From: Propionicimonas sp.
GTDB lineage: Bacteria > Actinomycetota > Actinomycetes > Propionibacteriales > Propionibacteriaceae
Assembly (NCBI RefSeq): GCF_029975155.1
Contig: NZ_JARKPQ010000273.1
Location: 1-49,755 of the forward strand
Direction: 5' to 3'
DNA length: 49,755 nucleotides
How positions within the stretch are numbered: the first letter of the stretch is position 1; every line of letters starts with the position of its first letter. This document shows positions 1 through 49,755 of the stretch, one piece after another. The translations under genes and the position numbers were made by a program. The notes under the pieces were generated by a model. The model saw only the letters and a program-made list of their open reading frames with translations. It searched no databases and was not told the origin of the DNA.

Positions 1-6
1 CTCTCG

Positions 7-12
7 TACGGT
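7..12 (+). promoter_or_regulatory. Putative leaderless -10 (TACGGT) of the HTH-less MmyB gene
   Basis: TACGGT lies 7 nt before the ATG at 20, so transcription would start at or next to the start codon. No Shine-Dalgarno precedes that ATG. The other two MmyB-type genes in the window have the same arrangement. The -35 region would lie outside the window. Confidence 0.4.
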
Positions 13-19
13 TGGGGCC

Positions 20-538
20 ATGAGCGCGAAGGGCGACGTGCGGGGGTTCCTCGTCTCTCGCCGCGCGCAGCTCACGCCGGCGATCGTGCAGACCCCGCAC
101 CTCGACCTCGTCGCCGCGAACACGCTCGGCCGCGACTTCTACGTCGACTGGCCGCTCGCCCGGCGCACCGGGGCGGCCATCCTCCGGCTGGAGGCCGGAC
201 GGGACCCGCTCAACGCGGAGCTGACAAGGCTGATCGGCGAACTGTCCACCCTGAGTCCGTACTTCCGCGAGGACTGGGCCCGTCGCGACGTGCACGAGCA
301 CCGCACTGGCGTCAAGCACGTCAACCACCCCGAGGTCGGCCGGCTCGACCTGGCCTTCGAGGTTCTGGAGACACCCGGGACGTCCGCTGAGCGCCTCGTC
401 ACCTACAGCGCCGACCCCGGCTCCGCGACGGCGGAGAAGCTCGCGCTCCTCGGCAGCCTGGCGGCGGAGAGTCCCGTAGAGAACACGCCGGCACGGTCCG
501 ACCGCCCGCGCGAGCACTACCCACAGGAGAAATCGTGA
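20..538 (+). CDS. MmyB/XRE-family regulator remnant lacking the HTH (ligand-binding domain only)
   Basis: 172 aa. The first ~20 residues (VRGFLVSRRAQLTP) match the N-terminal tip of MmyB-type XRE regulators. The sequence then jumps to the C-terminal ligand-binding-like domain (VAANTLGRDFY, LIGELSTLSPYFREDW, HEHRTGVKHVNHPEVG). Against the two full-length paralogues here (287 and 293 aa, at 6162 and 36326), about 100 residues including the whole HTH are missing. A second stretch of about 30 residues is missing between LGR-FY and DFY-DW. Both deletions keep the frame. The stop overlaps the next start (GTGA at 535), so it is translationally coupled to the SDR gene. It could be a decayed regulator or a DNA-binding-deficient sensor. 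Family membership is clear; function is not. Confidence 0.75.
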   Translation: MSAKGDVRGFLVSRRAQLTPAIVQTPHLDLVAANTLGRDFYVDWPLARRTGAAILRLEAGRDPLNAELTRLIGELSTLSPYFREDWARRDVHEHRTGVKHVNHPEVGRLDLAFEVLETPGTSAERLVTYSADPGSATAEKLALLGSLAAESPVENTPARSDRPREHYPQEKS

Positions 539-1512
539 GAATCGTCGTCATCGGTGGCAGCGGCCACATCGGCTCGTTCCTCGTCCCGCGCCTGGTGCGC
601 TCCGGCCACGACGTGGCCGCGGTGTCCCGCTCCGGCGGCACCGGCTACTCGGACGCACCGGAATGGGCGAGGGTGCGGCACGTCGCCGTCGATCGGCAGC
701 AACGGGACGCCGACGGCACCTTCGGCGACGCGATCCTCGAGCTCGAACCTGATGCCGTCATCGATCTCGTCTGCTTCACCCTGGACTCCGCGACCGCCCT
801 CGTCGACGCGCTGCGCGGCAAGGTCGGCCACCTGGTCCACTGCGGGTCCATCTGGCGGTACGGGCCGAGCCGGAAGCTCCCGATCGCCGAAGGCAGCGAC
901 TCGGCCGGCGCACCGTTCGACGAGTACGGCATCCAGAAGGCCGCCATCGCCCGGATGCTGAAGCAGGAGACGGCCTCCGGCGGCCTGGTCACGACGTCCA
1001 TCCACCCCGGGCACATCGTCGGGCCGGGCTGGCATCCCACCGGGCCGCTGGGCAACATCGATCCCGCGGTCTGGCGCACGCTCTCCTCCGGCGGAACCAT
1101 TCGGGTGCCCGGCAGCGGGACGGAAACGCTCCACCACGTCCACGCCGACGACGTCGCCCAGGCGTTCGAACTGGCCGTCGAGCACCGTGATGCCGCTCAG
1201 GGCGAGGACTTCAACGTGGTCGCCCCAACCGCGTTGAGCGTGCGCGGCTACATCGAGATCGCCTCCGGATGGTTCGGTCGGAAGGCGGTCCTGGAGAGCG
1301 TCACCTGGGAGGACTATCGGGCCTCCACGACCGAGGAGTACGCCCGCGAGAGCTGGGGCCACCTGCACCGCAGCCACGTGTTCGCGATCGAGAAGGCCAG
1401 GTCCCTGCTCGGCTACACCCCGCGCTACGAGCCCGAACAGGCTGTGCTCGAGTCGGTTCGCTGGCTGATCGACAACGGCCGGCTCACGGTGGACCGGCCG
1501 ATATCGGACTGA
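535..1512 (+). CDS. NAD-dependent epimerase/dehydratase family protein (extended SDR)
   Basis: 325 aa. The N-terminal Rossmann motif GGSGHIG (residues 7-13) marks an NAD(P)-binding extended SDR. A YGIQK stretch near residue 131 supplies the Tyr-x-x-x-Lys catalytic pair. HVHADDVAQAF near residue 202 is typical of the sugar-epimerase/isoflavone-reductase-like group. GTG is chosen as start because CAGGAGA precedes it at proper spacing and it overlaps the preceding stop. The substrate cannot be told. Pairing with an MmyB-type sensor remnant suggests an inducible reductase or epimerase. It converges on the Gfo/Idh gene. Confidence 0.85.
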   Translation: MRIVVIGGSGHIGSFLVPRLVRSGHDVAAVSRSGGTGYSDAPEWARVRHVAVDRQQRDADGTFGDAILELEPDAVIDLVCFTLDSATALVDALRGKVGHLVHCGSIWRYGPSRKLPIAEGSDSAGAPFDEYGIQKAAIARMLKQETASGGLVTTSIHPGHIVGPGWHPTGPLGNIDPAVWRTLSSGGTIRVPGSGTETLHHVHADDVAQAFELAVEHRDAAQGEDFNVVAPTALSVRGYIEIASGWFGRKAVLESVTWEDYRASTTEEYARESWGHLHRSHVFAIEKARSLLGYTPRYEPEQAVLESVRWLIDNGRLTVDRPISD

Positions 1513-1610
1513 CGGGGTCGGTGCCAGCTGGTCCGCCTGGTCAGGCTGGTACGCAACGACCTTCGCGCTCAACAATGGCGGCGGCGGCGCCGCCGGCTGC
1601 CTCCTCCTGC

Positions 1611-2831
1611 TCAGTCCCAGCCGGGATCAGCCGGGCCGTCGCCGTGGTCGGGAATCGCGAGCCGGGAGCCGCCCTGGCGTGCGGACTCGAACGCGATCAC
1701 CCCTGGCAGGGTGAACCGGGCCGCCCGCCAGGCATTGACCGGGGGCTGGGTCCTGGTGGTCACCGCGCGGACGAAGTCGTCGGCCAGGAAATGGTGGCTG
1801 CCCTCGTGCCCGTTGTGCGCGCCTTCGAACTCCTTCGGCAACCGCGAGCGGTCCTGGATCCTGGCGGTACCGGAGGCGAAGCTCTGCATCAGCGCCGGGT
1901 CGACATCGCCGAACCCCTCCGGGAGATCCCCGCCGCCGGTGTAGAACAGGTCGCTGATGTCGAGGGTGTCGCCCTTGGCGTAGTCCTCACCCTCGGTCTT
2001 CACGCTCAGCGTCGCCCCGTCACCGGACTGCTCGAAGACCTGCTCGGTGCCGTAGAAGCGGAACCGTGACTCGTGGCCCTTCCAGTAGCCCACCCTGCGG
2101 AACTCGTTGGTGCGCATCGCCCCGCCGTCGGCGAGCTCGAAGAGCGCGGTCATGTTGGAGAAGTCGTTGTCCCACAGCGAGATGCTCTTGTCGAAGATGC
2201 CGTCGGTGCCCGTGTCGCGGATGCCGATGCACGACACGGTGGTGGCGAACGTGGGCAGCGCCCCCAGCACCCCGCCGACGGCGTGGGTCGGGTAGAGCAT
2301 GGGCGGGTAGCTGGCGGTCGCTTTCCAGTCCTCGCCGCCGCTGAACTGATAGGCGGCCGAGAAGCCGTTGTCCATGTCGTGGACGTAGTCGCCCTCGGAG
2401 TAGAAGACGCGCCCGAACTCGCCGGCGGCGATCCGTTGCCGCGCGTAGATCACCGCGGGGTTGTAGTAGCTGGTCTCGCCCATCATGTAGATCAGCCCGG
2501 TCTGCTCGACCTTCGCCACGATGGCGGCGATCTCCTCGGCGCTGATCGCCATCGGCACCGCCGAGTAGACGTTCTTGCCTGCCTCGAGCGCCTTGAGGGC
2601 CAGTTCGCCATGACTCCACCGCTGCGTCATCACCGCGACCGAGTCCACGTCGGAAGCCAGCATCGCGTCGACGTCCGGGAAGCTGCCGGCCAGGTCGTAC
2701 CGCTCGACGTGCTGAGCGGCCCGCTCCGCCATCAGGTCGGTGACATAGACCGCCTCGACATCTGGATGCAGCCGCCAGAGGCTGATGAAGTTCCGGGCAA
2801 ACTGGCCGGTTCCGATGACACCAATTTTCAC
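1611..2831 (-). CDS. Gfo/Idh/MocA family oxidoreductase
   Basis: 406 aa from a GTG at 2831 (VKIGVIGTGQFARNF). This start puts the Rossmann fold at the N-terminus as in the family, with GAAAGGA 11 nt upstream; an in-frame start 60 nt earlier would add an unrelated extension. The cofactor-domain motif GxGxxA is at residues 7-12, the EAGKNVYSAVPMA stretch (usually EKP) is near residue 90, and GGED/YPPMLYPTH lie in the substrate domain. These enzymes oxidise or reduce sugars, inositols or sugar-like compounds with NAD(P). The gene is divergent from a LacI regulator with a perfect palindrome between them, so that regulator probably controls it. The substrate is unknown. Confidence 0.85.
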   Translation of the reverse strand: MKIGVIGTGQFARNFISLWRLHPDVEAVYVTDLMAERAAQHVERYDLAGSFPDVDAMLASDVDSVAVMTQRWSHGELALKALEAGKNVYSAVPMAISAEEIAAIVAKVEQTGLIYMMGETSYYNPAVIYARQRIAAGEFGRVFYSEGDYVHDMDNGFSAAYQFSGGEDWKATASYPPMLYPTHAVGGVLGALPTFATTVSCIGIRDTGTDGIFDKSISLWDNDFSNMTALFELADGGAMRTNEFRRVGYWKGHESRFRFYGTEQVFEQSGDGATLSVKTEGEDYAKGDTLDISDLFYTGGGDLPEGFGDVDPALMQSFASGTARIQDRSRLPKEFEGAHNGHEGSHHFLADDFVRAVTTRTQPPVNAWRAARFTLPGVIAFESARQGGSRLAIPDHGDGPADPGWD

Positions 2832-2982
2832 GGTGACGGCGGTCCTTTCGATGCTGAGGATCGGTGTATCCAGGTGATGAACGAGCGGCAAGCGACACCG
2901 GAGTCGAGTTCACGCCGAACCCTTCCGGGGTCACCCAGGTTGGCTCGTCAAGTGACCAGCCCGCCTCCGTGACGACTCCAAA

Positions 2983-2996
2983 GTTACCCGGGTAAC
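2983..2996. promoter_or_regulatory. Candidate LacI operator (perfect 14-bp palindrome)
   Basis: GTTACCCGGGTAAC is a perfect inverted repeat with a central CG, the usual symmetry of LacI-family operators. It lies between the divergent Gfo/Idh gene (start 2831) and the lacI-type gene (start 3088). Binding is inferred. Confidence 0.5.
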
Positions 2997-3087
2997 CTGG
3001 TCCGGTGCAAGTTGTTCTAGGATGACTTCAGCTTCCGGGAGATCCGCGCCTGGAAGTGTCCACTGATCCCCCGCAGGAAGGCTGCCG

Positions 3088-4113
3088 GTGTCGTCGGAGC
3101 ACCCTCCGGCCCAAAGGCCTCGCGCCGCCACCCGGACCGATGTCGCGCGCTACGCAGGCGTCAGCACGGCGGTCGTCAGCTTCGTGGTCAACGACGGCCC
3201 CAAGCCGGTGTCGGAGGCGACCAGGCGCCGGGTACTGGACGCGGTCGCGCACCTTGGTTACCGACCCAATCGCACCGCTCGCGCCCTTTCCCTGGGCAGC
3301 ACGAAGACCCTTGGCCTCGTCGTTCCCGACGCCACCAATCCGTTCTTCGCCGAGTACACCCAGCAGTTGCAGCAGGCGGCGGCCGATCTTGGCTACGCAT
3401 TGCTGATGACGGCAGGCGGGCCCGGCCCGGACGCCGAGCTGCGCTCGATGCTCGATCTCTGCGACCGCCAGATCGACGGGTTGATCGTCGCTCGGTACAC
3501 CGCTGTCGGCCGGCTCGAGGAACTGCATCGTCACGGCACGCAGCCGCCCGTGGTCATCATCGATGCCGCCGCGCCCGTCCCCGGCTACGCCACCGTGGGC
3601 CCCGATGCCGCCGACGGCATGTCGATGGTGGTCGGACACCTCCTGGGCCTGCACGACCACCAGAGCGTCTCCCTGATCATCGGCGACAGCGTGGAGCCGG
3701 TCGCCGACGGACGCGAGACCGGCTGGCGGCAGGCCCACGCTCAGGCCGGTCGGGACATCGGCCAGGTGGCGAGAACCGCCTTCACCCGCGACGGTGGCTA
3801 CCGGGCCGGGCGTGAACTCCTGCAGGGCACGGACCGGCCCACCGCCGTGGTCACGAGCTCGGACCTGCAGGCCATCGGCCTGCTGATGGCGGCGCGCGAC
3901 CTGCACCTCCGGGTTCCCGAGGACCTCGCCGTCGCGAGCTTCGACGGAACCGAGGAGACCCGGTACACCGCTCCCCCGCTGACCACCGTCCGCCAGCCCG
4001 TGACCGCGATGGCCGCCGCCGCGATCGACCAGATCGTCCACCACCGTCCGCCGACCCACCAGACGTTCCCGATGGAGCTTCTCGTCCGCCGCTCCTGCGG
4101 ATGCCCAACCTGA
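3088..4113 (+). CDS. LacI family transcriptional regulator
   Basis: 341 aa. An N-terminal LacI HTH (TRTDVARYAGVSTAVVSFVVND, about residues 16-37) and hinge helix (YRPNRTARALSLGSTKTLGLVVPD) are followed by a periplasmic-binding-protein-like sensor domain. The C-terminus has the family TTVRQP motif. The GTG start has AGGAAG 7 nt upstream. It is divergent from the sugar-type oxidoreductase and followed after 27 nt by an acetyltransferase gene, so a sugar-responsive repressor of both and of itself is likely. The effector is unknown. Confidence 0.9.
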   Translation: MSSEHPPAQRPRAATRTDVARYAGVSTAVVSFVVNDGPKPVSEATRRRVLDAVAHLGYRPNRTARALSLGSTKTLGLVVPDATNPFFAEYTQQLQQAAADLGYALLMTAGGPGPDAELRSMLDLCDRQIDGLIVARYTAVGRLEELHRHGTQPPVVIIDAAAPVPGYATVGPDAADGMSMVVGHLLGLHDHQSVSLIIGDSVEPVADGRETGWRQAHAQAGRDIGQVARTAFTRDGGYRAGRELLQGTDRPTAVVTSSDLQAIGLLMAARDLHLRVPEDLAVASFDGTEETRYTAPPLTTVRQPVTAMAAAAIDQIVHHRPPTHQTFPMELLVRRSCGCPT

Positions 4114-4140
4114 GTGACCCAGCCACAGTTCGGAGTACCG

Positions 4141-4731
4141 ATGGATCTTGACCAGCAGCGAGCGCACATCCTGACCGGGCAGATGTACAACGATCTGACT
4201 CCCGAACTCGTGTCCGCCCGCGAGCGCGCGGTCGTCGCTACCAACGCCTACAACGCCAGCTACGGCCGGCCGGCCGCCGAACGGGAGGCACTCCTCGCGG
4301 AGCTGCTCGGCGAGGTGGGCGCCAACGCGTACTTCGAGCCGGTCTTCCGGTGCGAGTTCGGCGACAACATCCACCTGGGCGCGAACTTCTACGCCAACTT
4401 CGACTGCGTCATGCTGGACGGCGGATGTATCTCGATCGGTGACAACGTGCTCTTCGGCCCCCGGGTCGGCCTGTACACCACCAACCACGCCGTGGATCCG
4501 GTGGAACGCGCCGCGGGCGCCTGCTACGCCAGGCCGATCGCCATCGGGAACAGTGTCTGGGTCGGTGCCGGGGTGAACATCAACCAGGGCGTGACCATCG
4601 GTGACAACTGCATCATCGGGTCCGGCAGTGTCGTGACCAGGTCGATACCGCCGAACACGATCGCCGCCGGGGTTCCGGCCCGTCCCCTTCGCGAGATCAC
4701 CGAGGCGGACCGCACGGGGTACATCGCCTAG
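4141..4731 (+). CDS. Maltose/galactoside O-acetyltransferase-like (left-handed beta-helix)
   Basis: 196 aa. It begins with the Mac domain typical of maltose acetyltransferases (HILTGQMYNDLTPELVSAR) followed by hexapeptide repeats (IHLGANFYANFDCVMLDGG, ISIGDNVLFGP, IGNSVWVGAGVNINQGVTIGDNCIIGSGSVV). The likely catalytic His is in YTTNHAVD. ATG 4141 is chosen because CGGAG sits 5 nt before it; a GTG at 4114 directly abutting the lacI stop has no ribosome site. It would acetylate a sugar hydroxyl with acetyl-CoA in the cytoplasm. It probably shares a transcript with lacI. Confidence 0.85.
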   Translation: MDLDQQRAHILTGQMYNDLTPELVSARERAVVATNAYNASYGRPAAEREALLAELLGEVGANAYFEPVFRCEFGDNIHLGANFYANFDCVMLDGGCISIGDNVLFGPRVGLYTTNHAVDPVERAAGACYARPIAIGNSVWVGAGVNINQGVTIGDNCIIGSGSVVTRSIPPNTIAAGVPARPLREITEADRTGYIA

Positions 4732-4769
4732 CCGCACGGCCGTCCCGCGGGCGCCCGGATTCGGGTAGG

Positions 4770-5738
<969 letters not shown>

Positions 5739-5739
5739 C

Positions 5740-6159
5740 TCAGAGCTCCGTGCCCGCGAGCGCGGCGACCCGGTAGTCCGCGTCGTCCACGTGCTCCTGC
5801 CAGGTGACCGCCTCCTGGCCGGCGGCGAGTTCGACGACACCGCTCATCGCCAGGTGCGCCATGACCTGGTCGGGCATGGCGCCGTGCCAGTGCCGCTGGT
5901 TCGGCGGCGTCCACACGGTCATGCCGGGACGCAGCACGATCACCTCGTCCGCGGTGACCACCAGGCCGACCCCCTCGAGGCAGTGCAGCATCTGGCCGGC
6001 GGCGTGCGAGTGCCAGGCGGTGTGCGCGCCCGGGGTGAAGTGGACGGCGCCGACGCTGAAGCCCGCGTCCGGGTGCCGCACGACCATATCGACGTAGACG
6101 TCCCCGGTGAACCGTTCCGCGGGCCCCTTCGCGGTGGTCGGCCTCGGCAGTTGTTCCAT
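5740..6159 (-). CDS. Cupin domain protein
   Basis: 139 aa single-domain cupin. The first cupin motif is GAHTAWHSHAAGQMLHCLEG (metal ligands in HSH) and the second is PPNQRHWHGAMPD. This subgroup often sits beside CMD and AKR genes and resembles RmlC-like small cupins. It lies between the MmyB-type regulator (2 nt upstream) and the AKR (1 nt downstream), so all three form one tight operon. The function is not assigned beyond a metal-binding beta-barrel, possibly a dioxygenase or isomerase. Confidence 0.85.
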   Translation of the reverse strand: MEQLPRPTTAKGPAERFTGDVYVDMVVRHPDAGFSVGAVHFTPGAHTAWHSHAAGQMLHCLEGVGLVVTADEVIVLRPGMTVWTPPNQRHWHGAMPDQVMAHLAMSGVVELAAGQEAVTWQEHVDDADYRVAALAGTEL

Positions 6160-6161
6160 GA

Positions 6162-7025
6162 CTACTCCTTCACAGTGATGGGGACGGACGGCGTGGCCGT
6201 CCAGCTGGCGAGCAGGGCCAGGCCCTCCGCGGACGGCGAGCCGGGCTCGGCGACGTAGGCGTTCAGCCGCAGCCCGGGATCGGCGGTCAGCTCCATGGAC
6301 TCGTACGTCAGGGTCAGGTCACCCACCAGCGGGTGGTGGAATTTCTTCACCCCCGTGCGGTGCTGCCGCACGTTGTGGGCGGCCCAGAGGGTGCGGAACA
6401 GCTCGCTGCGGGTGGACAGCTCCCCCACCAGCTGGGTGAGGCCCTGGTCGTAGGGGTTCTCGCCGGCCAGTGTGCGCAGCAGCGCGGCGGCCTCGCCGGC
6501 GACCTTCTCCCACTCGAGGAAGAACTCCCTCGCCGCCAGGTCGAGGAAGACGAAGCGGGCGACATTCGGCCGTCCGGGCATGGCCAGCACGGGTGCGTAC
6601 AGCGCCTGGCCGAGGGCGTTCGCGGCGAGGATGTCGGTACGGGCGTTGCGCACGTACGCGGCCGTCCCGGACATGGAGTCCAGCAGCCACTGCACAGGCG
6701 GACGGACGGTGCCCCGCCCCGTCCGCCGCGACGGCGCGCGCTCGTCCGCTGTCCTGGCGAGGTCGTGCAGATGTGCCCGCTCGGCCTCGTCCAGCTGCAG
6801 GGCGTTCGCGACGGCCTCCAGCACCGCCTCGGACGCGCCGCCCAGATTCCCCCGCTCCAGCCGGATGTAGTACTCGACGCTCACCCCCGCCAGCAGCGCG
6901 ACCTCCTCGCGGCGCAGGCCCTCGACGCGGCGCCGCTCACCCCAGGTGGGCAGCCCAGCCCGCTCGGGCGTGATCCGGGCTCTGCGGGTGCGGAGGAACT
7001 CCGCCGCGTCCTTCCGAACGTCCAT
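6162..7025 (-). CDS. MmyB-type XRE transcriptional regulator
   Basis: 287 aa. The N-terminal HTH (RRVEGLRREEVALLAGVSVEYYIRLERGN, about residues 31-59) is of the MmyB-type XRE group. A C-terminal MmyB-like ligand-binding domain follows (DILAANALGQALY, ELSTRSELFRTLWAAHNVRQHRTGVKKFHHP). It heads the operon with the cupin and AKR and probably responds to a small lipid-like or redox-related ligand. TAGCCT lies 7 nt before the ATG, consistent with a leaderless mRNA. It is paralogous to the genes at 20 and 36326. Confidence 0.9.
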   Translation of the reverse strand: MDVRKDAAEFLRTRRARITPERAGLPTWGERRRVEGLRREEVALLAGVSVEYYIRLERGNLGGASEAVLEAVANALQLDEAERAHLHDLARTADERAPSRRTGRGTVRPPVQWLLDSMSGTAAYVRNARTDILAANALGQALYAPVLAMPGRPNVARFVFLDLAAREFFLEWEKVAGEAAALLRTLAGENPYDQGLTQLVGELSTRSELFRTLWAAHNVRQHRTGVKKFHHPLVGDLTLTYESMELTADPGLRLNAYVAEPGSPSAEGLALLASWTATPSVPITVKE

Positions 7026-7032
7026 GCCGTTC

Positions 7033-7038
7033 AGGCTA
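7033..7038 (-). promoter_or_regulatory. Putative leaderless -10 (TAGCCT) of the MmyB-cupin-AKR operon
   Basis: On the minus strand TAGCCT ends 7 nt before the ATG at 7025 and no ribosome-binding site is present. Confidence 0.4.
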
Positions 7039-7102
7039 GGCCTCAGCCGGACTGCCGGGGAGACACTGGCTTTACCTCTCTACGCACCGCAGACCTCGCC
7101 GA

Positions 7103-7175
7103 GATATCCCGGCGTTCGCCGGGATGACGGTGGACGAGCTTCGCGAGCGCGTCTCGACAAGCTCGACGAACGGTT
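7103..7175. repeat. Two dispersed intergenic repeats (GGCGTTCGCC hairpin and TCTCGACAAGCTCGAC)
   Basis: Positions 7103-7128 hold the reverse form of the GTCATCCCGGCGAACGCC repeat, also at 18025 and 27943. Positions 7146-7175 hold the GCGTCTCGACAAGCTCGAC repeat, also at 10338, 10623, 28042 (inverted) and 39364. Both lie in the gap between the XRE regulator and pdxT. No gene is visible in this gap. Confidence 0.7.
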
Positions 7176-7210
7176 CGTCGGAAGGGCCCCGCCCAACCCA
7201 GACCGCGCCC

Positions 7211-7822
7211 TCAGGCCGCGCGGGACGCGCCGGCGGCGGCGGCGAGCAGCAGCCGGTGGAACGCGGGTTCGCCGGTCAGCTCAGGGTGGAACGCGACACC
7301 GGTGACCGCACCGGAGCGGACGGCGACCACGTGTCCGTCCCTGGTTCCGAGCGCCTCCACGCCCGCGCCCATCCTGGTCACGACCGGCGCGCGGATGAAC
7401 GCCACCTCGACCCTGCCCAGCGCCGTGGCGAGGGTGGTCTCGGCCGAGTCCACCTGAGGGCCGAGCGCATTGCGGCGGACGGTCACGTCCAGCACCCCCA
7501 GCGACTGCTGCCCCGGCGCCGGGTCCTCCACCTCGGACGCCAGCAGCACCAGGCCCGCACACGTGCCGAGGGTCGGCACACCGGCCGTGATCGCCTCCCG
7601 CAGCGGCTCGAACAGCCCGAACATCCGCAGCAGCTTGTCGATCGCCGACGACTCCCCGCCCGGCAGCACCAGTGCGTCCACCCTGAGTCCGTCCGGTCCG
7701 AGCAGGTCGGACGGTGCGCGCACCAGCCGCGTCCGCGCACCGAGGTGCTCCAGCAACCGGACGTGCTCAGCGACCCCACCCTGCAACCCCAGGACGCCGA
7801 CGCTCGGCGTTGCCGCGCTCAC
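7211..7822 (-). CDS. pdxT: Pyridoxal 5'-phosphate synthase glutaminase subunit
   Basis: 203 aa. VGVLGLQGGVAEH opens the class-I glutaminase fold. PGGESSAIDKLL carries the PdxT signature, GTCAGLVLLA holds the catalytic Cys, and FHPELTGE contains the His-x-Glu of the triad. It hydrolyses glutamine and passes ammonia to PdxS. The GTG at 7822 is chosen because GGAGG lies about 8 nt upstream; the longer frame reads through a repeat palindrome. It lies downstream of pdxS in the same direction, separated by 109 bp that contain a 29-bp inverted repeat. Confidence 0.92.
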   Translation of the reverse strand: MSAATPSVGVLGLQGGVAEHVRLLEHLGARTRLVRAPSDLLGPDGLRVDALVLPGGESSAIDKLLRMFGLFEPLREAITAGVPTLGTCAGLVLLASEVEDPAPGQQSLGVLDVTVRRNALGPQVDSAETTLATALGRVEVAFIRAPVVTRMGAGVEALGTRDGHVVAVRSGAVTGVAFHPELTGEPAFHRLLLAAAAGASRAA

Positions 7823-7841
7823 GACCGCCGCCTCCGACCAT

Positions 7842-7909
7842 CGAACGCCTCCGTTCCGGTCAAACGCTCCAGCGCAGGCGGGAGCGTTTGACCGGAACGG
7901 TGGCGTTCG
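7842..7909. repeat. 29-bp inverted repeat between pdxS and pdxT
   Basis: The left arm 7842-7870 and right arm 7881-7909 are complementary over 29 bp with one mismatch, around a 10-nt centre. The arms contain CCGTTCCGGTCAAACGCTCC. Such length and perfection fit a mobile palindromic repeat. In RNA it would form a very stable hairpin that could reduce pdxT relative to pdxS. No second copy was seen in this window. Confidence 0.8.
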
Positions 7910-7931
7910 GTGACGGCGGCGGGGCCCATGC

Positions 7932-8837
7932 TCACCAGCCCCGCTCGGCCAGGCGGTGGGGAGCGGGCAGGTCGGCGACGTTGATCCCGACCATCGCCTC
8001 ACCCAGGCCGCGCGACGCCTCGGCGACCACCGCAGGGTCGTCGTAGCGGGCGGTCGCCGTCACGATCGCGGCCGCACGCGCCGCCGGGTTGCCGGACTTG
8101 AAGATCCCCGAGCCCACGAACACGCCGTCCGCGCCCAACTGCATCATCAGCGCGGCGTCCGCGGGAGTGGCCACACCACCGGCCGTGAACAGCACCACCG
8201 GGAGCGTCCCGGTCTCGGCCACCTCGCGGACCAGGTCGAGCGGCGCCCGCAGGTCCTTCGCCGCCACGTACAGCTCGTCGGGGTTGGCCTCGTAGGTGGC
8301 CCTGAGGACGGCGATCTCGTGCCGGATCGTCCGGATGTGCTTGGTCGCCTCGGACACGTCGCCGGTGCCGGCCTCACCCTTCGAGCGGATCATCGCCGCA
8401 CCCTCCGCGATCCGGCGCAACGCCTCACCGAGGTTCGTGGCCCCGCAGACGAACGGGACGGTGAACGCGTGCTTGTCGATGTGGTTGGCGTAGTCCGCCG
8501 GCGACAGCACCTCGGACTCGTCGATGTAGTCCACCTTCAGGTACTCGAGCACCTGTGCCTCGACGAAGTGCCCGATCCGGGCCTTGGCCATCACCGGGAT
8601 CGACACCGCCTCGATGATCGCGCTGATCAGGTCGGGGTCGCTCATCCGGGCCACACCGCCCTGGGCGCGGATATCGGCGGGGACGCGCTCCAGCGCCATC
8701 ACCGCCACCGCGCCGGCGTCCTCGGCGATCCGGGCCTGCTCGGGCGTGACCACGTCCATGATCACCCCGCCCTTCAGCATGTCGGCGAGTCCGCGCTTGA
8801 CCCCGGGAGTTCCGATGGTTGTTGTCATGGCCACCAT
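7932..8837 (-). CDS. pdxS: Pyridoxal 5'-phosphate synthase subunit PdxS
   Basis: 301 aa. The (beta/alpha)8 synthase makes PLP from ribose 5-phosphate, glyceraldehyde 3-phosphate and ammonia supplied by Pdx[29 protein letters not shown] (substrate Lys), [10 protein letters not shown] (second Lys) and [32 protein letters not shown] are all intact. Two in-frame ATGs lie 9 nt apart (8837, 8828). 8837 is preferred because a -10-like TATTCC ends 7 nt before it. 8828 remains possible with a weak GGTGG. Transcription diverges from pdxR. Confidence 0.93.
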
Positions 8838-8844
8838 GCTGGAC

Positions 8845-8902
8845 GGAATACTGGTCCAGCCCAAGATCCAGAACTGCCCGATTCTCGATGAACCAGTATT
8901 CT
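8845..8902. promoter_or_regulatory. pdxS/pdxR divergent promoter with PdxR-type inverted repeat
   Basis: GAATACTGGT (8846-8855) and ACCAGTATTC (8892-8901) are perfect inverted copies. Each contains a -10-like hexamer reading outward: TATTCC on the minus strand, 7 nt before pdxS ATG 8837, and TATTCT on the plus strand, 6 nt before pdxR ATG 8909. Both mRNAs would be leaderless, and a regulator bound to either repeat would cover the -10. Confidence 0.5.
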
Positions 8903-8908
8903 GCAGGG

Positions 8909-10321
8909 ATGCGCAGTACCCCCGAAATCACGCTCCCGTTGCGGCTGGATCGGACGGGCGCCGATCCGCTGCCCGGCCAACTCGCCGACCGACTCCGCGC
9001 GATGGCGATCGACGCCGTCCTCGCTCCTGGGGACACCCTGCCCTCCACCCGGGCGCTCGCCGCACACCTGGGCGTCTCCCGCGGCACGGTGGTGGCCGCC
9101 TACGACCAGCTGCTCGCCGAGGGCTACCTGAGCGCCGCGACCGGGCGCTCCACCGTGGTCAACCCGCACCTGCGCCGCGTCCACCCCCAACGGCCGCGGA
9201 TCTCCCGTCCGATGCCGCCCGAGCCCGCCCCCGCCTTCGACCTGCGGCCCGGCCGACCCTGGCCCGACGAGGTGGTCGGACCCGCCTGGAAAGCCGCGTG
9301 GCGCGAGGCGTCCGCAGCACCGGTGGAGGGGCCGCTCCCCGTGCTCGGGCTCCCCCGGCTGCGCCTCGCCTGGGCCGACCACCTGCGCCGGATGCGGGCT
9401 GTGCTGCGCGACCCCGCACAGATCGCCGTCACCGGGGGAGGACGCGAGGGCTTCGCCCTGATCCTGCTCGCGCTGGCCGGTGAGCGTCCGCTTCGTGTCG
9501 GCGTCGAGGAGCCGGGCTACCCGTCGCTGCGGCGGGTGCCGGCCCGACTCGGGGCGTCCGTGCTGGCGCTGCCGGCGGACGAGCACGGCCTGCGCGTCAC
9601 GGACCTGCCCACCGGCGCCGCCGCGCCCGACCTGCTCCTGGTCACGCCGAGCCATCAGTACCCGCTGGGCGGCTCGCTGCCGGTCGACCGCCGCCAGGCG
9701 CTGCTGGAGTGGGCGCGGGCGAACCGCGTGATCATCGTCGAGGACGACTACGACTCCGAACTGCGGTACACGTCCTCGCCGCTCCCCGCGCTCGCCGCGC
9801 TCGACGATCCCGAGGACGGCAACGTCGTCCTGCTGGGCACCCTGTCGAAGACGCTCACGCCGGCCCTGGGCATGGGCTTTCTCGCCCTCCCCGGGCGCCT
9901 GGTGCCGGCGGTCAGCGCCGCCCGCCGAGATCTCGGCCAGCCGGTCGGACTGGTCGCGCAGCGAGCCATCGCGACCTACCTCGAAGCGGGCGCGCTGCGG
10001 TTGCACACCCAGCGGATGCGCAACCGGTATCGCCGGCGACGCGCGCTGGTGGTCTCCGCGCTGAGCACCGTGCCCGGCGCACGTGTCTACCCGATGGACG
10101 GCGGCCTGCACGCGGTGGTGGAGACCGCACGGCCCGAGGCCGAGCTGGTGGCCGCGCTGGCTGCACACGGGGTGCACGTGAGCCCGCTGTCGGAGTACTG
10201 GTCGGGCAGCAGCACCCGCTCAGGCATCGTCTTCGGCTTCGGCGCCGTCAGCGACGCCGATCTGGCCGTCGCCCTCGACCTCATCGCGGCCGAACTCTCA
10301 CCCGCACGCATCGCTCCCTGA
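8909..10321 (+). CDS. pdxR: MocR-type PLP-responsive regulator of pdxST
   Basis: 470 aa. A GntR winged helix ([55 protein letters not shown], about residues 18-75) is fused to a fold-type I aminotransferase domain. Its PLP-binding Lys is in [15 protein letters not shown], with the Asp in [13 protein letters not shown]. MocR regulators of this position activate pdxST when PLP is low. ATG 8909 fits the domain start and the TATTCT box 6 nt upstream. Earlier in-frame starts overlap the promoter. Confidence 0.92.
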
Positions 10322-10322
10322 G

Positions 10323-10406
10323 CCCTGATCCACCGATCGAGCGCGTCTCGACAAGCTCGACGAGCGGTTTCAGCGGATCAGGGCTGGTTTCAGCGGATCA
10401 GGGCTG
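10323..10406. repeat. TCTCGACAAGCTCGAC repeat followed by 20-bp tandem duplication
   Basis: Positions 10338-10369 carry the dispersed GCGTCTCGACAAGCTCGAC repeat. GTTTCAGCGGATCAGGGCTG then occurs twice in tandem (10367-10386 and 10387-10406). CCCTGATCC near 10323 is inverted against GGATCAGGG near 10375. A related copy lies at 10623-10673. Confidence 0.75.
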
Positions 10407-10439
10407 AGGGCCTTCGCGAGCGCGTCCCATCCATCCGGT

Positions 10440-10491
10440 CCCTGAGGAGCGTCCACGGCGAGGAACGAGCCGTGGACGCGTCACGAAGGGC
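10440..10491 (+). repeat. Hairpin repeat, copy 1 (loop GAGGAACGA, flank CGTCACGAAGGGC)
   Basis: CCCTGAGGAG, then an 11-bp stem (GCGTCCACGGC, 10449-10459, with GCCGTGGACGC, 10469-10479) around GAGGAACGA, then CGTCACGAAGGGC. Copies at 12812 and 42452 keep loop and flank but have different stem sequences that still pair. Function unknown. Confidence 0.75.
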
Positions 10492-10504
10492 GGCCGCGTC
10501 AGCT

Positions 10505-10580
10505 GGGAGGATCCGCCCTGTCGACGCTTCCATATGGCGGCACCTCCAGGCGGCCGACGGTTGAGTGTGCGAATCCTCCC
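10505..10580. repeat. GGGAGGAT...ATCCTCCC element, copy A (76 bp)
   Basis: The terminal inverted repeat GGGAGGAT/ATCCTCCC encloses about 60 bp that differ from copies B (17893) and C (42362). The element is bracketed by CGTCACGAAGGGC (10479-10491) and GCCCTTCGTGACG (10595-10607). The whole gap 10322-10718 holds repeats and no convincing gene. Confidence 0.65.
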
Positions 10581-10622
10581 AGACTCGGGCGGAGGCCCTT
10601 CGTGACGCCCGGCTCCACCGAC

Positions 10623-10673
10623 CGAGCGCGTCTCGACAAGCTCGACGAACGGTTCAGTGGATCAGGGCTCAGG
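10623..10673. repeat. TCTCGACAAGCTCGAC repeat, further copy
   Basis: GAGCGCGTCTCGACAAGCTC followed by GACGAACGGTTC and GGATCAGGG matches the block at 10338-10383 with a few differences. Confidence 0.7.
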
Positions 10674-10718
10674 GACCGACTCGCGACGCCCGGCTCCTCA
10701 GGGATCGGTGAACCACAC

Positions 10719-11084
10719 TCAGCGGGCGGTGACGGGACTCCGCAGGATGGCGGTCATCTTCCTGCCCTTCGCGAGCTCGTCGACGAGCTTGTCCAGGTAG
10801 CGGATCTTCTGCATCAGCGGGTCCTCGATGTCCTCGACCCGGTAGCCGCAGATCACTCCCCTGATCAGCGAAGCGTTGGGGTTGATCTCCGGCGCCTCGG
10901 CGAAGAAGGTCTCCAGGTCGACCTCGGTGGCGATCGCCTTCGCCAGGCCGGCGGCGTCGTAGCCCGTCAGCCAGCAGATGACCTCGTCGAGCTCCTGCCT
11001 CGTCCGGTCCTTCCGCTCGACCTTGGTCACGTAGAGCGGGTAGACGCTGGCGAAGCTGATGGCGAAGATCCGATGTCCGGGCAT
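10719..11084 (-). CDS. DUF2200 domain protein
   Basis: 121 aa. The sequence (HRIFAISFASVYPLYVTKVERKDRTRQELDEVICWLTGY near the start) matches the DUF2200 family as I know it: small cytoplasmic proteins of unknown function found singly in many bacteria. The length is normal for the family. No cofactor motif is visible. The neighbour upstream is the F420/NADP-type reductase in the same direction, 59 bp away. No function is assigned. Confidence 0.8.
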   Translation of the reverse strand: MPGHRIFAISFASVYPLYVTKVERKDRTRQELDEVICWLTGYDAAGLAKAIATEVDLETFFAEAPEINPNASLIRGVICGYRVEDIEDPLMQKIRYLDKLVDELAKGRKMTAILRSPVTAR

Positions 11085-11143
11085 CTCGGGCTCCCTCCGT
11101 CGTGCCGAGCCTTCGGACGAGAGCCCGGCGGTCGATCCGGAGC

Positions 11144-11716
11144 CTAGCGAACCACCGCGAAGCCGCCCGTCCAGGGCACGTGCTGGCCGATGGCGAGAGT
11201 CAGCTGCAGGAAGCCCAGCGCTTCGAGCTGGGAAGCGCGCGCCAGGGGTCCTGCGTCGATCGCCCCGAGGCCGCCGGCGGTGACCGCATCGGCGAGCACC
11301 TGCTTGGCGTCCGCGTCGTCGCCGGCGATCAGGACGGTCGTCGGCTGGCCCCCGGTCTTCCGACTGGCCAGGGTGGCTGCGAAGTTGGTGTTGAAGGCCT
11401 TCACCACCGTGGCCGACGGCAGCTTCTCCTGCAGTTCGGCTGCGGCCGAACTGCCCGCTGGCACGGCCGGCTCGAAGACCTCGAAGTCGACGGGATTGGT
11501 GATGTCGACCACCACTCTCCCCGCCAGCCGGTCGCCGTAGGCGGTGACGATGCCGTCGAGCGCCGGGTAGGGCACCGCGAGGACCACCACGTCGCCGAGC
11601 GGGGCGCGGCCGACCTCCTCGTGGCTGATGTGGGCGACAGCGGCGCCGCCGTCGGCCAGCAGGCCGCCGATGGCTGTGCCCATGTTGCCGGTGCCGATGA
11701 TGCTGAACGTGGCCAT
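11144..11716 (-). CDS. NADPH-dependent F420 reductase-like dinucleotide-binding protein
   Basis: 190 aa. FSIIGTGNMGTAIGGLLADGG is the NAD(P) Rossmann motif at the N-terminus. VVVLAVPYPALDGIV and VVDITNPVDFE follow the F420H2:NADP oxidoreductase (Fno) pattern, and VVKAFNTNFAATL is the conserved core of this family. ATG 11716 has AGGAGA 7 nt upstream; the annotated-longer frame adds only six residues. It may move hydride between F420 and NADP or be a family member with another substrate. DoxX lies upstream in the same direction. Confidence 0.8.
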   Translation of the reverse strand: MATFSIIGTGNMGTAIGGLLADGGAAVAHISHEEVGRAPLGDVVVLAVPYPALDGIVTAYGDRLAGRVVVDITNPVDFEVFEPAVPAGSSAAAELQEKLPSATVVKAFNTNFAATLASRKTGGQPTTVLIAGDDADAKQVLADAVTAGGLGAIDAGPLARASQLEALGFLQLTLAIGQHVPWTGGFAVVR

Positions 11717-11765
11717 GATCTCTTCTCCTGTCATACGTCTGCGAGCGGGACGGGTCGGGCGGCGG

Positions 11766-12146
11766 TCAGACGCCGAAGGGAGCCAGCGCGAACCGTCCCA
11801 CCGCGACGAACGCCGCGAGCGCGAGCAGCACGAGGTTCGCCACGATCATCTGCGGCTCCTTGCGGCGTGCGTGAGTGACGGCCGCTCCCACCATGAGCAG
11901 CACCAGCCCGACCGCCGCGAGTGGGGCGAGCACCGGAGCGATGTTCACCAGCGGCGGCAGGATCAGCCCGATCGCTGCCAGCACCTCGAGGGTGCCGATC
12001 AGCCGGATGGCTCCCTGGCCGAAGTCCTCGACCCAGCCCATGCCGGACGCGGCCAGCTTCTCCTTCGGCTGGGCGAGCTTCATGCCGCCCGCCCCGACGA
12101 ATGCGAGGGCCAGCACTCCGGCGACGATCCACAACGCGATGTCCAT
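11766..12146 (-). CDS. DoxX family membrane protein
   Basis: 126 aa with four predicted membrane spans (IALWIVAGVLALAFVGAGGMKL, IRLIGTLEVLAAIGLIL, VLAPLAAVGLVLLMVGAAVTH, MIVANLVLLALAAFVAVGRFAL). FVGAGGMKL in span 1 is the DoxX hallmark. ATG 12146 has AGGAAGG about 7 nt upstream. It is divergent from a MarR regulator and precedes the F420-type reductase, so the three may form a MarR-controlled redox-stress module. The precise role of DoxX proteins is unsettled. Confidence 0.82.
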   Translation of the reverse strand: MDIALWIVAGVLALAFVGAGGMKLAQPKEKLAASGMGWVEDFGQGAIRLIGTLEVLAAIGLILPPLVNIAPVLAPLAAVGLVLLMVGAAVTHARRKEPQMIVANLVLLALAAFVAVGRFALAPFGV

Positions 12147-12218
12147 GGGGGTCCTTCCTGCCACTGGCACGGTTACTTGCATCGTGAACTGAACTCTAGA
12201 CGATATTAGTTCAATGTG

Positions 12219-12256
12219 CAACTATCTTGAGAGTTGTGTTACTTCATGGTTGAAGT
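12219..12256. promoter_or_regulatory. Candidate MarR operators in the doxX/marR divergent region
   Basis: Two inverted repeats stand side by side: CAACT/AGTTG (12219-12223 and 12232-12236) and ACTTCA-TGGT-TGAAGT (12241-12256, perfect). TATCTT (12223-12228) could be the marR -10. Placement before the regulator suggests autoregulation. Confidence 0.4.
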
Positions 12257-12269
12257 TAACCTGCGGTGT

Positions 12270-12782
12270 ATGGAACCCGTTGACCCTGCCTCGTCCCCTG
12301 CGGGCGATGTCGCTCCGGCCGACGGTGAGACACCGTGGCTCGACGACGAGGAGATGGCTGCATGGCTCGGTCTGGCCCGGCTCGTCTCCCGGCTGCCGGC
12401 CGAACTGGACCGCCAGCTGCAGCGGGACGCCGGCCTGTCGCACTTCGAGTACCAGGTGATGGCCGGACTGTCCCAGTCGCCCGAGCACACCCTGCGGATG
12501 AGCCGCCTCGCCGAGTTCGCCGAAGGCCAGCTGCCCCGCCTGTCGCAAGTCGTGGCCCGGCTCGAGAAGCGGGGCTGGGTGACCCGCCGCAGCGATCCGT
12601 CCGATGGCCGCTCCACTCTCGCGACCCTCACCGACGCGGGCATGGCGAAGGTCGTCGCCACTGCTCCCGGACATGTCGCCACCGTCCGGTCCTTCGTGTT
12701 CGACCCGCTCACCCGGGCGCAGGTGCGGCAGCTCCGCGACATCTGCCGGCGCGTCGGCGCGAGGCTGGGCGACACCTGCTGA
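12270..12782 (+). CDS. MarR family transcriptional regulator
   Basis: 170 aa. The winged helix spans about residues 55-115: LSHFEYQVMAGLSQSPEHTLRMSRLAEFAEGQLPRLSQVVARLEKRGWVTRRSDPSDGRSTLATLTDAG, with the DGR wing motif. The start is uncertain. ATG 12270 leaves the operator-like repeats upstream; ATG 12246 or TTG 12234 would put them inside the gene. It is divergent from doxX and likely represses it in response to a phenolic or oxidative signal. Confidence 0.88.
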   Translation: MEPVDPASSPAGDVAPADGETPWLDDEEMAAWLGLARLVSRLPAELDRQLQRDAGLSHFEYQVMAGLSQSPEHTLRMSRLAEFAEGQLPRLSQVVARLEKRGWVTRRSDPSDGRSTLATLTDAGMAKVVATAPGHVATVRSFVFDPLTRAQVRQLRDICRRVGARLGDTC

Positions 12783-12811
12783 GCGGAGGGCCGGGACGCC
12801 TTCGTCCGGCG

Positions 12812-12863
12812 GCCCTTCGTGACGCCGGACGGTTCGTTCCTCACCGGCCGGCTCCTCAGGGAA
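12812..12863 (-). repeat. Hairpin repeat, copy 2 (inverted)
   Basis: On the minus strand: CCCTGAGGAG, GCCGGCCGGT, loop GAGGAACGA, ACCGTCCGGC, CGTCACGAAGGGC. The stem pairs 9 of 10 positions and has a sequence unrelated to copy 1. It lies between the convergent marR and PPGK-like genes, where it could also act as a terminator. Confidence 0.7.
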
Positions 12864-12887
12864 CGGCGTGACGCCTTCGGCCAGTGC

Positions 12888-13718
12888 TCAGAGCAGGGCG
12901 TGGGCCTCGAAGGCGGCTCCGATGATGCCGCTGTCGTTCTCCATCCTGGCCCGGACGACCGGGGCCTCGATCTGCAGCAGCGGCATGAACTGGTCCGCGT
13001 CGTGGCTGATGCCGCCGCCGATGATCACCAGGTCGGGCCACAGCAGGCTCTCGGCGTAGGCGAGGTACTCCTGCAGTCGCGACACCCATTGCGCCCACGA
13101 CAGGTTCTCCCGGACGCGGGCCGCCGCGGACGCCCACGGGCAGCAGTCGAAGCCGTCGATGGTGAGGTGGCCGAGCTCGGTGTTCGGCACGAGGTGGCCG
13201 TCGATGAACAGCGCCGAACCCACGCCCGTGCCCAGTGTCACCACCAGCACCACGCCCGGGGCATCCCGGCCGGCACCGAGCGCCATCTCGGCCAACCCGG
13301 CCGCGTCCGCGTCGTTGAGGACGACCGCGGGCGTGCCGAGGGCTTCGGCGAACAGTGCGTCCGCGTCGGTGCCGATCCACGCCGGGTCGATGTTCGCCGC
13401 TGTCCGGACAACGCCGCCGCGCACCACCGCGGGCAGCGCCACGCCTACCGGCGCACCGGCCGGCACATCGGCGAAGTACTCGCGCATCTCCCGGACGGCC
13501 AGGGCCACCGCCTCCGGTGTCGCCGGCTGCGGGGTCGCGATGTAGTGGCGGGGTCCGGCCAGCAGACCGGTCTCGACGTCGACCGGCGCGCCCTTGATCC
13601 CGGTACCTCCGACGTCGATGCCAATGGCCAGTACGCCGACCGCATCGTCCCGGGCGGCAGCCGCCGTCCCGTCCGGCAGATGCGCCGGCAGTCCGGCCTC
13701 ATCGAGCGTCGTTGACAT
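12888..13718 (-). CDS. ROK-family sugar kinase, polyphosphate-glucokinase (PPGK) type
   Basis: 276 aa. [19 protein letters not shown] (phosphate motif), [56 protein letters not shown] and [13 protein letters not shown] match the PPGK layout closely. Such enzymes phosphorylate glucose with polyphosphate or ATP. The segment [12 protein letters not shown] replaces the charged stretch I expect after ELGH, so this may be a divergent paralogue. ATG 13718 has AAGGAA 7 nt upstream. It lies 43 bp downstream of the DeoR regulator and beside the glycyl radical enzyme locus, so the true substrate may be the sugar that the enzyme uses. Confidence 0.85.
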
Positions 13719-13761
13719 TCCGGTTCCTTCCACGGTGAAGCGAGTCGGAGCTGCGGGGCCG

Positions 13762-14520
13762 CTAGCCGGCCGGCACCTTCGCCACGGTCACGCCGGCCGC
13801 GGTGAGGTGCTCCTGCACGGGCTTGGGCAGATTGGTGTCGGTCACCACCCGGCTGACAGCGGCCGCGGGCAGCAGCGGCACCGCCCCGTGCCGCGGGAAT
13901 TTCAGCGATTCGGTGAGCACGATGACGTTGTCCGCCTGCTTCGCCATGGCCTTCACCACCGCCGCCCGCAAGTGGTTCCGTCCGGTGAAGCCGGATTCGA
14001 CGGTGTAGCCGTCGATGCCGATGAACAACTGCTCGACGTGGAAGTTGAGCAGGCACTGCTCCACCAGCGGACCGACCGTGACCTGCGACTCCGGCTGGTA
14101 GTCGCCGCCCAGCAGCACGACGGAAACGCCCTGCACCGCCCGGACGTAGTCGGCGATGAACGCGGAGTTGGTGACGATTGTCACTCCGCGCTTGGTCTTG
14201 GCGATCTCGTCCGCCAGCAACGCGCAGCAGGAGCCCGACTCGATCATCACCGTGCTGCCGTTGGGGACGAGATCAGCGGCGGCAGCGGCGATCCGGCGCT
14301 TGAGGTCGTAGTGGAACGCCAGCCGGCTGCGCAGGTTGTCGGGGGCGATCGACACCGCGTAGCCGTGCTGGCGCTGGATCAGTCCCTTCTTCTCCAGGTG
14401 GTCGAGGTCCTTGCGCACCGTGACCTGGGACACCGCGAACATCCCGGCGAGTTCGTTCACGTCGACACGTTCGTTGTCGATGACGTACTCGAGGATCTTC
14501 GAGCGTCGATCTCCCACCAT
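13762..14520 (-). CDS. DeoR/GlpR-family transcriptional regulator
   Basis: 252 aa. The N-terminal DeoR helix-turn-helix ([49 protein letters not shown], about residues 5-53) precedes a DeoRC sugar-phosphate sensor domain with the family IESGS, TIVTNS, LLGGDY and FIGIDGY motifs. DeoR-type repressors usually sense a phosphorylated sugar. It is divergent from the activase/glycyl-radical-enzyme operon and cotranscribed with the PPGK-like kinase, linking kinase product and enzyme substrate. ATG 14520 lies just inside the shared promoter region. Confidence 0.9.
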
Positions 14521-14541
14521 CGGCTCCTTTCACGGGCCGCG

Positions 14542-14580
14542 TTGACTGCGTAACGAATCTTAGTAGACTTACGTACGAAA
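14542..14580 (+). promoter_or_regulatory. Promoter and DeoR-type direct repeats before the glycyl radical enzyme operon
   Basis: TTGACT (14542-14547), 16 bp, TAGACT (14564-14569) is a good sigma-70-type promoter. GTAACGAA (14550) and GTACGAAA (14573) are near-direct repeats overlapping the spacer and the region just past the -10, where a DeoR repressor would block transcription. AAGGAGG (14601-14607), 8 nt before ATG 14616, is a very strong ribosome site. Confidence 0.5.
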
Positions 14581-14615
14581 CCTCAAGGCATTCAGATTGA
14601 AAGGAGGGGTCGCCG

Positions 14616-15395
14616 ATGGGCGAGGACGTCGGCCGGGTGTTCGACATCCAGAAGTTCTCGCTGCACGACGGCCCCGGCATTCGCACGGTGGTCTTCCTCA
14701 AGGGCTGCCCGATGGCGTGTGCCTGGTGCTCCAACCCGAACTCCCGCAAGCTGCAGGTACTGCAACTGCGGGACGCGAACGATCCGAACGTCTTCATCGC
14801 GGACAGCCGCGACTACGCGGTCGAGGAGGTCGTCCGGATCTGCCTTCAGGACCTGCCGTTCTACGAGGAGTCCGGCGGCGGGGTGACGCTCTCCGGAGGC
14901 GAGGCCATGGTGCAGCACCGGTTCGCCGCCCGTCTGCTCCGCAAGCTGCGGGCCAAGGGCGTGCACACCGCGGTCGAGACCACCGGCTACGCCGCCCCGG
15001 CCGTCTTCGAGAAGATCCTCGCGGAGGTCGACCTGCTGATCATCGACGTGAAGCACCATGACCGCAAGCTCCACCGGAAGTGGACGGGGGTCGCCAACGA
15101 CCTTCCCCTGCGCAACCTGGCCGCTGCCATTGACGCCGGCGGGCCTGTCCTCGTCCGGATACCGATCGTCCCGGGTGTCAACGACTCCCTTGAGGACGCG
15201 GCGGCCTTCGCCCGGCTGCTCACCCCGATCGGCGTCCATGAGGTCCAGTTGCTGCCGTTCCACCAGTTCGGCGAGCGCAAGTACGAGCTGCTCGACTGGG
15301 AGTACCGGATGGCCGGCGTACCCGCCCTCCACGAGGAGGACCTCGCCGCCCACGTCCAGTCCTTCGCCGACCACGGCGTCCATGCCTTCGTCTAG
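14616..15395 (+). CDS. Glycyl-radical enzyme activating enzyme (radical SAM), short form
   Basis: 259 aa. The radical-SAM cluster motif is C31-x3-C35-x2-C38 (CPMACAWC), preceded by the activase signature FSLHDGPGIRTVVFLKG; TLSGGEAMVQ and DVKHHD follow. It would generate the glycyl radical on the enzyme encoded 11 nt downstream. Activases of non-PFL glycyl radical enzymes usually carry a Cys-rich ferredoxin-like insert after the first cluster. Here the matching stretch (residues 39-75) has no Cys cluster, so only the catalytic 4Fe-4S site is visible, as in classical PFL activase. Oxygen-sensitive, cytoplasmic. Confidence 0.93.
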   Translation: MGEDVGRVFDIQKFSLHDGPGIRTVVFLKGCPMACAWCSNPNSRKLQVLQLRDANDPNVFIADSRDYAVEEVVRICLQDLPFYEESGGGVTLSGGEAMVQHRFAARLLRKLRAKGVHTAVETTGYAAPAVFEKILAEVDLLIIDVKHHDRKLHRKWTGVANDLPLRNLAAAIDAGGPVLVRIPIVPGVNDSLEDAAAFARLLTPIGVHEVQLLPFHQFGERKYELLDWEYRMAGVPALHEEDLAAHVQSFADHGVHAFV

Positions 15396-15406
15396 AGAGG
15401 AACACG

Positions 15407-17845
15407 ATGAGTTCACTGCTGGAATCGCCCGTCACCGTCGACGAGCCCCACTTCGGTCGCCTGACGCCGAGGATGGCTGCCTGGCGTGAGGAGTTGATGG
15501 AGACTCCCCAGTCGGTGTGCGTGGAGCGGGCGGTGCTCACCACCGAGACCTACCGGCTGCACCAGGACGAGCCGATGGTGCTGCGCCGGGCGCTGATGGT
15601 GCAGAACGTGCTGGAGAACATGAGCATCTTCATCGAGCCGGCCACGCTGATCTGCGGCAACCAGGCGTCGGCCAACCGGGCGGCGCCGATCATGCCCGAG
15701 TACGCGATGGACTGGGTGATCGCCGAACTGGACGAGTTCGACCAGCGCCCCGGTGACCGGTTCACGATCACCGAGCAGGCCAAGGACCAGCTGCGAAGCA
15801 TCGCGCCCTTCTGGGAGCACAACACCCTCAAGGACCGCGGGCTCGCGCTGATGCCCCCGGCCAGCCGGCAGTTCTACGACCTCGGCATCATTCATCCGGA
15901 GGGCAACATCACCTCCGGCGATGCCCACATCGCCGTCTACTACGAGCGGGTGCTCGCCGAAGGGCTCGCCGGCTACCGGGCGCGCACCGAGGCGCTGCTG
16001 GCGGGCCTCGACCTCACCGACGCCGAGCAGCTGAAGAAGTCCTCCTTCTACCGCGCGGTGCTGATCACGCTGGACGCGGTGATCGCCTTCGCTCACCGCT
16101 ACGCCAGTCTCGCCGCCGACCTGGCCACTACCGAGCCGGACGAGGCCCGCCGCGCCGAATTGCTCGAAATGAGCCGGATCCTGACCAAGGTGCCCGAGCA
16201 GCCGGCCGAGACCTTCCATGAAGCCATCCAGGCGGTCTGGCTGGTGCAGCTGTGCCTGCAGATCGAGTCGAACGGCCACAGCCTGTCGTACGGCCGGCTC
16301 GACCAGTACGTCCACCCGTTCTACGCCGCCGACCTGGCTGCCGGCCGGATCACCCCCGACCAGGCGACCGAACTGCTCACCAACCTGTGGCTGAAGACGA
16401 TCACGCTGGCGAAGATCCGCAGCTGGTCGCACACCCGGTTCAGCGCCGGGGGCCCGCTGTACCAGAACGTCACCGTGGGCGGTCAGACTCCGGAGGGGAA
16501 GGACGCAGTCAACCCCCTGTCCTGGCTGATCCTGAAGTCGGTGGCCCAGACCAAGCTGCCGCAGCCGAACCTCACCGTCCGCTACCACCGCGGGCTGAGC
16601 GAGGACTTCATGATGGAGTGCATCGAGGTGATGCGGCTCGGCTTCGGCATGCCGGCCATGAACAGCGACGAGATCATCATCCCGTCCCTGATCAGCAAGG
16701 GCGTCGCCGAGCAGGACGCCTACAACTACTCCGCGATCGGCTGCGTCGAGGTCGCCGTCCCCGGCAAGTGGGGCTACCGCTGCACGGGCATGAGCTTCCT
16801 CAACTTCCCGAAGGCGCTGCTCACCGCAATGAACAACGGGGTCGACCCGAAGTCGGGCGAGCCGATCGCCACGCCGGTGAAGCACTTCACCGAGATGACG
16901 GACTTCGACGAGCTGATGGCCGCCTGGGACGTCACCGTCCGGGAGTTCCAGCGCCACGCGGTCATTCTCGACTCCGCCGCCGACATCGCGCTGGAGGAGA
17001 ATGTCGCCGACATCCTCTGCTCGGCGCTCGTGGAGGACTGCCTGGGTCGCGGCAAGCCGATCAAGGAGGGCGGCGCGGTCTACGACTTCGTCTCCGGCCT
17101 GCAGGTCGGCATCGCCAACCTCGGCGACTCGCTGGCGGCGATCAAGAAGTGCGTGTTCGACGACCGCACGATCACGACCCAGGAGCTGTGGGACGCGCTG
17201 CTGGGCGACTTCTCCGGCGTCCGGGGGCAGGAGATCCAGGCGGCGCTGGCCAATGCGCCCAAGTACGGCAACGACGACGACGACGTCGACGGGCTGCTGG
17301 TGCGGGCCTACGCCACCTGCATCGACGAGGTCTTCGCCCACCACAACACCCGCTACGGCCGCGGCCCGATCGGCGGCGGCTACTACGCGGGCACGTCCTC
17401 GATCTCGGCGAACGTGCCGCAGGGCGCGTCCACGATGGCCACCCCGGACGGACGCAACGCCGGCCAGCCGCTCGCCGAGGGCTGCTCCCCCAGCCACGGC
17501 GCCGACACCCACGGGCCGACCGCGGTGTTCAAATCGGTCTCCAAGCTTGACACCGGACGGATCACCGGCGGCGTGCTGCTCAACCAGAAGGTCACCCCGC
17601 AGGTGCTGCGCAAGGAGGAGGACCGCAAGAAGCTGATCCTGCTGCTGCGGACGTTCTTCAACCGCCTCGACGGCTTCCACGTGCAGTACAACGTGGTCGA
17701 CCGCGCCACCCTGCTGGACGCCCAGGCGCACCCCGAGCGCCACCGCGACCTGATCGTCCGCGTGGCCGGCTACAGCGCGTTCTTCAACGTGCTGTCCAAG
17801 GCCACCCAGGACGACATCATCGCCCGCACCGAGCAGACCCTCTGA
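15407..17845 (+). CDS. Glycyl radical enzyme, YbiW/PflF-like
   Basis: 812 aa, full length. The catalytic Cys446 is in SAIGCVEVAVPGKWGYRC, followed by the conserved Glu448. The radical Gly788 is in LIVRVAGYSAFF near the C-terminus. RYGRGPIGGGYYAGTSSI and SPSHGADTHGPTAVFKSV are hallmark stretches. The sequence strongly resembles E. coli YbiW (810 aa) as I remember it, not pyruvate formate-lyase. YbiW has been reported to open the ring of 1,5-anhydroglucitol 6-phosphate to 1-deoxyfructose 6-phosphate. The same reaction is plausible but unproven here. GAGGA lies about 6 nt before ATG 15407. The partner aldolase is not in this window. Confidence 0.92.
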   Translation: MSSLLESPVTVDEPHFGRLTPRMAAWREELMETPQSVCVERAVLTTETYRLHQDEPMVLRRALMVQNVLENMSIFIEPATLICGNQASANRAAPIMPEYAMDWVIAELDEFDQRPGDRFTITEQAKDQLRSIAPFWEHNTLKDRGLALMPPASRQFYDLGIIHPEGNITSGDAHIAVYYERVLAEGLAGYRARTEALLAGLDLTDAEQLKKSSFYRAVLITLDAVIAFAHRYASLAADLATTEPDEARRAELLEMSRILTKVPEQPAETFHEAIQAVWLVQLCLQIESNGHSLSYGRLDQYVHPFYAADLAAGRITPDQATELLTNLWLKTITLAKIRSWSHTRFSAGGPLYQNVTVGGQTPEGKDAVNPLSWLILKSVAQTKLPQPNLTVRYHRGLSEDFMMECIEVMRLGFGMPAMNSDEIIIPSLISKGVAEQDAYNYSAIGCVEVAVPGKWGYRCTGMSFLNFPKALLTAMNNGVDPKSGEPIATPVKHFTEMTDFDELMAAWDVTVREFQRHAVILDSAADIALEENVADILCSALVEDCLGRGKPIKEGGAVYDFVSGLQVGIANLGDSLAAIKKCVFDDRTITTQELWDALLGDFSGVRGQEIQAALANAPKYGNDDDDVDGLLVRAYATCIDEVFAHHNTRYGRGPIGGGYYAGTSSISANVPQGASTMATPDGRNAGQPLAEGCSPSHGADTHGPTAVFKSVSKLDTGRITGGVLLNQKVTPQVLRKEEDRKKLILLLRTFFNRLDGFHVQYNVVDRATLLDAQAHPERHRDLIVRVAGYSAFFNVLSKATQDDIIARTEQTL

Positions 17846-17856
17846 CCCCACCACCC

Positions 17857-17892
17857 GGCGGTTCCTCAGGGACCGATGTCCTGCGAACCGCC
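17857..17892 (+). terminator. Stem-loop after the glycyl radical enzyme gene
   Basis: GGCGGTTC (17857-17864) pairs with GAACCGCC (17885-17892), starting 12 nt after the stop. The enclosed CAGGGAC and GTCCTG can extend the stem with a bulge. No T-tract follows. The loop carries CCTCAGGGACC, part of the dispersed hairpin-repeat family. Confidence 0.5.
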
Positions 17893-17967
17893 GGGAGGAT
17901 CCGCAAGCTCGATGCCGCTGGCGGACGGGGACTGCTTCGGCACGCCGTCGAGAATGCAGATCCTCCC
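17893..17967. repeat. GGGAGGAT...ATCCTCCC element, copy B (75 bp)
   Basis: Same termini as copies A and C, including GGGAGGATCCGC on the left and TGCAGATCCTCCC on the right, with a different interior. It directly abuts the preceding stem-loop. The gap 17846-18261 otherwise contains only repeats. Confidence 0.65.
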
Positions 17968-18024
17968 AACCCAACAGACCCACCCACCGCTCCCCGAGGA
18001 GCGACGCGTCACTCACCCCCCGAC

Positions 18025-18090
18025 GTCATCCCGGCGAACGCCGGGACCCCTGCACCGGTGTGACAACTCGACCCCGGGAGATCCCGGCCA
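18025..18090. repeat. GTCATCCCGGCGAACGCC repeat with degenerate second half
   Basis: A head hairpin (CCCGGCGAACGCCGGG) followed by CCCTGCACCG matches 27943-27975. The second half (CCCCGGGAGATCCCGG) is a degraded form of the tail seen at 27994-28022. Confidence 0.65.
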
Positions 18091-18261
18091 ATCTCGCTGA
18101 ACCGGGCGCCACAGGCTGGCGTTCGGCACGCCGTTCCGCTCTGAACGTTCCCCGTCTGGGCAGCCAGGAACCGGCCCTGAGAACGGCGCGCGCCCGTCCA
18201 CACCCATGATGTCCCGCGGTAACATCACGAGAGCCGAGAGTCCGGGGGCATCTTCGTTCGC

Positions 18262-19248
18262 TCAGCTCGCGCCCCACCTCGGACGGGCCGCCAGCGCGAC
18301 CCTGCCGAGCACGAGCAACACCACCACCTGCACGGCAAGCAGCGCCAGGTTCCACGCCGGCGCCAGCGTGCCGCTGATCGGGCGCAAGCTGAGGGTGCCG
18401 TTCAGCGGGGCGAGAGTGTTCCCCACCGACAGGATCATGGCTCTCGGATCCCACGGCCCGAGGATCGGCACCATCAGGTGGAAGGCCGTGAACGTGGCCA
18501 TCGGCGCGACCAGCGCACGCGTGAGCAGGCCGATCGAGACGCCGATGGCGCCGAAGTAGAAGGACGCGACAACCGCGAAGCCCGCCCAGGCTGCCGCCAC
18601 ACTCATACCAACGGCCTCCGGGATGGGCTCGAACACGTCCAGCGCGAGCGCGGACATCGTCGGGCCGCTGACGACCACTCCCCCGCACACGGCCGCGACG
18701 ACCGCCCCGATCACCGCCGCGACGCCGACCAGCCCGGCCGTCAGCGAGTACGCCAGCTCCAGGCTTCCCAGCCGGAACCGGACCGCCCGGAGCCGGATGG
18801 TGCGGTGCCGGAAGTCCTTCAGCGCGAGCGTGAGCCCGGCCCCGAACGCGACCAGCGGCGCGAGCAGGAACCCGGCCAGCTGAAGGGCGTTGGCCGAGTA
18901 GCCGGACGGACGCAGCATGCCCAGAGCCGTCCGCGCGCTCTCGTAGTCGTAGCGAAGCGGATTGTCGGTGCTCACCTGATTGCCATCGGACTCCACGTGC
19001 ATCGGAGCGTGGAGTTCGGTGTCGACATCCACCCCGCTCTCTCGCGCCTGCTGGAGCGTCTGGCGGAACTCCTCGTCCGCAGCGACCGCCGCCCCGCTCA
19101 GCGTCGGCACGGAGATCACCCCGACAGCGACGCCGACCAGCAGCGCCCACAGGAAGTAGCGCGACCACCAGGCAAACCCGATCTCGAGTCCTCCCGCGCG
19201 GAGCCGGCTCGGACGCCCGCTAGGACGCACGGCGGAGTCTGCCATCAC
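18262..19248 (-). CDS. ABC-2 type transporter permease
   Basis: 328 aa. One membrane span near residue 35 (YFLWALLVGVAVGVISV) is followed by an extracytoplasmic stretch and then about five spans (LAGFLLAPLVAFGAGLTLAL, AYSLTAGLVGVAAVIGAVVAAV, SVAAAWAGFAVVASFYFGAIGVSIGLLTRAL, a span near FHLMVPIL, and LALLAVQVVVLLVLGRVAL). This is the ABC-2 exporter topology with a large loop after span 1. The start overlaps the end of the ATPase gene by 29 bp, so the two were built as one exporter. Cargo unknown. Confidence 0.8.
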   Translation of the reverse strand: MMADSAVRPSGRPSRLRAGGLEIGFAWWSRYFLWALLVGVAVGVISVPTLSGAAVAADEEFRQTLQQARESGVDVDTELHAPMHVESDGNQVSTDNPLRYDYESARTALGMLRPSGYSANALQLAGFLLAPLVAFGAGLTLALKDFRHRTIRLRAVRFRLGSLELAYSLTAGLVGVAAVIGAVVAAVCGGVVVSGPTMSALALDVFEPIPEAVGMSVAAAWAGFAVVASFYFGAIGVSIGLLTRALVAPMATFTAFHLMVPILGPWDPRAMILSVGNTLAPLNGTLSLRPISGTLAPAWNLALLAVQVVVLLVLGRVALAARPRWGAS

Positions 19249-19823
19249 TCAGACTCACCACCTCGTCGGCAACCAGTTCGTAGAAGCGCGGATTATGACC
19301 GGCCAGGAGCACGGTCGGCCGCCAGGGCAACTGCCGGAGCAGCTCGGCCACCTGGCCGCGCATCCCCTCGTCCAGTCCGGCGTCGACCTCGTCGAGCAGG
19401 ACGTAGCGCGGACGGGACGAGAGGCACACGCCCAACGCCAGCCGCTTCCGCTCGCCCGCCGAGAAGCCCGCCACCCCGTCTGGCCAGGAGCTTCGGTCCG
19501 AGCTCGAGAGCAGCAAGGACGCCCTCGTCGCGCGCATCCCCGCCCAACAACGCGAGGTTCTGCGCGCCGGTGAGGCGTGGATAGACGACCGGCTCGTCGA
19601 ACACCACGCCCACCGACTCCCGCACGGCATCCAGCGGACGGCCGTCGAACAGCACGCTCCCGCCACACTCGTCCAGCCCGAGCAGGCAGATAAAGAGCGT
19701 GGTCTTGCCGGTTCCGTTCGGCGCCTGGATATGGGTCCTCATGCCGGTCGGAAACGTCCAGCTCAGCTGATCGAGAACAATCCGTGCTCCGTACCGTCGG
19801 GTGATGTCTCGCGCCTCAATCAC
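19220..19823 (-). pseudogene. ABC transporter ATP-binding protein, frameshifted
   Basis: The first part reads from GTG 19823 (MIEARDITRRYGARIVLDQLSW, Walker A APNGTGKTT, FDEPVVYPRLTGAQNL) and loses frame near 19475. The rest continues in another frame to 19220 (FSAGERKRLALG signature, YVLLDEVDAGLD Walker B, AGHN switch His). Removing one base from the four-C run at 19475-19478 restores LLARRVAGFSAGERKRLALG, a natural ABC sequence of about 200 aa. So this is either a recent one-base insertion or a base-calling error. If real, the exporter with the downstream permease is dead. Confidence 0.8.
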
Positions 19824-20012
19824 GGGCCGGCCCAGTAGCCGCGCATGCTGACACCCCGTACCGCTCTGCGGTCGCGGAAGTCAGCGAGGGGTCGCGGATA
19901 GCAGTGCTTCATCCATCATCTTTCAGAGCGTCCCGTCCAGGACGGGCCGGGACCGATGTCCGGGCCTGCCCTGGCCGAGGCCAGCTGCGATCCGCTTGGC
20001 CATCGTGGTTCT

Positions 20013-20276
20013 CTACCGTTCCCCCGGCGTCGCGCCAGAGCCGGTCCTACGTCGGTGGCGATCCGCGGGGCGTGGCAACACGTTGACCACCATCACGGCG
20101 ATGATCGCCACGTACGGCCACACCGGTCCGCCGAGATTGAAGTACTGGCCGCCGACAAGCACAGCAGCCGTCGCCAGGACAACCGGCAGCAGGACAACGA
20201 GCCGCTGGCCGGTCTGGGTGGCCCAAAAGAGCGCTGCCACCACGACAACGGTGGCGAGCCAGATCAGGATGTCCAC
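20013..20276 (-). CDS. Small membrane protein, partner of the secreted four-Cys protein
   Basis: 87 aa from GTG 20276, which has AGGAG 7 nt upstream. A TTG 18 nt earlier is less likely. Three hydrophobic segments (ILIWLATVVVVAALFWAT, LVVLLPVVLATAAVLVGG, VWPYVAIIAVMVVNVL) are followed by a basic tail. No family is recognised. It begins 19 nt after the stop of the secreted protein gene in the same direction, so they are probably cotranscribed. Size, topology and position fit an immunity or accessory protein, but this is inference. Confidence 0.65.
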   Translation of the reverse strand: MDILIWLATVVVVAALFWATQTGQRLVVLLPVVLATAAVLVGGQYFNLGGPVWPYVAIIAVMVVNVLPRPADRHRRRTGSGATPGER

Positions 20277-20295
20277 AGGGGTACTCCTCGCCAAG

Positions 20296-21123
20296 TCATG
20301 CGTAACACTTCGAGATCCACGGCACGGGTCCGTACCCGGTAGCGGCGATGAACTTCACCGACAGGCACTTGCCATTCTCCCGAGCGGTCCGAGCCATCAG
20401 CGAAATGACGCTGCACGCCGCCGCGAACGCTCGACCGGCCGGGTGCGGAATGAGAGCCACCCCGGCCGCGCATCCGTTGGTGGCGAAGCCAATCGTGTAC
20501 GTCTCGCTCCTGTTGAAGTCGACGGAGATGCCGTACCACGGCCAGCGGACCCGCGGGTCGGCGACCACAGGGAATGCCGTTGCCCCGTCCACGTCAGTGG
20601 TCTGGCTGAGGACATCACCGTCGACCTTGAAGCGAGAGGCGACCCTGGCACCGTGGGCATCAACAGCCCACGCCGGATCGATCACTGCGACCGGCTCGCC
20701 CGTCGGCCCTCCCGTGCGCACGATCACGGACCCCGTGTCCGTCAACTCGAGGTACTTGCCCTTGAAACGGTAGGTCTGCCTGGACTGCGATGCGTCACTG
20801 ATGACCGCGACAACCTGGAAGCCTCTGTCGACCCGTCGCGACACATAGTCCACACCATTGCCGCTCATCACCGTGTCGTCGCCGACCACCGCAACATCGC
20901 CACGCGCGGGCATCGTCACTTCGACTCCCCCAGCGCGGACCGTGCTGCCGGACGCACTGACGCGGCCGACAGTCCTTGTGCCCGGGTCGGACTTCTTCAC
21001 GATCCGGACCAGGTCATTCGGGCTTCGATCATCCGCGGTGTCGGCCGATGCCGGCGTCGGGGTCAGCGCCCCGGCGGCGGCGAATGAGAGTACGACCATC
21101 GTGGTCAGCGCCATGCGTTTCAT
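20296..21123 (-). CDS. Secreted protein with C-terminal four-cysteine hydrophobic domain
   Basis: 275 aa. ATG 21123 has AGGAGG upstream. The signal peptide is MKRMALTTMVVLSFAAAGAL with a likely AxA cleavage site at A25-S-A27. A beta-rich middle domain ends in TAFPVVADPRV (about residues 182-192), a phrase common in secreted actinobacterial proteins. Beyond it comes an 80-residue tail with Cys218, 237, 253 and 273 and hydrophobic, Gly/Ala-rich helices, so two disulfides are possible. It resembles precursors whose tail is an antimicrobial-type peptide, but I cannot name the family. Followed by a small membrane protein gene. Confidence 0.65.
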   Translation of the reverse strand: MKRMALTTMVVLSFAAAGALTPTPASADTADDRSPNDLVRIVKKSDPGTRTVGRVSASGSTVRAGGVEVTMPARGDVAVVGDDTVMSGNGVDYVSRRVDRGFQVVAVISDASQSRQTYRFKGKYLELTDTGSVIVRTGGPTGEPVAVIDPAWAVDAHGARVASRFKVDGDVLSQTTDVDGATAFPVVADPRVRWPWYGISVDFNRSETYTIGFATNGCAAGVALIPHPAGRAFAAACSVISLMARTARENGKCLSVKFIAATGYGPVPWISKCYA

Positions 21124-21218
21124 GGGCCCCTCCTGGGGTGTTGGTACTGCTCGTTGCTCCTTCGTCAGGTGACGAGGAAGAAATAGGCAAGGTTTCGCCG
21201 GTTCGGCGCGGACGGTCC

Positions 21219-21422
21219 TCATGAGGCCGGCCACCCTCGCGAGAACGATCGGGGGCAGAGGGACGGACGGTTGACGTAGCAGCCGGCGGCAGCAAGCGCC
21301 AGCATCACGATCCGCAGCGTCACAGCCATCGCTCGTCGCCCTTGCCCCATACGTGGCGCCTGGTGATCCGAGACGACCTTTGTACGGTGGCCGACCATCG
21401 TGATCAGCGCCGTACGTTTCAT
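21219..21422 (-). pseudogene. Decayed second copy of the secreted-protein 5' region
   Basis: From 21422 downward the reading MKRTALITMV mirrors MKRMALTTMV of the gene starting at 21123. The DNA around both ATGs matches: ACCATCGTGRTCAGCGCC, then CGTTTCATGGG and a TCCTCC ribosome site. After about 10 codons the homology stops and the rest (67 aa) looks random apart from a lipobox-like LAAAGC. This suggests a partial duplication that decayed. No other gene is visible in 21124-21491. Confidence 0.45.
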
Positions 21423-21491
21423 GGGTTCCTCCTCGGATTGGGGTGGTCAGGCTCTCGTCGGTGACAGGGAGCCGAAGGCAAGGCCGGCCGG

Positions 21492-21725
21492 TCAGCGCCG
21501 TCCGGCCTGGGCTGCCTTCGAGTGCCGGAAGATCGTGCCGGGCAACACCGACAACGCCTCCTCGATGCGATCGGCCACCTCATCGGTGCAGGTCTGCTTC
21601 GCGGGGTCGTTGAGGAGTTGCCAGACGAACTGCCGACTGCATCCGGCTCGTCGCGCGAGCCGGGACTGGGTGAAGTCGCGCAACGCCATGTAGTCGGCAA
21701 GCAACTGTGGATCACGGAGCTTCAT
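21492..21725 (-). CDS. Small HTH DNA-binding protein (phage-type)
   Basis: 77 aa. An HTH near residues 18-40 (FTQSRLARRAGCSRQFVWQLLND) is of the XRE/Cro type seen in actinophage immunity regions. ATG 21725 has GAAAGG about 8 nt upstream. It is divergent from a second HTH gene. TTGACG-17-TAACAA on the minus strand, with the -35 inside a perfect palindrome at 21782-21796, is a plausible promoter under repressor control. It could be the Cro-like half of an immunity switch. Confidence 0.7.
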   Translation of the reverse strand: MKLRDPQLLADYMALRDFTQSRLARRAGCSRQFVWQLLNDPAKQTCTDEVADRIEEALSVLPGTIFRHSKAAQAGRR

Positions 21726-21781
21726 CCGCCGACCTTTCGAGCTGGGGTGGGTGGTCGTGGATCCTCATTGTTAGTCGATAC

Positions 21782-21842
21782 TTGACGATTCGTCAATCAT
21801 GACACGCAGCCCGTGCGATGATTCAGTTGACACTGTGTCAAC
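21782..21842. promoter_or_regulatory. Operator-like palindromes of the immunity switch
   Basis: TTGACGATTCGTCAA (21782-21796, 7+1+7) and GTTGACACTGTGTCAAC (21826-21842, 8+1+8) are perfect palindromes sharing the TTGAC/GTCAA half-site. GTTGACAAC at 21905-21913 is a further half-site. They occupy the gap between the two divergent HTH genes. Confidence 0.55.
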
Positions 21843-21986
21843 CGATGCGAAGCCCACCTGCCCGCCCGTCCCTTGTCAGCGCAATGTCGGCGGGTCCCGC
21901 CATGGTTGACAACTTTGTGCGAGGCTTGGACTCGTTGCGGCCGACGCCGCGGCGCGTTGCCGACAGTCACATCCGAGAGTGGAGCG

Positions 21987-22469
21987 ATGCACGCACTGGG
22001 CCGATTCATCAGCGACCTGATGGACACGCGCAGCATGTCCCGACCCGACCTGGAACGGGCGAGCGGGCTCAGCCGCCAGCACATCCACCAGCTCCTGGAC
22101 GATCGCAAGACGGGCCTGGGCCGGATGCTCGACGACACGACCATCGCCGGGTTGTCCCGGGCGTTCCCCGACATCGGGGAGATCGCCTTCATCGCGAAGG
22201 CGGCGGAGTCTCTGGGGGTGCCGGTCGATCGTCTGGCCGTGATCGACATCGACCTCGATCGCCTCTCGGACGACGCGCTGCTCGGCATCCTCGCCCGTCG
22301 GCTCAAGCGGGCCAGCCTGCACGCCTCCGGGGACGGCTCGTCCACGGAAGCCGAAGACGGTTCCGCGGACGAGCCGACTCCGCTCGCCGCGCGGCACGGA
22401 CGCCGGGCACGCCAGCACCTCGACGAGCAGTGGGACAGCACGGACGGGAAGGGGCGCGACCCGCGCTGA
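21987..22469 (+). CDS. HTH regulator with C-terminal tail (immunity-repressor type)
   Basis: 160 aa from ATG 21987 (GTGGAG just upstream). The HTH is near residues 10-45 (ISDLMDTRSMSRPDLERASGLSRQHIHQLLDDRKTG), followed by a region resembling the alpha-helical part of actinobacteriophage repressors (LSRAFPDIGEIAFIAKAAESLGVPVDRL) and a disordered acidic tail. It is followed by the HExxH gene, the usual repressor-protease pairing. A longer frame upstream would run through the operators and is rejected. Confidence 0.7.
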   Translation: MHALGRFISDLMDTRSMSRPDLERASGLSRQHIHQLLDDRKTGLGRMLDDTTIAGLSRAFPDIGEIAFIAKAAESLGVPVDRLAVIDIDLDRLSDDALLGILARRLKRASLHASGDGSSTEAEDGSADEPTPLAARHGRRARQHLDEQWDSTDGKGRDPR

Positions 22470-22527
22470 CCATCCCCTCGCGGCACCGGCCACCGGCCAT
22501 GTCAGAGGGGACCAACACACTGGTGCC

Positions 22528-22950
22528 ATGCACGATCCGTGGCACGAGTTCCGCACTCTCTCCGACTGGGCACTGCACTGGGCCCGGCTACCGGCCGACC
22601 TGCTCGGCGTCACCGACTTCCGCGCCCGCACGGTCACTCTCGACAGCCGGCTCCTCCAGGCCGAGCGGCGCTGCACGGTCGCGCACGAGGTCGAGCACAT
22701 CCGGCTCGGGCCGATGCCGACCGATCCGGTGCTGGCCGCGCGGGAGGAGGCCGCCATCGACCGGGCCGTTGCCCGGAAGCTGATCAGTATCGGTGAACTC
22801 GGCGATGCGCTCGCCTGGGCCGGCACCCTCGCCGAGGCCGCGCAGGAGCTGTGGGTCGACGAGGACACGCTCGCTGCCCGGCTCCGGCACCTTCACCCGT
22901 CCGAGGTGCACTACCTGCGCCGACGCCTGCAGCACGACCAGTTCGGATGA
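22528..22950 (+). CDS. ImmA/IrrE-like HExxH protein
   Basis: 140 aa. The zinc motif is HEVEH in CTVAHEVEHIRLG (about residues 53-57), with Glu residues downstream (AAREEAAID) as third-ligand candidates. It resembles ImmA/IrrE metallopeptidases that cleave or inactivate a partner HTH repressor, here the product of the gene ending 58 nt upstream. The size is typical of actinophage versions. No integrase or structural phage gene is nearby, so this is an immunity-type module without a phage. Confidence 0.75.
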   Translation: MHDPWHEFRTLSDWALHWARLPADLLGVTDFRARTVTLDSRLLQAERRCTVAHEVEHIRLGPMPTDPVLAAREEAAIDRAVARKLISIGELGDALAWAGTLAEAAQELWVDEDTLAARLRHLHPSEVHYLRRRLQHDQFG

Positions 22951-23003
22951 GCGCCCTGGGTACGGCCGCCCGCCGGCCACGCGGGCCGGTGGTCGAGCGG
23001 ACC

Positions 23004-23726
23004 TCAGCCCACGTCCTCCTGGGCATCGGGTTCCGCGGTGGGGGGTTCGATCGGATCGGCCGTCACCGGGATCGTCCCAGGCGTGGGCACCGGGGCCGAC
23101 AGATCGATCGTGCGGACCGTGCGCGGCGCCAGCGGCGTGGACACATAGGTGGGCCGGGTGATCGGGATCGGGTCCCACAGCGAGACCGGACGCGGTACCG
23201 GCACGCTGAGTTCGATCGAGTGCTCGTGCTCGGCGACGTCGGCCTCGGTCAGGGAGATCGCGACCGTCTCCTCGTCCGGGCACTCACGGATGCCGGCAGC
23301 GCGCCGAGCGAGGTCGGCACGCATCGAACGAACACTGAACCGGGCCACCACGAGGAAGCCGACGATCAGGCCCGCGGGAATCAGCGCGCCCCACCACTCC
23401 CCGATCCGGAACGCGGCGAGAGCGCTGACCAGCAGCTGTACCAGCAGCAGGAAGATCAGCACGCGCCGACGCCGCTGGGCCGCCTCGCGATCGCGCAGGT
23501 GCAGCTCGCGCAGTTGCGCGCGGCGCGTGTGTGGGGTGGAGATCGTGGCCGTCCCGGGATCGGCCTCGGCCAGTGACGTCCCGCTGCGGACGATCGTCAC
23601 CGACGGCGTGAACGGGATCTCCCCGGCCGACTCCTCTGCCACGTCATCACCACGGTGACTGAGGAAGTAGGGCACCAGGTACATCAACCAGGCGGCAGCG
23701 ATGCCTGCGAAGATCAGCCCGGTCAT
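23004..23726 (-). CDS. Divisome membrane protein SepX/GlpR (Glp receptor)
   Basis: 240 aa. An N-terminal membrane segment (TGLIFAGIAAAWLMYLVPYFLSHRGDD) is followed by a cytoplasmic stretch with TRRAQLRELHLRDREAAQRRRRVLIFLLLVQLLVSAL. Two further spans and a long Pro-rich tail come next. This matches actinobacterial SepX (Streptomyces) / GlpR (Corynebacterium), which anchors the MoeA-like Glp at the septum and links it to FtsZ. The glp gene lies two genes upstream in the same direction. ATG 23726 is chosen over GTG 23732. Confidence 0.85.
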   Translation of the reverse strand: MTGLIFAGIAAAWLMYLVPYFLSHRGDDVAEESAGEIPFTPSVTIVRSGTSLAEADPGTATISTPHTRRAQLRELHLRDREAAQRRRRVLIFLLLVQLLVSALAAFRIGEWWGALIPAGLIVGFLVVARFSVRSMRADLARRAAGIRECPDEETVAISLTEADVAEHEHSIELSVPVPRPVSLWDPIPITRPTYVSTPLAPRTVRTIDLSAPVPTPGTIPVTADPIEPPTAEPDAQEDVG

Positions 23727-23840
23727 ACCCACATCCCGAACGGTATTGGGCCGACCCCGGCATCCGGTCCACCCCTGGCGGAGTGTCGGGGATTAGCGCA
23801 GCCCGCCCCTCCCGTCCCACCTGTCCCACCTGACCCGCGG

Positions 23841-23902
23841 GGCTGCCGAAAGTCGCCGAAGCTGCCGAAGGTTCGGCAGCTCGGGCAACTCTCGGCAGCT
23901 TC
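23841..23902 (-). promoter_or_regulatory. Competing stem-loops upstream of glpR
   Basis: CTGCCGAA occurs in direct form at 23841-23850 and 23860-23869, and inverted at 23872-23881 and 23892-23902. AGCTGCCGAA-GG-TTCGGCAGCT is a perfect hairpin, and the outer copies allow alternative pairing. Located in the 236-bp rimJ-glpR gap. It may be an attenuator or terminator. Confidence 0.45.
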
Positions 23903-23962
23903 TGACGAGCGGGGGGACCGGACAGGGCCACGGGGACGGGCCACGGGGACGGGGCCCGGGGG

Positions 23963-24586
23963 CTACGGTTCGGGGCGGCGGCCGGCCTCGAAGCGGGCGA
24001 GCAGTCCGCCCGGCACGTCCTCGGCATTCAGGACGAAGACGTCGTGGTCGCGCCAGGCTCCGTCCACGTGCATGTAGCGCTCCCGGCGACCCTCGTAGCG
24101 GAAGCCGAGCTTGCGGACGACGGCGAGGCTGTTGGCGTTCTCCGGACGGATCGCGATCTCGATCCGGTGCAGCCTGAGCACGTCGAAGCAGTAGTCGCAG
24201 GCCATCGCCACGGCGGTCGGAATGATTCCTCGCCCGGCCCAGGCCGGGTCGATCCAGTAGCCGACCTGCGCCCAGCACGCCGAACCCCTGGTGATGCCCG
24301 ACACGGTCACCTGACCGGCGAAGACTCCCCGCTTCTCCCCCGGCGGCGTGTACTCCACCGCCCACGGCAGCATCTGGCCGTGGCGGGCCCGGCCGGTGAA
24401 GGTCATCACCAGCTGGGCGAAGTCCATGCCCGGCTCCGGCGACTCGGGTGGACGGGTGGAGTCCCACGGCTGGAACCATGACCCGGAGCGATTCCGGATC
24501 CGGGCCCAGTCGGGTTCGTCCCTGCGGCGCAGCGGGCGCAACGTCACCGGCCCGTGACTCAGCCGCACCGGCCAGAACGCGCCCAT
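23963..24586 (-). CDS. RimJ-like GNAT N-acetyltransferase
   Basis: 207 aa. GPVTLRPLRRRDEPDWARIR opens the RimJ/RimL-type GNAT fold. The acetyl-CoA loop lies in VGYWIDPAWAGRGIIPTAVAMACDYCFD (Q/RxxGxG/A variant AGRGI), and HRIEIAIRPENANSLAVVRKLGFRYEG is the family core. It probably acetylates a protein N-terminus. ATG 24586 lies 11 nt after the glp stop, so the gene is cotranscribed in the conserved glp-rimJ-glpR order. Confidence 0.85.
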   Translation of the reverse strand: MGAFWPVRLSHGPVTLRPLRRRDEPDWARIRNRSGSWFQPWDSTRPPESPEPGMDFAQLVMTFTGRARHGQMLPWAVEYTPPGEKRGVFAGQVTVSGITRGSACWAQVGYWIDPAWAGRGIIPTAVAMACDYCFDVLRLHRIEIAIRPENANSLAVVRKLGFRYEGRRERYMHVDGAWRDHDVFVLNAEDVPGGLLARFEAGRRPEP

Positions 24587-24596
24587 CGCTGTCCGG

Positions 24597-25880
24597 CTAG
24601 CCCAGCGGCCAGCAGGCCACGTCACCGTCCAGGGGCTCCCGCCCCGGCGGCACGACCAGGACGGCGTCCGCGGCGGCGAGGTCGGCGGTGCCGGGCTCGG
24701 CCGCCGCCAGCGGAGTGAGCCCGCGCTCGGTGCGTCGGGCGAGGACCAGCCGCGTCCGCTCCGGATCACGATCGACCGGCGCCGCGACCGTGTCGGCCAC
24801 CTCGGCGGGACCTGCGTCCTCCGCCCCCGCCAGCCGCCTCACCAGCGGACGACCGAGGAGCAGGTAGGCCAGGTACGCCGGCACCGCGCCCGGCGGCAGC
24901 ACCAGGACAGGCGCCTGCTCCGGCCCGACAAGGGCGAACACCTGCCGGCCTGGCAGCGCGTCCACCTCGGCCACGTCGACCGAGCCCTCACGGCCGAGCA
25001 TCGCCACCAGTTCGTCAGTGGGCTCGGTGACCAGCAGCACGAGGTCGGCCCGCACCAGTTGCTCGCCGAGCACCCTGGCGAGGGCGTGCGGCTCCGCCGG
25101 CACGATGCCCGCTCCGAACACCTGGGCGCCGTCGTCTCGGGCCGACGCGGCCAGGAGCGTGGTGCACGCGTCATAGCTCTCGGTGAGCCGGGTGAGCGGC
25201 CTGCCGGGCTCCACGAGCGTGGTGTCCGCGGTGATCACCACCACCCGCGGCCGCGGCCGGGCGAGCACCTTGTCGTGACCCACCTCGGCGATCAGGGCCA
25301 GCACCCGCGGCGTGAGTTCGGCACCGCTCTCGACGAGCAGTTCGCCGTCCGCGATCCGCGATCCGGCCAGCAGCATGTTCTGCTGGAAGCGCACCTCCGC
25401 CGTGAACTGCACCTCGTCGTCGACGGCGTGCCCCTCGACGAGCGGGACGACCGCGTCCGCGCCATCGGGAACCGGCGCGCCGACAGCAACGCGGACGGCC
25501 GTGCCCGGAGAGAGCGGGGCGCCCCGGTATCCGCCGGCGTCGATCTCGTCCACGACGGGGAGAACCACCGGCAACTGCGAGCTGGCCCCGACAAGGTTGG
25601 ACGCGCGAACGGCCCACCCCTCCGTGGTCGCCGATGTGCAGGTGGGCAGGTCGAGGTCGGCCACGATCGACTCGCACAGGGTCAGACCGGCGGCCTCGAG
25701 CAGGCCGATGCCGAACGGCCGCAGGCTGGGCACGGCGCCGACGAGGAAGTCGCGATGGGTGGCGACGCTGCGCAGGCCCTGCTCCCCCGCCGCCGGGGCG
25801 TCGGGCAGGTAGCTCGGTTCCCGCGGCGCGACGACCGGCTCCGGCTGCGCTTCTTCCTTGACACGGGCGAAGAGAGGCAT
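24597..25880 (-). CDS. glp: Gephyrin-like molybdotransferase Glp (MoeA-like)
   Basis: 427 aa. MoeA-like domains follow in order: VEAHRDFLVGAV-type N-terminus (ATHRDFLVGAVPSLRPFGIGLLEAAG), TSATTEGWAVRASNL (substrate region), GTAVRVAVGAPVPDGADAVVPLVEG, and a MoCF-fold part with TESYDACTTLLAASARDDGAQVFGAGIVPAE. Actinobacterial Glp is a MoeA homologue recruited to cell division through GlpR, encoded two genes downstream here. The N-terminal MPLFARVKEEAQPEPVVAPRE is typical. ATG 25880 lies 6 nt after a -10 shared with the divergent fthC gene. Confidence 0.85.
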   Translation of the reverse strand: MPLFARVKEEAQPEPVVAPREPSYLPDAPAAGEQGLRSVATHRDFLVGAVPSLRPFGIGLLEAAGLTLCESIVADLDLPTCTSATTEGWAVRASNLVGASSQLPVVLPVVDEIDAGGYRGAPLSPGTAVRVAVGAPVPDGADAVVPLVEGHAVDDEVQFTAEVRFQQNMLLAGSRIADGELLVESGAELTPRVLALIAEVGHDKVLARPRPRVVVITADTTLVEPGRPLTRLTESYDACTTLLAASARDDGAQVFGAGIVPAEPHALARVLGEQLVRADLVLLVTEPTDELVAMLGREGSVDVAEVDALPGRQVFALVGPEQAPVLVLPPGAVPAYLAYLLLGRPLVRRLAGAEDAGPAEVADTVAAPVDRDPERTRLVLARRTERGLTPLAAAEPGTADLAAADAVLVVPPGREPLDGDVACWPLG

Positions 25881-25885
25881 GGGCC

Positions 25886-25892
25886 TACGATA
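25886..25892. promoter_or_regulatory. Bidirectional overlapping -10 for glp and fthC
   Basis: TACGATA reads TACGAT on the plus strand, 6 nt before ATG 25898, and TATCGT on the minus strand, 6 nt before ATG 25880. The intergenic region is only 17 bp. Both mRNAs would be leaderless and use the same near-symmetric box. Confidence 0.5.
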
Positions 25893-25897
25893 AGTCA

Positions 25898-26491
25898 ATG
25901 ACCTCCGCGGACCCGGAAGGCCAGCCGCGAGCCAACCGATCCAAGGCAGAGCTGCGGATCCGGCTCCGCGCAGCCCGCGCCGCCCGCCGTCCCGACCCTT
26001 CCGGTGACGACGCCCGGACAGCCCGCGCGCTCGCCGCCTGCGCCGGCGCCCGGGTCGTGGCGGCCTACGCGTCGACAACGGATGAGCCCCCGACCGTCGG
26101 CCTGATCGAGGCTCTCCACGCGAGCGGCGTGCGGGTGCTGCTGCCGGTCCTTCGCCGCGAGCCCGACTGGGCGTGGTATTCGGGCCCGGACGGGCTGGCG
26201 CCGGGGCCGTTCGGCATTCCGGCTCCCACCGGTCCTGCGCTGGGCGCGGCGGCGCTGGGCCTCGCCGAGTGGATCTGGCTGCCCGGGCTGGCCGGCAGTC
26301 CGGACGGTCGGCGGCTCGGCACCGGTGGCGGCTGGTACGACCGAGCGTTGGGCCGGGCCTCCGCCGATGCGCGGCTGGGACTGCTGCTGTATGACGATGA
26401 AGTACTCGACCTCGTGCCGACGGAGCCGTGGGACCGCGATGTGCAGGTCCTGGTGACCGAGCGGCGGCGCCTCGACGTCCCGACGGAATAG
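25898..26491 (+). CDS. fthC: 5-formyltetrahydrofolate cyclo-ligase
   Basis: 197 aa. SKAELRIRLRAARAAR near the N-terminus and the family signature RLGTGGGWYDRAL (about residues 138-150) identify it. It converts 5-formyl-THF to 5,10-methenyl-THF with ATP in one-carbon metabolism. No ribosome site precedes ATG 25898; TACGAT 6 nt upstream suggests a leaderless message. It starts the plus-strand half of a block conserved in actinobacteria (fthC-fmdB-SAF-mscL). Confidence 0.9.
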   Translation: MTSADPEGQPRANRSKAELRIRLRAARAARRPDPSGDDARTARALAACAGARVVAAYASTTDEPPTVGLIEALHASGVRVLLPVLRREPDWAWYSGPDGLAPGPFGIPAPTGPALGAAALGLAEWIWLPGLAGSPDGRRLGTGGGWYDRALGRASADARLGLLLYDDEVLDLVPTEPWDRDVQVLVTERRRLDVPTE

Positions 26492-26560
26492 CTCCGCCGA
26501 TTTCTGCGTTCCCGACGGTGCTGGGTACCATTCTCCCGTCCACGCATTCAGGAAGTGATG

Positions 26561-26833
26561 ATGCCGACCTACCAGTACCGCTGCACCACCTGCGACACGG
26601 AAGTGGAAGCCGTCCAGAAGTTCACCGACGACCCGCTGACCGACTGTCCGGAATGCGACGGCAACCTGCGCAAGGTGTTCAACGCCGTCGGCGTGGTGTT
26701 CAAGGGGTCCGGCTTCTACGCGACCGACAACCGCAGCAAGGGCAAGCAGAACGCGGCCAAGGCGACGAAGCCTGACGCCCCCAAGGTCGAGTCGAAGCCC
26801 GCGTCATCCACAGGGACGTCCAGCGCGGCCTGA
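26561..26833 (+). CDS. FmdB-type zinc-ribbon protein
   Basis: 90 aa. MPTYQYRCTTCDTEVEAVQ and DCPECDGNLRKVFN provide two CxxC pairs for one zinc. The C-terminal half is low-complexity (KATKPDAPKVESKPASSTGTSS). ATG 26561 gives the family start; a GTG and an ATG just before it add only Met residues. AGGAAG lies about 6 nt upstream. The function of FmdB proteins is unresolved; they are regulatory or nucleic-acid-binding by analogy. Confidence 0.88.
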   Translation: MPTYQYRCTTCDTEVEAVQKFTDDPLTDCPECDGNLRKVFNAVGVVFKGSGFYATDNRSKGKQNAAKATKPDAPKVESKPASSTGTSSAA

Positions 26834-26883
26834 GCCTGTGGACGGGTGACGCGTTTTCGCCTCGCCTGCCGAAAATCTCCGGT

Positions 26884-27495
26884 GTGGGCAGAATCGACTC
26901 TCTTCGCCGCGCCTTCCGCTGGCACCGTCGCACCTTCGCTGCGCTCTTCGCGGCGCTCGCCGTCCTCGCGGGACTGAATGCGCTTTCCGCGTCGTCCAGC
27001 AACGGCACGCTCGCCCTGGTCGCGGCACGGACCATGTCCGCCGGCGACAGCGTCGCCGAATCAGACCTCGCCGTGGTGCGGGTGCCTGCCGAGCTGCTGG
27101 CCGACGGTGCGTTCACCGATGTCGCACAGGTGGTCGGCCACACCGCGGTGGTAGAAGTGCCCGCCCGGGCTGTGCTCGTACCTTCGGTGCTGCTGGAGCC
27201 GAACAGCCGGTTGCCCGCCGGCCAGGTCGCCCTTCCGGTGCGTTTCGGCGACGCCGCCGCGGTGGGACTGCTGCGGGTCGGCGGCAGGATCGATGTCCTC
27301 GGCGCGGCGGAGAGCGGGTCCGGCTACGGCGTGGTCGCCGCCGACGTACGGGTGATGGCGGTCACCGCCGCCGCGGACGGTGGTCTGCTCGGCGGCTCCC
27401 AGGCTCCCCTCGTACTCCTCACGGTGACCTCGACCCAGGCCGCGGCGATCACCGCGGCCGCGTCCGTGTCCACATTGGGATTCTCGCTCAGATGA
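26884..27495 (+). CDS. SAF domain membrane-anchored protein (CpaB/RcpC-like)
   Basis: 203 aa. One N-terminal membrane span (FAALFAALAVLAGLNAL, about residues 18-34) is followed by an SAF/beta-clip domain (LVAARTMSAGDSVAESDLAVVRVPAEL; VVEVPARAVLVPSVLL; ALPVRFGDAAAVGLLRVGGRIDVLGA). It resembles the pilus-assembly CpaB/RcpC group, but no pilus genes are near. In actinobacteria it commonly sits between fmdB and mscL. The GTG 26884 start has no clear ribosome site. Confidence 0.75.
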   Translation: MGRIDSLRRAFRWHRRTFAALFAALAVLAGLNALSASSSNGTLALVAARTMSAGDSVAESDLAVVRVPAELLADGAFTDVAQVVGHTAVVEVPARAVLVPSVLLEPNSRLPAGQVALPVRFGDAAAVGLLRVGGRIDVLGAAESGSGYGVVAADVRVMAVTAAADGGLLGGSQAPLVLLTVTSTQAAAITAAASVSTLGFSLR

Positions 27496-27547
27496 CCCGA
27501 TCCGCATTATGGTGACAGCTCCATTGCCCACCTTGAAGGAGCAGACA

Positions 27548-27907
27548 ATGAAGGGCTTCCGGGATTTCCTGATGCGTGGAAACCTGATCGAACTGGCCGT
27601 CGCGTTCATCATGGCGGCGGCGTTCGGCGCCGTCGTCACGACATTCACGCAGCTGGTGATGGACATCATCGGCCTGCTCGGCGGCCAGCCCGACTTCAGC
27701 GCCGTGGCCATCGGTGGCGTGAATGTCGGCAAGTTCATCACCGCGATCATCGCGTTCGTGATCATGGCGGCGGTCGTCTACTTCGGCATCGTCAAGCCCT
27801 ACGAGGTCGTGAAGAGCCGCCTCACGAAGCCGGCCGCCGACGAGCCGGGCGCCCCCACGACCGAGGAACTGCTCGCCGAGATCCGCGACCTGCTGGCGAA
27901 GAAGTAG
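27548..27907 (+). CDS. mscL: Large-conductance mechanosensitive channel
   Basis: 119 aa. MKGFRDFLMRGNLIELAVAFIMAAAFGAVVTTFTQLVMDIIG is the S1 helix and first span. A short loop (GGQPDFSAVAIGGVNVGKF) and second span (ITAIIAFVIMAAVVYFGIVKPYE) follow, with the C-terminal helical bundle EELLAEIRDLLAKK. It releases solutes on hypo-osmotic shock. ATG 27548 has GAAGGAG about 6 nt upstream. It is followed at once by a perfect terminator hairpin. Confidence 0.95.
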   Translation: MKGFRDFLMRGNLIELAVAFIMAAAFGAVVTTFTQLVMDIIGLLGGQPDFSAVAIGGVNVGKFITAIIAFVIMAAVVYFGIVKPYEVVKSRLTKPAADEPGAPTTEELLAEIRDLLAKK

Positions 27908-27937
27908 CAGACTCCCGGCAGCGCGCCGGGAGTCTGC
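27907..27937 (+). terminator. mscL terminator hairpin
   Basis: GCAGACTCCCGGC (27907-27919) pairs perfectly with GCCGGGAGTCTGC (27925-27937) around a 5-nt loop, starting on the last base of the mscL stop. There is no T-tract, as is usual in actinobacteria. Confidence 0.8.
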
Positions 27938-27942
27938 ACACC

Positions 27943-28069
27943 GTCATCCCGGCGAACGCCGGGATCCCTGCACCGACGTGGCGACGCCACTCCGGGGATC
28001 CCGGGTCAAGCCCGGGATGACGTGTGCCGCCGAGACCACCCAAACCGCTCGTCGAGCCTGTCGAGACGC
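27943..28069. repeat. Composite GTCATCCCGG repeat plus TCGACAGGCTCGAC copy
   Basis: Positions 27943-27975 (GTCATCCCGGCGAACGCC and CCCTGCACCG) and 27994-28022 (GATCCCGGGTCAAGCCCGGG and ATGACG) are the two ends of an 80-bp composite with inverted GTCATCCCGG/CCGGGATGAC termini. Positions 28042-28069 carry the inverted CGTCGAGCCTGTCGAGACG copy of the other dispersed family. Confidence 0.75.
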
Positions 28070-28098
28070 CATCGTCCGCCCATCCTGGCGGCCCCGGC

Positions 28099-28461
28099 TC
28101 AGGAACCGTGGTGCGGGGGCACCTCGCGGAGCAGCCGCTCCTCGTCGCGGTTGAGCCGGTGGCGCCCGGACGGCGGACGGGTCTCCAGCGTGGTCAGGCC
28201 GAGGGCCTGCCGCGCAGCGGTGAGGGCCGCGGCGAGCTGGGCGGGGCCACAACCGGCCCGAAGATCGGCCGGCACGAGGTGCGGCCACGCGCGTTCGGCC
28301 GCGGCCTGGCCTCGGGCATGGGCAGCGATGCGCTCCGCCGTCCAGCCGAGGTCGGCGAGATCGTCCAGCAGCACGGGCACGTCAGGTGCCGGGGCATCCG
28401 GCAGGTCGAGCTCCTCGCCGGTCAGCGCGTAGCCGAGCGCGGCGTGCCAGCGTCCGCTCAC
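28099..28461 (-). CDS. Hypothetical protein coupled to the UGPase gene
   Basis: 120 aa, starting GTG at 28461 within the stop of the upstream UGPase gene (GTGA overlap), so it is translationally coupled. It begins MSGRWHAALGYALTGEELDLPDAPAPDVPVLLDDLADLGW and is rich in Ala, Leu and charged residues with predicted helices (TAERIAAHARGQAAAERAW, GPAQLAAALTAARQAL). The C-terminus is basic (SGRHRLNRDEERLLREV). No family is recognised. A longer frame upstream is antisense noise within the UGPase gene. Confidence 0.65.
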   Translation of the reverse strand: MSGRWHAALGYALTGEELDLPDAPAPDVPVLLDDLADLGWTAERIAAHARGQAAAERAWPHLVPADLRAGCGPAQLAAALTAARQALGLTTLETRPPSGRHRLNRDEERLLREVPPHHGS

Positions 28462-29816
28462 CGGTAGGAGCGCGGCGCGCCCGGATCGCTCAGGTCGACG
28501 GCACCGACCACAACGGCCGGGGCGTCGAAGCGCCACGGCCCGCGCACCCGCAGCCGTTCCGCCCCACGCAGCGACGGCGCGACCGTGACGAGGGCGTCGA
28601 AGTCGTCGATGAGCTTGTAGTGCTTGCTGTCCAGGTCGATCTCGGGGATGCGCTCGACCTGGCTGTGCAGCCGTCCGTCCGCGCCGAGGTCGAACACGTC
28701 CGAGCGCAGCAGCATCAACTCGTTGGTGGTCTTGACGGGCAGGAAGCGGTCGCGTCCCACGGCGATGGCGGTGGCGCCGCGGAACACCTCGATAGCCGCG
28801 CCCATGGCGCTCTCCAGCTGGATCACCGCCGGCGAGGTCGGATCGCCGGGATCGACCGTCTTGTCGTTGCGGATCAGCGGCAGGCCAAGCACCCCGTTCC
28901 GGGCGCGAAGGGTCTCGCGCACCTGGACGAGGTCGAGCCACAGGTTGTTGGCGTGGAAGAACGGATGGCGGTGTTCGTCGGTGAAGAAGTCCATCTCGTC
29001 CGGGGCGGTCTGGGCGGTGTCGCGCAGGATGAGCTGGCCGTCAGAGATCCGCACCGCGAGGTGGCCGCCCTTGCGGTCGTTGACAGTCCGCGGGCAGACC
29101 TCGGCGGCGTACGGGGCGCCGGATGCGGCGAACCAGCCGGCCAGCGTGGCGTTCGGCGCGGCCCCGAGGTTGTCGCCGTTGGCGACCGTCGCGTAGCGGA
29201 ACCCGGCGTCGATCAGAGCGTCCAGCAGGCCGGTGCCCCACAGCGCCGGGTAGAGGTCGCCGTGGCCCGGAGGGCACCACTCGAGGCTCGGGTCGGCCGG
29301 CCAGGAGACCGGCCCGAGCCCGTCGGCGAGGATCTTGGGCTCGGCGTTCTGGAGGAAGTCCAGCGGCAGCCCGTCCACGGTGAGGTCGGGGTACCGCGCG
29401 AGGTGGGCGAGGGTGTCGTCGCGGGTGCGGAAGCTGTTCATGAAGACCAGCGGCAGCCGGGCGGCATACTCGGCGCGAGCGTGCCGCACCTGCTGGACGA
29501 TCAGGTCGAGGAAGGTGAGCCCGTCGCGGACGGTGAGGAGCGTCTTCGCACGGTCGAGGCCCATCGACGTGCCGAGACCCCCGTTCAGCTTGATCACGAC
29601 GGTCTGCTGCAGCGCGGCGCGGGCGTCGGCGTCGCTGATCTCGACCTGGTCCAGCCGCGGCGGGTCGAGCAGCGGACGGATGGTGGCCTCGGGGATCAGC
29701 CCGGTGGCGCCGTCAGCGCACAGGCGCCAGTAGTGACTGAAGTTGTCGATCGCGGCCTGACTGATGCCGGCCGCCTGCATCTTCCGCAGGCACTGCTCCA
29801 GGGCGATGGGAGTCAT
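28458..29816 (-). CDS. UTP--glucose-1-phosphate uridylyltransferase (UDPGP/eukaryotic type)
   Basis: 452 aa. VVIKLNGGLGTSMGLDRAKTLL (about residues 69-90) is the UDPGP nucleotide-binding signature of UGP2-type enzymes, distinct from bacterial GalU. LVFMNSFRTRDDT, WCPPGHGDLYPAL, VANGDNLGA and KTTNELMLLRSD follow in order. It makes UDP-glucose. ATG 29816 (MTPIALEQCLRKMQ) fits the family start. In many actinobacteria galU lies next to glp; here this unrelated UGPase stands close to the glp block. Confidence 0.88.
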   Translation of the reverse strand: MTPIALEQCLRKMQAAGISQAAIDNFSHYWRLCADGATGLIPEATIRPLLDPPRLDQVEISDADARAALQQTVVIKLNGGLGTSMGLDRAKTLLTVRDGLTFLDLIVQQVRHARAEYAARLPLVFMNSFRTRDDTLAHLARYPDLTVDGLPLDFLQNAEPKILADGLGPVSWPADPSLEWCPPGHGDLYPALWGTGLLDALIDAGFRYATVANGDNLGAAPNATLAGWFAASGAPYAAEVCPRTVNDRKGGHLAVRISDGQLILRDTAQTAPDEMDFFTDEHRHPFFHANNLWLDLVQVRETLRARNGVLGLPLIRNDKTVDPGDPTSPAVIQLESAMGAAIEVFRGATAIAVGRDRFLPVKTTNELMLLRSDVFDLGADGRLHSQVERIPEIDLDSKHYKLIDDFDALVTVAPSLRGAERLRVRGPWRFDAPAVVVGAVDLSDPGAPRSYR

Positions 29817-29902
29817 GGGCTCGATGCTAACGGGGCTCGGGCCGGGCGTTCGGCCACGCTGCGGGACGAGACCGTCCGAGGGCCGCGCGGCTGCGGACAT
29901 AG

Positions 29903-29978
29903 CGAGAGTGACGCACCTCGAAGGGCTTTGAAGCCGTCTACCCACCCCCAGGAGACAACATCGCGTGCGTCACTCTCG
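29903..29978. repeat. 76-bp element with 14-bp perfect terminal inverted repeats
   Basis: CGAGAGTGACGCAC (29903-29916) and GTGCGTCACTCTCG (29965-29978) are perfectly complementary, 48 bp apart. No gene lies in 29817-30130. The size resembles the 75-77 bp GGGAGGAT elements, but the sequence is unrelated. Confidence 0.6.
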
Positions 29979-30067
29979 TCCCTGACTCTAGCCGACCGCC
30001 GATCCAATGCAAACCCAAACCCGAAATTCCCAGCGGGTTCACAGGTGGTTTCGCCCCAGCCTGGCGT

Positions 30068-30093
30068 GGCTGTCCCCCGTCCGGGGGACAGCC
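30068..30093. terminator. 11-bp GC-rich hairpin before tRNA-Arg
   Basis: GGCTGTCCCCC (30068-30078) pairs with GGGGGACAGCC (30083-30093) around GTCC. It may insulate the tRNA gene or terminate a transcript. The direction cannot be told. Confidence 0.5.
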
Positions 30094-30130
30094 TGGAGGC
30101 GCTACGCTGTTGGCTGGCCTCGCGGGCCAG

Positions 30131-30203
30131 GGCCCCATAGCTCAGGGGATAGAGCAGAGGTTTCCTAAACCTTGTGTCGCAAGTTCGAATCTTGCTGGGG
30201 TCG
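30131..30203 (+). tRNA. tRNA-Arg (anticodon CCU)
   Basis: The 73-nt cloverleaf reads: acceptor GGCCCCA/TGGGGTC (one G-U pair), D-stem GCTC/GAGC, anticodon stem GAGGT/ACCTT with loop TTCCTAA (anticodon CCT), and T-arm GCAAG-TTCGAAT-CTTGC. The discriminator is G and CCA is not encoded. It decodes AGG, a rare codon in this GC-rich genome. Confidence 0.95.
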
Positions 30204-30246
30204 CGGTCTGTCGTGTTGCGATCTGTGTGGGTTCCCGTCCGCACCG

Positions 30247-30252
30247 TAGCCT
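30247..30252 (+). promoter_or_regulatory. Putative leaderless -10 (TAGCCT) of the Nudix gene
   Basis: TAGCCT ends 6 nt before ATG 30259. No ribosome site is seen. Confidence 0.4.
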
Positions 30253-30258
30253 GCGGTC

Positions 30259-30729
30259 ATGCGGTTGCCCTTCCACGTCGTTCCTGCGGCGTACGTGATC
30301 TTCGTTCGGGACAGAGATGGCGTGACCGAGGTTCTGCTGCAGCTTCGGTCCGGCACCGGCTACATGGACGGCTACTGGGCAACCGCAGCCGCAGGCCACA
30401 TCGAGCCAGGTGAGTCTGTGGCCGACGCCGCCACCCGTGAAGCGTGGGAGGAGTTGGGTGTCCGGGACCTGGAGCTGCGGCCGCTCTGCGCGATGCACCG
30501 CTGCCAAGGATCAGATCCCATCGACCAACGCGTCGACTACTTCCTCCTGGCCACGAACTGGAAGGGCGAGCCGACCATCAGGGAGCCAGCCAAGTGCGCC
30601 GACCTGCGTTGGTATCAGCTCACCGCGCTCCCCGACCCGGTCGTGCCACACGAGTTGTACGTGATGTCGCGGTACCGGCAGGACGCGCTCGAACCAATCG
30701 AGAGCTACGGCTTCGACACCCCAATCTAG
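30259..30729 (+). CDS. Nudix hydrolase
   Basis: 156 aa. The Nudix box GHIEPGESVADAATREAWEELGV fits Gx5Ex7REUxEExGU exactly (about residues 46-68). YVIFVRDRDGVTEVLLQLRSGTGYMDGYWATAAAGH before it is typical of the small MutT-like group acting on nucleotide derivatives. The substrate is unknown. The gene is alone, between tRNA-Arg and the arsenic locus, with a probable leaderless start. Confidence 0.9.
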   Translation: MRLPFHVVPAAYVIFVRDRDGVTEVLLQLRSGTGYMDGYWATAAAGHIEPGESVADAATREAWEELGVRDLELRPLCAMHRCQGSDPIDQRVDYFLLATNWKGEPTIREPAKCADLRWYQLTALPDPVVPHELYVMSRYRQDALEPIESYGFDTPI

Positions 30730-30888
30730 GGAACTCATTGCCTGTGCGCGCGACGAAGCATCTACTGGGTCAACGGGATCGGTGAACGAGAACAGCTTCC
30801 CCCTGGCGTCTCCCGCCACGTGACACGGGGCCGAAACGCCCTAGCCCGAACGCGTTCAGTAGGCAGCTTGGTGGAGTCGTCTATCTCG

Positions 30889-31179
30889 ATGCCCGGGGCG
30901 TACGTCCGGCGTCCTCAGGCGAGGCGGGCAGCCAAGTCGACCCTGTTGAGCATCGCCGCGTTCATCGCCGCGACGGTGGCCATCGAGATACCCGCCAAGC
31001 TGTTCGGCGGCGTCCCCGACGCCGTGCGCTACGTCGTCACCGGCACCGTGTTCAACGCCATCCGGATCCTCGCCATGGACTCACGATCGGAGCAATGGCG
31101 AGACGCCCCGACCTCTGAGTACGGCGCACGGCCACGCAGGCAGGTCCTATTGATCGATGTCCATCGATATGATAGACAA
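30889..31179 (+). other. Open frame upstream of arsR, possibly a small membrane-protein remnant
   Basis: The frame of arsR stays open back to 30820. The stretch near 30937-31090 translates as TLLSIAAFIAATVAIEIPAKLFGGVPDAVRYVVTGTVFNAIRILAM, which looks like a plausible membrane segment. No start with a ribosome site and no family are recognised. It may be a remnant or chance. Otherwise nothing is seen in 30730-31152. Confidence 0.25.
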
Positions 31180-31187
31180 ATGTCTAT
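31153..31187 (+). promoter_or_regulatory. arsR promoter and operator
   Basis: ATCGAT-GTCC-ATCGAT (31153-31168) and ATAGAC-AAAT-GTCTAT (31172-31187) are perfect adjacent inverted repeats. TATGAT (31168-31173) lies between them as the -10, 6 nt before ATG 31180. The second repeat covers the start codon of a leaderless message, an arrangement suited to repression by ArsR. Confidence 0.55.
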
Positions 31188-31581
31188 GAGTGATGAGGGG
31201 GTGCCGGCCCGGCCGCTCCGGGTGGGGGATCTGTGTTGTTCGCCGGTGCTGCAGGCGGAATTGCAGCCCGACGAGGCGCTGGTGTTGGCGGGAGCGCTGA
31301 AAGTGCTGGCCGACCCGGCCCGGTTGCGGCTGTTGAGCCTGATCCGTTCGGCCGAGGGTGGCCGGGCAATGACCAGCGTGCTTGCCGACCGGCTGGGCCT
31401 GACCCAGCCGACGGTGACCCACCACTTGGTGGCGTTGTTCGACGCCGGGTTCCTGGAGCGGGAACGGGACGGCCGACAGACCTGGTACTGGGTGAACGCC
31501 GAGGGGCTGCAGGCGATCCGACAACTCCTGGACCCGTCCCCGGCACGGCAGCTACTGATGGTCGAGACAAGCAGGAAGTGA
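31180..31581 (+). CDS. arsR: ArsR/SmtB metalloregulator
   Basis: 133 aa from ATG 31180. The winged helix spans about residues 40-105 (EALVLAGALKVLADPARLRLLSLIRSAEG, LADRLGLTQPTVTHHLVALFDAGFLERERDGRQTWYW). A vicinal Cys pair at 19-20 in VGDLCCSPVL resembles the N-terminal arsenite ligands of corynebacterial ArsR, but I see no third Cys, so the site may be completed otherwise. It lies directly upstream of arsM and represses it through the inverted repeats over its own start. Confidence 0.85.
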   Translation: MSMSDEGVPARPLRVGDLCCSPVLQAELQPDEALVLAGALKVLADPARLRLLSLIRSAEGGRAMTSVLADRLGLTQPTVTHHLVALFDAGFLERERDGRQTWYWVNAEGLQAIRQLLDPSPARQLLMVETSRK

Positions 31582-31588
31582 GTGCGTG

Positions 31589-32374
31589 ATGAGCGAGAGC
31601 GACGTGGTGGAACAGGTGCGGGAACGGTACGCCGCGGCCGCGAAGGCGGCGATGGGCGTCGACCGGCGAACCCTCGACGTCCTCGATGAGGCGGACGGCT
31701 GTTGCGGCGGGGGTGGTTGCGGTGCCGGTGTCACCGAGGCCGAGGCGTTCGGGGCAGCGCTGTACGACGCCGACCAGGCCGGCCAGGTGCCGGAACGGGC
31801 ACTGAGTGCCAGCCTGGGATGTGGGAACCCGACCGCGGTCGCTGAGCTGCACCAGGGCGAGCGGGTGCTCGACCTGGGCTCGGGTGGCGGGCTGGACGTC
31901 CTGCTGTCGGCCCGCCGGGTCGGCCCGGACGGATTCGCCTACGGCGTCGACATGACCGACGAGATGCTCAGCTTGGCGCGGGAGAACGCCGTCAGGGCCG
32001 GGGCCACCAACGTGGAGTTCCTGAAGGGCCGGATCGAGCAGGTGCCGCTGCCCGACGGCGCCGTCGATGTGGTGATCTCCAACTGCGTGATCAACCTGAG
32101 CGTCGACAAGCCGAGGGTGCTGGCCGAGATGTTCCGCGTCCTCGCACCCGGCGGCCGGGTGGGGGTGTCCGACGTCGTCGCCGAGGACCAACTGACCCCG
32201 GCCGACCGGGCCGAACGTGGCAGCCACGTCGGCTGCGTCGCCGGGGCGCTGTCCCGGCAGGAGTACATCGACGGGCTGACCGCCGGCGGGTTCACCGACA
32301 TCGAGGTGGTGTTCACCCACGAGGCCGCCCCACAGATGCACAGCGCCATCGTCCGGGCCGTCAAGCCCGCCTAG
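31589..32374 (+). CDS. arsM: Arsenite S-adenosylmethionine methyltransferase
   Basis: 261 aa. The SAM-binding motif is VLDLGSGGGLDVLLSA (about residues 93-108). ArsM-type Cys residues are Cys78 (SLGCGNPTA), Cys166 (ISNCVINLS) and Cys216 (GSHVGCVAGAL), matching the three As(III)-binding Cys of known ArsM; an additional Cys-Gly cluster (GCCGGGGCGAG, 37-47) is N-terminal. It converts As(III) to methylated, partly volatile species. It follows arsR by 7 nt; ATG 31589 is preferred over a GTG three bases before. Its TAG stop overlaps the arsC stop within a CTAG. Confidence 0.9.
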   Translation: MSESDVVEQVRERYAAAAKAAMGVDRRTLDVLDEADGCCGGGGCGAGVTEAEAFGAALYDADQAGQVPERALSASLGCGNPTAVAELHQGERVLDLGSGGGLDVLLSARRVGPDGFAYGVDMTDEMLSLARENAVRAGATNVEFLKGRIEQVPLPDGAVDVVISNCVINLSVDKPRVLAEMFRVLAPGGRVGVSDVVAEDQLTPADRAERGSHVGCVAGALSRQEYIDGLTAGGFTDIEVVFTHEAAPQMHSAIVRAVKPA

Positions 32375-32781
32375 CCCGACGGGCCGGACAGGAGTTCGTC
32401 CAGAAGTGCCTCGACGCGGCGGCGGATCTCGTCGCGGATCGGACGGACCGCGACGATGTCCTGCCCGGCCGGGTCACCGAGGACCCAGTCCTCGTACCGC
32501 TTACCCGGATAGAACGGGCAGGCGTCCCCGCAGCCCATCGTGATCACCACGTCGGAGGTCTTCACCGCATCGGTGGTGAGGACCCTGGGCTGTTCGCCAG
32601 CGATGTCGATGCCCTCCTCGGCCATCGCCTCGACCGCGACCGGGTTGATCGCATCCGCCGGCGCCGAACCGGCCGACAACACCTCCACCCGGCCGCCGCC
32701 CAGGTGGCGCAGATAGCCCGCGGCCATCTGCGACCGGCCGGCGTTGTGCACGCACACGAAAAGGACGGTTGGCTTGCTCAT
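32371..32781 (-). CDS. arsC: Arsenate reductase, LMW-phosphatase fold (mycothiol/mycoredoxin type)
   Basis: 136 aa. VLFVCVHNAGRSQMAAG holds the CX5R catalytic loop (Cys10, Arg16). ITMGCGDACPFYPGKRYEDWVLGDPAGQ (Cys84, Cys88) matches the actinobacterial form that forms an arseno-mycothiol adduct resolved by mycoredoxin. It reduces As(V) to As(III), the substrate of ArsM encoded on the opposite strand. The gene converges on arsM with overlapping stops and diverges from the arsR-arsC fusion gene. Confidence 0.88.
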   Translation of the reverse strand: MSKPTVLFVCVHNAGRSQMAAGYLRHLGGGRVEVLSAGSAPADAINPVAVEAMAEEGIDIAGEQPRVLTTDAVKTSDVVITMGCGDACPFYPGKRYEDWVLGDPAGQDIVAVRPIRDEIRRRVEALLDELLSGPSG

Positions 32782-32810
32782 CGCGCCTCGCTCCCTCCCC
32801 TCGCCGAGGG

Positions 32811-32853
32811 GTTGACGCCCTCAGTCAACTCAGTAATTATTGACTCAATAGTT
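32811..32853. promoter_or_regulatory. Candidate operators between arsC and the arsR-arsC fusion
   Basis: GTTGAC (32811-32816) and GTCAAC (32824-32829) form one inverted repeat. AATTATTGACTCAATAGTT (32835-32853) contains the perfect TATTGA-C-TCAATA. Both lie in the divergent region and the second precedes the fusion gene closely. Binding by the ArsR domain is inferred. Confidence 0.5.
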
Positions 32854-32869
32854 ATGGAGGTATCGCGGG

Positions 32870-33535
32870 ATGTCAACCGATCTGGAAGTACGCGCCCGGG
32901 CCTACGCGGCCCTGGGAGAGGCGTCCCGGCTGGCGATCATCGACCTCCTCACGCACGCCGACCTCGCCTCCGGCGAACTCGCCGCCCGGCTCAACCTGCC
33001 TACCAACCTGCTCGCCCACCATCTGCACGTCCTGGAGGATGCCGGGCTGATCCTGCGCCGCCGCTCCGAGGGCGACGCCCGCCGCACGTACATCACCCGC
33101 ACCGATGCCTGCAATCAGCTCCTCGGCACCGAACCGCTACCCCGGCCGCGCAAGATCGCGTTCGTGTGCTCGCAGAACTCAGCCCGGTCCCAGTTGGCCG
33201 AGTTCTACTGGCGCAGCGTCAGCGACATCCCCGTCGTGTCAGCCGGCACGCACCCCGCGCGCCGCGTGCACCCACGTGCGACCAGCGTCGCCCGGCGCCA
33301 CGGACTCGACCTGACCACTGCCGTACCCAAGCTCCTCGACGACGCGCTCACCGGCGACGAGCTTCTCATCGCGGTGTGCGACCGCGCCTACGAAGACCTC
33401 CACAACCAACCGCTGCACTGGTCCATCCCCGACCCCGCACAGGCTCCTGACCCCCGCGCTTTCGACAGCGCCTACGACCACATCGCCAACCGGATCGACC
33501 AGTTCACCGCCAGCCTCGAAGGACAACCGACCTGA
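32870..33535 (+). CDS. ArsR-type regulator fused to a low-molecular-weight phosphatase/arsenate reductase domain
   Basis: 221 aa. Residues 1-85 are an ArsR winged helix (YAALGEASRLAIIDLLTHADLASGELAARLNLPTNLLAHHLHVLEDAGLI). Residues 95-221 are an LMW-PTPase/ArsC fold with the CX5R loop FVCSQNSARSQLAEF (Cys100, Arg106). One polypeptide thus combines repressor and reductase. Such fusions are known in actinobacteria. GGAGG lies 9 nt before ATG 32870. Divergent from arsC, which it probably controls. Confidence 0.88.
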   Translation: MSTDLEVRARAYAALGEASRLAIIDLLTHADLASGELAARLNLPTNLLAHHLHVLEDAGLILRRRSEGDARRTYITRTDACNQLLGTEPLPRPRKIAFVCSQNSARSQLAEFYWRSVSDIPVVSAGTHPARRVHPRATSVARRHGLDLTTAVPKLLDDALTGDELLIAVCDRAYEDLHNQPLHWSIPDPAQAPDPRAFDSAYDHIANRIDQFTASLEGQPT

Positions 33536-33615
33536 CCCTCCACCCGGCATCCGAACGCACCCGTGAAACCTGCACGCCGAGGAGAAGACAGCACTCGAGC
33601 ACGCCGCGGGGGTGC

Positions 33616-34290
33616 TCAGACCGGGTTCCGGGCGGTTGTCGCCACACGAGTGGTTTCTGCGTCGGCTCGGCGCCAGCCCATGATGGTGCGGGTGATGTAG
33701 ACGTCGACACTGCCGGCCATGTCAGTGGAGGAATCGAGTAGCCACTGCAGGCCGATGCCGTCGAGGACGGCCGTGACGAGGCGGACTTCGATATCGATCT
33801 CTGCTGGAGTGAGGGGGGCGACGTCCCCGGCGTCGACCGCCTGCTGGAGATGTCCGGCCAAGGTGGCGAGGTTCGTGGCGTAGCGCTGCTGGATGAAAGC
33901 GTGGGCCGGGTGGCTGGGGCTGGAGGCCTCCGCGGCGATGGTGGTGAACAGCTGCAGGAGGCCACGATTGTGCTCGTGTGCGCCCATGACCGCCGGGAGC
34001 CGCCGGAAGTAGTCCAGTCCGGAGACGTCCGCGAGGCGGGCCTCGACGGTCTGTCGGTCCCACTCCTGAAGGACCGCCATCAGCACACCTCCCTTGCTGC
34101 CGAAGTGCTGGATCAGGGCGGCGTGGGAGACACCGGCCCGCTCGGCGATGGCGCGGACGGAGCCGCCTGCGAAGCCATGTTCACCGAATACATCGATGGC
34201 GACCGCAATGAGCTGCTCACGCCGACGGACCCCGGTACGGTACGGGCCTCGGCTCCTGGTCCGCGCACTCCCTGCCATGTCGATCATCAT
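33616..34290 (-). CDS. TetR family regulator
   Basis: 224 aa. HTH: RREQLIAVAIDVFGEHGFAGGSVRAIAERAGVSHAALIQHFGSKGGVLMAVLQEW (about residues 23-77). A TetR C-terminal domain follows (RGLLQLFTTIAAEASSPSHPAHAFIQQRY). Two Met codons open the frame (34290, 34287) and a third at 34278 is possible. Divergent from the aldo/keto reductase gene, whose promoter (CCGACA-17-TATAGT) lies in the shared gap with an imperfect TAACC/GGTAA repeat. It probably represses that gene. Confidence 0.85.
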   Translation of the reverse strand: MMIDMAGSARTRSRGPYRTGVRRREQLIAVAIDVFGEHGFAGGSVRAIAERAGVSHAALIQHFGSKGGVLMAVLQEWDRQTVEARLADVSGLDYFRRLPAVMGAHEHNRGLLQLFTTIAAEASSPSHPAHAFIQQRYATNLATLAGHLQQAVDAGDVAPLTPAEIDIEVRLVTAVLDGIGLQWLLDSSTDMAGSVDVYITRTIMGWRRADAETTRVATTARNPV

Positions 34291-34300
34291 CTCACAATCA

Positions 34301-34329
34301 CCGACAAATACTTACCATTCGGTTATAGT
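34301..34329 (+). promoter_or_regulatory. Promoter of the TetR-controlled aldo/keto reductase
   Basis: CCGACA (34301-34306), 17 bp, TATAGT (34324-34329). TTACC-ATTC-GGTTA in the spacer is an imperfect inverted repeat and a candidate TetR site. GGAAGGAA precedes ATG 34375. Confidence 0.45.
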
Positions 34330-34374
34330 TCAGACGCCAGCGCGAGACGACCCCACAGCGGAAGGAACCCGCGG

Positions 34375-35402
34375 ATGAAGTACTCCGTCCTCGGCCCCAC
34401 CGGCATCCGCGTGTCCCGGATCGCGCTCGGCACGGCCACGTTCGGCGTCGCCCCGACCGCGGAGCACACCGATCGGCTCGTCGGCGAGGCCCTCGACCTC
34501 GGGATCAACTTCGTCGACACGGCCGACGTGTACGGGAACATGCCGGTCTTCGACCGGCCCGGCGCCCCGAAAGCTGCCGACCGTGCCCCGGCCGAGCAAC
34601 TCCTCGGCCGGGCGCTGCGCGGCCGCCGCGACGACGTCGTGATCGCAACGAAGTCCAACGGGATCGTCGGCCACGGTGTCAACGACCGCGGCCTGTCCCG
34701 CCGGCACATCATCCGACAGGTCGAGACAAGCCTGCGCCGCCTCGACACCGACTGGATCGATGTCTACTACGCCCACGACCCCGACCCGGACACGCCGCTG
34801 GAGCAGACCCTCGCCGTCTACGACGACCTCATCCGGCAGGGGAAGCTCCGATACGCCGCCCTGTCCAACCATCCTGCCTGGCAGGTCACGCACGCGCTGT
34901 GGGTTGCTGACGACCGCCGCCTGAACGCGCCGGTCGCGGCGCAGGTGAAGTACAGCCTCCTCGACCGGGCCGCCGAGCGCGAGCTCGCCCCCGCGTGCGA
35001 GGCCCTCGGGCTCGCGATCATCCCGTACGCGCCCCTCCACGGTGGTCTGCTCGCCGACCTCGCCGTGCTCGATCGCGACGTCTCCGGCGACCAGCGCTTC
35101 GGCGCACCGGGTTCACCGACACCGAGATCGGCATCGCTCGGGAGGTCGACCGGTACGCCCGTGACTGGGGTCTGCCGATGAACCACATCTCGCTGGCCTG
35201 GCTGCTGTCCCGCCCTGCGGTCGTGTCGGTCATCGTGGGGGCCGAAACCGTCGATGAACTGCGCGCCAACGCGGCTGCTGCCGATGTGCGCCTCGATCCC
35301 GCACAGCTCGGCGCGCTCGCCGCCCTCACCGATGAGCCCGCCGCGTTCCACCACCGTGCCGGCGACGGACCCGCACGGCCAGCGACGGCCGTCACTCGCT
35401 GA
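34375..35402 (+). pseudogene. Aldo/keto reductase, frameshifted
   Basis: The frame from ATG 34375 encodes an AKR (MKYSVLGPTGIRVSRIALGTATFG, NFVDTADVYGNMP, VIATKSN, DVYYAHDPDPDTPLEQTL, IIPYAPLHGGLLA) up to about 35100 (GDQRF). It then goes out of frame. The remainder continues in another frame (TGFTDTEIGIAREVDRYARDWGLPMNHISLAWLLSRPAVVSVIVGAETVDEL) to 35402. One missing base near 35095-35105 explains this. Either a real mutation or a base-calling error. Promoter and ribosome site are intact, which argues for recent damage or error. Confidence 0.8.
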
Positions 35403-35409
35403 TCAAACG

Positions 35410-35799
35410 TCAGTCTCCTGCGACGTCAGCGCGCGGCGTGATCTCGATGGTGGCGGCTTGCGGACCGGCGGACACCATCGGAGGAAGGTATGCGCTCCCG
35501 GTGTACTTGGCTCGGTAGGCCGCGTCGATCCGATCACGCAGGACGGGGTCGGTGCCCTGGAACACGACCTCATAGGTGGTGCCCGCGGCGGTGATCCGTC
35601 CGGCGTGCTGGGCCATGGCTGCCCGGTACCAGCGCGAGCGGGTGCCATTCCAGGCGCGGACGAACAGACGCCCGTCCACCACGACCGACCAGATCCAGGT
35701 CGGCGTGCCGGTCGTGACACCGTCGGGGCGGAACGGCGCGACGCGCAGGTCATCGCTGGCGGCGATGCGGTCGACGTCCTCGGTTGACCAGGCACTCAT
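35410..35799 (-). CDS. DUF2255 family protein
   Basis: 129 aa starting MSAWSTEDVDRIAASDDLRVAPFRPDG. TWIWSVVVDGRLFVRAWNGTRSRWYRAAMAQHAGRI is the family core and resembles split-barrel flavin/F420-binding folds. It probably binds a flavin-type cofactor, but no function is proven. Its start lies 5 nt after the stop of the CMD gene, so both belong to one operon. It converges on the frameshifted AKR. Confidence 0.8.
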   Translation of the reverse strand: MSAWSTEDVDRIAASDDLRVAPFRPDGVTTGTPTWIWSVVVDGRLFVRAWNGTRSRWYRAAMAQHAGRITAAGTTYEVVFQGTDPVLRDRIDAAYRAKYTGSAYLPPMVSAGPQAATIEITPRADVAGD

Positions 35800-35804
35800 G
35801 ACGC

Positions 35805-36146
35805 TCAGGCCTCCGTCTCGACGATGTTCTTCAGGACAGTGGTTGCCCCCATGCCGTTGGGCCATCCGGAGTAGAACGCCAGCTGAAGCAGGGCTTCCTT
35901 CAGCTCCTCGTCGGTGAGGCCGTTACGCCGGGCGAAGGCGAGGTGGAACCGGAGCTGTTCCATCTTGCCCATGGCGGTCAGGGCTGCGACGGTGACCAGG
36001 CTGCGGTCACGTTTGGAAAGGCCCTCGCGTTCCCACACCTCGTCGAACAGCACCTTGTCGGTGTAGTGCACCATGCCGGGAGCGAAGTCTCCGAAGGCGT
36101 TCCTCCCGCCGGTCCAGCCGGTGGGGGCGTCCTCTGCGTTGGCCAT
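35805..36146 (-). CDS. Carboxymuconolactone decarboxylase family protein
   Basis: 113 aa. LSKRDRSLVTVAALTAMGKMEQLRFHLAFARRNGLTDEELKEALLQLAFYSGWPNGM is the CMD core. The AhpD-type CxxC is absent, so it is of the 4-carboxymuconolactone-decarboxylase-like, not peroxidase, subgroup. ATG 36146 has AAGGAGA upstream. It is coupled to DUF2255 and divergent from an MmyB-type regulator. CMD, cupin and AKR genes occur beside MmyB regulators twice in this window. Confidence 0.85.
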   Translation of the reverse strand: MANAEDAPTGWTGGRNAFGDFAPGMVHYTDKVLFDEVWEREGLSKRDRSLVTVAALTAMGKMEQLRFHLAFARRNGLTDEELKEALLQLAFYSGWPNGMGATTVLKNIVETEA

Positions 36147-36312
36147 GGGTGTCTCTCCTTCTTGCCGGGCACTGGCACGGAACCCCGGTGCGTGGCGTCC
36201 ACCGCGGCCCGATCGCCCGAACGGTCTCCATGACACCTCGCAACGGCACGCGGTGGGAGTCTCTGCCGAAGGGCGTACTGGTAGAGCATCCCCCAGCCAG
36301 CGGTGGGCAACG

Positions 36313-36318
36313 TAGCGT
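36313..36318 (+). promoter_or_regulatory. Putative leaderless -10 (TAGCGT) of the third MmyB-type regulator
   Basis: TAGCGT ends 7 nt before the GTG at 36326, the same spacing as in the MmyB-type genes at 20 and 7025. Nothing else is seen in 36147-36312. Confidence 0.4.
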
Positions 36319-36325
36319 TGGCGCC

Positions 36326-37207
36326 GTGGACAACAGGGCAGAGGTGCGGGAGTTCCTGATGTCTCGGCGGGCGAGGCTGAGCCCCGAGCAGGCGGGGATT
36401 CCCGCCGCGGGAAGCCGTCGGGTCGTCGGCCTGAGGCGCAGCGAGGTGGCGATGCTGGCCGATGTCAGCATCGAGTACTACGCCAAGATCGAACGGGGAC
36501 ACCTCGCCGGGGTGTCCGACAACGTCCTGGAGGCGGTCACGCGTGCGCTGCGGCTCGATGATGCCGAACGCGAGTATCTGTTCGGCCTGGCGCGGGTCGC
36601 CCACGGTGGCGCGGAGCCGGTCAGGCGCCGCAAGCCGAAACAGTGGGTGGCCAGGGAGAGTCTCGTCCGCGCGCTGGACGCGGTCACGGCCGGGCCGGCG
36701 TTCGTCCGCAATGGCCGGATGGACATCCTGGCCACCAACCCGCTCGGGCGGGCGTTCTACGATCATGTGTTCGACGGGCCGGGACAGGGCAACCTGGCCC
36801 GGTTCAACTTCCTGGACGAGCGTTCCCACGACTTCTACCCGGACTGGAACGCCGCCGCGGACGTCACCGTCGCGATCCTGCGCACCGAAGCCGGCCGCGA
36901 CCCTCGTGACAAGCAGTTGCACGACCTGATCGGCGAGCTGTCCACCCGCACCGACGAGTTCCGGACCCGCTGGGGAGCCCACAACGTCCGCCGCCACGGC
37001 TCGGGGACGAAGAACTTCCGCCATCACCTGGTCGGCGACCTCACCCTGACCTACGAAGGCCTGGAACTGACCGCGGAGCCGGGACTGTCGTTCCTGATCT
37101 ACACCGCCGAGCCCGGCTCCGCCAGCCAGGAACGACTCGATCTGCTGGCGAGTTGGGCCGCCACCGAACGACCCAACGAGGTTCACCTCGGCCTGGTGGA
37201 CGGCTGA
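36326..37207 (+). CDS. MmyB-type XRE transcriptional regulator
   Basis: 293 aa from GTG 36326. HTH: RRVVGLRRSEVAMLADVSIEYYAKIERGH (about residues 31-59). The ligand domain shows MDILATNPLGRAFYDHVFDG, FNFLDERSHDFYPDW, LIGELSTRTDEFRTRWGAHNVRRHGSGTKNFRHHLVGDLTLTYE. It is the full-length form of the truncated protein at 20. It is divergent from CMD-DUF2255 and followed 8 nt later by an MFS exporter, so it probably controls both. An upstream ORF extension is not supported. Confidence 0.9.
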   Translation: MDNRAEVREFLMSRRARLSPEQAGIPAAGSRRVVGLRRSEVAMLADVSIEYYAKIERGHLAGVSDNVLEAVTRALRLDDAEREYLFGLARVAHGGAEPVRRRKPKQWVARESLVRALDAVTAGPAFVRNGRMDILATNPLGRAFYDHVFDGPGQGNLARFNFLDERSHDFYPDWNAAADVTVAILRTEAGRDPRDKQLHDLIGELSTRTDEFRTRWGAHNVRRHGSGTKNFRHHLVGDLTLTYEGLELTAEPGLSFLIYTAEPGSASQERLDLLASWAATERPNEVHLGLVDG

Positions 37208-37215
37208 GGGCACTG

Positions 37216-38619
37216 GTGACCACGGCAACGACCCCGGCGCGGGTGTCTCGACGCGGCTCGCTCGCTGCCCTCGTCCTGGCTTCGCTGGGATTCTTCCTCA
37301 TCACGCTCGACGTGAGCATCGTGAACCTCGCTCTGCCGAGCATCCGGCAGAACCTCGGCGGCGACATCAGCACGCAGCAGTGGATCCTCGACGGGTACAC
37401 GCTGTTCTTCGCCGTCCTGCTGTTGTGCTTCGGGAACGTCTCGGACCGGGTCGGCGCCAAGCGCGCCTACATCACCGGCATCGTCCTGTTCGGCATCGCG
37501 TCCCTGCTCTGCGCCGTGGCGCCGTCCGTGCTGACACTCATCGTCGCGCGGTGTGCGCAGGGCGCGACGGCGGCGCTGATGCTGCCGGCGTCGATGACCC
37601 TGATCCGTGAGGCATTCCCCGAAGCCCGGGACCGGGCGAAGGCGCTCGGCGTCTGGGCTGCCGGGGGTGCGGTCGCCTCCGCAGCCGGACCGGTGCTCGG
37701 CGGCGCGCTGTCCACCTGGGACTGGCGTCTCATCTTCGCCGTCAACGTACCGGTCTGCGCAGCCATGCTGGCCCTCGCTCCACGCGTCCAGCGCTCGCCC
37801 CGCACCAGCGTTCCGTTCGACTGGGCCGGTCAGATCCTCGCCCTCATCGCGCTCGGCTCGATCGTCTACGCCCTGATCGAGGGCGGCGCCACCGGCTACG
37901 ACCATCCGCTGATCCTCGCTCTGCTGGCCGTCGGTGCCGCCGCGCTCGGACTGTTCCTGCTCGTGCAGGCGCGCGTCGCGCACCCGATGATGCCTCTGGG
38001 GCTGTTCCATGCCGGTCCCATGCGCGTGGCGATGTTCGGCGGGTTCACCTTCATCTACGCCTGGTTCGGCAGCGTCTTCCTCGCCAGCCTCTACCTGCAA
38101 CAGCACCTGGGCATCGCCCCCGCCCTGGCCGGACTCGTCTTCCTGCCCAGCGCGATCCTCTCCTTCTTCGGCAACCTCGCCAGCGGCCCGCTCGCGAACC
38201 GGTTCGGCCCACGCTTCCCGGTCATTCTCGGCATGGCATCCCTCGTCGTCGGGCTGTCCACCCTGGCGATCTCGGCGCACGGGGGTTCCGTCGCGCTCGT
38301 CGCCATCACGCTGATCCTGATCGGCGGAGGCGGATCGGTGGCCATGCCGCCGCTGGCCGGCGTCGTCCTGGAACACGCCCCCGAAGGTCAGGCCGGCGTC
38401 GCCAGTGCCGTGTCCAACACCTTCCGACAGGTCGGCGGCGCACTCGCCGTCGCCATCTTCGGAGTGCTCATCGCGCCCGAGGGCGCGTTCCTCGCCGGGA
38501 TGCAGATCAGCCTCGCCAGCGCGGCCGCTCTCGCCGTAGCCTGCCTGATCGCCAGCACCACCCTCGCGGGTTCACGACGTGTTCCTCGGCAGGGTCCCCG
38601 GCTTCCTCTGGCGGAATAG
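37216..38619 (+). CDS. MFS drug exporter, DHA2 type
   Basis: 467 aa with about 14 membrane spans. Span 1 (LAALVLASLGFFLITLDVSIVNLALPSI) carries the DHA2 LDxTxVNxALP motif. FGNVSDRVGAKRAYITGIVLFGIASLLCAVAPS is motif A, and GPVLGGAL is motif C. It is a proton-driven efflux pump for drugs or metabolites. GTG 37216 has GAGG 6 nt upstream and follows the regulator stop by 8 nt, so it is cotranscribed with the MmyB-type regulator. Confidence 0.9.
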   Translation: MTTATTPARVSRRGSLAALVLASLGFFLITLDVSIVNLALPSIRQNLGGDISTQQWILDGYTLFFAVLLLCFGNVSDRVGAKRAYITGIVLFGIASLLCAVAPSVLTLIVARCAQGATAALMLPASMTLIREAFPEARDRAKALGVWAAGGAVASAAGPVLGGALSTWDWRLIFAVNVPVCAAMLALAPRVQRSPRTSVPFDWAGQILALIALGSIVYALIEGGATGYDHPLILALLAVGAAALGLFLLVQARVAHPMMPLGLFHAGPMRVAMFGGFTFIYAWFGSVFLASLYLQQHLGIAPALAGLVFLPSAILSFFGNLASGPLANRFGPRFPVILGMASLVVGLSTLAISAHGGSVALVAITLILIGGGGSVAMPPLAGVVLEHAPEGQAGVASAVSNTFRQVGGALAVAIFGVLIAPEGAFLAGMQISLASAAALAVACLIASTTLAGSRRVPRQGPRLPLAE

Positions 38620-38680
38620 GGGGTGCAGGGGGCAGGTTGGGGGTAGGTGAAAGCCAGACACCAACGAAGGGATGAACCCC

Positions 38681-39289
38681 ATGGCCTACACGCTGCCCGA
38701 TCTCGACTACGACTACGGCGCCCTTGCCCCGTACATCGCGCCGGAGATCATGGAACTCCACCACAGCAAGCACCACGCCGCCTACGTCGCGGGCGCCAAC
38801 ACCGCGCTGGAGAAGCTCGCGGAGGCCCGCGAGAAGGGCGATTTCGCGAACGTCCCGAAGCTTGAGAAGGACCTCGCCTTCCACCTCGGCGGCCACATCA
38901 ACCACTCGGTGTTCTGGAAGAACATGTCGCCGGACGGCGGCGGACAGCCCGACGGCGACGTCGCTGCGGCGATCGACGAGTTCTTCGGCTCCTTCGGGGG
39001 CTTCCAGGGCCAGTTCGAGGCTGCGGCGAACTCGCTGCAGGGCTCCGGCTGGGCACTCCTGGTCTGGGATCCGCTGGGCCAGCGGCTGAACATCAACCAG
39101 CTCTACGACCAGCAGAACAGCGTCCCGGTCGGCCAGCTGCCCGTGCTGCAGCTCGACATGTGGGAGCACGCCTTCTACCTGCAGTACAAGAACGTGAAGG
39201 CCGACTACGTGAAGGCCTGGTGGAACGTCGTGAACTGGACGGACGTCGCCGCCCGGCTCGACAAGGCTCGCGCCGCCGACGTCCTCTGA
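38681..39289 (+). CDS. sodA: Superoxide dismutase (Fe/Mn)
   Basis: 202 aa. Metal ligands: His in [13 protein letters not shown], His in [13 protein letters not shown], and Asp and His in [24 protein letters not shown] and the C-terminal Trp-rich segment are typical. Propionibacteria are known for a cambialistic enzyme of this family, but metal preference cannot be read here. ATG 38681 has GAAGGG upstream. Followed by a 16-bp inverted repeat that may terminate transcription. Confidence 0.93.
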
Positions 39290-39363
39290 CGTTCTCGGCC
39301 AAGAACCAGCCCGTTCGTCACCACCCGAGCCGCTGGTCACCAGCCAACCGTTCGTAGCCACTC

Positions 39364-39476
39364 AACCGTTCGTCGAGCTTGTCGAGACGCCTCCCAGGGT
39401 CTCGACAAGCTCGACCAGCGATACGGGCGGCTCGACCAGCGATACGGGCGGCTCGGCTCGACCAGCGACACGGGCG
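39364..39476. repeat. Inverted TCGACAAGCTCGAC pair plus three 21-bp tandem units
   Basis: GTCGAGCTTGTCGAGA (39372-39387) and TCTCGACAAGCTCGAC (39400-39415) are perfect 16-bp arms around 12 nt, a possible sodA terminator. Units starting GCTCGACCAGCGATACG begin at 39409, 39430 and 39456, the third after a 5-nt insertion and with one change. Confidence 0.75.
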
Positions 39477-39510
39477 GCGTGACCGGCGACAGAGCGTGAC
39501 CCCCAAGGTC

Positions 39511-39562
39511 ATCCTGAGAAAAACTTGACCTATCTCTCAGGATCAGGCAGGCTTTCTCAGGA
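39511..39562 (+). promoter_or_regulatory. Repeat-rich upstream region of the rpf gene
   Basis: ATCCTGAGA (39511-39519) is inverted against TCTCAGGAT (39535-39543), and TCTCAGGA recurs at 39555-39562, exactly 20 bp further. A TTGACC lies inside the inverted repeat. This is a candidate regulator-binding site. No riboswitch consensus is visible. Confidence 0.4.
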
Positions 39563-39592
39563 AATGCCCGCTAGACCTCGGGGGTCTGTGCT

Positions 39593-40714
39593 TTGAACAA
39601 GGCGATCATCGCCACCACGTTGTCGGCCGCACTGCTGGCCGGCGGCGCGAGCACCGCATCCAGCCTGTACAAGGACGTCGAACTCGTTGTGGACGGACAG
39701 GTGCAGGAGGCGGACGGCTTCGCCCTGACCGTGGCCGACGTCCTGGCGGCGCGCGGCGTGAGCCTGGCCGAGGGCGACGAGGTCGTTCCCGCGGTCGACA
39801 GCCCGGTCAGCAGTGGTGCCACCGTGACCGTCCGGTACAGCAAGCAGCTCACCCTGAACGTCGACGGCACGCCCCGGACGCTCTCGACGACCGCGGCAAC
39901 GCTGAGTGAGGCGCTCGCGACCGACGCCTTGGCGTCCCGTCCGCTCCAGCTGGTGGCCAGCACCTCGTCCACGAGCCTGGTCGGCGCCCGGTACGCCACA
40001 CCGCTGTCCGCACAGCTGCCGCGCACCGGACTCACCGTGGATGTGACCACGGCGAAGCAGATCACCCTGGAGGTCGGCGGCAAGGCGAAGAAGGTCACCA
40101 CCACCGCCCCGACGGTCGCGGACCTGCTGCTCGACGAGGGCCTGGTCGCCGGCAAGACCGACCGGCTCGAGCCGGTGGCGTCGACGGTGATCACCAAGGG
40201 TCAGAAGGTCGTCCTGGACCGGGTGACCGTGAAGACCAAGAAGAAGACCGAGACCGTCGCCTTTGACACGGTCCGGAAGTCCAACTCAAGCCTGTGGAAG
40301 GGCGAGTCCCGCGTCGTCACCGCAGGCAAGAACGGCCAGGCCAAGCGCACCTACGAGATCACCGTGGTGAACGGCAAGGTCACGAAGAAGGTCGTGGTGG
40401 CCGAGACCGTCCTGGCCAAGGCGACCGCGCAGGTGCTCGAGGTCGGCACGAAGACCTCCAGCAACGGCGTGGGCATCAACATGGCGCGGGCGGCGATGTG
40501 GGACCGGATCGCCCGCTGCGAGTCCGGCGGCAACTGGCACATCAACACTGGCAACGGCTACTACGGTGGCCTGCAGTTCAACCTGGCGTCCTGGCGGGCC
40601 AACGGCGGTCGTGACTTCGCCGCCTACCCGCATCAGGCCAGCCGCGCAGAGCAGATCACGGTGGCGAACCGCTACTACGCGAAGGCCGGCACCAGACCCT
40701 GGACGTGTGCCTGA
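39593..40714 (+). CDS. Resuscitation-promoting factor (RpfB-like)
   Basis: 373 aa. An N-terminal signal/anchor (MNKAIIATTLSAALLAGGASTASS) precedes three DUF348 ubiquitin-like repeats (about residues 27-185; each with the TVADVL or TLSEAL motif), a G5 domain (about 190-285), and a C-terminal lysozyme-like Rpf domain (AAMWDRIARCESGGNWHINTGNGYYGGLQFNLASW) with the catalytic Glu in CESGGNW and a Cys pair. The exported enzyme cleaves peptidoglycan and promotes exit from dormancy. The start is TTG at 39593 without a clear ribosome site, so it may lie elsewhere nearby. Confidence 0.9.
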   Translation: MNKAIIATTLSAALLAGGASTASSLYKDVELVVDGQVQEADGFALTVADVLAARGVSLAEGDEVVPAVDSPVSSGATVTVRYSKQLTLNVDGTPRTLSTTAATLSEALATDALASRPLQLVASTSSTSLVGARYATPLSAQLPRTGLTVDVTTAKQITLEVGGKAKKVTTTAPTVADLLLDEGLVAGKTDRLEPVASTVITKGQKVVLDRVTVKTKKKTETVAFDTVRKSNSSLWKGESRVVTAGKNGQAKRTYEITVVNGKVTKKVVVAETVLAKATAQVLEVGTKTSSNGVGINMARAAMWDRIARCESGGNWHINTGNGYYGGLQFNLASWRANGGRDFAAYPHQASRAEQITVANRYYAKAGTRPWTCA

Positions 40715-40746
40715 CCCCCTCCGGGCACACCACCCTCCCCCGACCC

Positions 40747-40792
40747 AACGGCCCCGGAGAGCTCACTCCCCCCGAGTCTCTCCGGGGCCGTT
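40747..40792 (+). terminator. rpf terminator hairpin
   Basis: AACGGCCCCGGAGAG (40747-40761) pairs perfectly with CTCTCCGGGGCCGTT (40778-40792) around 16 nt, followed by a modest T-rich stretch. Confidence 0.8.
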
Positions 40793-40888
40793 GTATGTCT
40801 TCCTCCCGGAGCTGACTCCCTCCAGCCCGGGTCCGCACCGGCCGACACGGCACTTGTCGGCCGCCGTCGGACGAGCCAGAGTGTGCGC

Positions 40889-42334
40889 ATGACCGACGCC
40901 TCAGGCTCCCGCGACAATTCCACTCCGGGCGGCGCCGCGTCCCCCGTCGAGAGCAAGGCGATCGGCCGGGCAGCGCGGAAGGCTCTTCCGCTGGCTGCCC
41001 AGGCTGACTTCCCTTCCACGGCGGACCGTGATCCCGTGGCGCTCCTGCTGCGACAGGCGGAGTCGCGCGTCCCCGAACTCGTGCCGGTGCGGCACGGACG
41101 CATGCTGGTCTCGCCGTTCACGTTCTACCGCGGCGCGGCACTCGTGATGGCGGCCGACCTGGGCGCGGCCCCGTCCGCCGGTCTGCCCGTGCAGCTGTGC
41201 GGGGACGCACACCTGGCCAACTTCGGCGCCTACGCGTCGCCGGAGCGCAATCTGGTCTTCGACATCAACGACTTCGACGAGACCCTGCCCGGGCCCTTCG
41301 AATGGGACGTGAAGCGGCTGGCCGCCAGCCTCGTGATCGCCGGTGAGGACAACGGCTTCAGCAGCGGCGACTGCCGGAATACCGCCCTCGCCGCCGTCGA
41401 GCGGTACCGGGTCGCCATACGGCAGTTCGCGAAGCAGTCCATCCTCGACGTCTGGTACGCCCACCTCGACGTCGACAGGGCCTGGGCCGGCTTCACCGCA
41501 TCCCTCAGCGCGGGCAAGCAGAAGAAGCACAAGCAGGCGATCCGCTCGGTGTCGACCGCGCTGGCGAAGTCGAGAACCAGAACGAGCCTGCAGGCGATCG
41601 GAAAGCTCACCACCGTACGGGACGGCCACCGCCGAATCGTCGCCGATCCACCCCTGGTCGTGCCTCTGGACGATCTGACGGCCCTCGACCCGGTCGCGGT
41701 ACGGAGCGAACTCGGTTCACTCGTGGCCGCGTACCGCGAGACGCTCCCCGCCGATCGGCGGACCCTGCTGGATCACTTCACCCTCACCGACGTCGCCCAC
41801 AAGGTGGTGGGAGTGGGCAGCGTCGGCACCCGCGCCTGGATCCTGCTCTTCGAGGGGAAGGACGAGGGCGAGGCGGTCGTGCTGCAGGCCAAGCAGGCCC
41901 AGGAGTCGGTGCTGGCGGCCTACGCCGGCCGATCGCGGTACGTCAATCAGGGAGAGCGCGTGGTGTCCGGGCAGCGGTTGATGCAGGCGTCCAGCGACAT
42001 CTTCCTCGGCTGGCTGCAGGGCCCTCGGATCGGTGGCACCCACACCGACTACTACCTGCGGCAGCTGCGCGACTGGAAGCTGTCCGCGGACATCGGGGAG
42101 ATGTCTCCCCCCAGCCTGCTCACCTACGCCCGGATGTGCGGCTGGACGCTCGCCCGCGCCCACGCCAAGTCCGGCGACCGGGTGGCGATCGCCGCCTATC
42201 TGGGCAAGTCGGCCGAGTTCGAGAACGCCGTGGTGGACTTCGCCGAGGCCTACGCCCGGCAGAACGAGCGCGACTACGACGCACTGCGCGAAGCGGTCGC
42301 CTCCGGCCGCGTGCAGGCCACGATGGGGGCCTGA
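40889..42334 (+). CDS. DUF2252 family protein (kinase-like fold)
   Basis: 481 aa. LVPVRHGRMLVSPFTFYRGAALVMAADL and VQLCGDAHLANFGAYASPERNLVFDINDFDETLPGPFEWDVKRLAASL are DUF2252 hallmarks. The GDAHxxN and DFD parts resemble the catalytic and metal loops of aminoglycoside-phosphotransferase-type kinases. The substrate is unknown. ATG 40889 is chosen over a GTG 6 nt upstream. The gene is alone between the rpf gene and the ribosomal operon. Confidence 0.85.
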   Translation: MTDASGSRDNSTPGGAASPVESKAIGRAARKALPLAAQADFPSTADRDPVALLLRQAESRVPELVPVRHGRMLVSPFTFYRGAALVMAADLGAAPSAGLPVQLCGDAHLANFGAYASPERNLVFDINDFDETLPGPFEWDVKRLAASLVIAGEDNGFSSGDCRNTALAAVERYRVAIRQFAKQSILDVWYAHLDVDRAWAGFTASLSAGKQKKHKQAIRSVSTALAKSRTRTSLQAIGKLTTVRDGHRRIVADPPLVVPLDDLTALDPVAVRSELGSLVAAYRETLPADRRTLLDHFTLTDVAHKVVGVGSVGTRAWILLFEGKDEGEAVVLQAKQAQESVLAAYAGRSRYVNQGERVVSGQRLMQASSDIFLGWLQGPRIGGTHTDYYLRQLRDWKLSADIGEMSPPSLLTYARMCGWTLARAHAKSGDRVAIAAYLGKSAEFENAVVDFAEAYARQNERDYDALREAVASGRVQATMGA

Positions 42335-42361
42335 ACCCACCGGCCCTGACTGCTCAGGCCT

Positions 42362-42438
42362 GGGAGGATCTGCGCGTTCGACCAGCCTCCTCCGCGGGCG
42401 CCGCTCAGCCAGGGAGCATCGACTGTGCGGATCCTCCC
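42362..42438. repeat. GGGAGGAT...ATCCTCCC element, copy C (77 bp)
   Basis: Termini GGGAGGATCTGC and GTGCGGATCCTCCC, like copies A and B, with a different interior. It lies just after the DUF2252 stop, next to the hairpin repeat that follows. Confidence 0.65.
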
Positions 42439-42451
42439 CCCACCCGTTCGG

Positions 42452-42486
42452 GCCCTTCGTGACGCGATCCTCGTCCCTCGGATCGC
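42452..42486 (-). repeat. Hairpin repeat, copy 3 (inverted)
   Basis: On the minus strand: stem GCGATCC, loop GAGGGACGA, stem GGATCGC, then CGTCACGAAGGGC. The loop differs by one base from copies 1 and 2, and the stem sequence is different but pairs fully over 7 bp. Confidence 0.65.
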
Positions 42487-42519
42487 TGGGGATCAGTTGG
42501 GGCGCGGGCCAGGGACGCA

Positions 42520-42552
42520 GAACCGCCCGTCCCTGATCGGGACGGGCGGTTC
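42520..42552. terminator. Terminator downstream of rplQ
   Basis: GAACCGCCCGTCCC (42520-42533) pairs perfectly with GGGACGGGCGGTTC (42539-42552) around TGATC. It lies 17 nt after the rplQ stop and ends the ribosomal-protein operon. Confidence 0.8.
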
Positions 42553-42569
42553 GGCAGTGCTGCGGGCGC

Positions 42570-43178
42570 TCAGGCCTTGGCGTCCTCGGTCTCCTGGGCT
42601 GCGCCCTCGGTGTCCGCGTCGACGGCAGCCGGGTCGGCGTCCGTGGTCTCGGCAACGGGTGCCTCCTCGACCACGACCTCCTCGACCGGTGCCTCCTCGA
42701 CCGGTGCCTCCTCGACCTTGTCGGCCTTCTTGGTGGCAGCCTTCCTGGCCGGTGCCTTCTTCTCCGCCGGCTCGGCCTTCTTGGCCGAGGCCTTCGCCTT
42801 TGCCTTGCGGGATTCCTCGACGCTCTCGGTGACGATCTCGATCACGGCCATGGGAGCGTTGTCGCCCTTGCGCGGCCCGATCTTGGTGATCCGGGTGTAG
42901 CCACCCTCGCGCTCGGCGAGCTTCGGGGCGATCTCGGTGAACAGGGTGTGCACGACACCCTTGTCCGTGACCGTCTGCAGCACGATCCGCCGGTTGTGCA
43001 GGTCGCCCCGCTTGGCCTTGCTGATCAGCCGGTCGGCCAGCGGCTGGACGCGCTTGGCCTTGGCCTCGGTCGTGGTGATCTTGCCATGCTGGAACAGCTG
43101 CGTGGCCAGGTTGGCCAGGATGATCCGCTGGTGGGCCGGGCTACCCCCGAAACGGGGCCCCTTGGTCGGCTTGGGCAT
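42570..43178 (-). CDS. rplQ: 50S ribosomal protein L17 with long C-terminal extension
   Basis: 202 aa. Residues 1-120 are a normal L17 ([49 protein letters not shown]). Beyond it lies an 80-residue Ala/Lys-rich then acidic tail with repeated EEAPVEE units, a common but variable actinobacterial addition. It is the last gene of the operon, 28 nt after rpoA, and is followed by a strong terminator. Confidence 0.95.
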
Positions 43179-43206
43179 TGTTCGCTATCTCCTGTATGGC
43201 GAGGGA

Positions 43207-44211
43207 TCAGTACGAGTCGTCGTAGTCGACGTCGGTGTCGTAGTTGGACAGGGCGCTCAGCGGGTCGAAGCCCGGCGAGCTGTCCTTGAGCGAGAGGCCC
43301 ATCTCGTGCAGCCGCAGCTTGACCTCCTCGATCGACTTGGAGCCGAAGTTGCGGATGTCCAGCAGGTCCTGCTCCGAGCGGGAGACCAGCTCGCTGACCG
43401 TGTGAATGCCCTCGCGCTTGAGGCAGTTGTAGCTGCGCATGGTGAGCTTCAGCTCCTCCACCGGCAGGGCGAGGTCGGCGGCCAGCTGCTCGTCGACCGG
43501 GGACGGGCCGATCTCGATGCCCTCGGCGTCCACGTTCAGCTCACGGGCGAGGCCGAACAGCTCGACCAGCGTCTTGCCGGCCGACGCCATGGCGTCCCGC
43601 GGCTTGATCGAGGGCTTGGTCTCCACGTCCACGACCAGCTTGTCGAAGTCGGTGCGCTGCTCGACGCGGGTGGCCTCCACCTTGTAGGTGACCTTCAGCA
43701 CCGGGGAGTAGATCGAGTCGACCGGGATCCGGCCGATCTCGGCGTCCGGGTTCTTGTTCTGGACGGCGGAGACGTAGCCACGGCCGCGCTCGACGACCAG
43801 CTCCATCTCCATCCGGCCGGTCTCGTTCAGCGTGGCGATGTGCAGGTCGGGATTGTGCACCTCCACCCCGGCGGGCGGGGCGATGTCGGCGGCGGTGACC
43901 GCACCCGCGCCGGACTTGCGCAGGTACATCACCACCGGCTCGTCCTCCTCGGAGGAGAGCACGAGCTGCTTGAGGTTGAGGATGATCTCGGTCACGTCCT
44001 CGACAACCCCGGGCAGGGTGGAGAACTCGTGCTGGTTGCCCTCGATCCTGATGCTGGTCACCGCCGCGCCCGGAATGGACGACAGCAGGGTCCGGCGCAG
44101 CGAGTTGCCGAGGGTGTAGCCGAAGCCGGGCTCCAGCGGCTCGATGACGAACCGGGAGCGGAACTCGTCGACGACCTCTTCGGTAAGGATCGGGCGCTGT
44201 GCGATGAGCAT
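43207..44211 (-). CDS. rpoA: DNA-directed RNA polymerase subunit alpha
   Basis: 334 aa. N-terminal assembly domain ([39 protein letters not shown]), linker, and C-terminal DNA/activator-binding domain ([58 protein letters not shown]). The alphaCTD is intact. It follows rpsD after a 126-bp gap that contains an 18-bp palindrome. Confidence 0.98.
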
Positions 44212-44290
44212 TCTTCTGTTTCTTCCTCTCCACCGCCCGCTATATGACGGTGACTGGTTGCCCCGGACGCCCTGCCCGGAGCGGAGTGTT

Positions 44291-44328
44291 CCCTGAGCTT
44301 GACGAAGGGGCCTTCGTCAAGCTCAGGG
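44291..44328. repeat. 18-bp-arm palindrome between rpsD and rpoA
   Basis: CCCTGAGCTTGACGAAGG (44291-44308) and CCTTCGTCAAGCTCAGGG (44311-44328) are perfect arms around GG. This resembles a dispersed GAGCTTGTCGAAGGG-type repeat known to me from other genomes. It lies inside the operon and could attenuate transcription or protect mRNA ends. Confidence 0.75.
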
Positions 44329-44337
44329 GCCGAAGGC

Positions 44338-44943
44338 TTACTTCGAGTAGAGCTCGACGATCAACTGCTCGGCGACGTCGATGACGATCTGCTCGCGGAC
44401 GGGCAGCTGGTGCACCAGGATCCGGCCCTTGTTGGGACGGACGGTCAGCCAGCCCGGCACGACCCTCTCGTTGTGGGTCTCGCGAGCCACGACCAGCGGG
44501 TACACGTTCATCGACTTCGGCTTGATGTCGATCACGTCGTAGGCGCTCACCCGGTAGCTCGGGACGTTCACCTTCTTGCCGTTGACCATGAAGTGGCCGT
44601 GGACGACCAGCTGCCGGGCCTGGCGACGGGTGGACGCGAGGCCCGCCCGGTACACGACGTTGTCGAGGCGGGACTCGAGGATGATCAGCAGGTTGTCACC
44701 GGTCTTGCCGGACAGCCGGTTGGCCTCCTCGTAGTAACGGCGGAACTGCTTCTCGAGCACGCCATAGGCGTAGCGGGCCTTCTGCTTCTCCTTGAGCTGC
44801 AGCAGGTACTCGCTCTCCTTGGTGCGGCCGCGGCCGTGCATGCCCGGGGGGTACGGACGGTGCTCGAAGGCCTTGTCGTTGCCCACCAGGTCGGTGCCGA
44901 GCCGGCGGGACTTCTTGGTGATGGGGCCGGTGTAACGGGCCAT
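44338..44943 (-). CDS. rpsD: 30S ribosomal protein S4
   Basis: 201 aa. MARYTGPITKKSRRLGTDL is the actinobacterial S4 start. An S4 RNA-binding domain is in RLDNVVYRAGLASTRRQARQLVVHGHFMVNGKKVNVPSYRVSAYDVI. No zinc Cys cluster is present near the N-terminus, i.e. a C-minus form. S4 autoregulates the alpha operon in some bacteria. Order rpsK-rpsD-rpoA is conserved. Confidence 0.97.
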   Translation of the reverse strand: MARYTGPITKKSRRLGTDLVGNDKAFEHRPYPPGMHGRGRTKESEYLLQLKEKQKARYAYGVLEKQFRRYYEEANRLSGKTGDNLLIILESRLDNVVYRAGLASTRRQARQLVVHGHFMVNGKKVNVPSYRVSAYDVIDIKPKSMNVYPLVVARETHNERVVPGWLTVRPNKGRILVHQLPVREQIVIDVAEQLIVELYSK

Positions 44944-44967
44944 GGTTCTCTCCTCTTCGGCTCAGGA

Positions 44968-45384
44968 CTAGACGCGACGGCGCTTCGGCGGACGGCAACC
45001 GTTGTGCGGCACCGGCGTGACGTCGGAGATCGGACCGATCTCCAGGCCGACGGCGCCGAGCGAACGGATCGCGGTCTCGCGGCCGGAGCCGGGACCCTTG
45101 ACGAAGACGTCCACCCGCTTCATGCCGTGCTCCATGGCGCGGCGGCCCGCGGCCTCGGCGGCCATCTGGGCGGCGAACGGGGTGGACTTGCGGGAGCCCT
45201 TGAAGCCGACGGTGCCGGCGGAGGCCCATGAGATCACGGCACCCGTGGGATCGGTGATCGAGATGATCGTGTTGTTGAACGTGCTCTTGATGTGCGCCTG
45301 ACCGGCGACCACGTTCTTCTTTTCCTTGCGACGCACCTTGCTCTTGGCGTTCTTGGCGCTCGCACTGCGGCCTGCAGTAGCCAA
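44968..45384 (-). CDS. rpsK: 30S ribosomal protein S11
   Basis: 138 aa. A basic N-terminal extension precedes the S11 core ([80 protein letters not shown]). It is normal in length and position, between rpsM and rpsD. Confidence 0.97.
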
Positions 45385-45420
45385 TTCAGTTACTCCTGGT
45401 TATCTCGTGTCCGGGGGCCG

Positions 45421-45798
45421 CTATCTGCGGGCCTTCTTCTTGCCGGCGACAGCCTTCTTCTTGCCCTTGCGGGTACGGGCGTTCGTCCGGGTGCGCTGAC
45501 CGCGGACCGGAAGGCCCATGCGATGACGACGGCCCTGGTAAGAGCCGATCTCGATCTTGCGACGGATGTCGGCGGCGACGCTGCGGCGCAGGTCACCCTC
45601 GGTCTCGAAGTTCGCCTCGATGTAGTCGCGAAGCGCAACGAGATGGTCGTCGGTGAGTTCGTGGACACGGATGTCGCCACTGATGCCAGTGGCCGCCAGG
45701 GTCTCCTTGGCGCGGGTACGGCCGATGCCGTAGATGTAGGTGAGGGCGATCTCGAGGCGCTTCTCGCGCGGCAGATCGACCCCGATGAGGCGTGCCAT
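45421..45798 (-). CDS. rpsM: 30S ribosomal protein S13
   Basis: 125 aa from ATG 45798 ([34 protein letters not shown]). The C-terminal tail ([27 protein letters not shown]) is the usual basic P-site tail. A longer frame to 45972 is not part of S13. Confidence 0.97.
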
Positions 45799-45886
45799 GT
45801 GCACTGACCTTTCAGGTACCGAACCGGTTTCACCCGACTCGCGAAGGTGTCTGGCGTGATGCGTCCCCTCACCCAAATGGTGTGGG

Positions 45887-46062
45887 CCCCGGCCTTCGTC
45901 CGGGGGTGGCCTGCAAGACATGGTCTGGCAGTTGCGATCACGTTGCTGTGTGTTGTGCGGCTGACGCCGCAATCGGACCCTCGCGGGTCCGGTCTCCTCG
46001 CGGAGTATTCAGTTGTTGAGCTGGCCCGAAGGCCGGGTGTTTCCGCGTCCCGCGCTAGCGGG
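45887..46062 (-). promoter_or_regulatory. Multi-hairpin region between rpmJ and rpsM
   Basis: At least four stems lie in a row: CCCCGG/CCGGGG (45887-45905), TGCGGC/GCCGCA (45956-45971), CGGACCC/GGGTCCG (45974-45991) and CCCGC/GCGGG (46049-46062). The 282-bp gap (45799-46080) is long for this operon and holds no gene. It may be a promoter with a structured leader or an attenuator. Confidence 0.5.
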
Positions 46063-46080
46063 GCCCGGTTGAGCCGAAGC

Positions 46081-46194
46081 TCAGCCCTGGCGCTGCTTGT
46101 GGCGCGGGTTGTCGCAGATCACCATCACGCGACCGTGCCGGCGGATCACCTTGCACTTGTCGCAAATCTTCTTGACGCTCGGCTGAACCTTCAT
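46081..46194 (-). CDS. rpmJ: 50S ribosomal protein L36
   Basis: 37 aa: [20 protein letters not shown] and the rest ending [11 protein letters not shown]. The CxxC...C...H zinc pattern is intact (Cys11, Cys14, Cys27, His32). It lies between infA and rpsM as expected. Confidence 0.97.
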
Positions 46195-46272
46195 CGAGCA
46201 ACTTTCTGACTAGGCGCCGAGCACAGGGATGCCCCCGAGCTTGGCTGGTGGTGGATTCTTGCGGTTGTTGCG

Positions 46273-46494
46273 TTACCGATGCCGGAAGACGATGCGTCCA
46301 CGGGTCAGGTCGTAGGGAGACAGTTCGACGACGACACGGTCAGCCGGAATGATGCGGATGTAGTGCTGCCGCATCTTGCCGCTGATGGTTGCCAACACTT
46401 TGTGACCGTTGGCCAGTTCCACTCGGAACATGGCATTCGGCAGTGCTTCGACCACCGTTCCCTCGAGTTCGAGGGCGCCTTCCTTCTTCGCCAT
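46273..46494 (-). CDS. infA: Translation initiation factor IF-1
   Basis: 73 aa from ATG 46494 ([43 protein letters not shown]), an S1/OB fold. [27 protein letters not shown] is the normal C-terminus. First gene of the minus-strand operon visible here; its promoter must lie in 46495-46652, shared with the divergent membrane-protein gene. Confidence 0.97.
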
Positions 46495-46652
46495 TACTCC
46501 CAATCGCTGAGCTTGTGTGGGCGCACGCGCCTGTGAGCACAGGTCGTGCAAGGGTCAAGGGTACGCCAATCGAGCCGAACGCCTCAAATCAGCACTGCAC
46601 CACGGCGCCGGGCGCGTACCCTACGCACACGTTCACCGTGTCGAGGGGATCC

Positions 46653-47051
46653 ATGAAGCGCGTCATCAGCACCTGGCCGTACGTCGTATGCGTGCTGGCA
46701 CTCTACCTCGGCTGGCTCGTCCTCGCCCTGGCACCGATGCCGGTCAGCCCCGAGGATCGCCGCAACCTGATGCTGCTGTATGCGGGCACGCTGGCGCCGT
46801 TCGCGATCGCTGCGGCCGGCGCCGTCCTCGGCGCTCGGCGAGGATACGACTGGGTGACGGTGCTCGCCTGCGTGGCGACCTTCGTGGTCGTGGGCACTCT
46901 GAGCGACCTCTTCGGCTGGCACCATCTGCCCCAGCTCGACGGTTTGGGCGCCGCGCTGGTCATCTACGCCGTCGTCGGACATGTCGGTCTGGTGGCGGCG
47001 TTGGGCGTCAAGCGACTCGGCGCCGACCCTCGTCCGGGCTCGACCCGCTGA
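46653..47051 (+). CDS. Small integral membrane protein of unknown function
   Basis: 132 aa. Four hydrophobic segments (YVVCVLALYLGWLVLALAPM, LMLLYAGTLAPFAIAAAGAVLGA, WVTVLACVATFVVVGTLSDL, LGAALVIYAVVGHVGLVAAL). No family is recognised. GAGGGG about 5 nt before ATG 46653 supports the start; the longer open frame overlaps infA antisense. Divergent from infA and followed by HelD after 102 bp. Confidence 0.65.
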   Translation: MKRVISTWPYVVCVLALYLGWLVLALAPMPVSPEDRRNLMLLYAGTLAPFAIAAAGAVLGARRGYDWVTVLACVATFVVVGTLSDLFGWHHLPQLDGLGAALVIYAVVGHVGLVAALGVKRLGADPRPGSTR

Positions 47052-47115
47052 CCGGGATCGAGCACCCCGGTCAGATTTCACGCAGGCAGCCACTCCACAC
47101 AACGCCGGAACGGCG

Positions 47116-47121
47116 TAAACT
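47116..47121 (+). promoter_or_regulatory. Putative -10 (TAAACT) of the HelD-like gene
   Basis: TAAACT lies 32 nt before GTG 47154, with GAAGGA about 7 nt before the start. No clear -35 is visible. Confidence 0.35.
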
Positions 47122-47153
47122 GGTCCGTCGCAAACTTTGCAGAAGGACGACTA

Positions 47154-49316
47154 GTGGATTCAGCTGCGCCGAACCCCTCGGCGCTCGAGCGCGAACTCGC
47201 GCTCGAGCAAGCCCACGTAGATCTGGTTTACAAGCACCTGAAGAAGGCCACCAAGTCGGCCAAGAAGGTTGCTAGCGAGGGCCAGAAGATCTACCGCTCC
47301 GACCGGCAAACCTGGATGCGGGAGGAAGACGGCACCGCCCTGTTCGAGCGTGATGCCTTCGCCTTCCAGGCCGCCCGGCGATTGGCCGAGCTCGATGCCG
47401 AACATGAGGGCCTGGTCTTCGGCCGCCTCTACCACACCGACGGCGAGGTCCGCTACATCGGACGCCTCGGCGTGCGCGACGAGGAGTACGAGCCGCTGGT
47501 GATCGACTGGCGCGCCCGCGCGGCAGAGCCCTTCTATCGGGCGACCGCGTCCAACCCGATGGACGTCGTCCGCCGCCGCGTCCTGCGCTGCCGCAATGAC
47601 AAGGTCATCGGCATCGAAGACGATCTTCTCGACTCCTCCAGCGCTCCGGCCGACCTGCCGGTGATCGGCGAAGGCGCCTTGATGGCGGCCCTCAAGCGCG
47701 CCCGCGGACCCAAGATGCGCGACATCGTCGCCACCATCCAGGCCGAGCAGGACGAGGCCATCCGGGCCGACTACCGCGGGGTCACCGTCATCGCCGGCGG
47801 CCCGGGCACCGGCAAGACCGTCGTCGCCCTGCACCGCGCCGCCTATCTGCTGTACTCCAACCGCCGCCGGTTCGAGCGTGGCGGCATTCTGGTCGTGGGC
47901 CCGTCCGGCCTGTTCATGAACTACATCGAACGGGTGTTGCCCAGCCTGGGCGAGGACTCGGTGACCCTGCGTCCCATCGGCGGCGTGGCCGTCGATGCAC
48001 TCGACCTGGTCGCCTCTCGGATCGACACGGCCTCAGCCGCAGCGGTGAAGGGCAGCCTGCGGATGGTCACGGTGCTGAAGCGCCTGGTGAACCTGCCGTT
48101 CACCGATGATCCGGAGCTGCTGGTCACCGTGAAGGGCGAGGCATTCCGGCTGCACAGCGACCAGTTGGCACGCATTCGTCGCGATGTGCTGGCCCGGAAC
48201 AAGGTGAACCGTGGCCGGGTTCAGGCGCAGACAGCTGTGCTCGAGACGTTGTACGCCAAGCGGCCGCCCGAGCTCGACATCGAGTTCGACGTGTTCAGCG
48301 AGTTCGTCACCGACTCGGCGAGCTATCGCATGTTCCTCAACGCCTGGTGGCCCGATCTGGAGGCGGCCGACGTCTTACGCCGGCTGGCCGATCCGCAGGT
48401 CGTCGCCGCCGTTGCCGACGGCGTGCTGAGCAAGCAGGAGCAGGCTGTGCTGACCGCTTCCTTCGACTTCTCCGACTGGTCGGTGGCCGATGTCGCCCTG
48501 TTGGACGAACTGCTCGACATCCTCGGACCGGTGCAGCCCGACGAGCCGGAAGAACAGCTGATCTTCCTGCCTGACGGCACCGAGATGAGCGAGCTGGTGA
48601 CCACCGCCGATCTACTCAGCCATCGCCGGGAGATCGACCCGGACGCCGACCCCTACGACACCTTCGCCCACGTGCTGGTCGACGAAGCCCAGGATCTGTC
48701 TCCGCTGCAGTGGCGGATGCTGCGTCGCCGTGGCGCGGAGGCCAGCTGGACCATCGTCGGCGATCCGGCACAGAGTTCCTGGCCGGATCTGGACGAGGCG
48801 CAGCACGCACTGGACGATCTGATCGGACGAGCGCCGAACCGCACCTTCCGGCTGAGCACCAACTACCGCAGCCCGGCAGAGGTCTTCGACCTGGCCGCCG
48901 AGGTGGTGCGCCGCAACTTCCCCGCCGCCGATCTCCCGCATGCGGTGCGCACCACCGGTGTCGATCCGCTGCTGCTGCGTACCGAGTCGGCCGTGCTGAC
49001 CGACCGGCTCGAACAGGTGCTGGCCGATCTCATCGACCAGGTCGAGGGCACCATCGGGGTGATCGCCGCCCCGTCACAGCTGCCGCAACTGGTCGACGCC
49101 GGGCTGCCGATCGTCAAAGCCAACCCGGCGCGAATCAGCTTCCTGACGCCGCTGAACGCCAAGGGCCTGGAGTACGACGCCGTGGTGGTGGTCTCGCCCG
49201 ACCAGATCGTGACCGAATCACCCGGCGGTGAGCGTGTGCTCTACGTCGCGCTCACCCGCCCGACGCAGCGCCTGGTGACCATCGACCTGGACGAAGAAGG
49301 CGCCTGGCGGCCCTGA
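47154..49316 (+). CDS. HelD-like RNA polymerase-associated ATPase
   Basis: 720 aa, UvrD/Rep-type superfamily 1. An N-terminal coiled coil (residues 10-80: LERELALEQAHVDLVYKHLKKATKSAKK) precedes YIGRLGVRDEEYEPLVIDWRARAAEPFYRAT. Walker A is GGPGTGKTVVALHRAAYLLY (near residue 215), Walker B is LVDEAQDLSPLQWRML (near 508), and C-terminal motifs are FRLSTNYRSP and YVALTRPTQRL. Such proteins release stalled RNA polymerase; some confer rifamycin tolerance. The GTG start has GAAGGA upstream. I see no rifamycin-associated element upstream. Confidence 0.88.
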   Translation: MDSAAPNPSALERELALEQAHVDLVYKHLKKATKSAKKVASEGQKIYRSDRQTWMREEDGTALFERDAFAFQAARRLAELDAEHEGLVFGRLYHTDGEVRYIGRLGVRDEEYEPLVIDWRARAAEPFYRATASNPMDVVRRRVLRCRNDKVIGIEDDLLDSSSAPADLPVIGEGALMAALKRARGPKMRDIVATIQAEQDEAIRADYRGVTVIAGGPGTGKTVVALHRAAYLLYSNRRRFERGGILVVGPSGLFMNYIERVLPSLGEDSVTLRPIGGVAVDALDLVASRIDTASAAAVKGSLRMVTVLKRLVNLPFTDDPELLVTVKGEAFRLHSDQLARIRRDVLARNKVNRGRVQAQTAVLETLYAKRPPELDIEFDVFSEFVTDSASYRMFLNAWWPDLEAADVLRRLADPQVVAAVADGVLSKQEQAVLTASFDFSDWSVADVALLDELLDILGPVQPDEPEEQLIFLPDGTEMSELVTTADLLSHRREIDPDADPYDTFAHVLVDEAQDLSPLQWRMLRRRGAEASWTIVGDPAQSSWPDLDEAQHALDDLIGRAPNRTFRLSTNYRSPAEVFDLAAEVVRRNFPAADLPHAVRTTGVDPLLLRTESAVLTDRLEQVLADLIDQVEGTIGVIAAPSQLPQLVDAGLPIVKANPARISFLTPLNAKGLEYDAVVVVSPDQIVTESPGGERVLYVALTRPTQRLVTIDLDEEGAWRP

Positions 49317-49399
49317 CCGCCACCGGCCGGACGAAGCACGCTCGCGCCGCGCGCGTGCCGGGTTCGCTCAGTTTTCACAGATCGTTCACCCTGATGATT

Positions 49400-49405
49400 T
49401 AGCGT
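49400..49405 (+). promoter_or_regulatory. Putative leaderless -10 (TAGCGT) of the adenylation-domain gene
   Basis: TAGCGT ends 6 nt before ATG 49412, and no ribosome site precedes it. Confidence 0.4.
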
Positions 49406-49411
49406 CGGACC

Positions 49412-49755
49412 ATGATCCAGCGTGAGCAGCCGACGACCTCGGTGATCGACCGCTCAGCCGAGGCCACGCCCGAGCGCACGCTGGTGGACATCTTGCGGGC
49501 AACCGCCGGACGCTACCCGGGGTCTGCGGCCATCGAGGATCCGCAAGGGGTCGTGACCTATGCCGAACTCCTTGCCGAGGTGCAGGCCGGCTCCGAGGCC
49601 TTGCACCGAGCCGGCGTGCGCCGCGGTGATCGCGTCGGTATCCGGCTGCCGTCCGGCTCGCGCGAGCTCTACCAGGCGATCCTGACCGTGCTCGACGCCG
49701 GCGCGGCCTACGTCCCGGTGGACGCCGATGACCCGCAAGAGCGTGCAGAGCTGGT
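49412..49755 (+). CDS. Adenylation-domain protein (Pls/PosA-type NRPS), 5' part only
   Basis: About 114 codons before the window ends. TLVDILRATAGRYPGSAAIEDPQGVVTYAELLAEV and RRGDRVGIRLPSGSRELYQAILTVLDAGAAYVPVDADDP carry the A1/A2 core motifs of amino-acid adenylating enzymes. In actinobacteria such a gene is often Pls/PosA-like, combining adenylation, carrier and hexapeptide-acyltransferase domains, but only the start is visible. It is downstream of the HelD-like gene in the same direction. Confidence 0.8.
   Translation, partial: MIQREQPTTSVIDRSAEATPERTLVDILRATAGRYPGSAAIEDPQGVVTYAELLAEVQAGSEALHRAGVRRGDRVGIRLPSGSRELYQAILTVLDAGAAYVPVDADDPQERAEL

Follow-up and report, generated by a model that had tools for sequence, protein, structure and literature searches.

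We describe in Propionicimonas sp. a locus that probably (a likelihood of roughly 70%) constitutes an inducible anaerobic module for the utilisation of 1,5-anhydroglucitol (1,5-AG), with its activities predicted from sequence. The locus lies in a window of 49,755 nucleotides (the whole stretch of DNA that was analysed, contig NZ_JARKPQ010000273.1), in which four open reading frames, encoding a ROK kinase, a DeoR regulator, an activase and a glycyl radical enzyme, were verified at the following positions, together with smaller features.

12888..13733, minus strand: 281-aa ROK kinase (GTG start) of the polyphosphate/ATP-glucokinase type, proposed 1,5-anhydroglucitol 6-kinase (NF045942, 1woq, relatives)
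13140..13142, minus strand: codon of kinase Cys198, in the loop FDCCPWAS, at the Glu position of the canonical DAE motif (alignment to 1woq and 25 canonical paralogs)
13762..14520, minus strand: regulator of the DeoR family, presumably a repressor that responds to a phosphorylated ligand (PF08220, HTH_DeoR; PF00455, DeoRC)
14542..14569, plus strand: sigma-70-like promoter TTGACT-16-TAGACT for the activase and the enzyme (sole match in 12700-18100, 0.3 expected)
14567..14582, no strand assigned: candidate operator, the palindrome ACTTACGTACGAAACC, which overlaps the -10 hexamer (recurs in relatives, rare in own genome)
14616..15395, plus strand: radical-SAM activase, 259 aa, short form (radical SAM, TIGR02494)
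15407..17845, plus strand: 812-aa glycyl radical enzyme of the YbiW type and predicted 1,5-anhydroglucitol-6-phosphate lyase (identity to YbiW, tree, signature)
16742..16744, plus strand: codon of the catalytic (thiyl) Cys446 (exact position confirmed)
17768..17770, plus strand: codon of Gly788, radical site in the RVAGY loop (exact position confirmed)

These coordinates, the 95-bp gap that separates DeoR from the activase and the single promoter match agree with a sequence-only reading made earlier, which had described four genes in two divergent units with a common promoter region. Orthologs with 79-93% identity were found in 5 of 59 other genomes (60 searched including its own), indicating that the locus is conserved and not a chance arrangement.

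The glycyl radical enzyme contains PFL-like and Gly_radical domains, scores 926.2 bits against a cut-off of 678.2 for TIGR01774 and is the only PF02901 match of the assembly. It shares 52% identity with E. coli YbiW and 37% with PflD. In a tree of 102 rows (a quick tree with long-branch warnings, the duplicates L087 (= L057) and L199 (= L088) having been dropped beforehand) it falls in an 81-row YbiW clade with SH-aLRT support of 99, apart from PflD; placement in another clade was the outcome that the sequence-only reading had named as speaking against it. Within this clade the enzyme sits in a 54-row sister branch, outside the 27 rows around YbiW. The signature WGYRCTGMS, present in 76 of the 81 clade rows, the window enzyme included, and in 1 of 21 outgroup rows, bears out the YbiW-like active site described before, as the residue positions do for Cys446 and Gly788 of a full-length enzyme. 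Motif-level comparison showed that the pocket-region motifs are mostly common to the window enzyme and YbiW, and near-invariant positions private to the clade are few (10 of 188, with up to 3 of 21 outgroup rows allowed and the partial rows L195, L197, L121 and L110 left out). YbiW acts on 1,5-AG 6-phosphate (1,5-AG6P) (Ma et al. 2024, as cited in section 5.1 of PMC12441222, where the PflD reaction is described likewise), and the link that the earlier reading had named is thus in print, as far as that section goes.

The adjoining activase exceeds the TIGR02494 cut-off (267.5 bits against 174.35), as expected of the cognate activase of a 1,5-AG pathway. Glycyl radical activases install the radical on the glycine of their enzyme. 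The window activase has no cysteine-rich (ferredoxin-like) insert of the usual kind and possesses four cysteines in total, with CxxxCxxC present; a motif-script survey of the clade loci left nine activases unmeasured, E. coli YbiY among them.

The kinase matches PF00480 and the polyphosphate--glucose phosphotransferase family NF045942, the latter at 310.6 bits where the cut-off is 250, in keeping with the PPGK-like ROK kinase noted earlier; its translation might instead start from an in-frame ATG, the codon of which begins at 13718. It adjoins the enzyme or shares its contig in 10 of 12 enzyme-carrying Propionibacteriaceae genomes, its own included, the linked relatives being 55-83% identical, and a separate canonical polyphosphate glucokinase is encoded in the same genome at C257. 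Like the Arthrobacter polyphosphate/ATP-glucomannokinase (1woq, 263 bits) and canonical polyphosphate glucokinase, it belongs to this family and carries NDADAAG and ELGH, but DCCPW replaces the DAE of their loop, so that it lacks the DAE-loop acid of polyphosphate glucokinases (Cys198) while passing the NF045942 cut-off. Cys occupies this position in 10/10 linked copies of the polyphosphate-glucokinase type and Glu in 25/25 canonical paralogs examined; in the linked kinase-like gene of L099 the motif is absent. In NagK, Asp187 engages the 1'-OH of the sugar and is not conserved in one NagK (PMC10031466); the equivalence of Cys198 to such an acid comes from sequence alignment and motif order, NagK Asp187 itself lying outside the alignment. 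The kinase thus appears to have lost the acid expected to hold the C1 hydroxyl of the sugar, which fits a sugar without a C1 hydroxyl and is what an anhydro-sugar kinase might show.

ROK kinases of another subfamily, with a zinc motif, are likewise linked to YbiW-type enzymes in Treponema, Spirochaetaceae, Lachnospiraceae, Alkalibaculum, Christensenella and Bacteroidales, and have lost the equivalent acid, there from Glu to Met. Among zinc-type ROKs of 48 enzyme-carrying genomes, 15 of the 16 Met-type loci adjoin a module gene (10 of the 16 had been found beforehand and 7 of those 10 built the search profile), compared with none of the 11 Glu-type loci and not the single Asn-type one. The ROK background comprised 30 of 64 matches (those given loci), with the unaligned L221 and L227 read by pattern. 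In the ROK tree, from which bg_L221, bg_L227 and L157_797 were left out, the Met-type kinases form a single clade. Two acid-keeping ROKs near an enzyme, that of L157 (Glu, 1.1 kb off) and that of L147 (Asp, 2.1 kb off, beside a Met-type one), count against the lost-acid reading. On balance, we lean towards a kinase-fed 1,5-AG route that arose by at least two recruitments from two ROK subfamilies, each discarding the C1-hydroxyl acid (Glu to Cys; Glu to Met).

Both HTH_DeoR and DeoRC domains were found in the regulator, as its earlier naming implied. The palindrome is present at the window, G035 and G082 loci, and in relatives it stands before DeoR/activase and before Fsa or the enzyme (by eye and shared 8-mers). 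Allowing up to three mismatches, it occurs at two places in the whole own genome, the locus site and C80 (three mismatches); no site was found in G016, and the two sites of G010 (C64 and C3) lie outside its module. When whole genomes were searched for operator copies that might mark additional regulon members, only the C80, C64 and C3 sites emerged, and these precede no convincing gene.

In a sister genus (g7), kinase, DeoR, activase, Fsa aldolase and enzyme all lie on one contig at the loci L058 and L194; together with the placement of the enzyme in the YbiW clade, this makes the 1,5-AG reading well supported. The Fsa of L058 shares 37% identity with E. coli FsaA and scores 291.9 against 214 for NF009299. 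An activase is found within 6 kb at 68 of the 81 clade loci, Fsa at 48 and DeoR at 44, and in E. coli fsaA adjoins ybiY-ybiW. Our result differs from the statement that the aldolase must be elsewhere: Fsa joins the module in the sister genus, but a search at E 1e-15 turned up no Fsa-type gene in this assembly, and six other carriers of the 12 (two about 80% complete) likewise yielded none. Nor is the presence of Fsa specific, since family genomes other than those of the 12 carriers have it too, for example many of genus g34. Of the three PF00923 matches of the own genome, one is a transaldolase, one a divergent transaldolase-like protein and one a weak match without a name. A transaldolase-like protein of 369 aa, encoded at C207, was weighed as a substitute aldolase and rejected as unspecific: 76 of 197 family genomes have it, many of these lacking the enzyme, and it adjoins what we take, by eye, to be an iolD-like gene. 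The 455-aa weak match at C145 belongs to no NCBIfam family and, among the matches listed, has no comparable one in other carriers. The genome search for fsaA and gldA that had been called for thus returned no Fsa, and by NCBI's model neither strong iron-containing alcohol dehydrogenase is GldA (C312, 42.3 bits against 336; C176, no GldA model among the listed matches); this comparison covers the two genes over the cut-off, and the genome has two weaker matches besides.

In the proposed mechanism, the ROK kinase would phosphorylate 1,5-AG at O6 with ATP or polyphosphate to give 1,5-AG6P. From position and conservation, DeoR may then leave the palindrome on binding 1,5-AG6P or a sugar phosphate formed further down the route. 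The activase would place the radical on Gly788, as is known for the family, from where it would move to Cys446, and the enzyme would open 1,5-AG6P at its C-O ring bond to give 1-deoxyfructose-6-phosphate, a reaction proposed as published for YbiW because the enzyme belongs to its clade. Fsa cleaves 1-deoxyfructose-6-phosphate to glyceraldehyde-3-phosphate and hydroxyacetone, and the adjacent Fsa would perform this step in the sister genus.

Several other explanations were weighed. The same chemistry might act on a different 1,5-anhydrohexitol 6-phosphate (the mannitol, galactitol or 2-amino analogue), which we consider unlikely: the window enzyme does lie in the Gram-positive sister branch, separate from the rows around YbiW, and among solved kinases the nearest is a glucomannokinase, making a mannose-like configuration possible, but PflD, the known 1,5-anhydromannitol-6-phosphate enzyme, groups elsewhere in the tree, the pocket-region motifs are largely those of YbiW, and Fsa is found nearby on both branches (28/54 and 20/27 rows). 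That no Fsa was found in the own genome would suit a role in metabolite repair or detoxification, the enzyme opening 1,5-AG6P that glucokinases form by chance and the species needing no aldolase; this is quite improbable, as production of the phosphate would be raised by a linked kinase whose sugar site is changed, and the sister-genus module includes Fsa.

An ordinary glucokinase paralog beside an unrelated anaerobic enzyme is very unlikely given the linkage in relatives, the second canonical copy and the loss of the acid in every linked copy examined, even though the kinase exceeds the cut-off of the glucose-specific NF045942. Barely credible is an identity of the enzyme as pyruvate formate-lyase, glycerol/propanediol dehydratase or choline lyase, with which it shares the superfamily: it scores 166.1 bits against 994.2 for TIGR01255, 519 against 1050 for CutC and 531 against 1100 for hydroxyproline dehydratase, PDB YbiW (882 bits) outscores glycerol dehydratase (603), and Asp447 of the latter, presumably a functional residue, falls on Gly461. 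Diol dehydratase, PFL and PflD identities were rejected on profile scores, PDB scores and the tree.

The favoured 1,5-AG module resembles the E. coli YbiW/YbiY/FsaA system in the clade and signature of its enzyme, the adjoining activase and, in the sister genus, the adjoining Fsa, whereas DeoR and kinase are part of the module here, the activase is short and the genome yielded no Fsa. E. coli PflD/PflC with the frwBCD PTS (1,5-anhydromannitol-6-phosphate lyase) is alike in superfamily and reaction type, but PTS genes adjoin PflD, which is the more distant in identity and in another tree group. The published E. coli pathway phosphorylates 1,5-AG by the PTS; here the linked ROK kinase is proposed for this role, and among the ten open reading frames flanking the locus no sugar transporter family, PTS included, was found. 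What is new here is a linked ROK kinase, apparently without the C1-site acid, in the place of the PTS, and a short-form activase. All chemistry of the module is predicted, and the sequence-only reading seems to have been largely right; its interpretation is supported by the YbiW-clade tree, WGYRCTGMS, the kinase-enzyme linkage in relatives and the joining of Fsa in the sister genus. The open-licence literature contained no paper joining anhydroglucitol with a glycyl radical enzyme and none joining Propionicimonas with glycyl radical; the co-mention of polyphosphate glucokinase and anhydroglucitol concerns other kinases, in the portion of text available.

Because 1,5-AG and its phosphate play a part in a human neutropenia (PMC12441222), a specific pair of kinase and lyase could serve as an assay or removal tool. 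The compact activases offer material to study the reason for the additional iron-sulfur clusters of many such activases. The residue signature is testable for 1,5-anhydroglucitol kinases, and the two-way loss of the acid, if true, would be a sequence signature for anhydro-sugar kinases. If the reading of the locus is true, radical opening of anhydro-sugars would extend to Propionibacteriaceae, where it would be fed by a kinase.

The window is the whole of contig G000:C153 (49,755 bases), G000 being the Propionicimonas genome itself, an assembly of 5.0 Mb in 404 contigs that is rated 100% complete with 8% contamination. Four open reading frames were found at the same coordinates as in the sequence-only reading and belong to the families that it had named, with both Cys446 and Gly788 present in the full-length glycyl radical enzyme:

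12888-13733, minus strand, ROK kinase of the polyphosphate glucokinase type
13762-14520, minus strand, DeoR regulator
14616-15395, plus strand, radical-SAM activase
15407-17845, plus strand, YbiW-type glycyl radical enzyme, 812 residues

Profile searches found no other representative of the enzyme's Pfam family in the assembly. No PTS or sugar-transport families were detected among the ten open reading frames flanking the locus, three of which had no match at all. A membrane-protein-like gene that matched no Pfam family lies at 18262-19823 (minus strand) together with an ABC ATPase gene (PF00005 across residues 17-108 of 176). The ATPase is apparently split in two frames near 19450 (reading frames 19220-19666 and 19293-19823) by a true frameshift or an assembly error. 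Elsewhere in the window are the vitamin B6 genes SNO (PdxT-like) and SOR/SNZ (PdxS-like) with a divergent MocR-like PdxR regulator (7211-10321; NF052282, 437 bits against a cut-off of 320), and a paralogous pair with 54% identity (6162-7025, minus strand; 36149-37207, plus strand). Since look-alikes of ribosomal L17, RpoA, S4 and S11 were identified by eye at 42570-45384 (minus strand), the contig would be chromosomal.

The likeness of the enzyme to E. coli YbiW was upheld when its phylogeny was examined. The two proteins share 52% identity across 802 columns, compared with 37% for PflD. The top PDB sequence was 6xs4 (887.7 bits), deposited as a formate C-acetyltransferase, followed by two YbiW entries (882.2) and glycerol dehydratase (603), with PflD at 474. 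A maximum-likelihood tree of 102 enzymes, built by a quick method, placed the window enzyme inside an 81-row clade (SH-aLRT 99), with PflD outside; the program flagged long branches in the outgroups, and the chosen outgroup did not form one side of a branch. This clade consists of a 27-row branch containing YbiW and a 54-row branch containing the window enzyme and those of Actinomyces, Spirochaetes, Firmicutes and Coriobacteria. The motif WGYRCTGMS follows the active cysteine in 76 of the 81 clade rows but in only one of the 21 others (L134, the nearest outgroup). According to section 5.1 of PMC12441222, citing Ma et al. 2024, YbiW acts on 1,5-anhydroglucitol-6-phosphate and PflD on the mannitol epimer, both yield 1-deoxyfructose-6-phosphate, and both substrates are phosphorylated beforehand by a PTS. 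The window enzyme is very probably a YbiW-type lyase.

Several further enzyme genes were encountered. The same-genus relative G005 (L057, 7003-7827) has, 3' of the activase, the start of another glycyl radical enzyme gene that shares 33% identity with the first and is truncated by the contig end, and the G138 ortholog (L196, 470-2905) has one in-frame TGA. Four named genomes (L252, L253, L268, L269) apparently carry a second YbiW-type enzyme (partial matches, 58-67% identity), each accompanied by a Met-type ROK kinase of its own. In a plasmid collection, DNA of distant similarity (64-67%) bears the annotation glycyl radical protein in records filed as Klebsiella, Escherichia and Enterococcus plasmids, some of which are chromosome-sized.

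A canonical polyphosphate glucokinase is also encoded in the Propionicimonas genome, at C257 (47% identity), therefore the window kinase is not needed for glucose. In canonical copies and in the solved glucomannokinase 1woq, the loop after ELGH reads DAE, or at minimum AE, and its Glu is kept in 25/25 canonical enzymes examined. At this position the window kinase has Cys198 (FDCCPWAS), and all ten linked kinases have Cys, within DCCPW in eight and NACFW in two of the Arachnia type. The corresponding motif of ordinary ROK kinases is GCxE; in 30 other ROK genes, out of 64 matches in seven relatives, its acid position holds Glu (25), Asn (3), Gly (1) or Ala (1).

Among the named loci, scanning by motif yielded 14 zinc-type ROKs, ten with Met at this position and four with an acid. 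The ten Met-type kinases, from Treponema, Spirochaetaceae, Lachnospiraceae-type bacteria, Alkalibaculum, Christensenella, Bacteroidales and Leptolinea (with an enzyme placed immediately outside the 81-row clade), are 12-2005 bases from an enzyme. Two acid-keeping kinases lie farther off (L115 and L164, Glu, 6-7 kb). Of the other two, L147 (Asp) is 2.1 kb away and adjoins a Met-type one, and L157 (Glu) is 1.1 kb away in a genome that carries, next to a DeoR, a Met-type kinase as well. When a profile made from seven of the ten was applied to the genomes in which 48 of the 80 named loci lie, it returned 28 ROK loci: 16 Met, 11 Glu and 1 Asn. Of the Met-type loci, 15 have a module gene no more than 1.5 kb away (in one case a DeoR alone); none of the Glu-type loci, nor the Asn-type one, is beside the module in these enzyme-carrying genomes (Fisher p = 9e-7 across all 28). 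Ten of the 16 were already known, and five of the six new ones are beside a module gene. Because the Met kinases form one clade, the sound count is two independent acid losses in two subfamilies. In the linked kinase of L099, the motif is absent.

As described in PMC10031466, Asp187 of NagK engages the sugar 1'-OH and is unconserved in one NagK; in the more distant MurK, according to PMC10465942, the C1 hydroxy group is recognised by Asp141. Judging from motif order, Asp187 would occupy the position of the lost Glu, and if so, the Cys- and Met-type kinases would fit a hexose without a C1 hydroxyl. 1,5-Anhydroglucitol is such a hexose. We favor, with some reserve, the prediction that the window kinase is a dedicated 1,5-anhydroglucitol kinase.

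A close enzyme occurs in 12 of 198 family genomes, Propionicimonas included, and the kinase is beside it or on the same contig in ten; the enzyme contigs of the other two are shorter than 5 kb. In sister genus g7 (L058 and L194), kinase, DeoR, activase, Fsa aldolase and enzyme are all together, and the Fsa of L058, which shares 37% identity with E. coli FsaA, scores above the cut-off of the aldolase model NF009299; likewise, fsaA adjoins ybiY-ybiW in E. coli. The module is incomplete in G011, where the kinase alone was found next to the enzyme, and no activase was found in the examined stretch of two Arachnia-type genomes. Within 6 kb of the enzyme in the 81 clade loci, tblastn at 1e-6 found Fsa in 48, activase in 68 and a DeoR-family match in 44, some of which may represent different proteins of this large family; for the 62 loci flanked by 2.5 kb or more on both sides, the counts were 41, 56 and 34. 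On G010:C62 (L055, L056), enzyme, activase/DeoR and kinase are scattered over ~27 kb among genes that look like a sugar ABC transporter and a Gfo/Idh/MocA oxidoreductase (one tested), a context in which upstream 1,5-anhydrofructose chemistry is possible.

The YbiW pathway is reportedly completed by Fsa and GldA. The sequence-only reading had placed the aldolase elsewhere, and the search for fsaA and gldA did not bear this out. Neither a close query nor PF00923 revealed an Fsa in the Propionicimonas genome; the PF00923 matches were a transaldolase (NF002881, 517.9 against 367), a divergent 369-residue transaldolase-like protein that is widespread in the family (present in 76 of 197 genomes) and a weak match of 455 residues (C145; L062, 3650-7519) near DhaL-like and HAD-like genes named by eye. 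Neither of the two Fe-ADH genes over the cut-off passes an NCBIfam model, and neither is GldA; two weaker matches were seen besides. A gap is possible since the assembly is rated 8% contaminated, though 100% complete. Fsa-length matches occur in five of the 12 carriers, that of G010 passing NF009299 on a different contig from its close enzyme, and Fsa is present also in family genomes without the enzyme.

The 95-base gap between DeoR and activase contains two further features:

14542-14569, sigma-70-like promoter TTGACT-16-TAGACT, the sole match in 5.4 kb (0.3 expected)
14567-14582, palindrome, a candidate operator overlapping the -10 box of this promoter

Relatives carry versions of the palindrome at the corresponding position, with a further one 5' of the enzyme or of Fsa when these genes stand apart, the match in G010 being looser than the others (partly by eye). 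At up to three mismatches, it occurs at two places in the Propionicimonas genome, one being the window site; at five in G035, with a perfect match in the DeoR/activase gap and two mismatches in the Fsa/enzyme gap; at three in G082, two inside the module; at two in G010, none inside the module; and nowhere in G016. A reversed control pattern gave 0, 0, 0, 1 and 1 places, respectively. This distribution points to a single regulon in the window, G035 and G082.

The window activase has 259 residues and four cysteines and is shorter than YbiY (299 residues), which has a long insert at the place concerned. The segment from CxxxCxxC to GG.T.SGGE is bimodal in the 59 measurable clade activases, with a short class including the window (19; at most 51 residues, 0-2 Cys), a long class (40; at least 87 residues, 3-9 Cys) and none intermediate. 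A review (PMC6325248) describes PFL and GRM5 activases as without the ferredoxin-like insertion present in most others, so the short window activase is unusual yet not unique.

The proposal of a 1,5-anhydroglucitol locus is well supported by these sequence comparisons, and we put the probability of the whole picture, a 1,5-anhydroglucitol module with a linked kinase, at roughly 0.7. The enzyme, the reaction type and the activase partnership are already known; new, as far as literature searches show, are the kinase-linked actinobacterial form and an acid lost twice.
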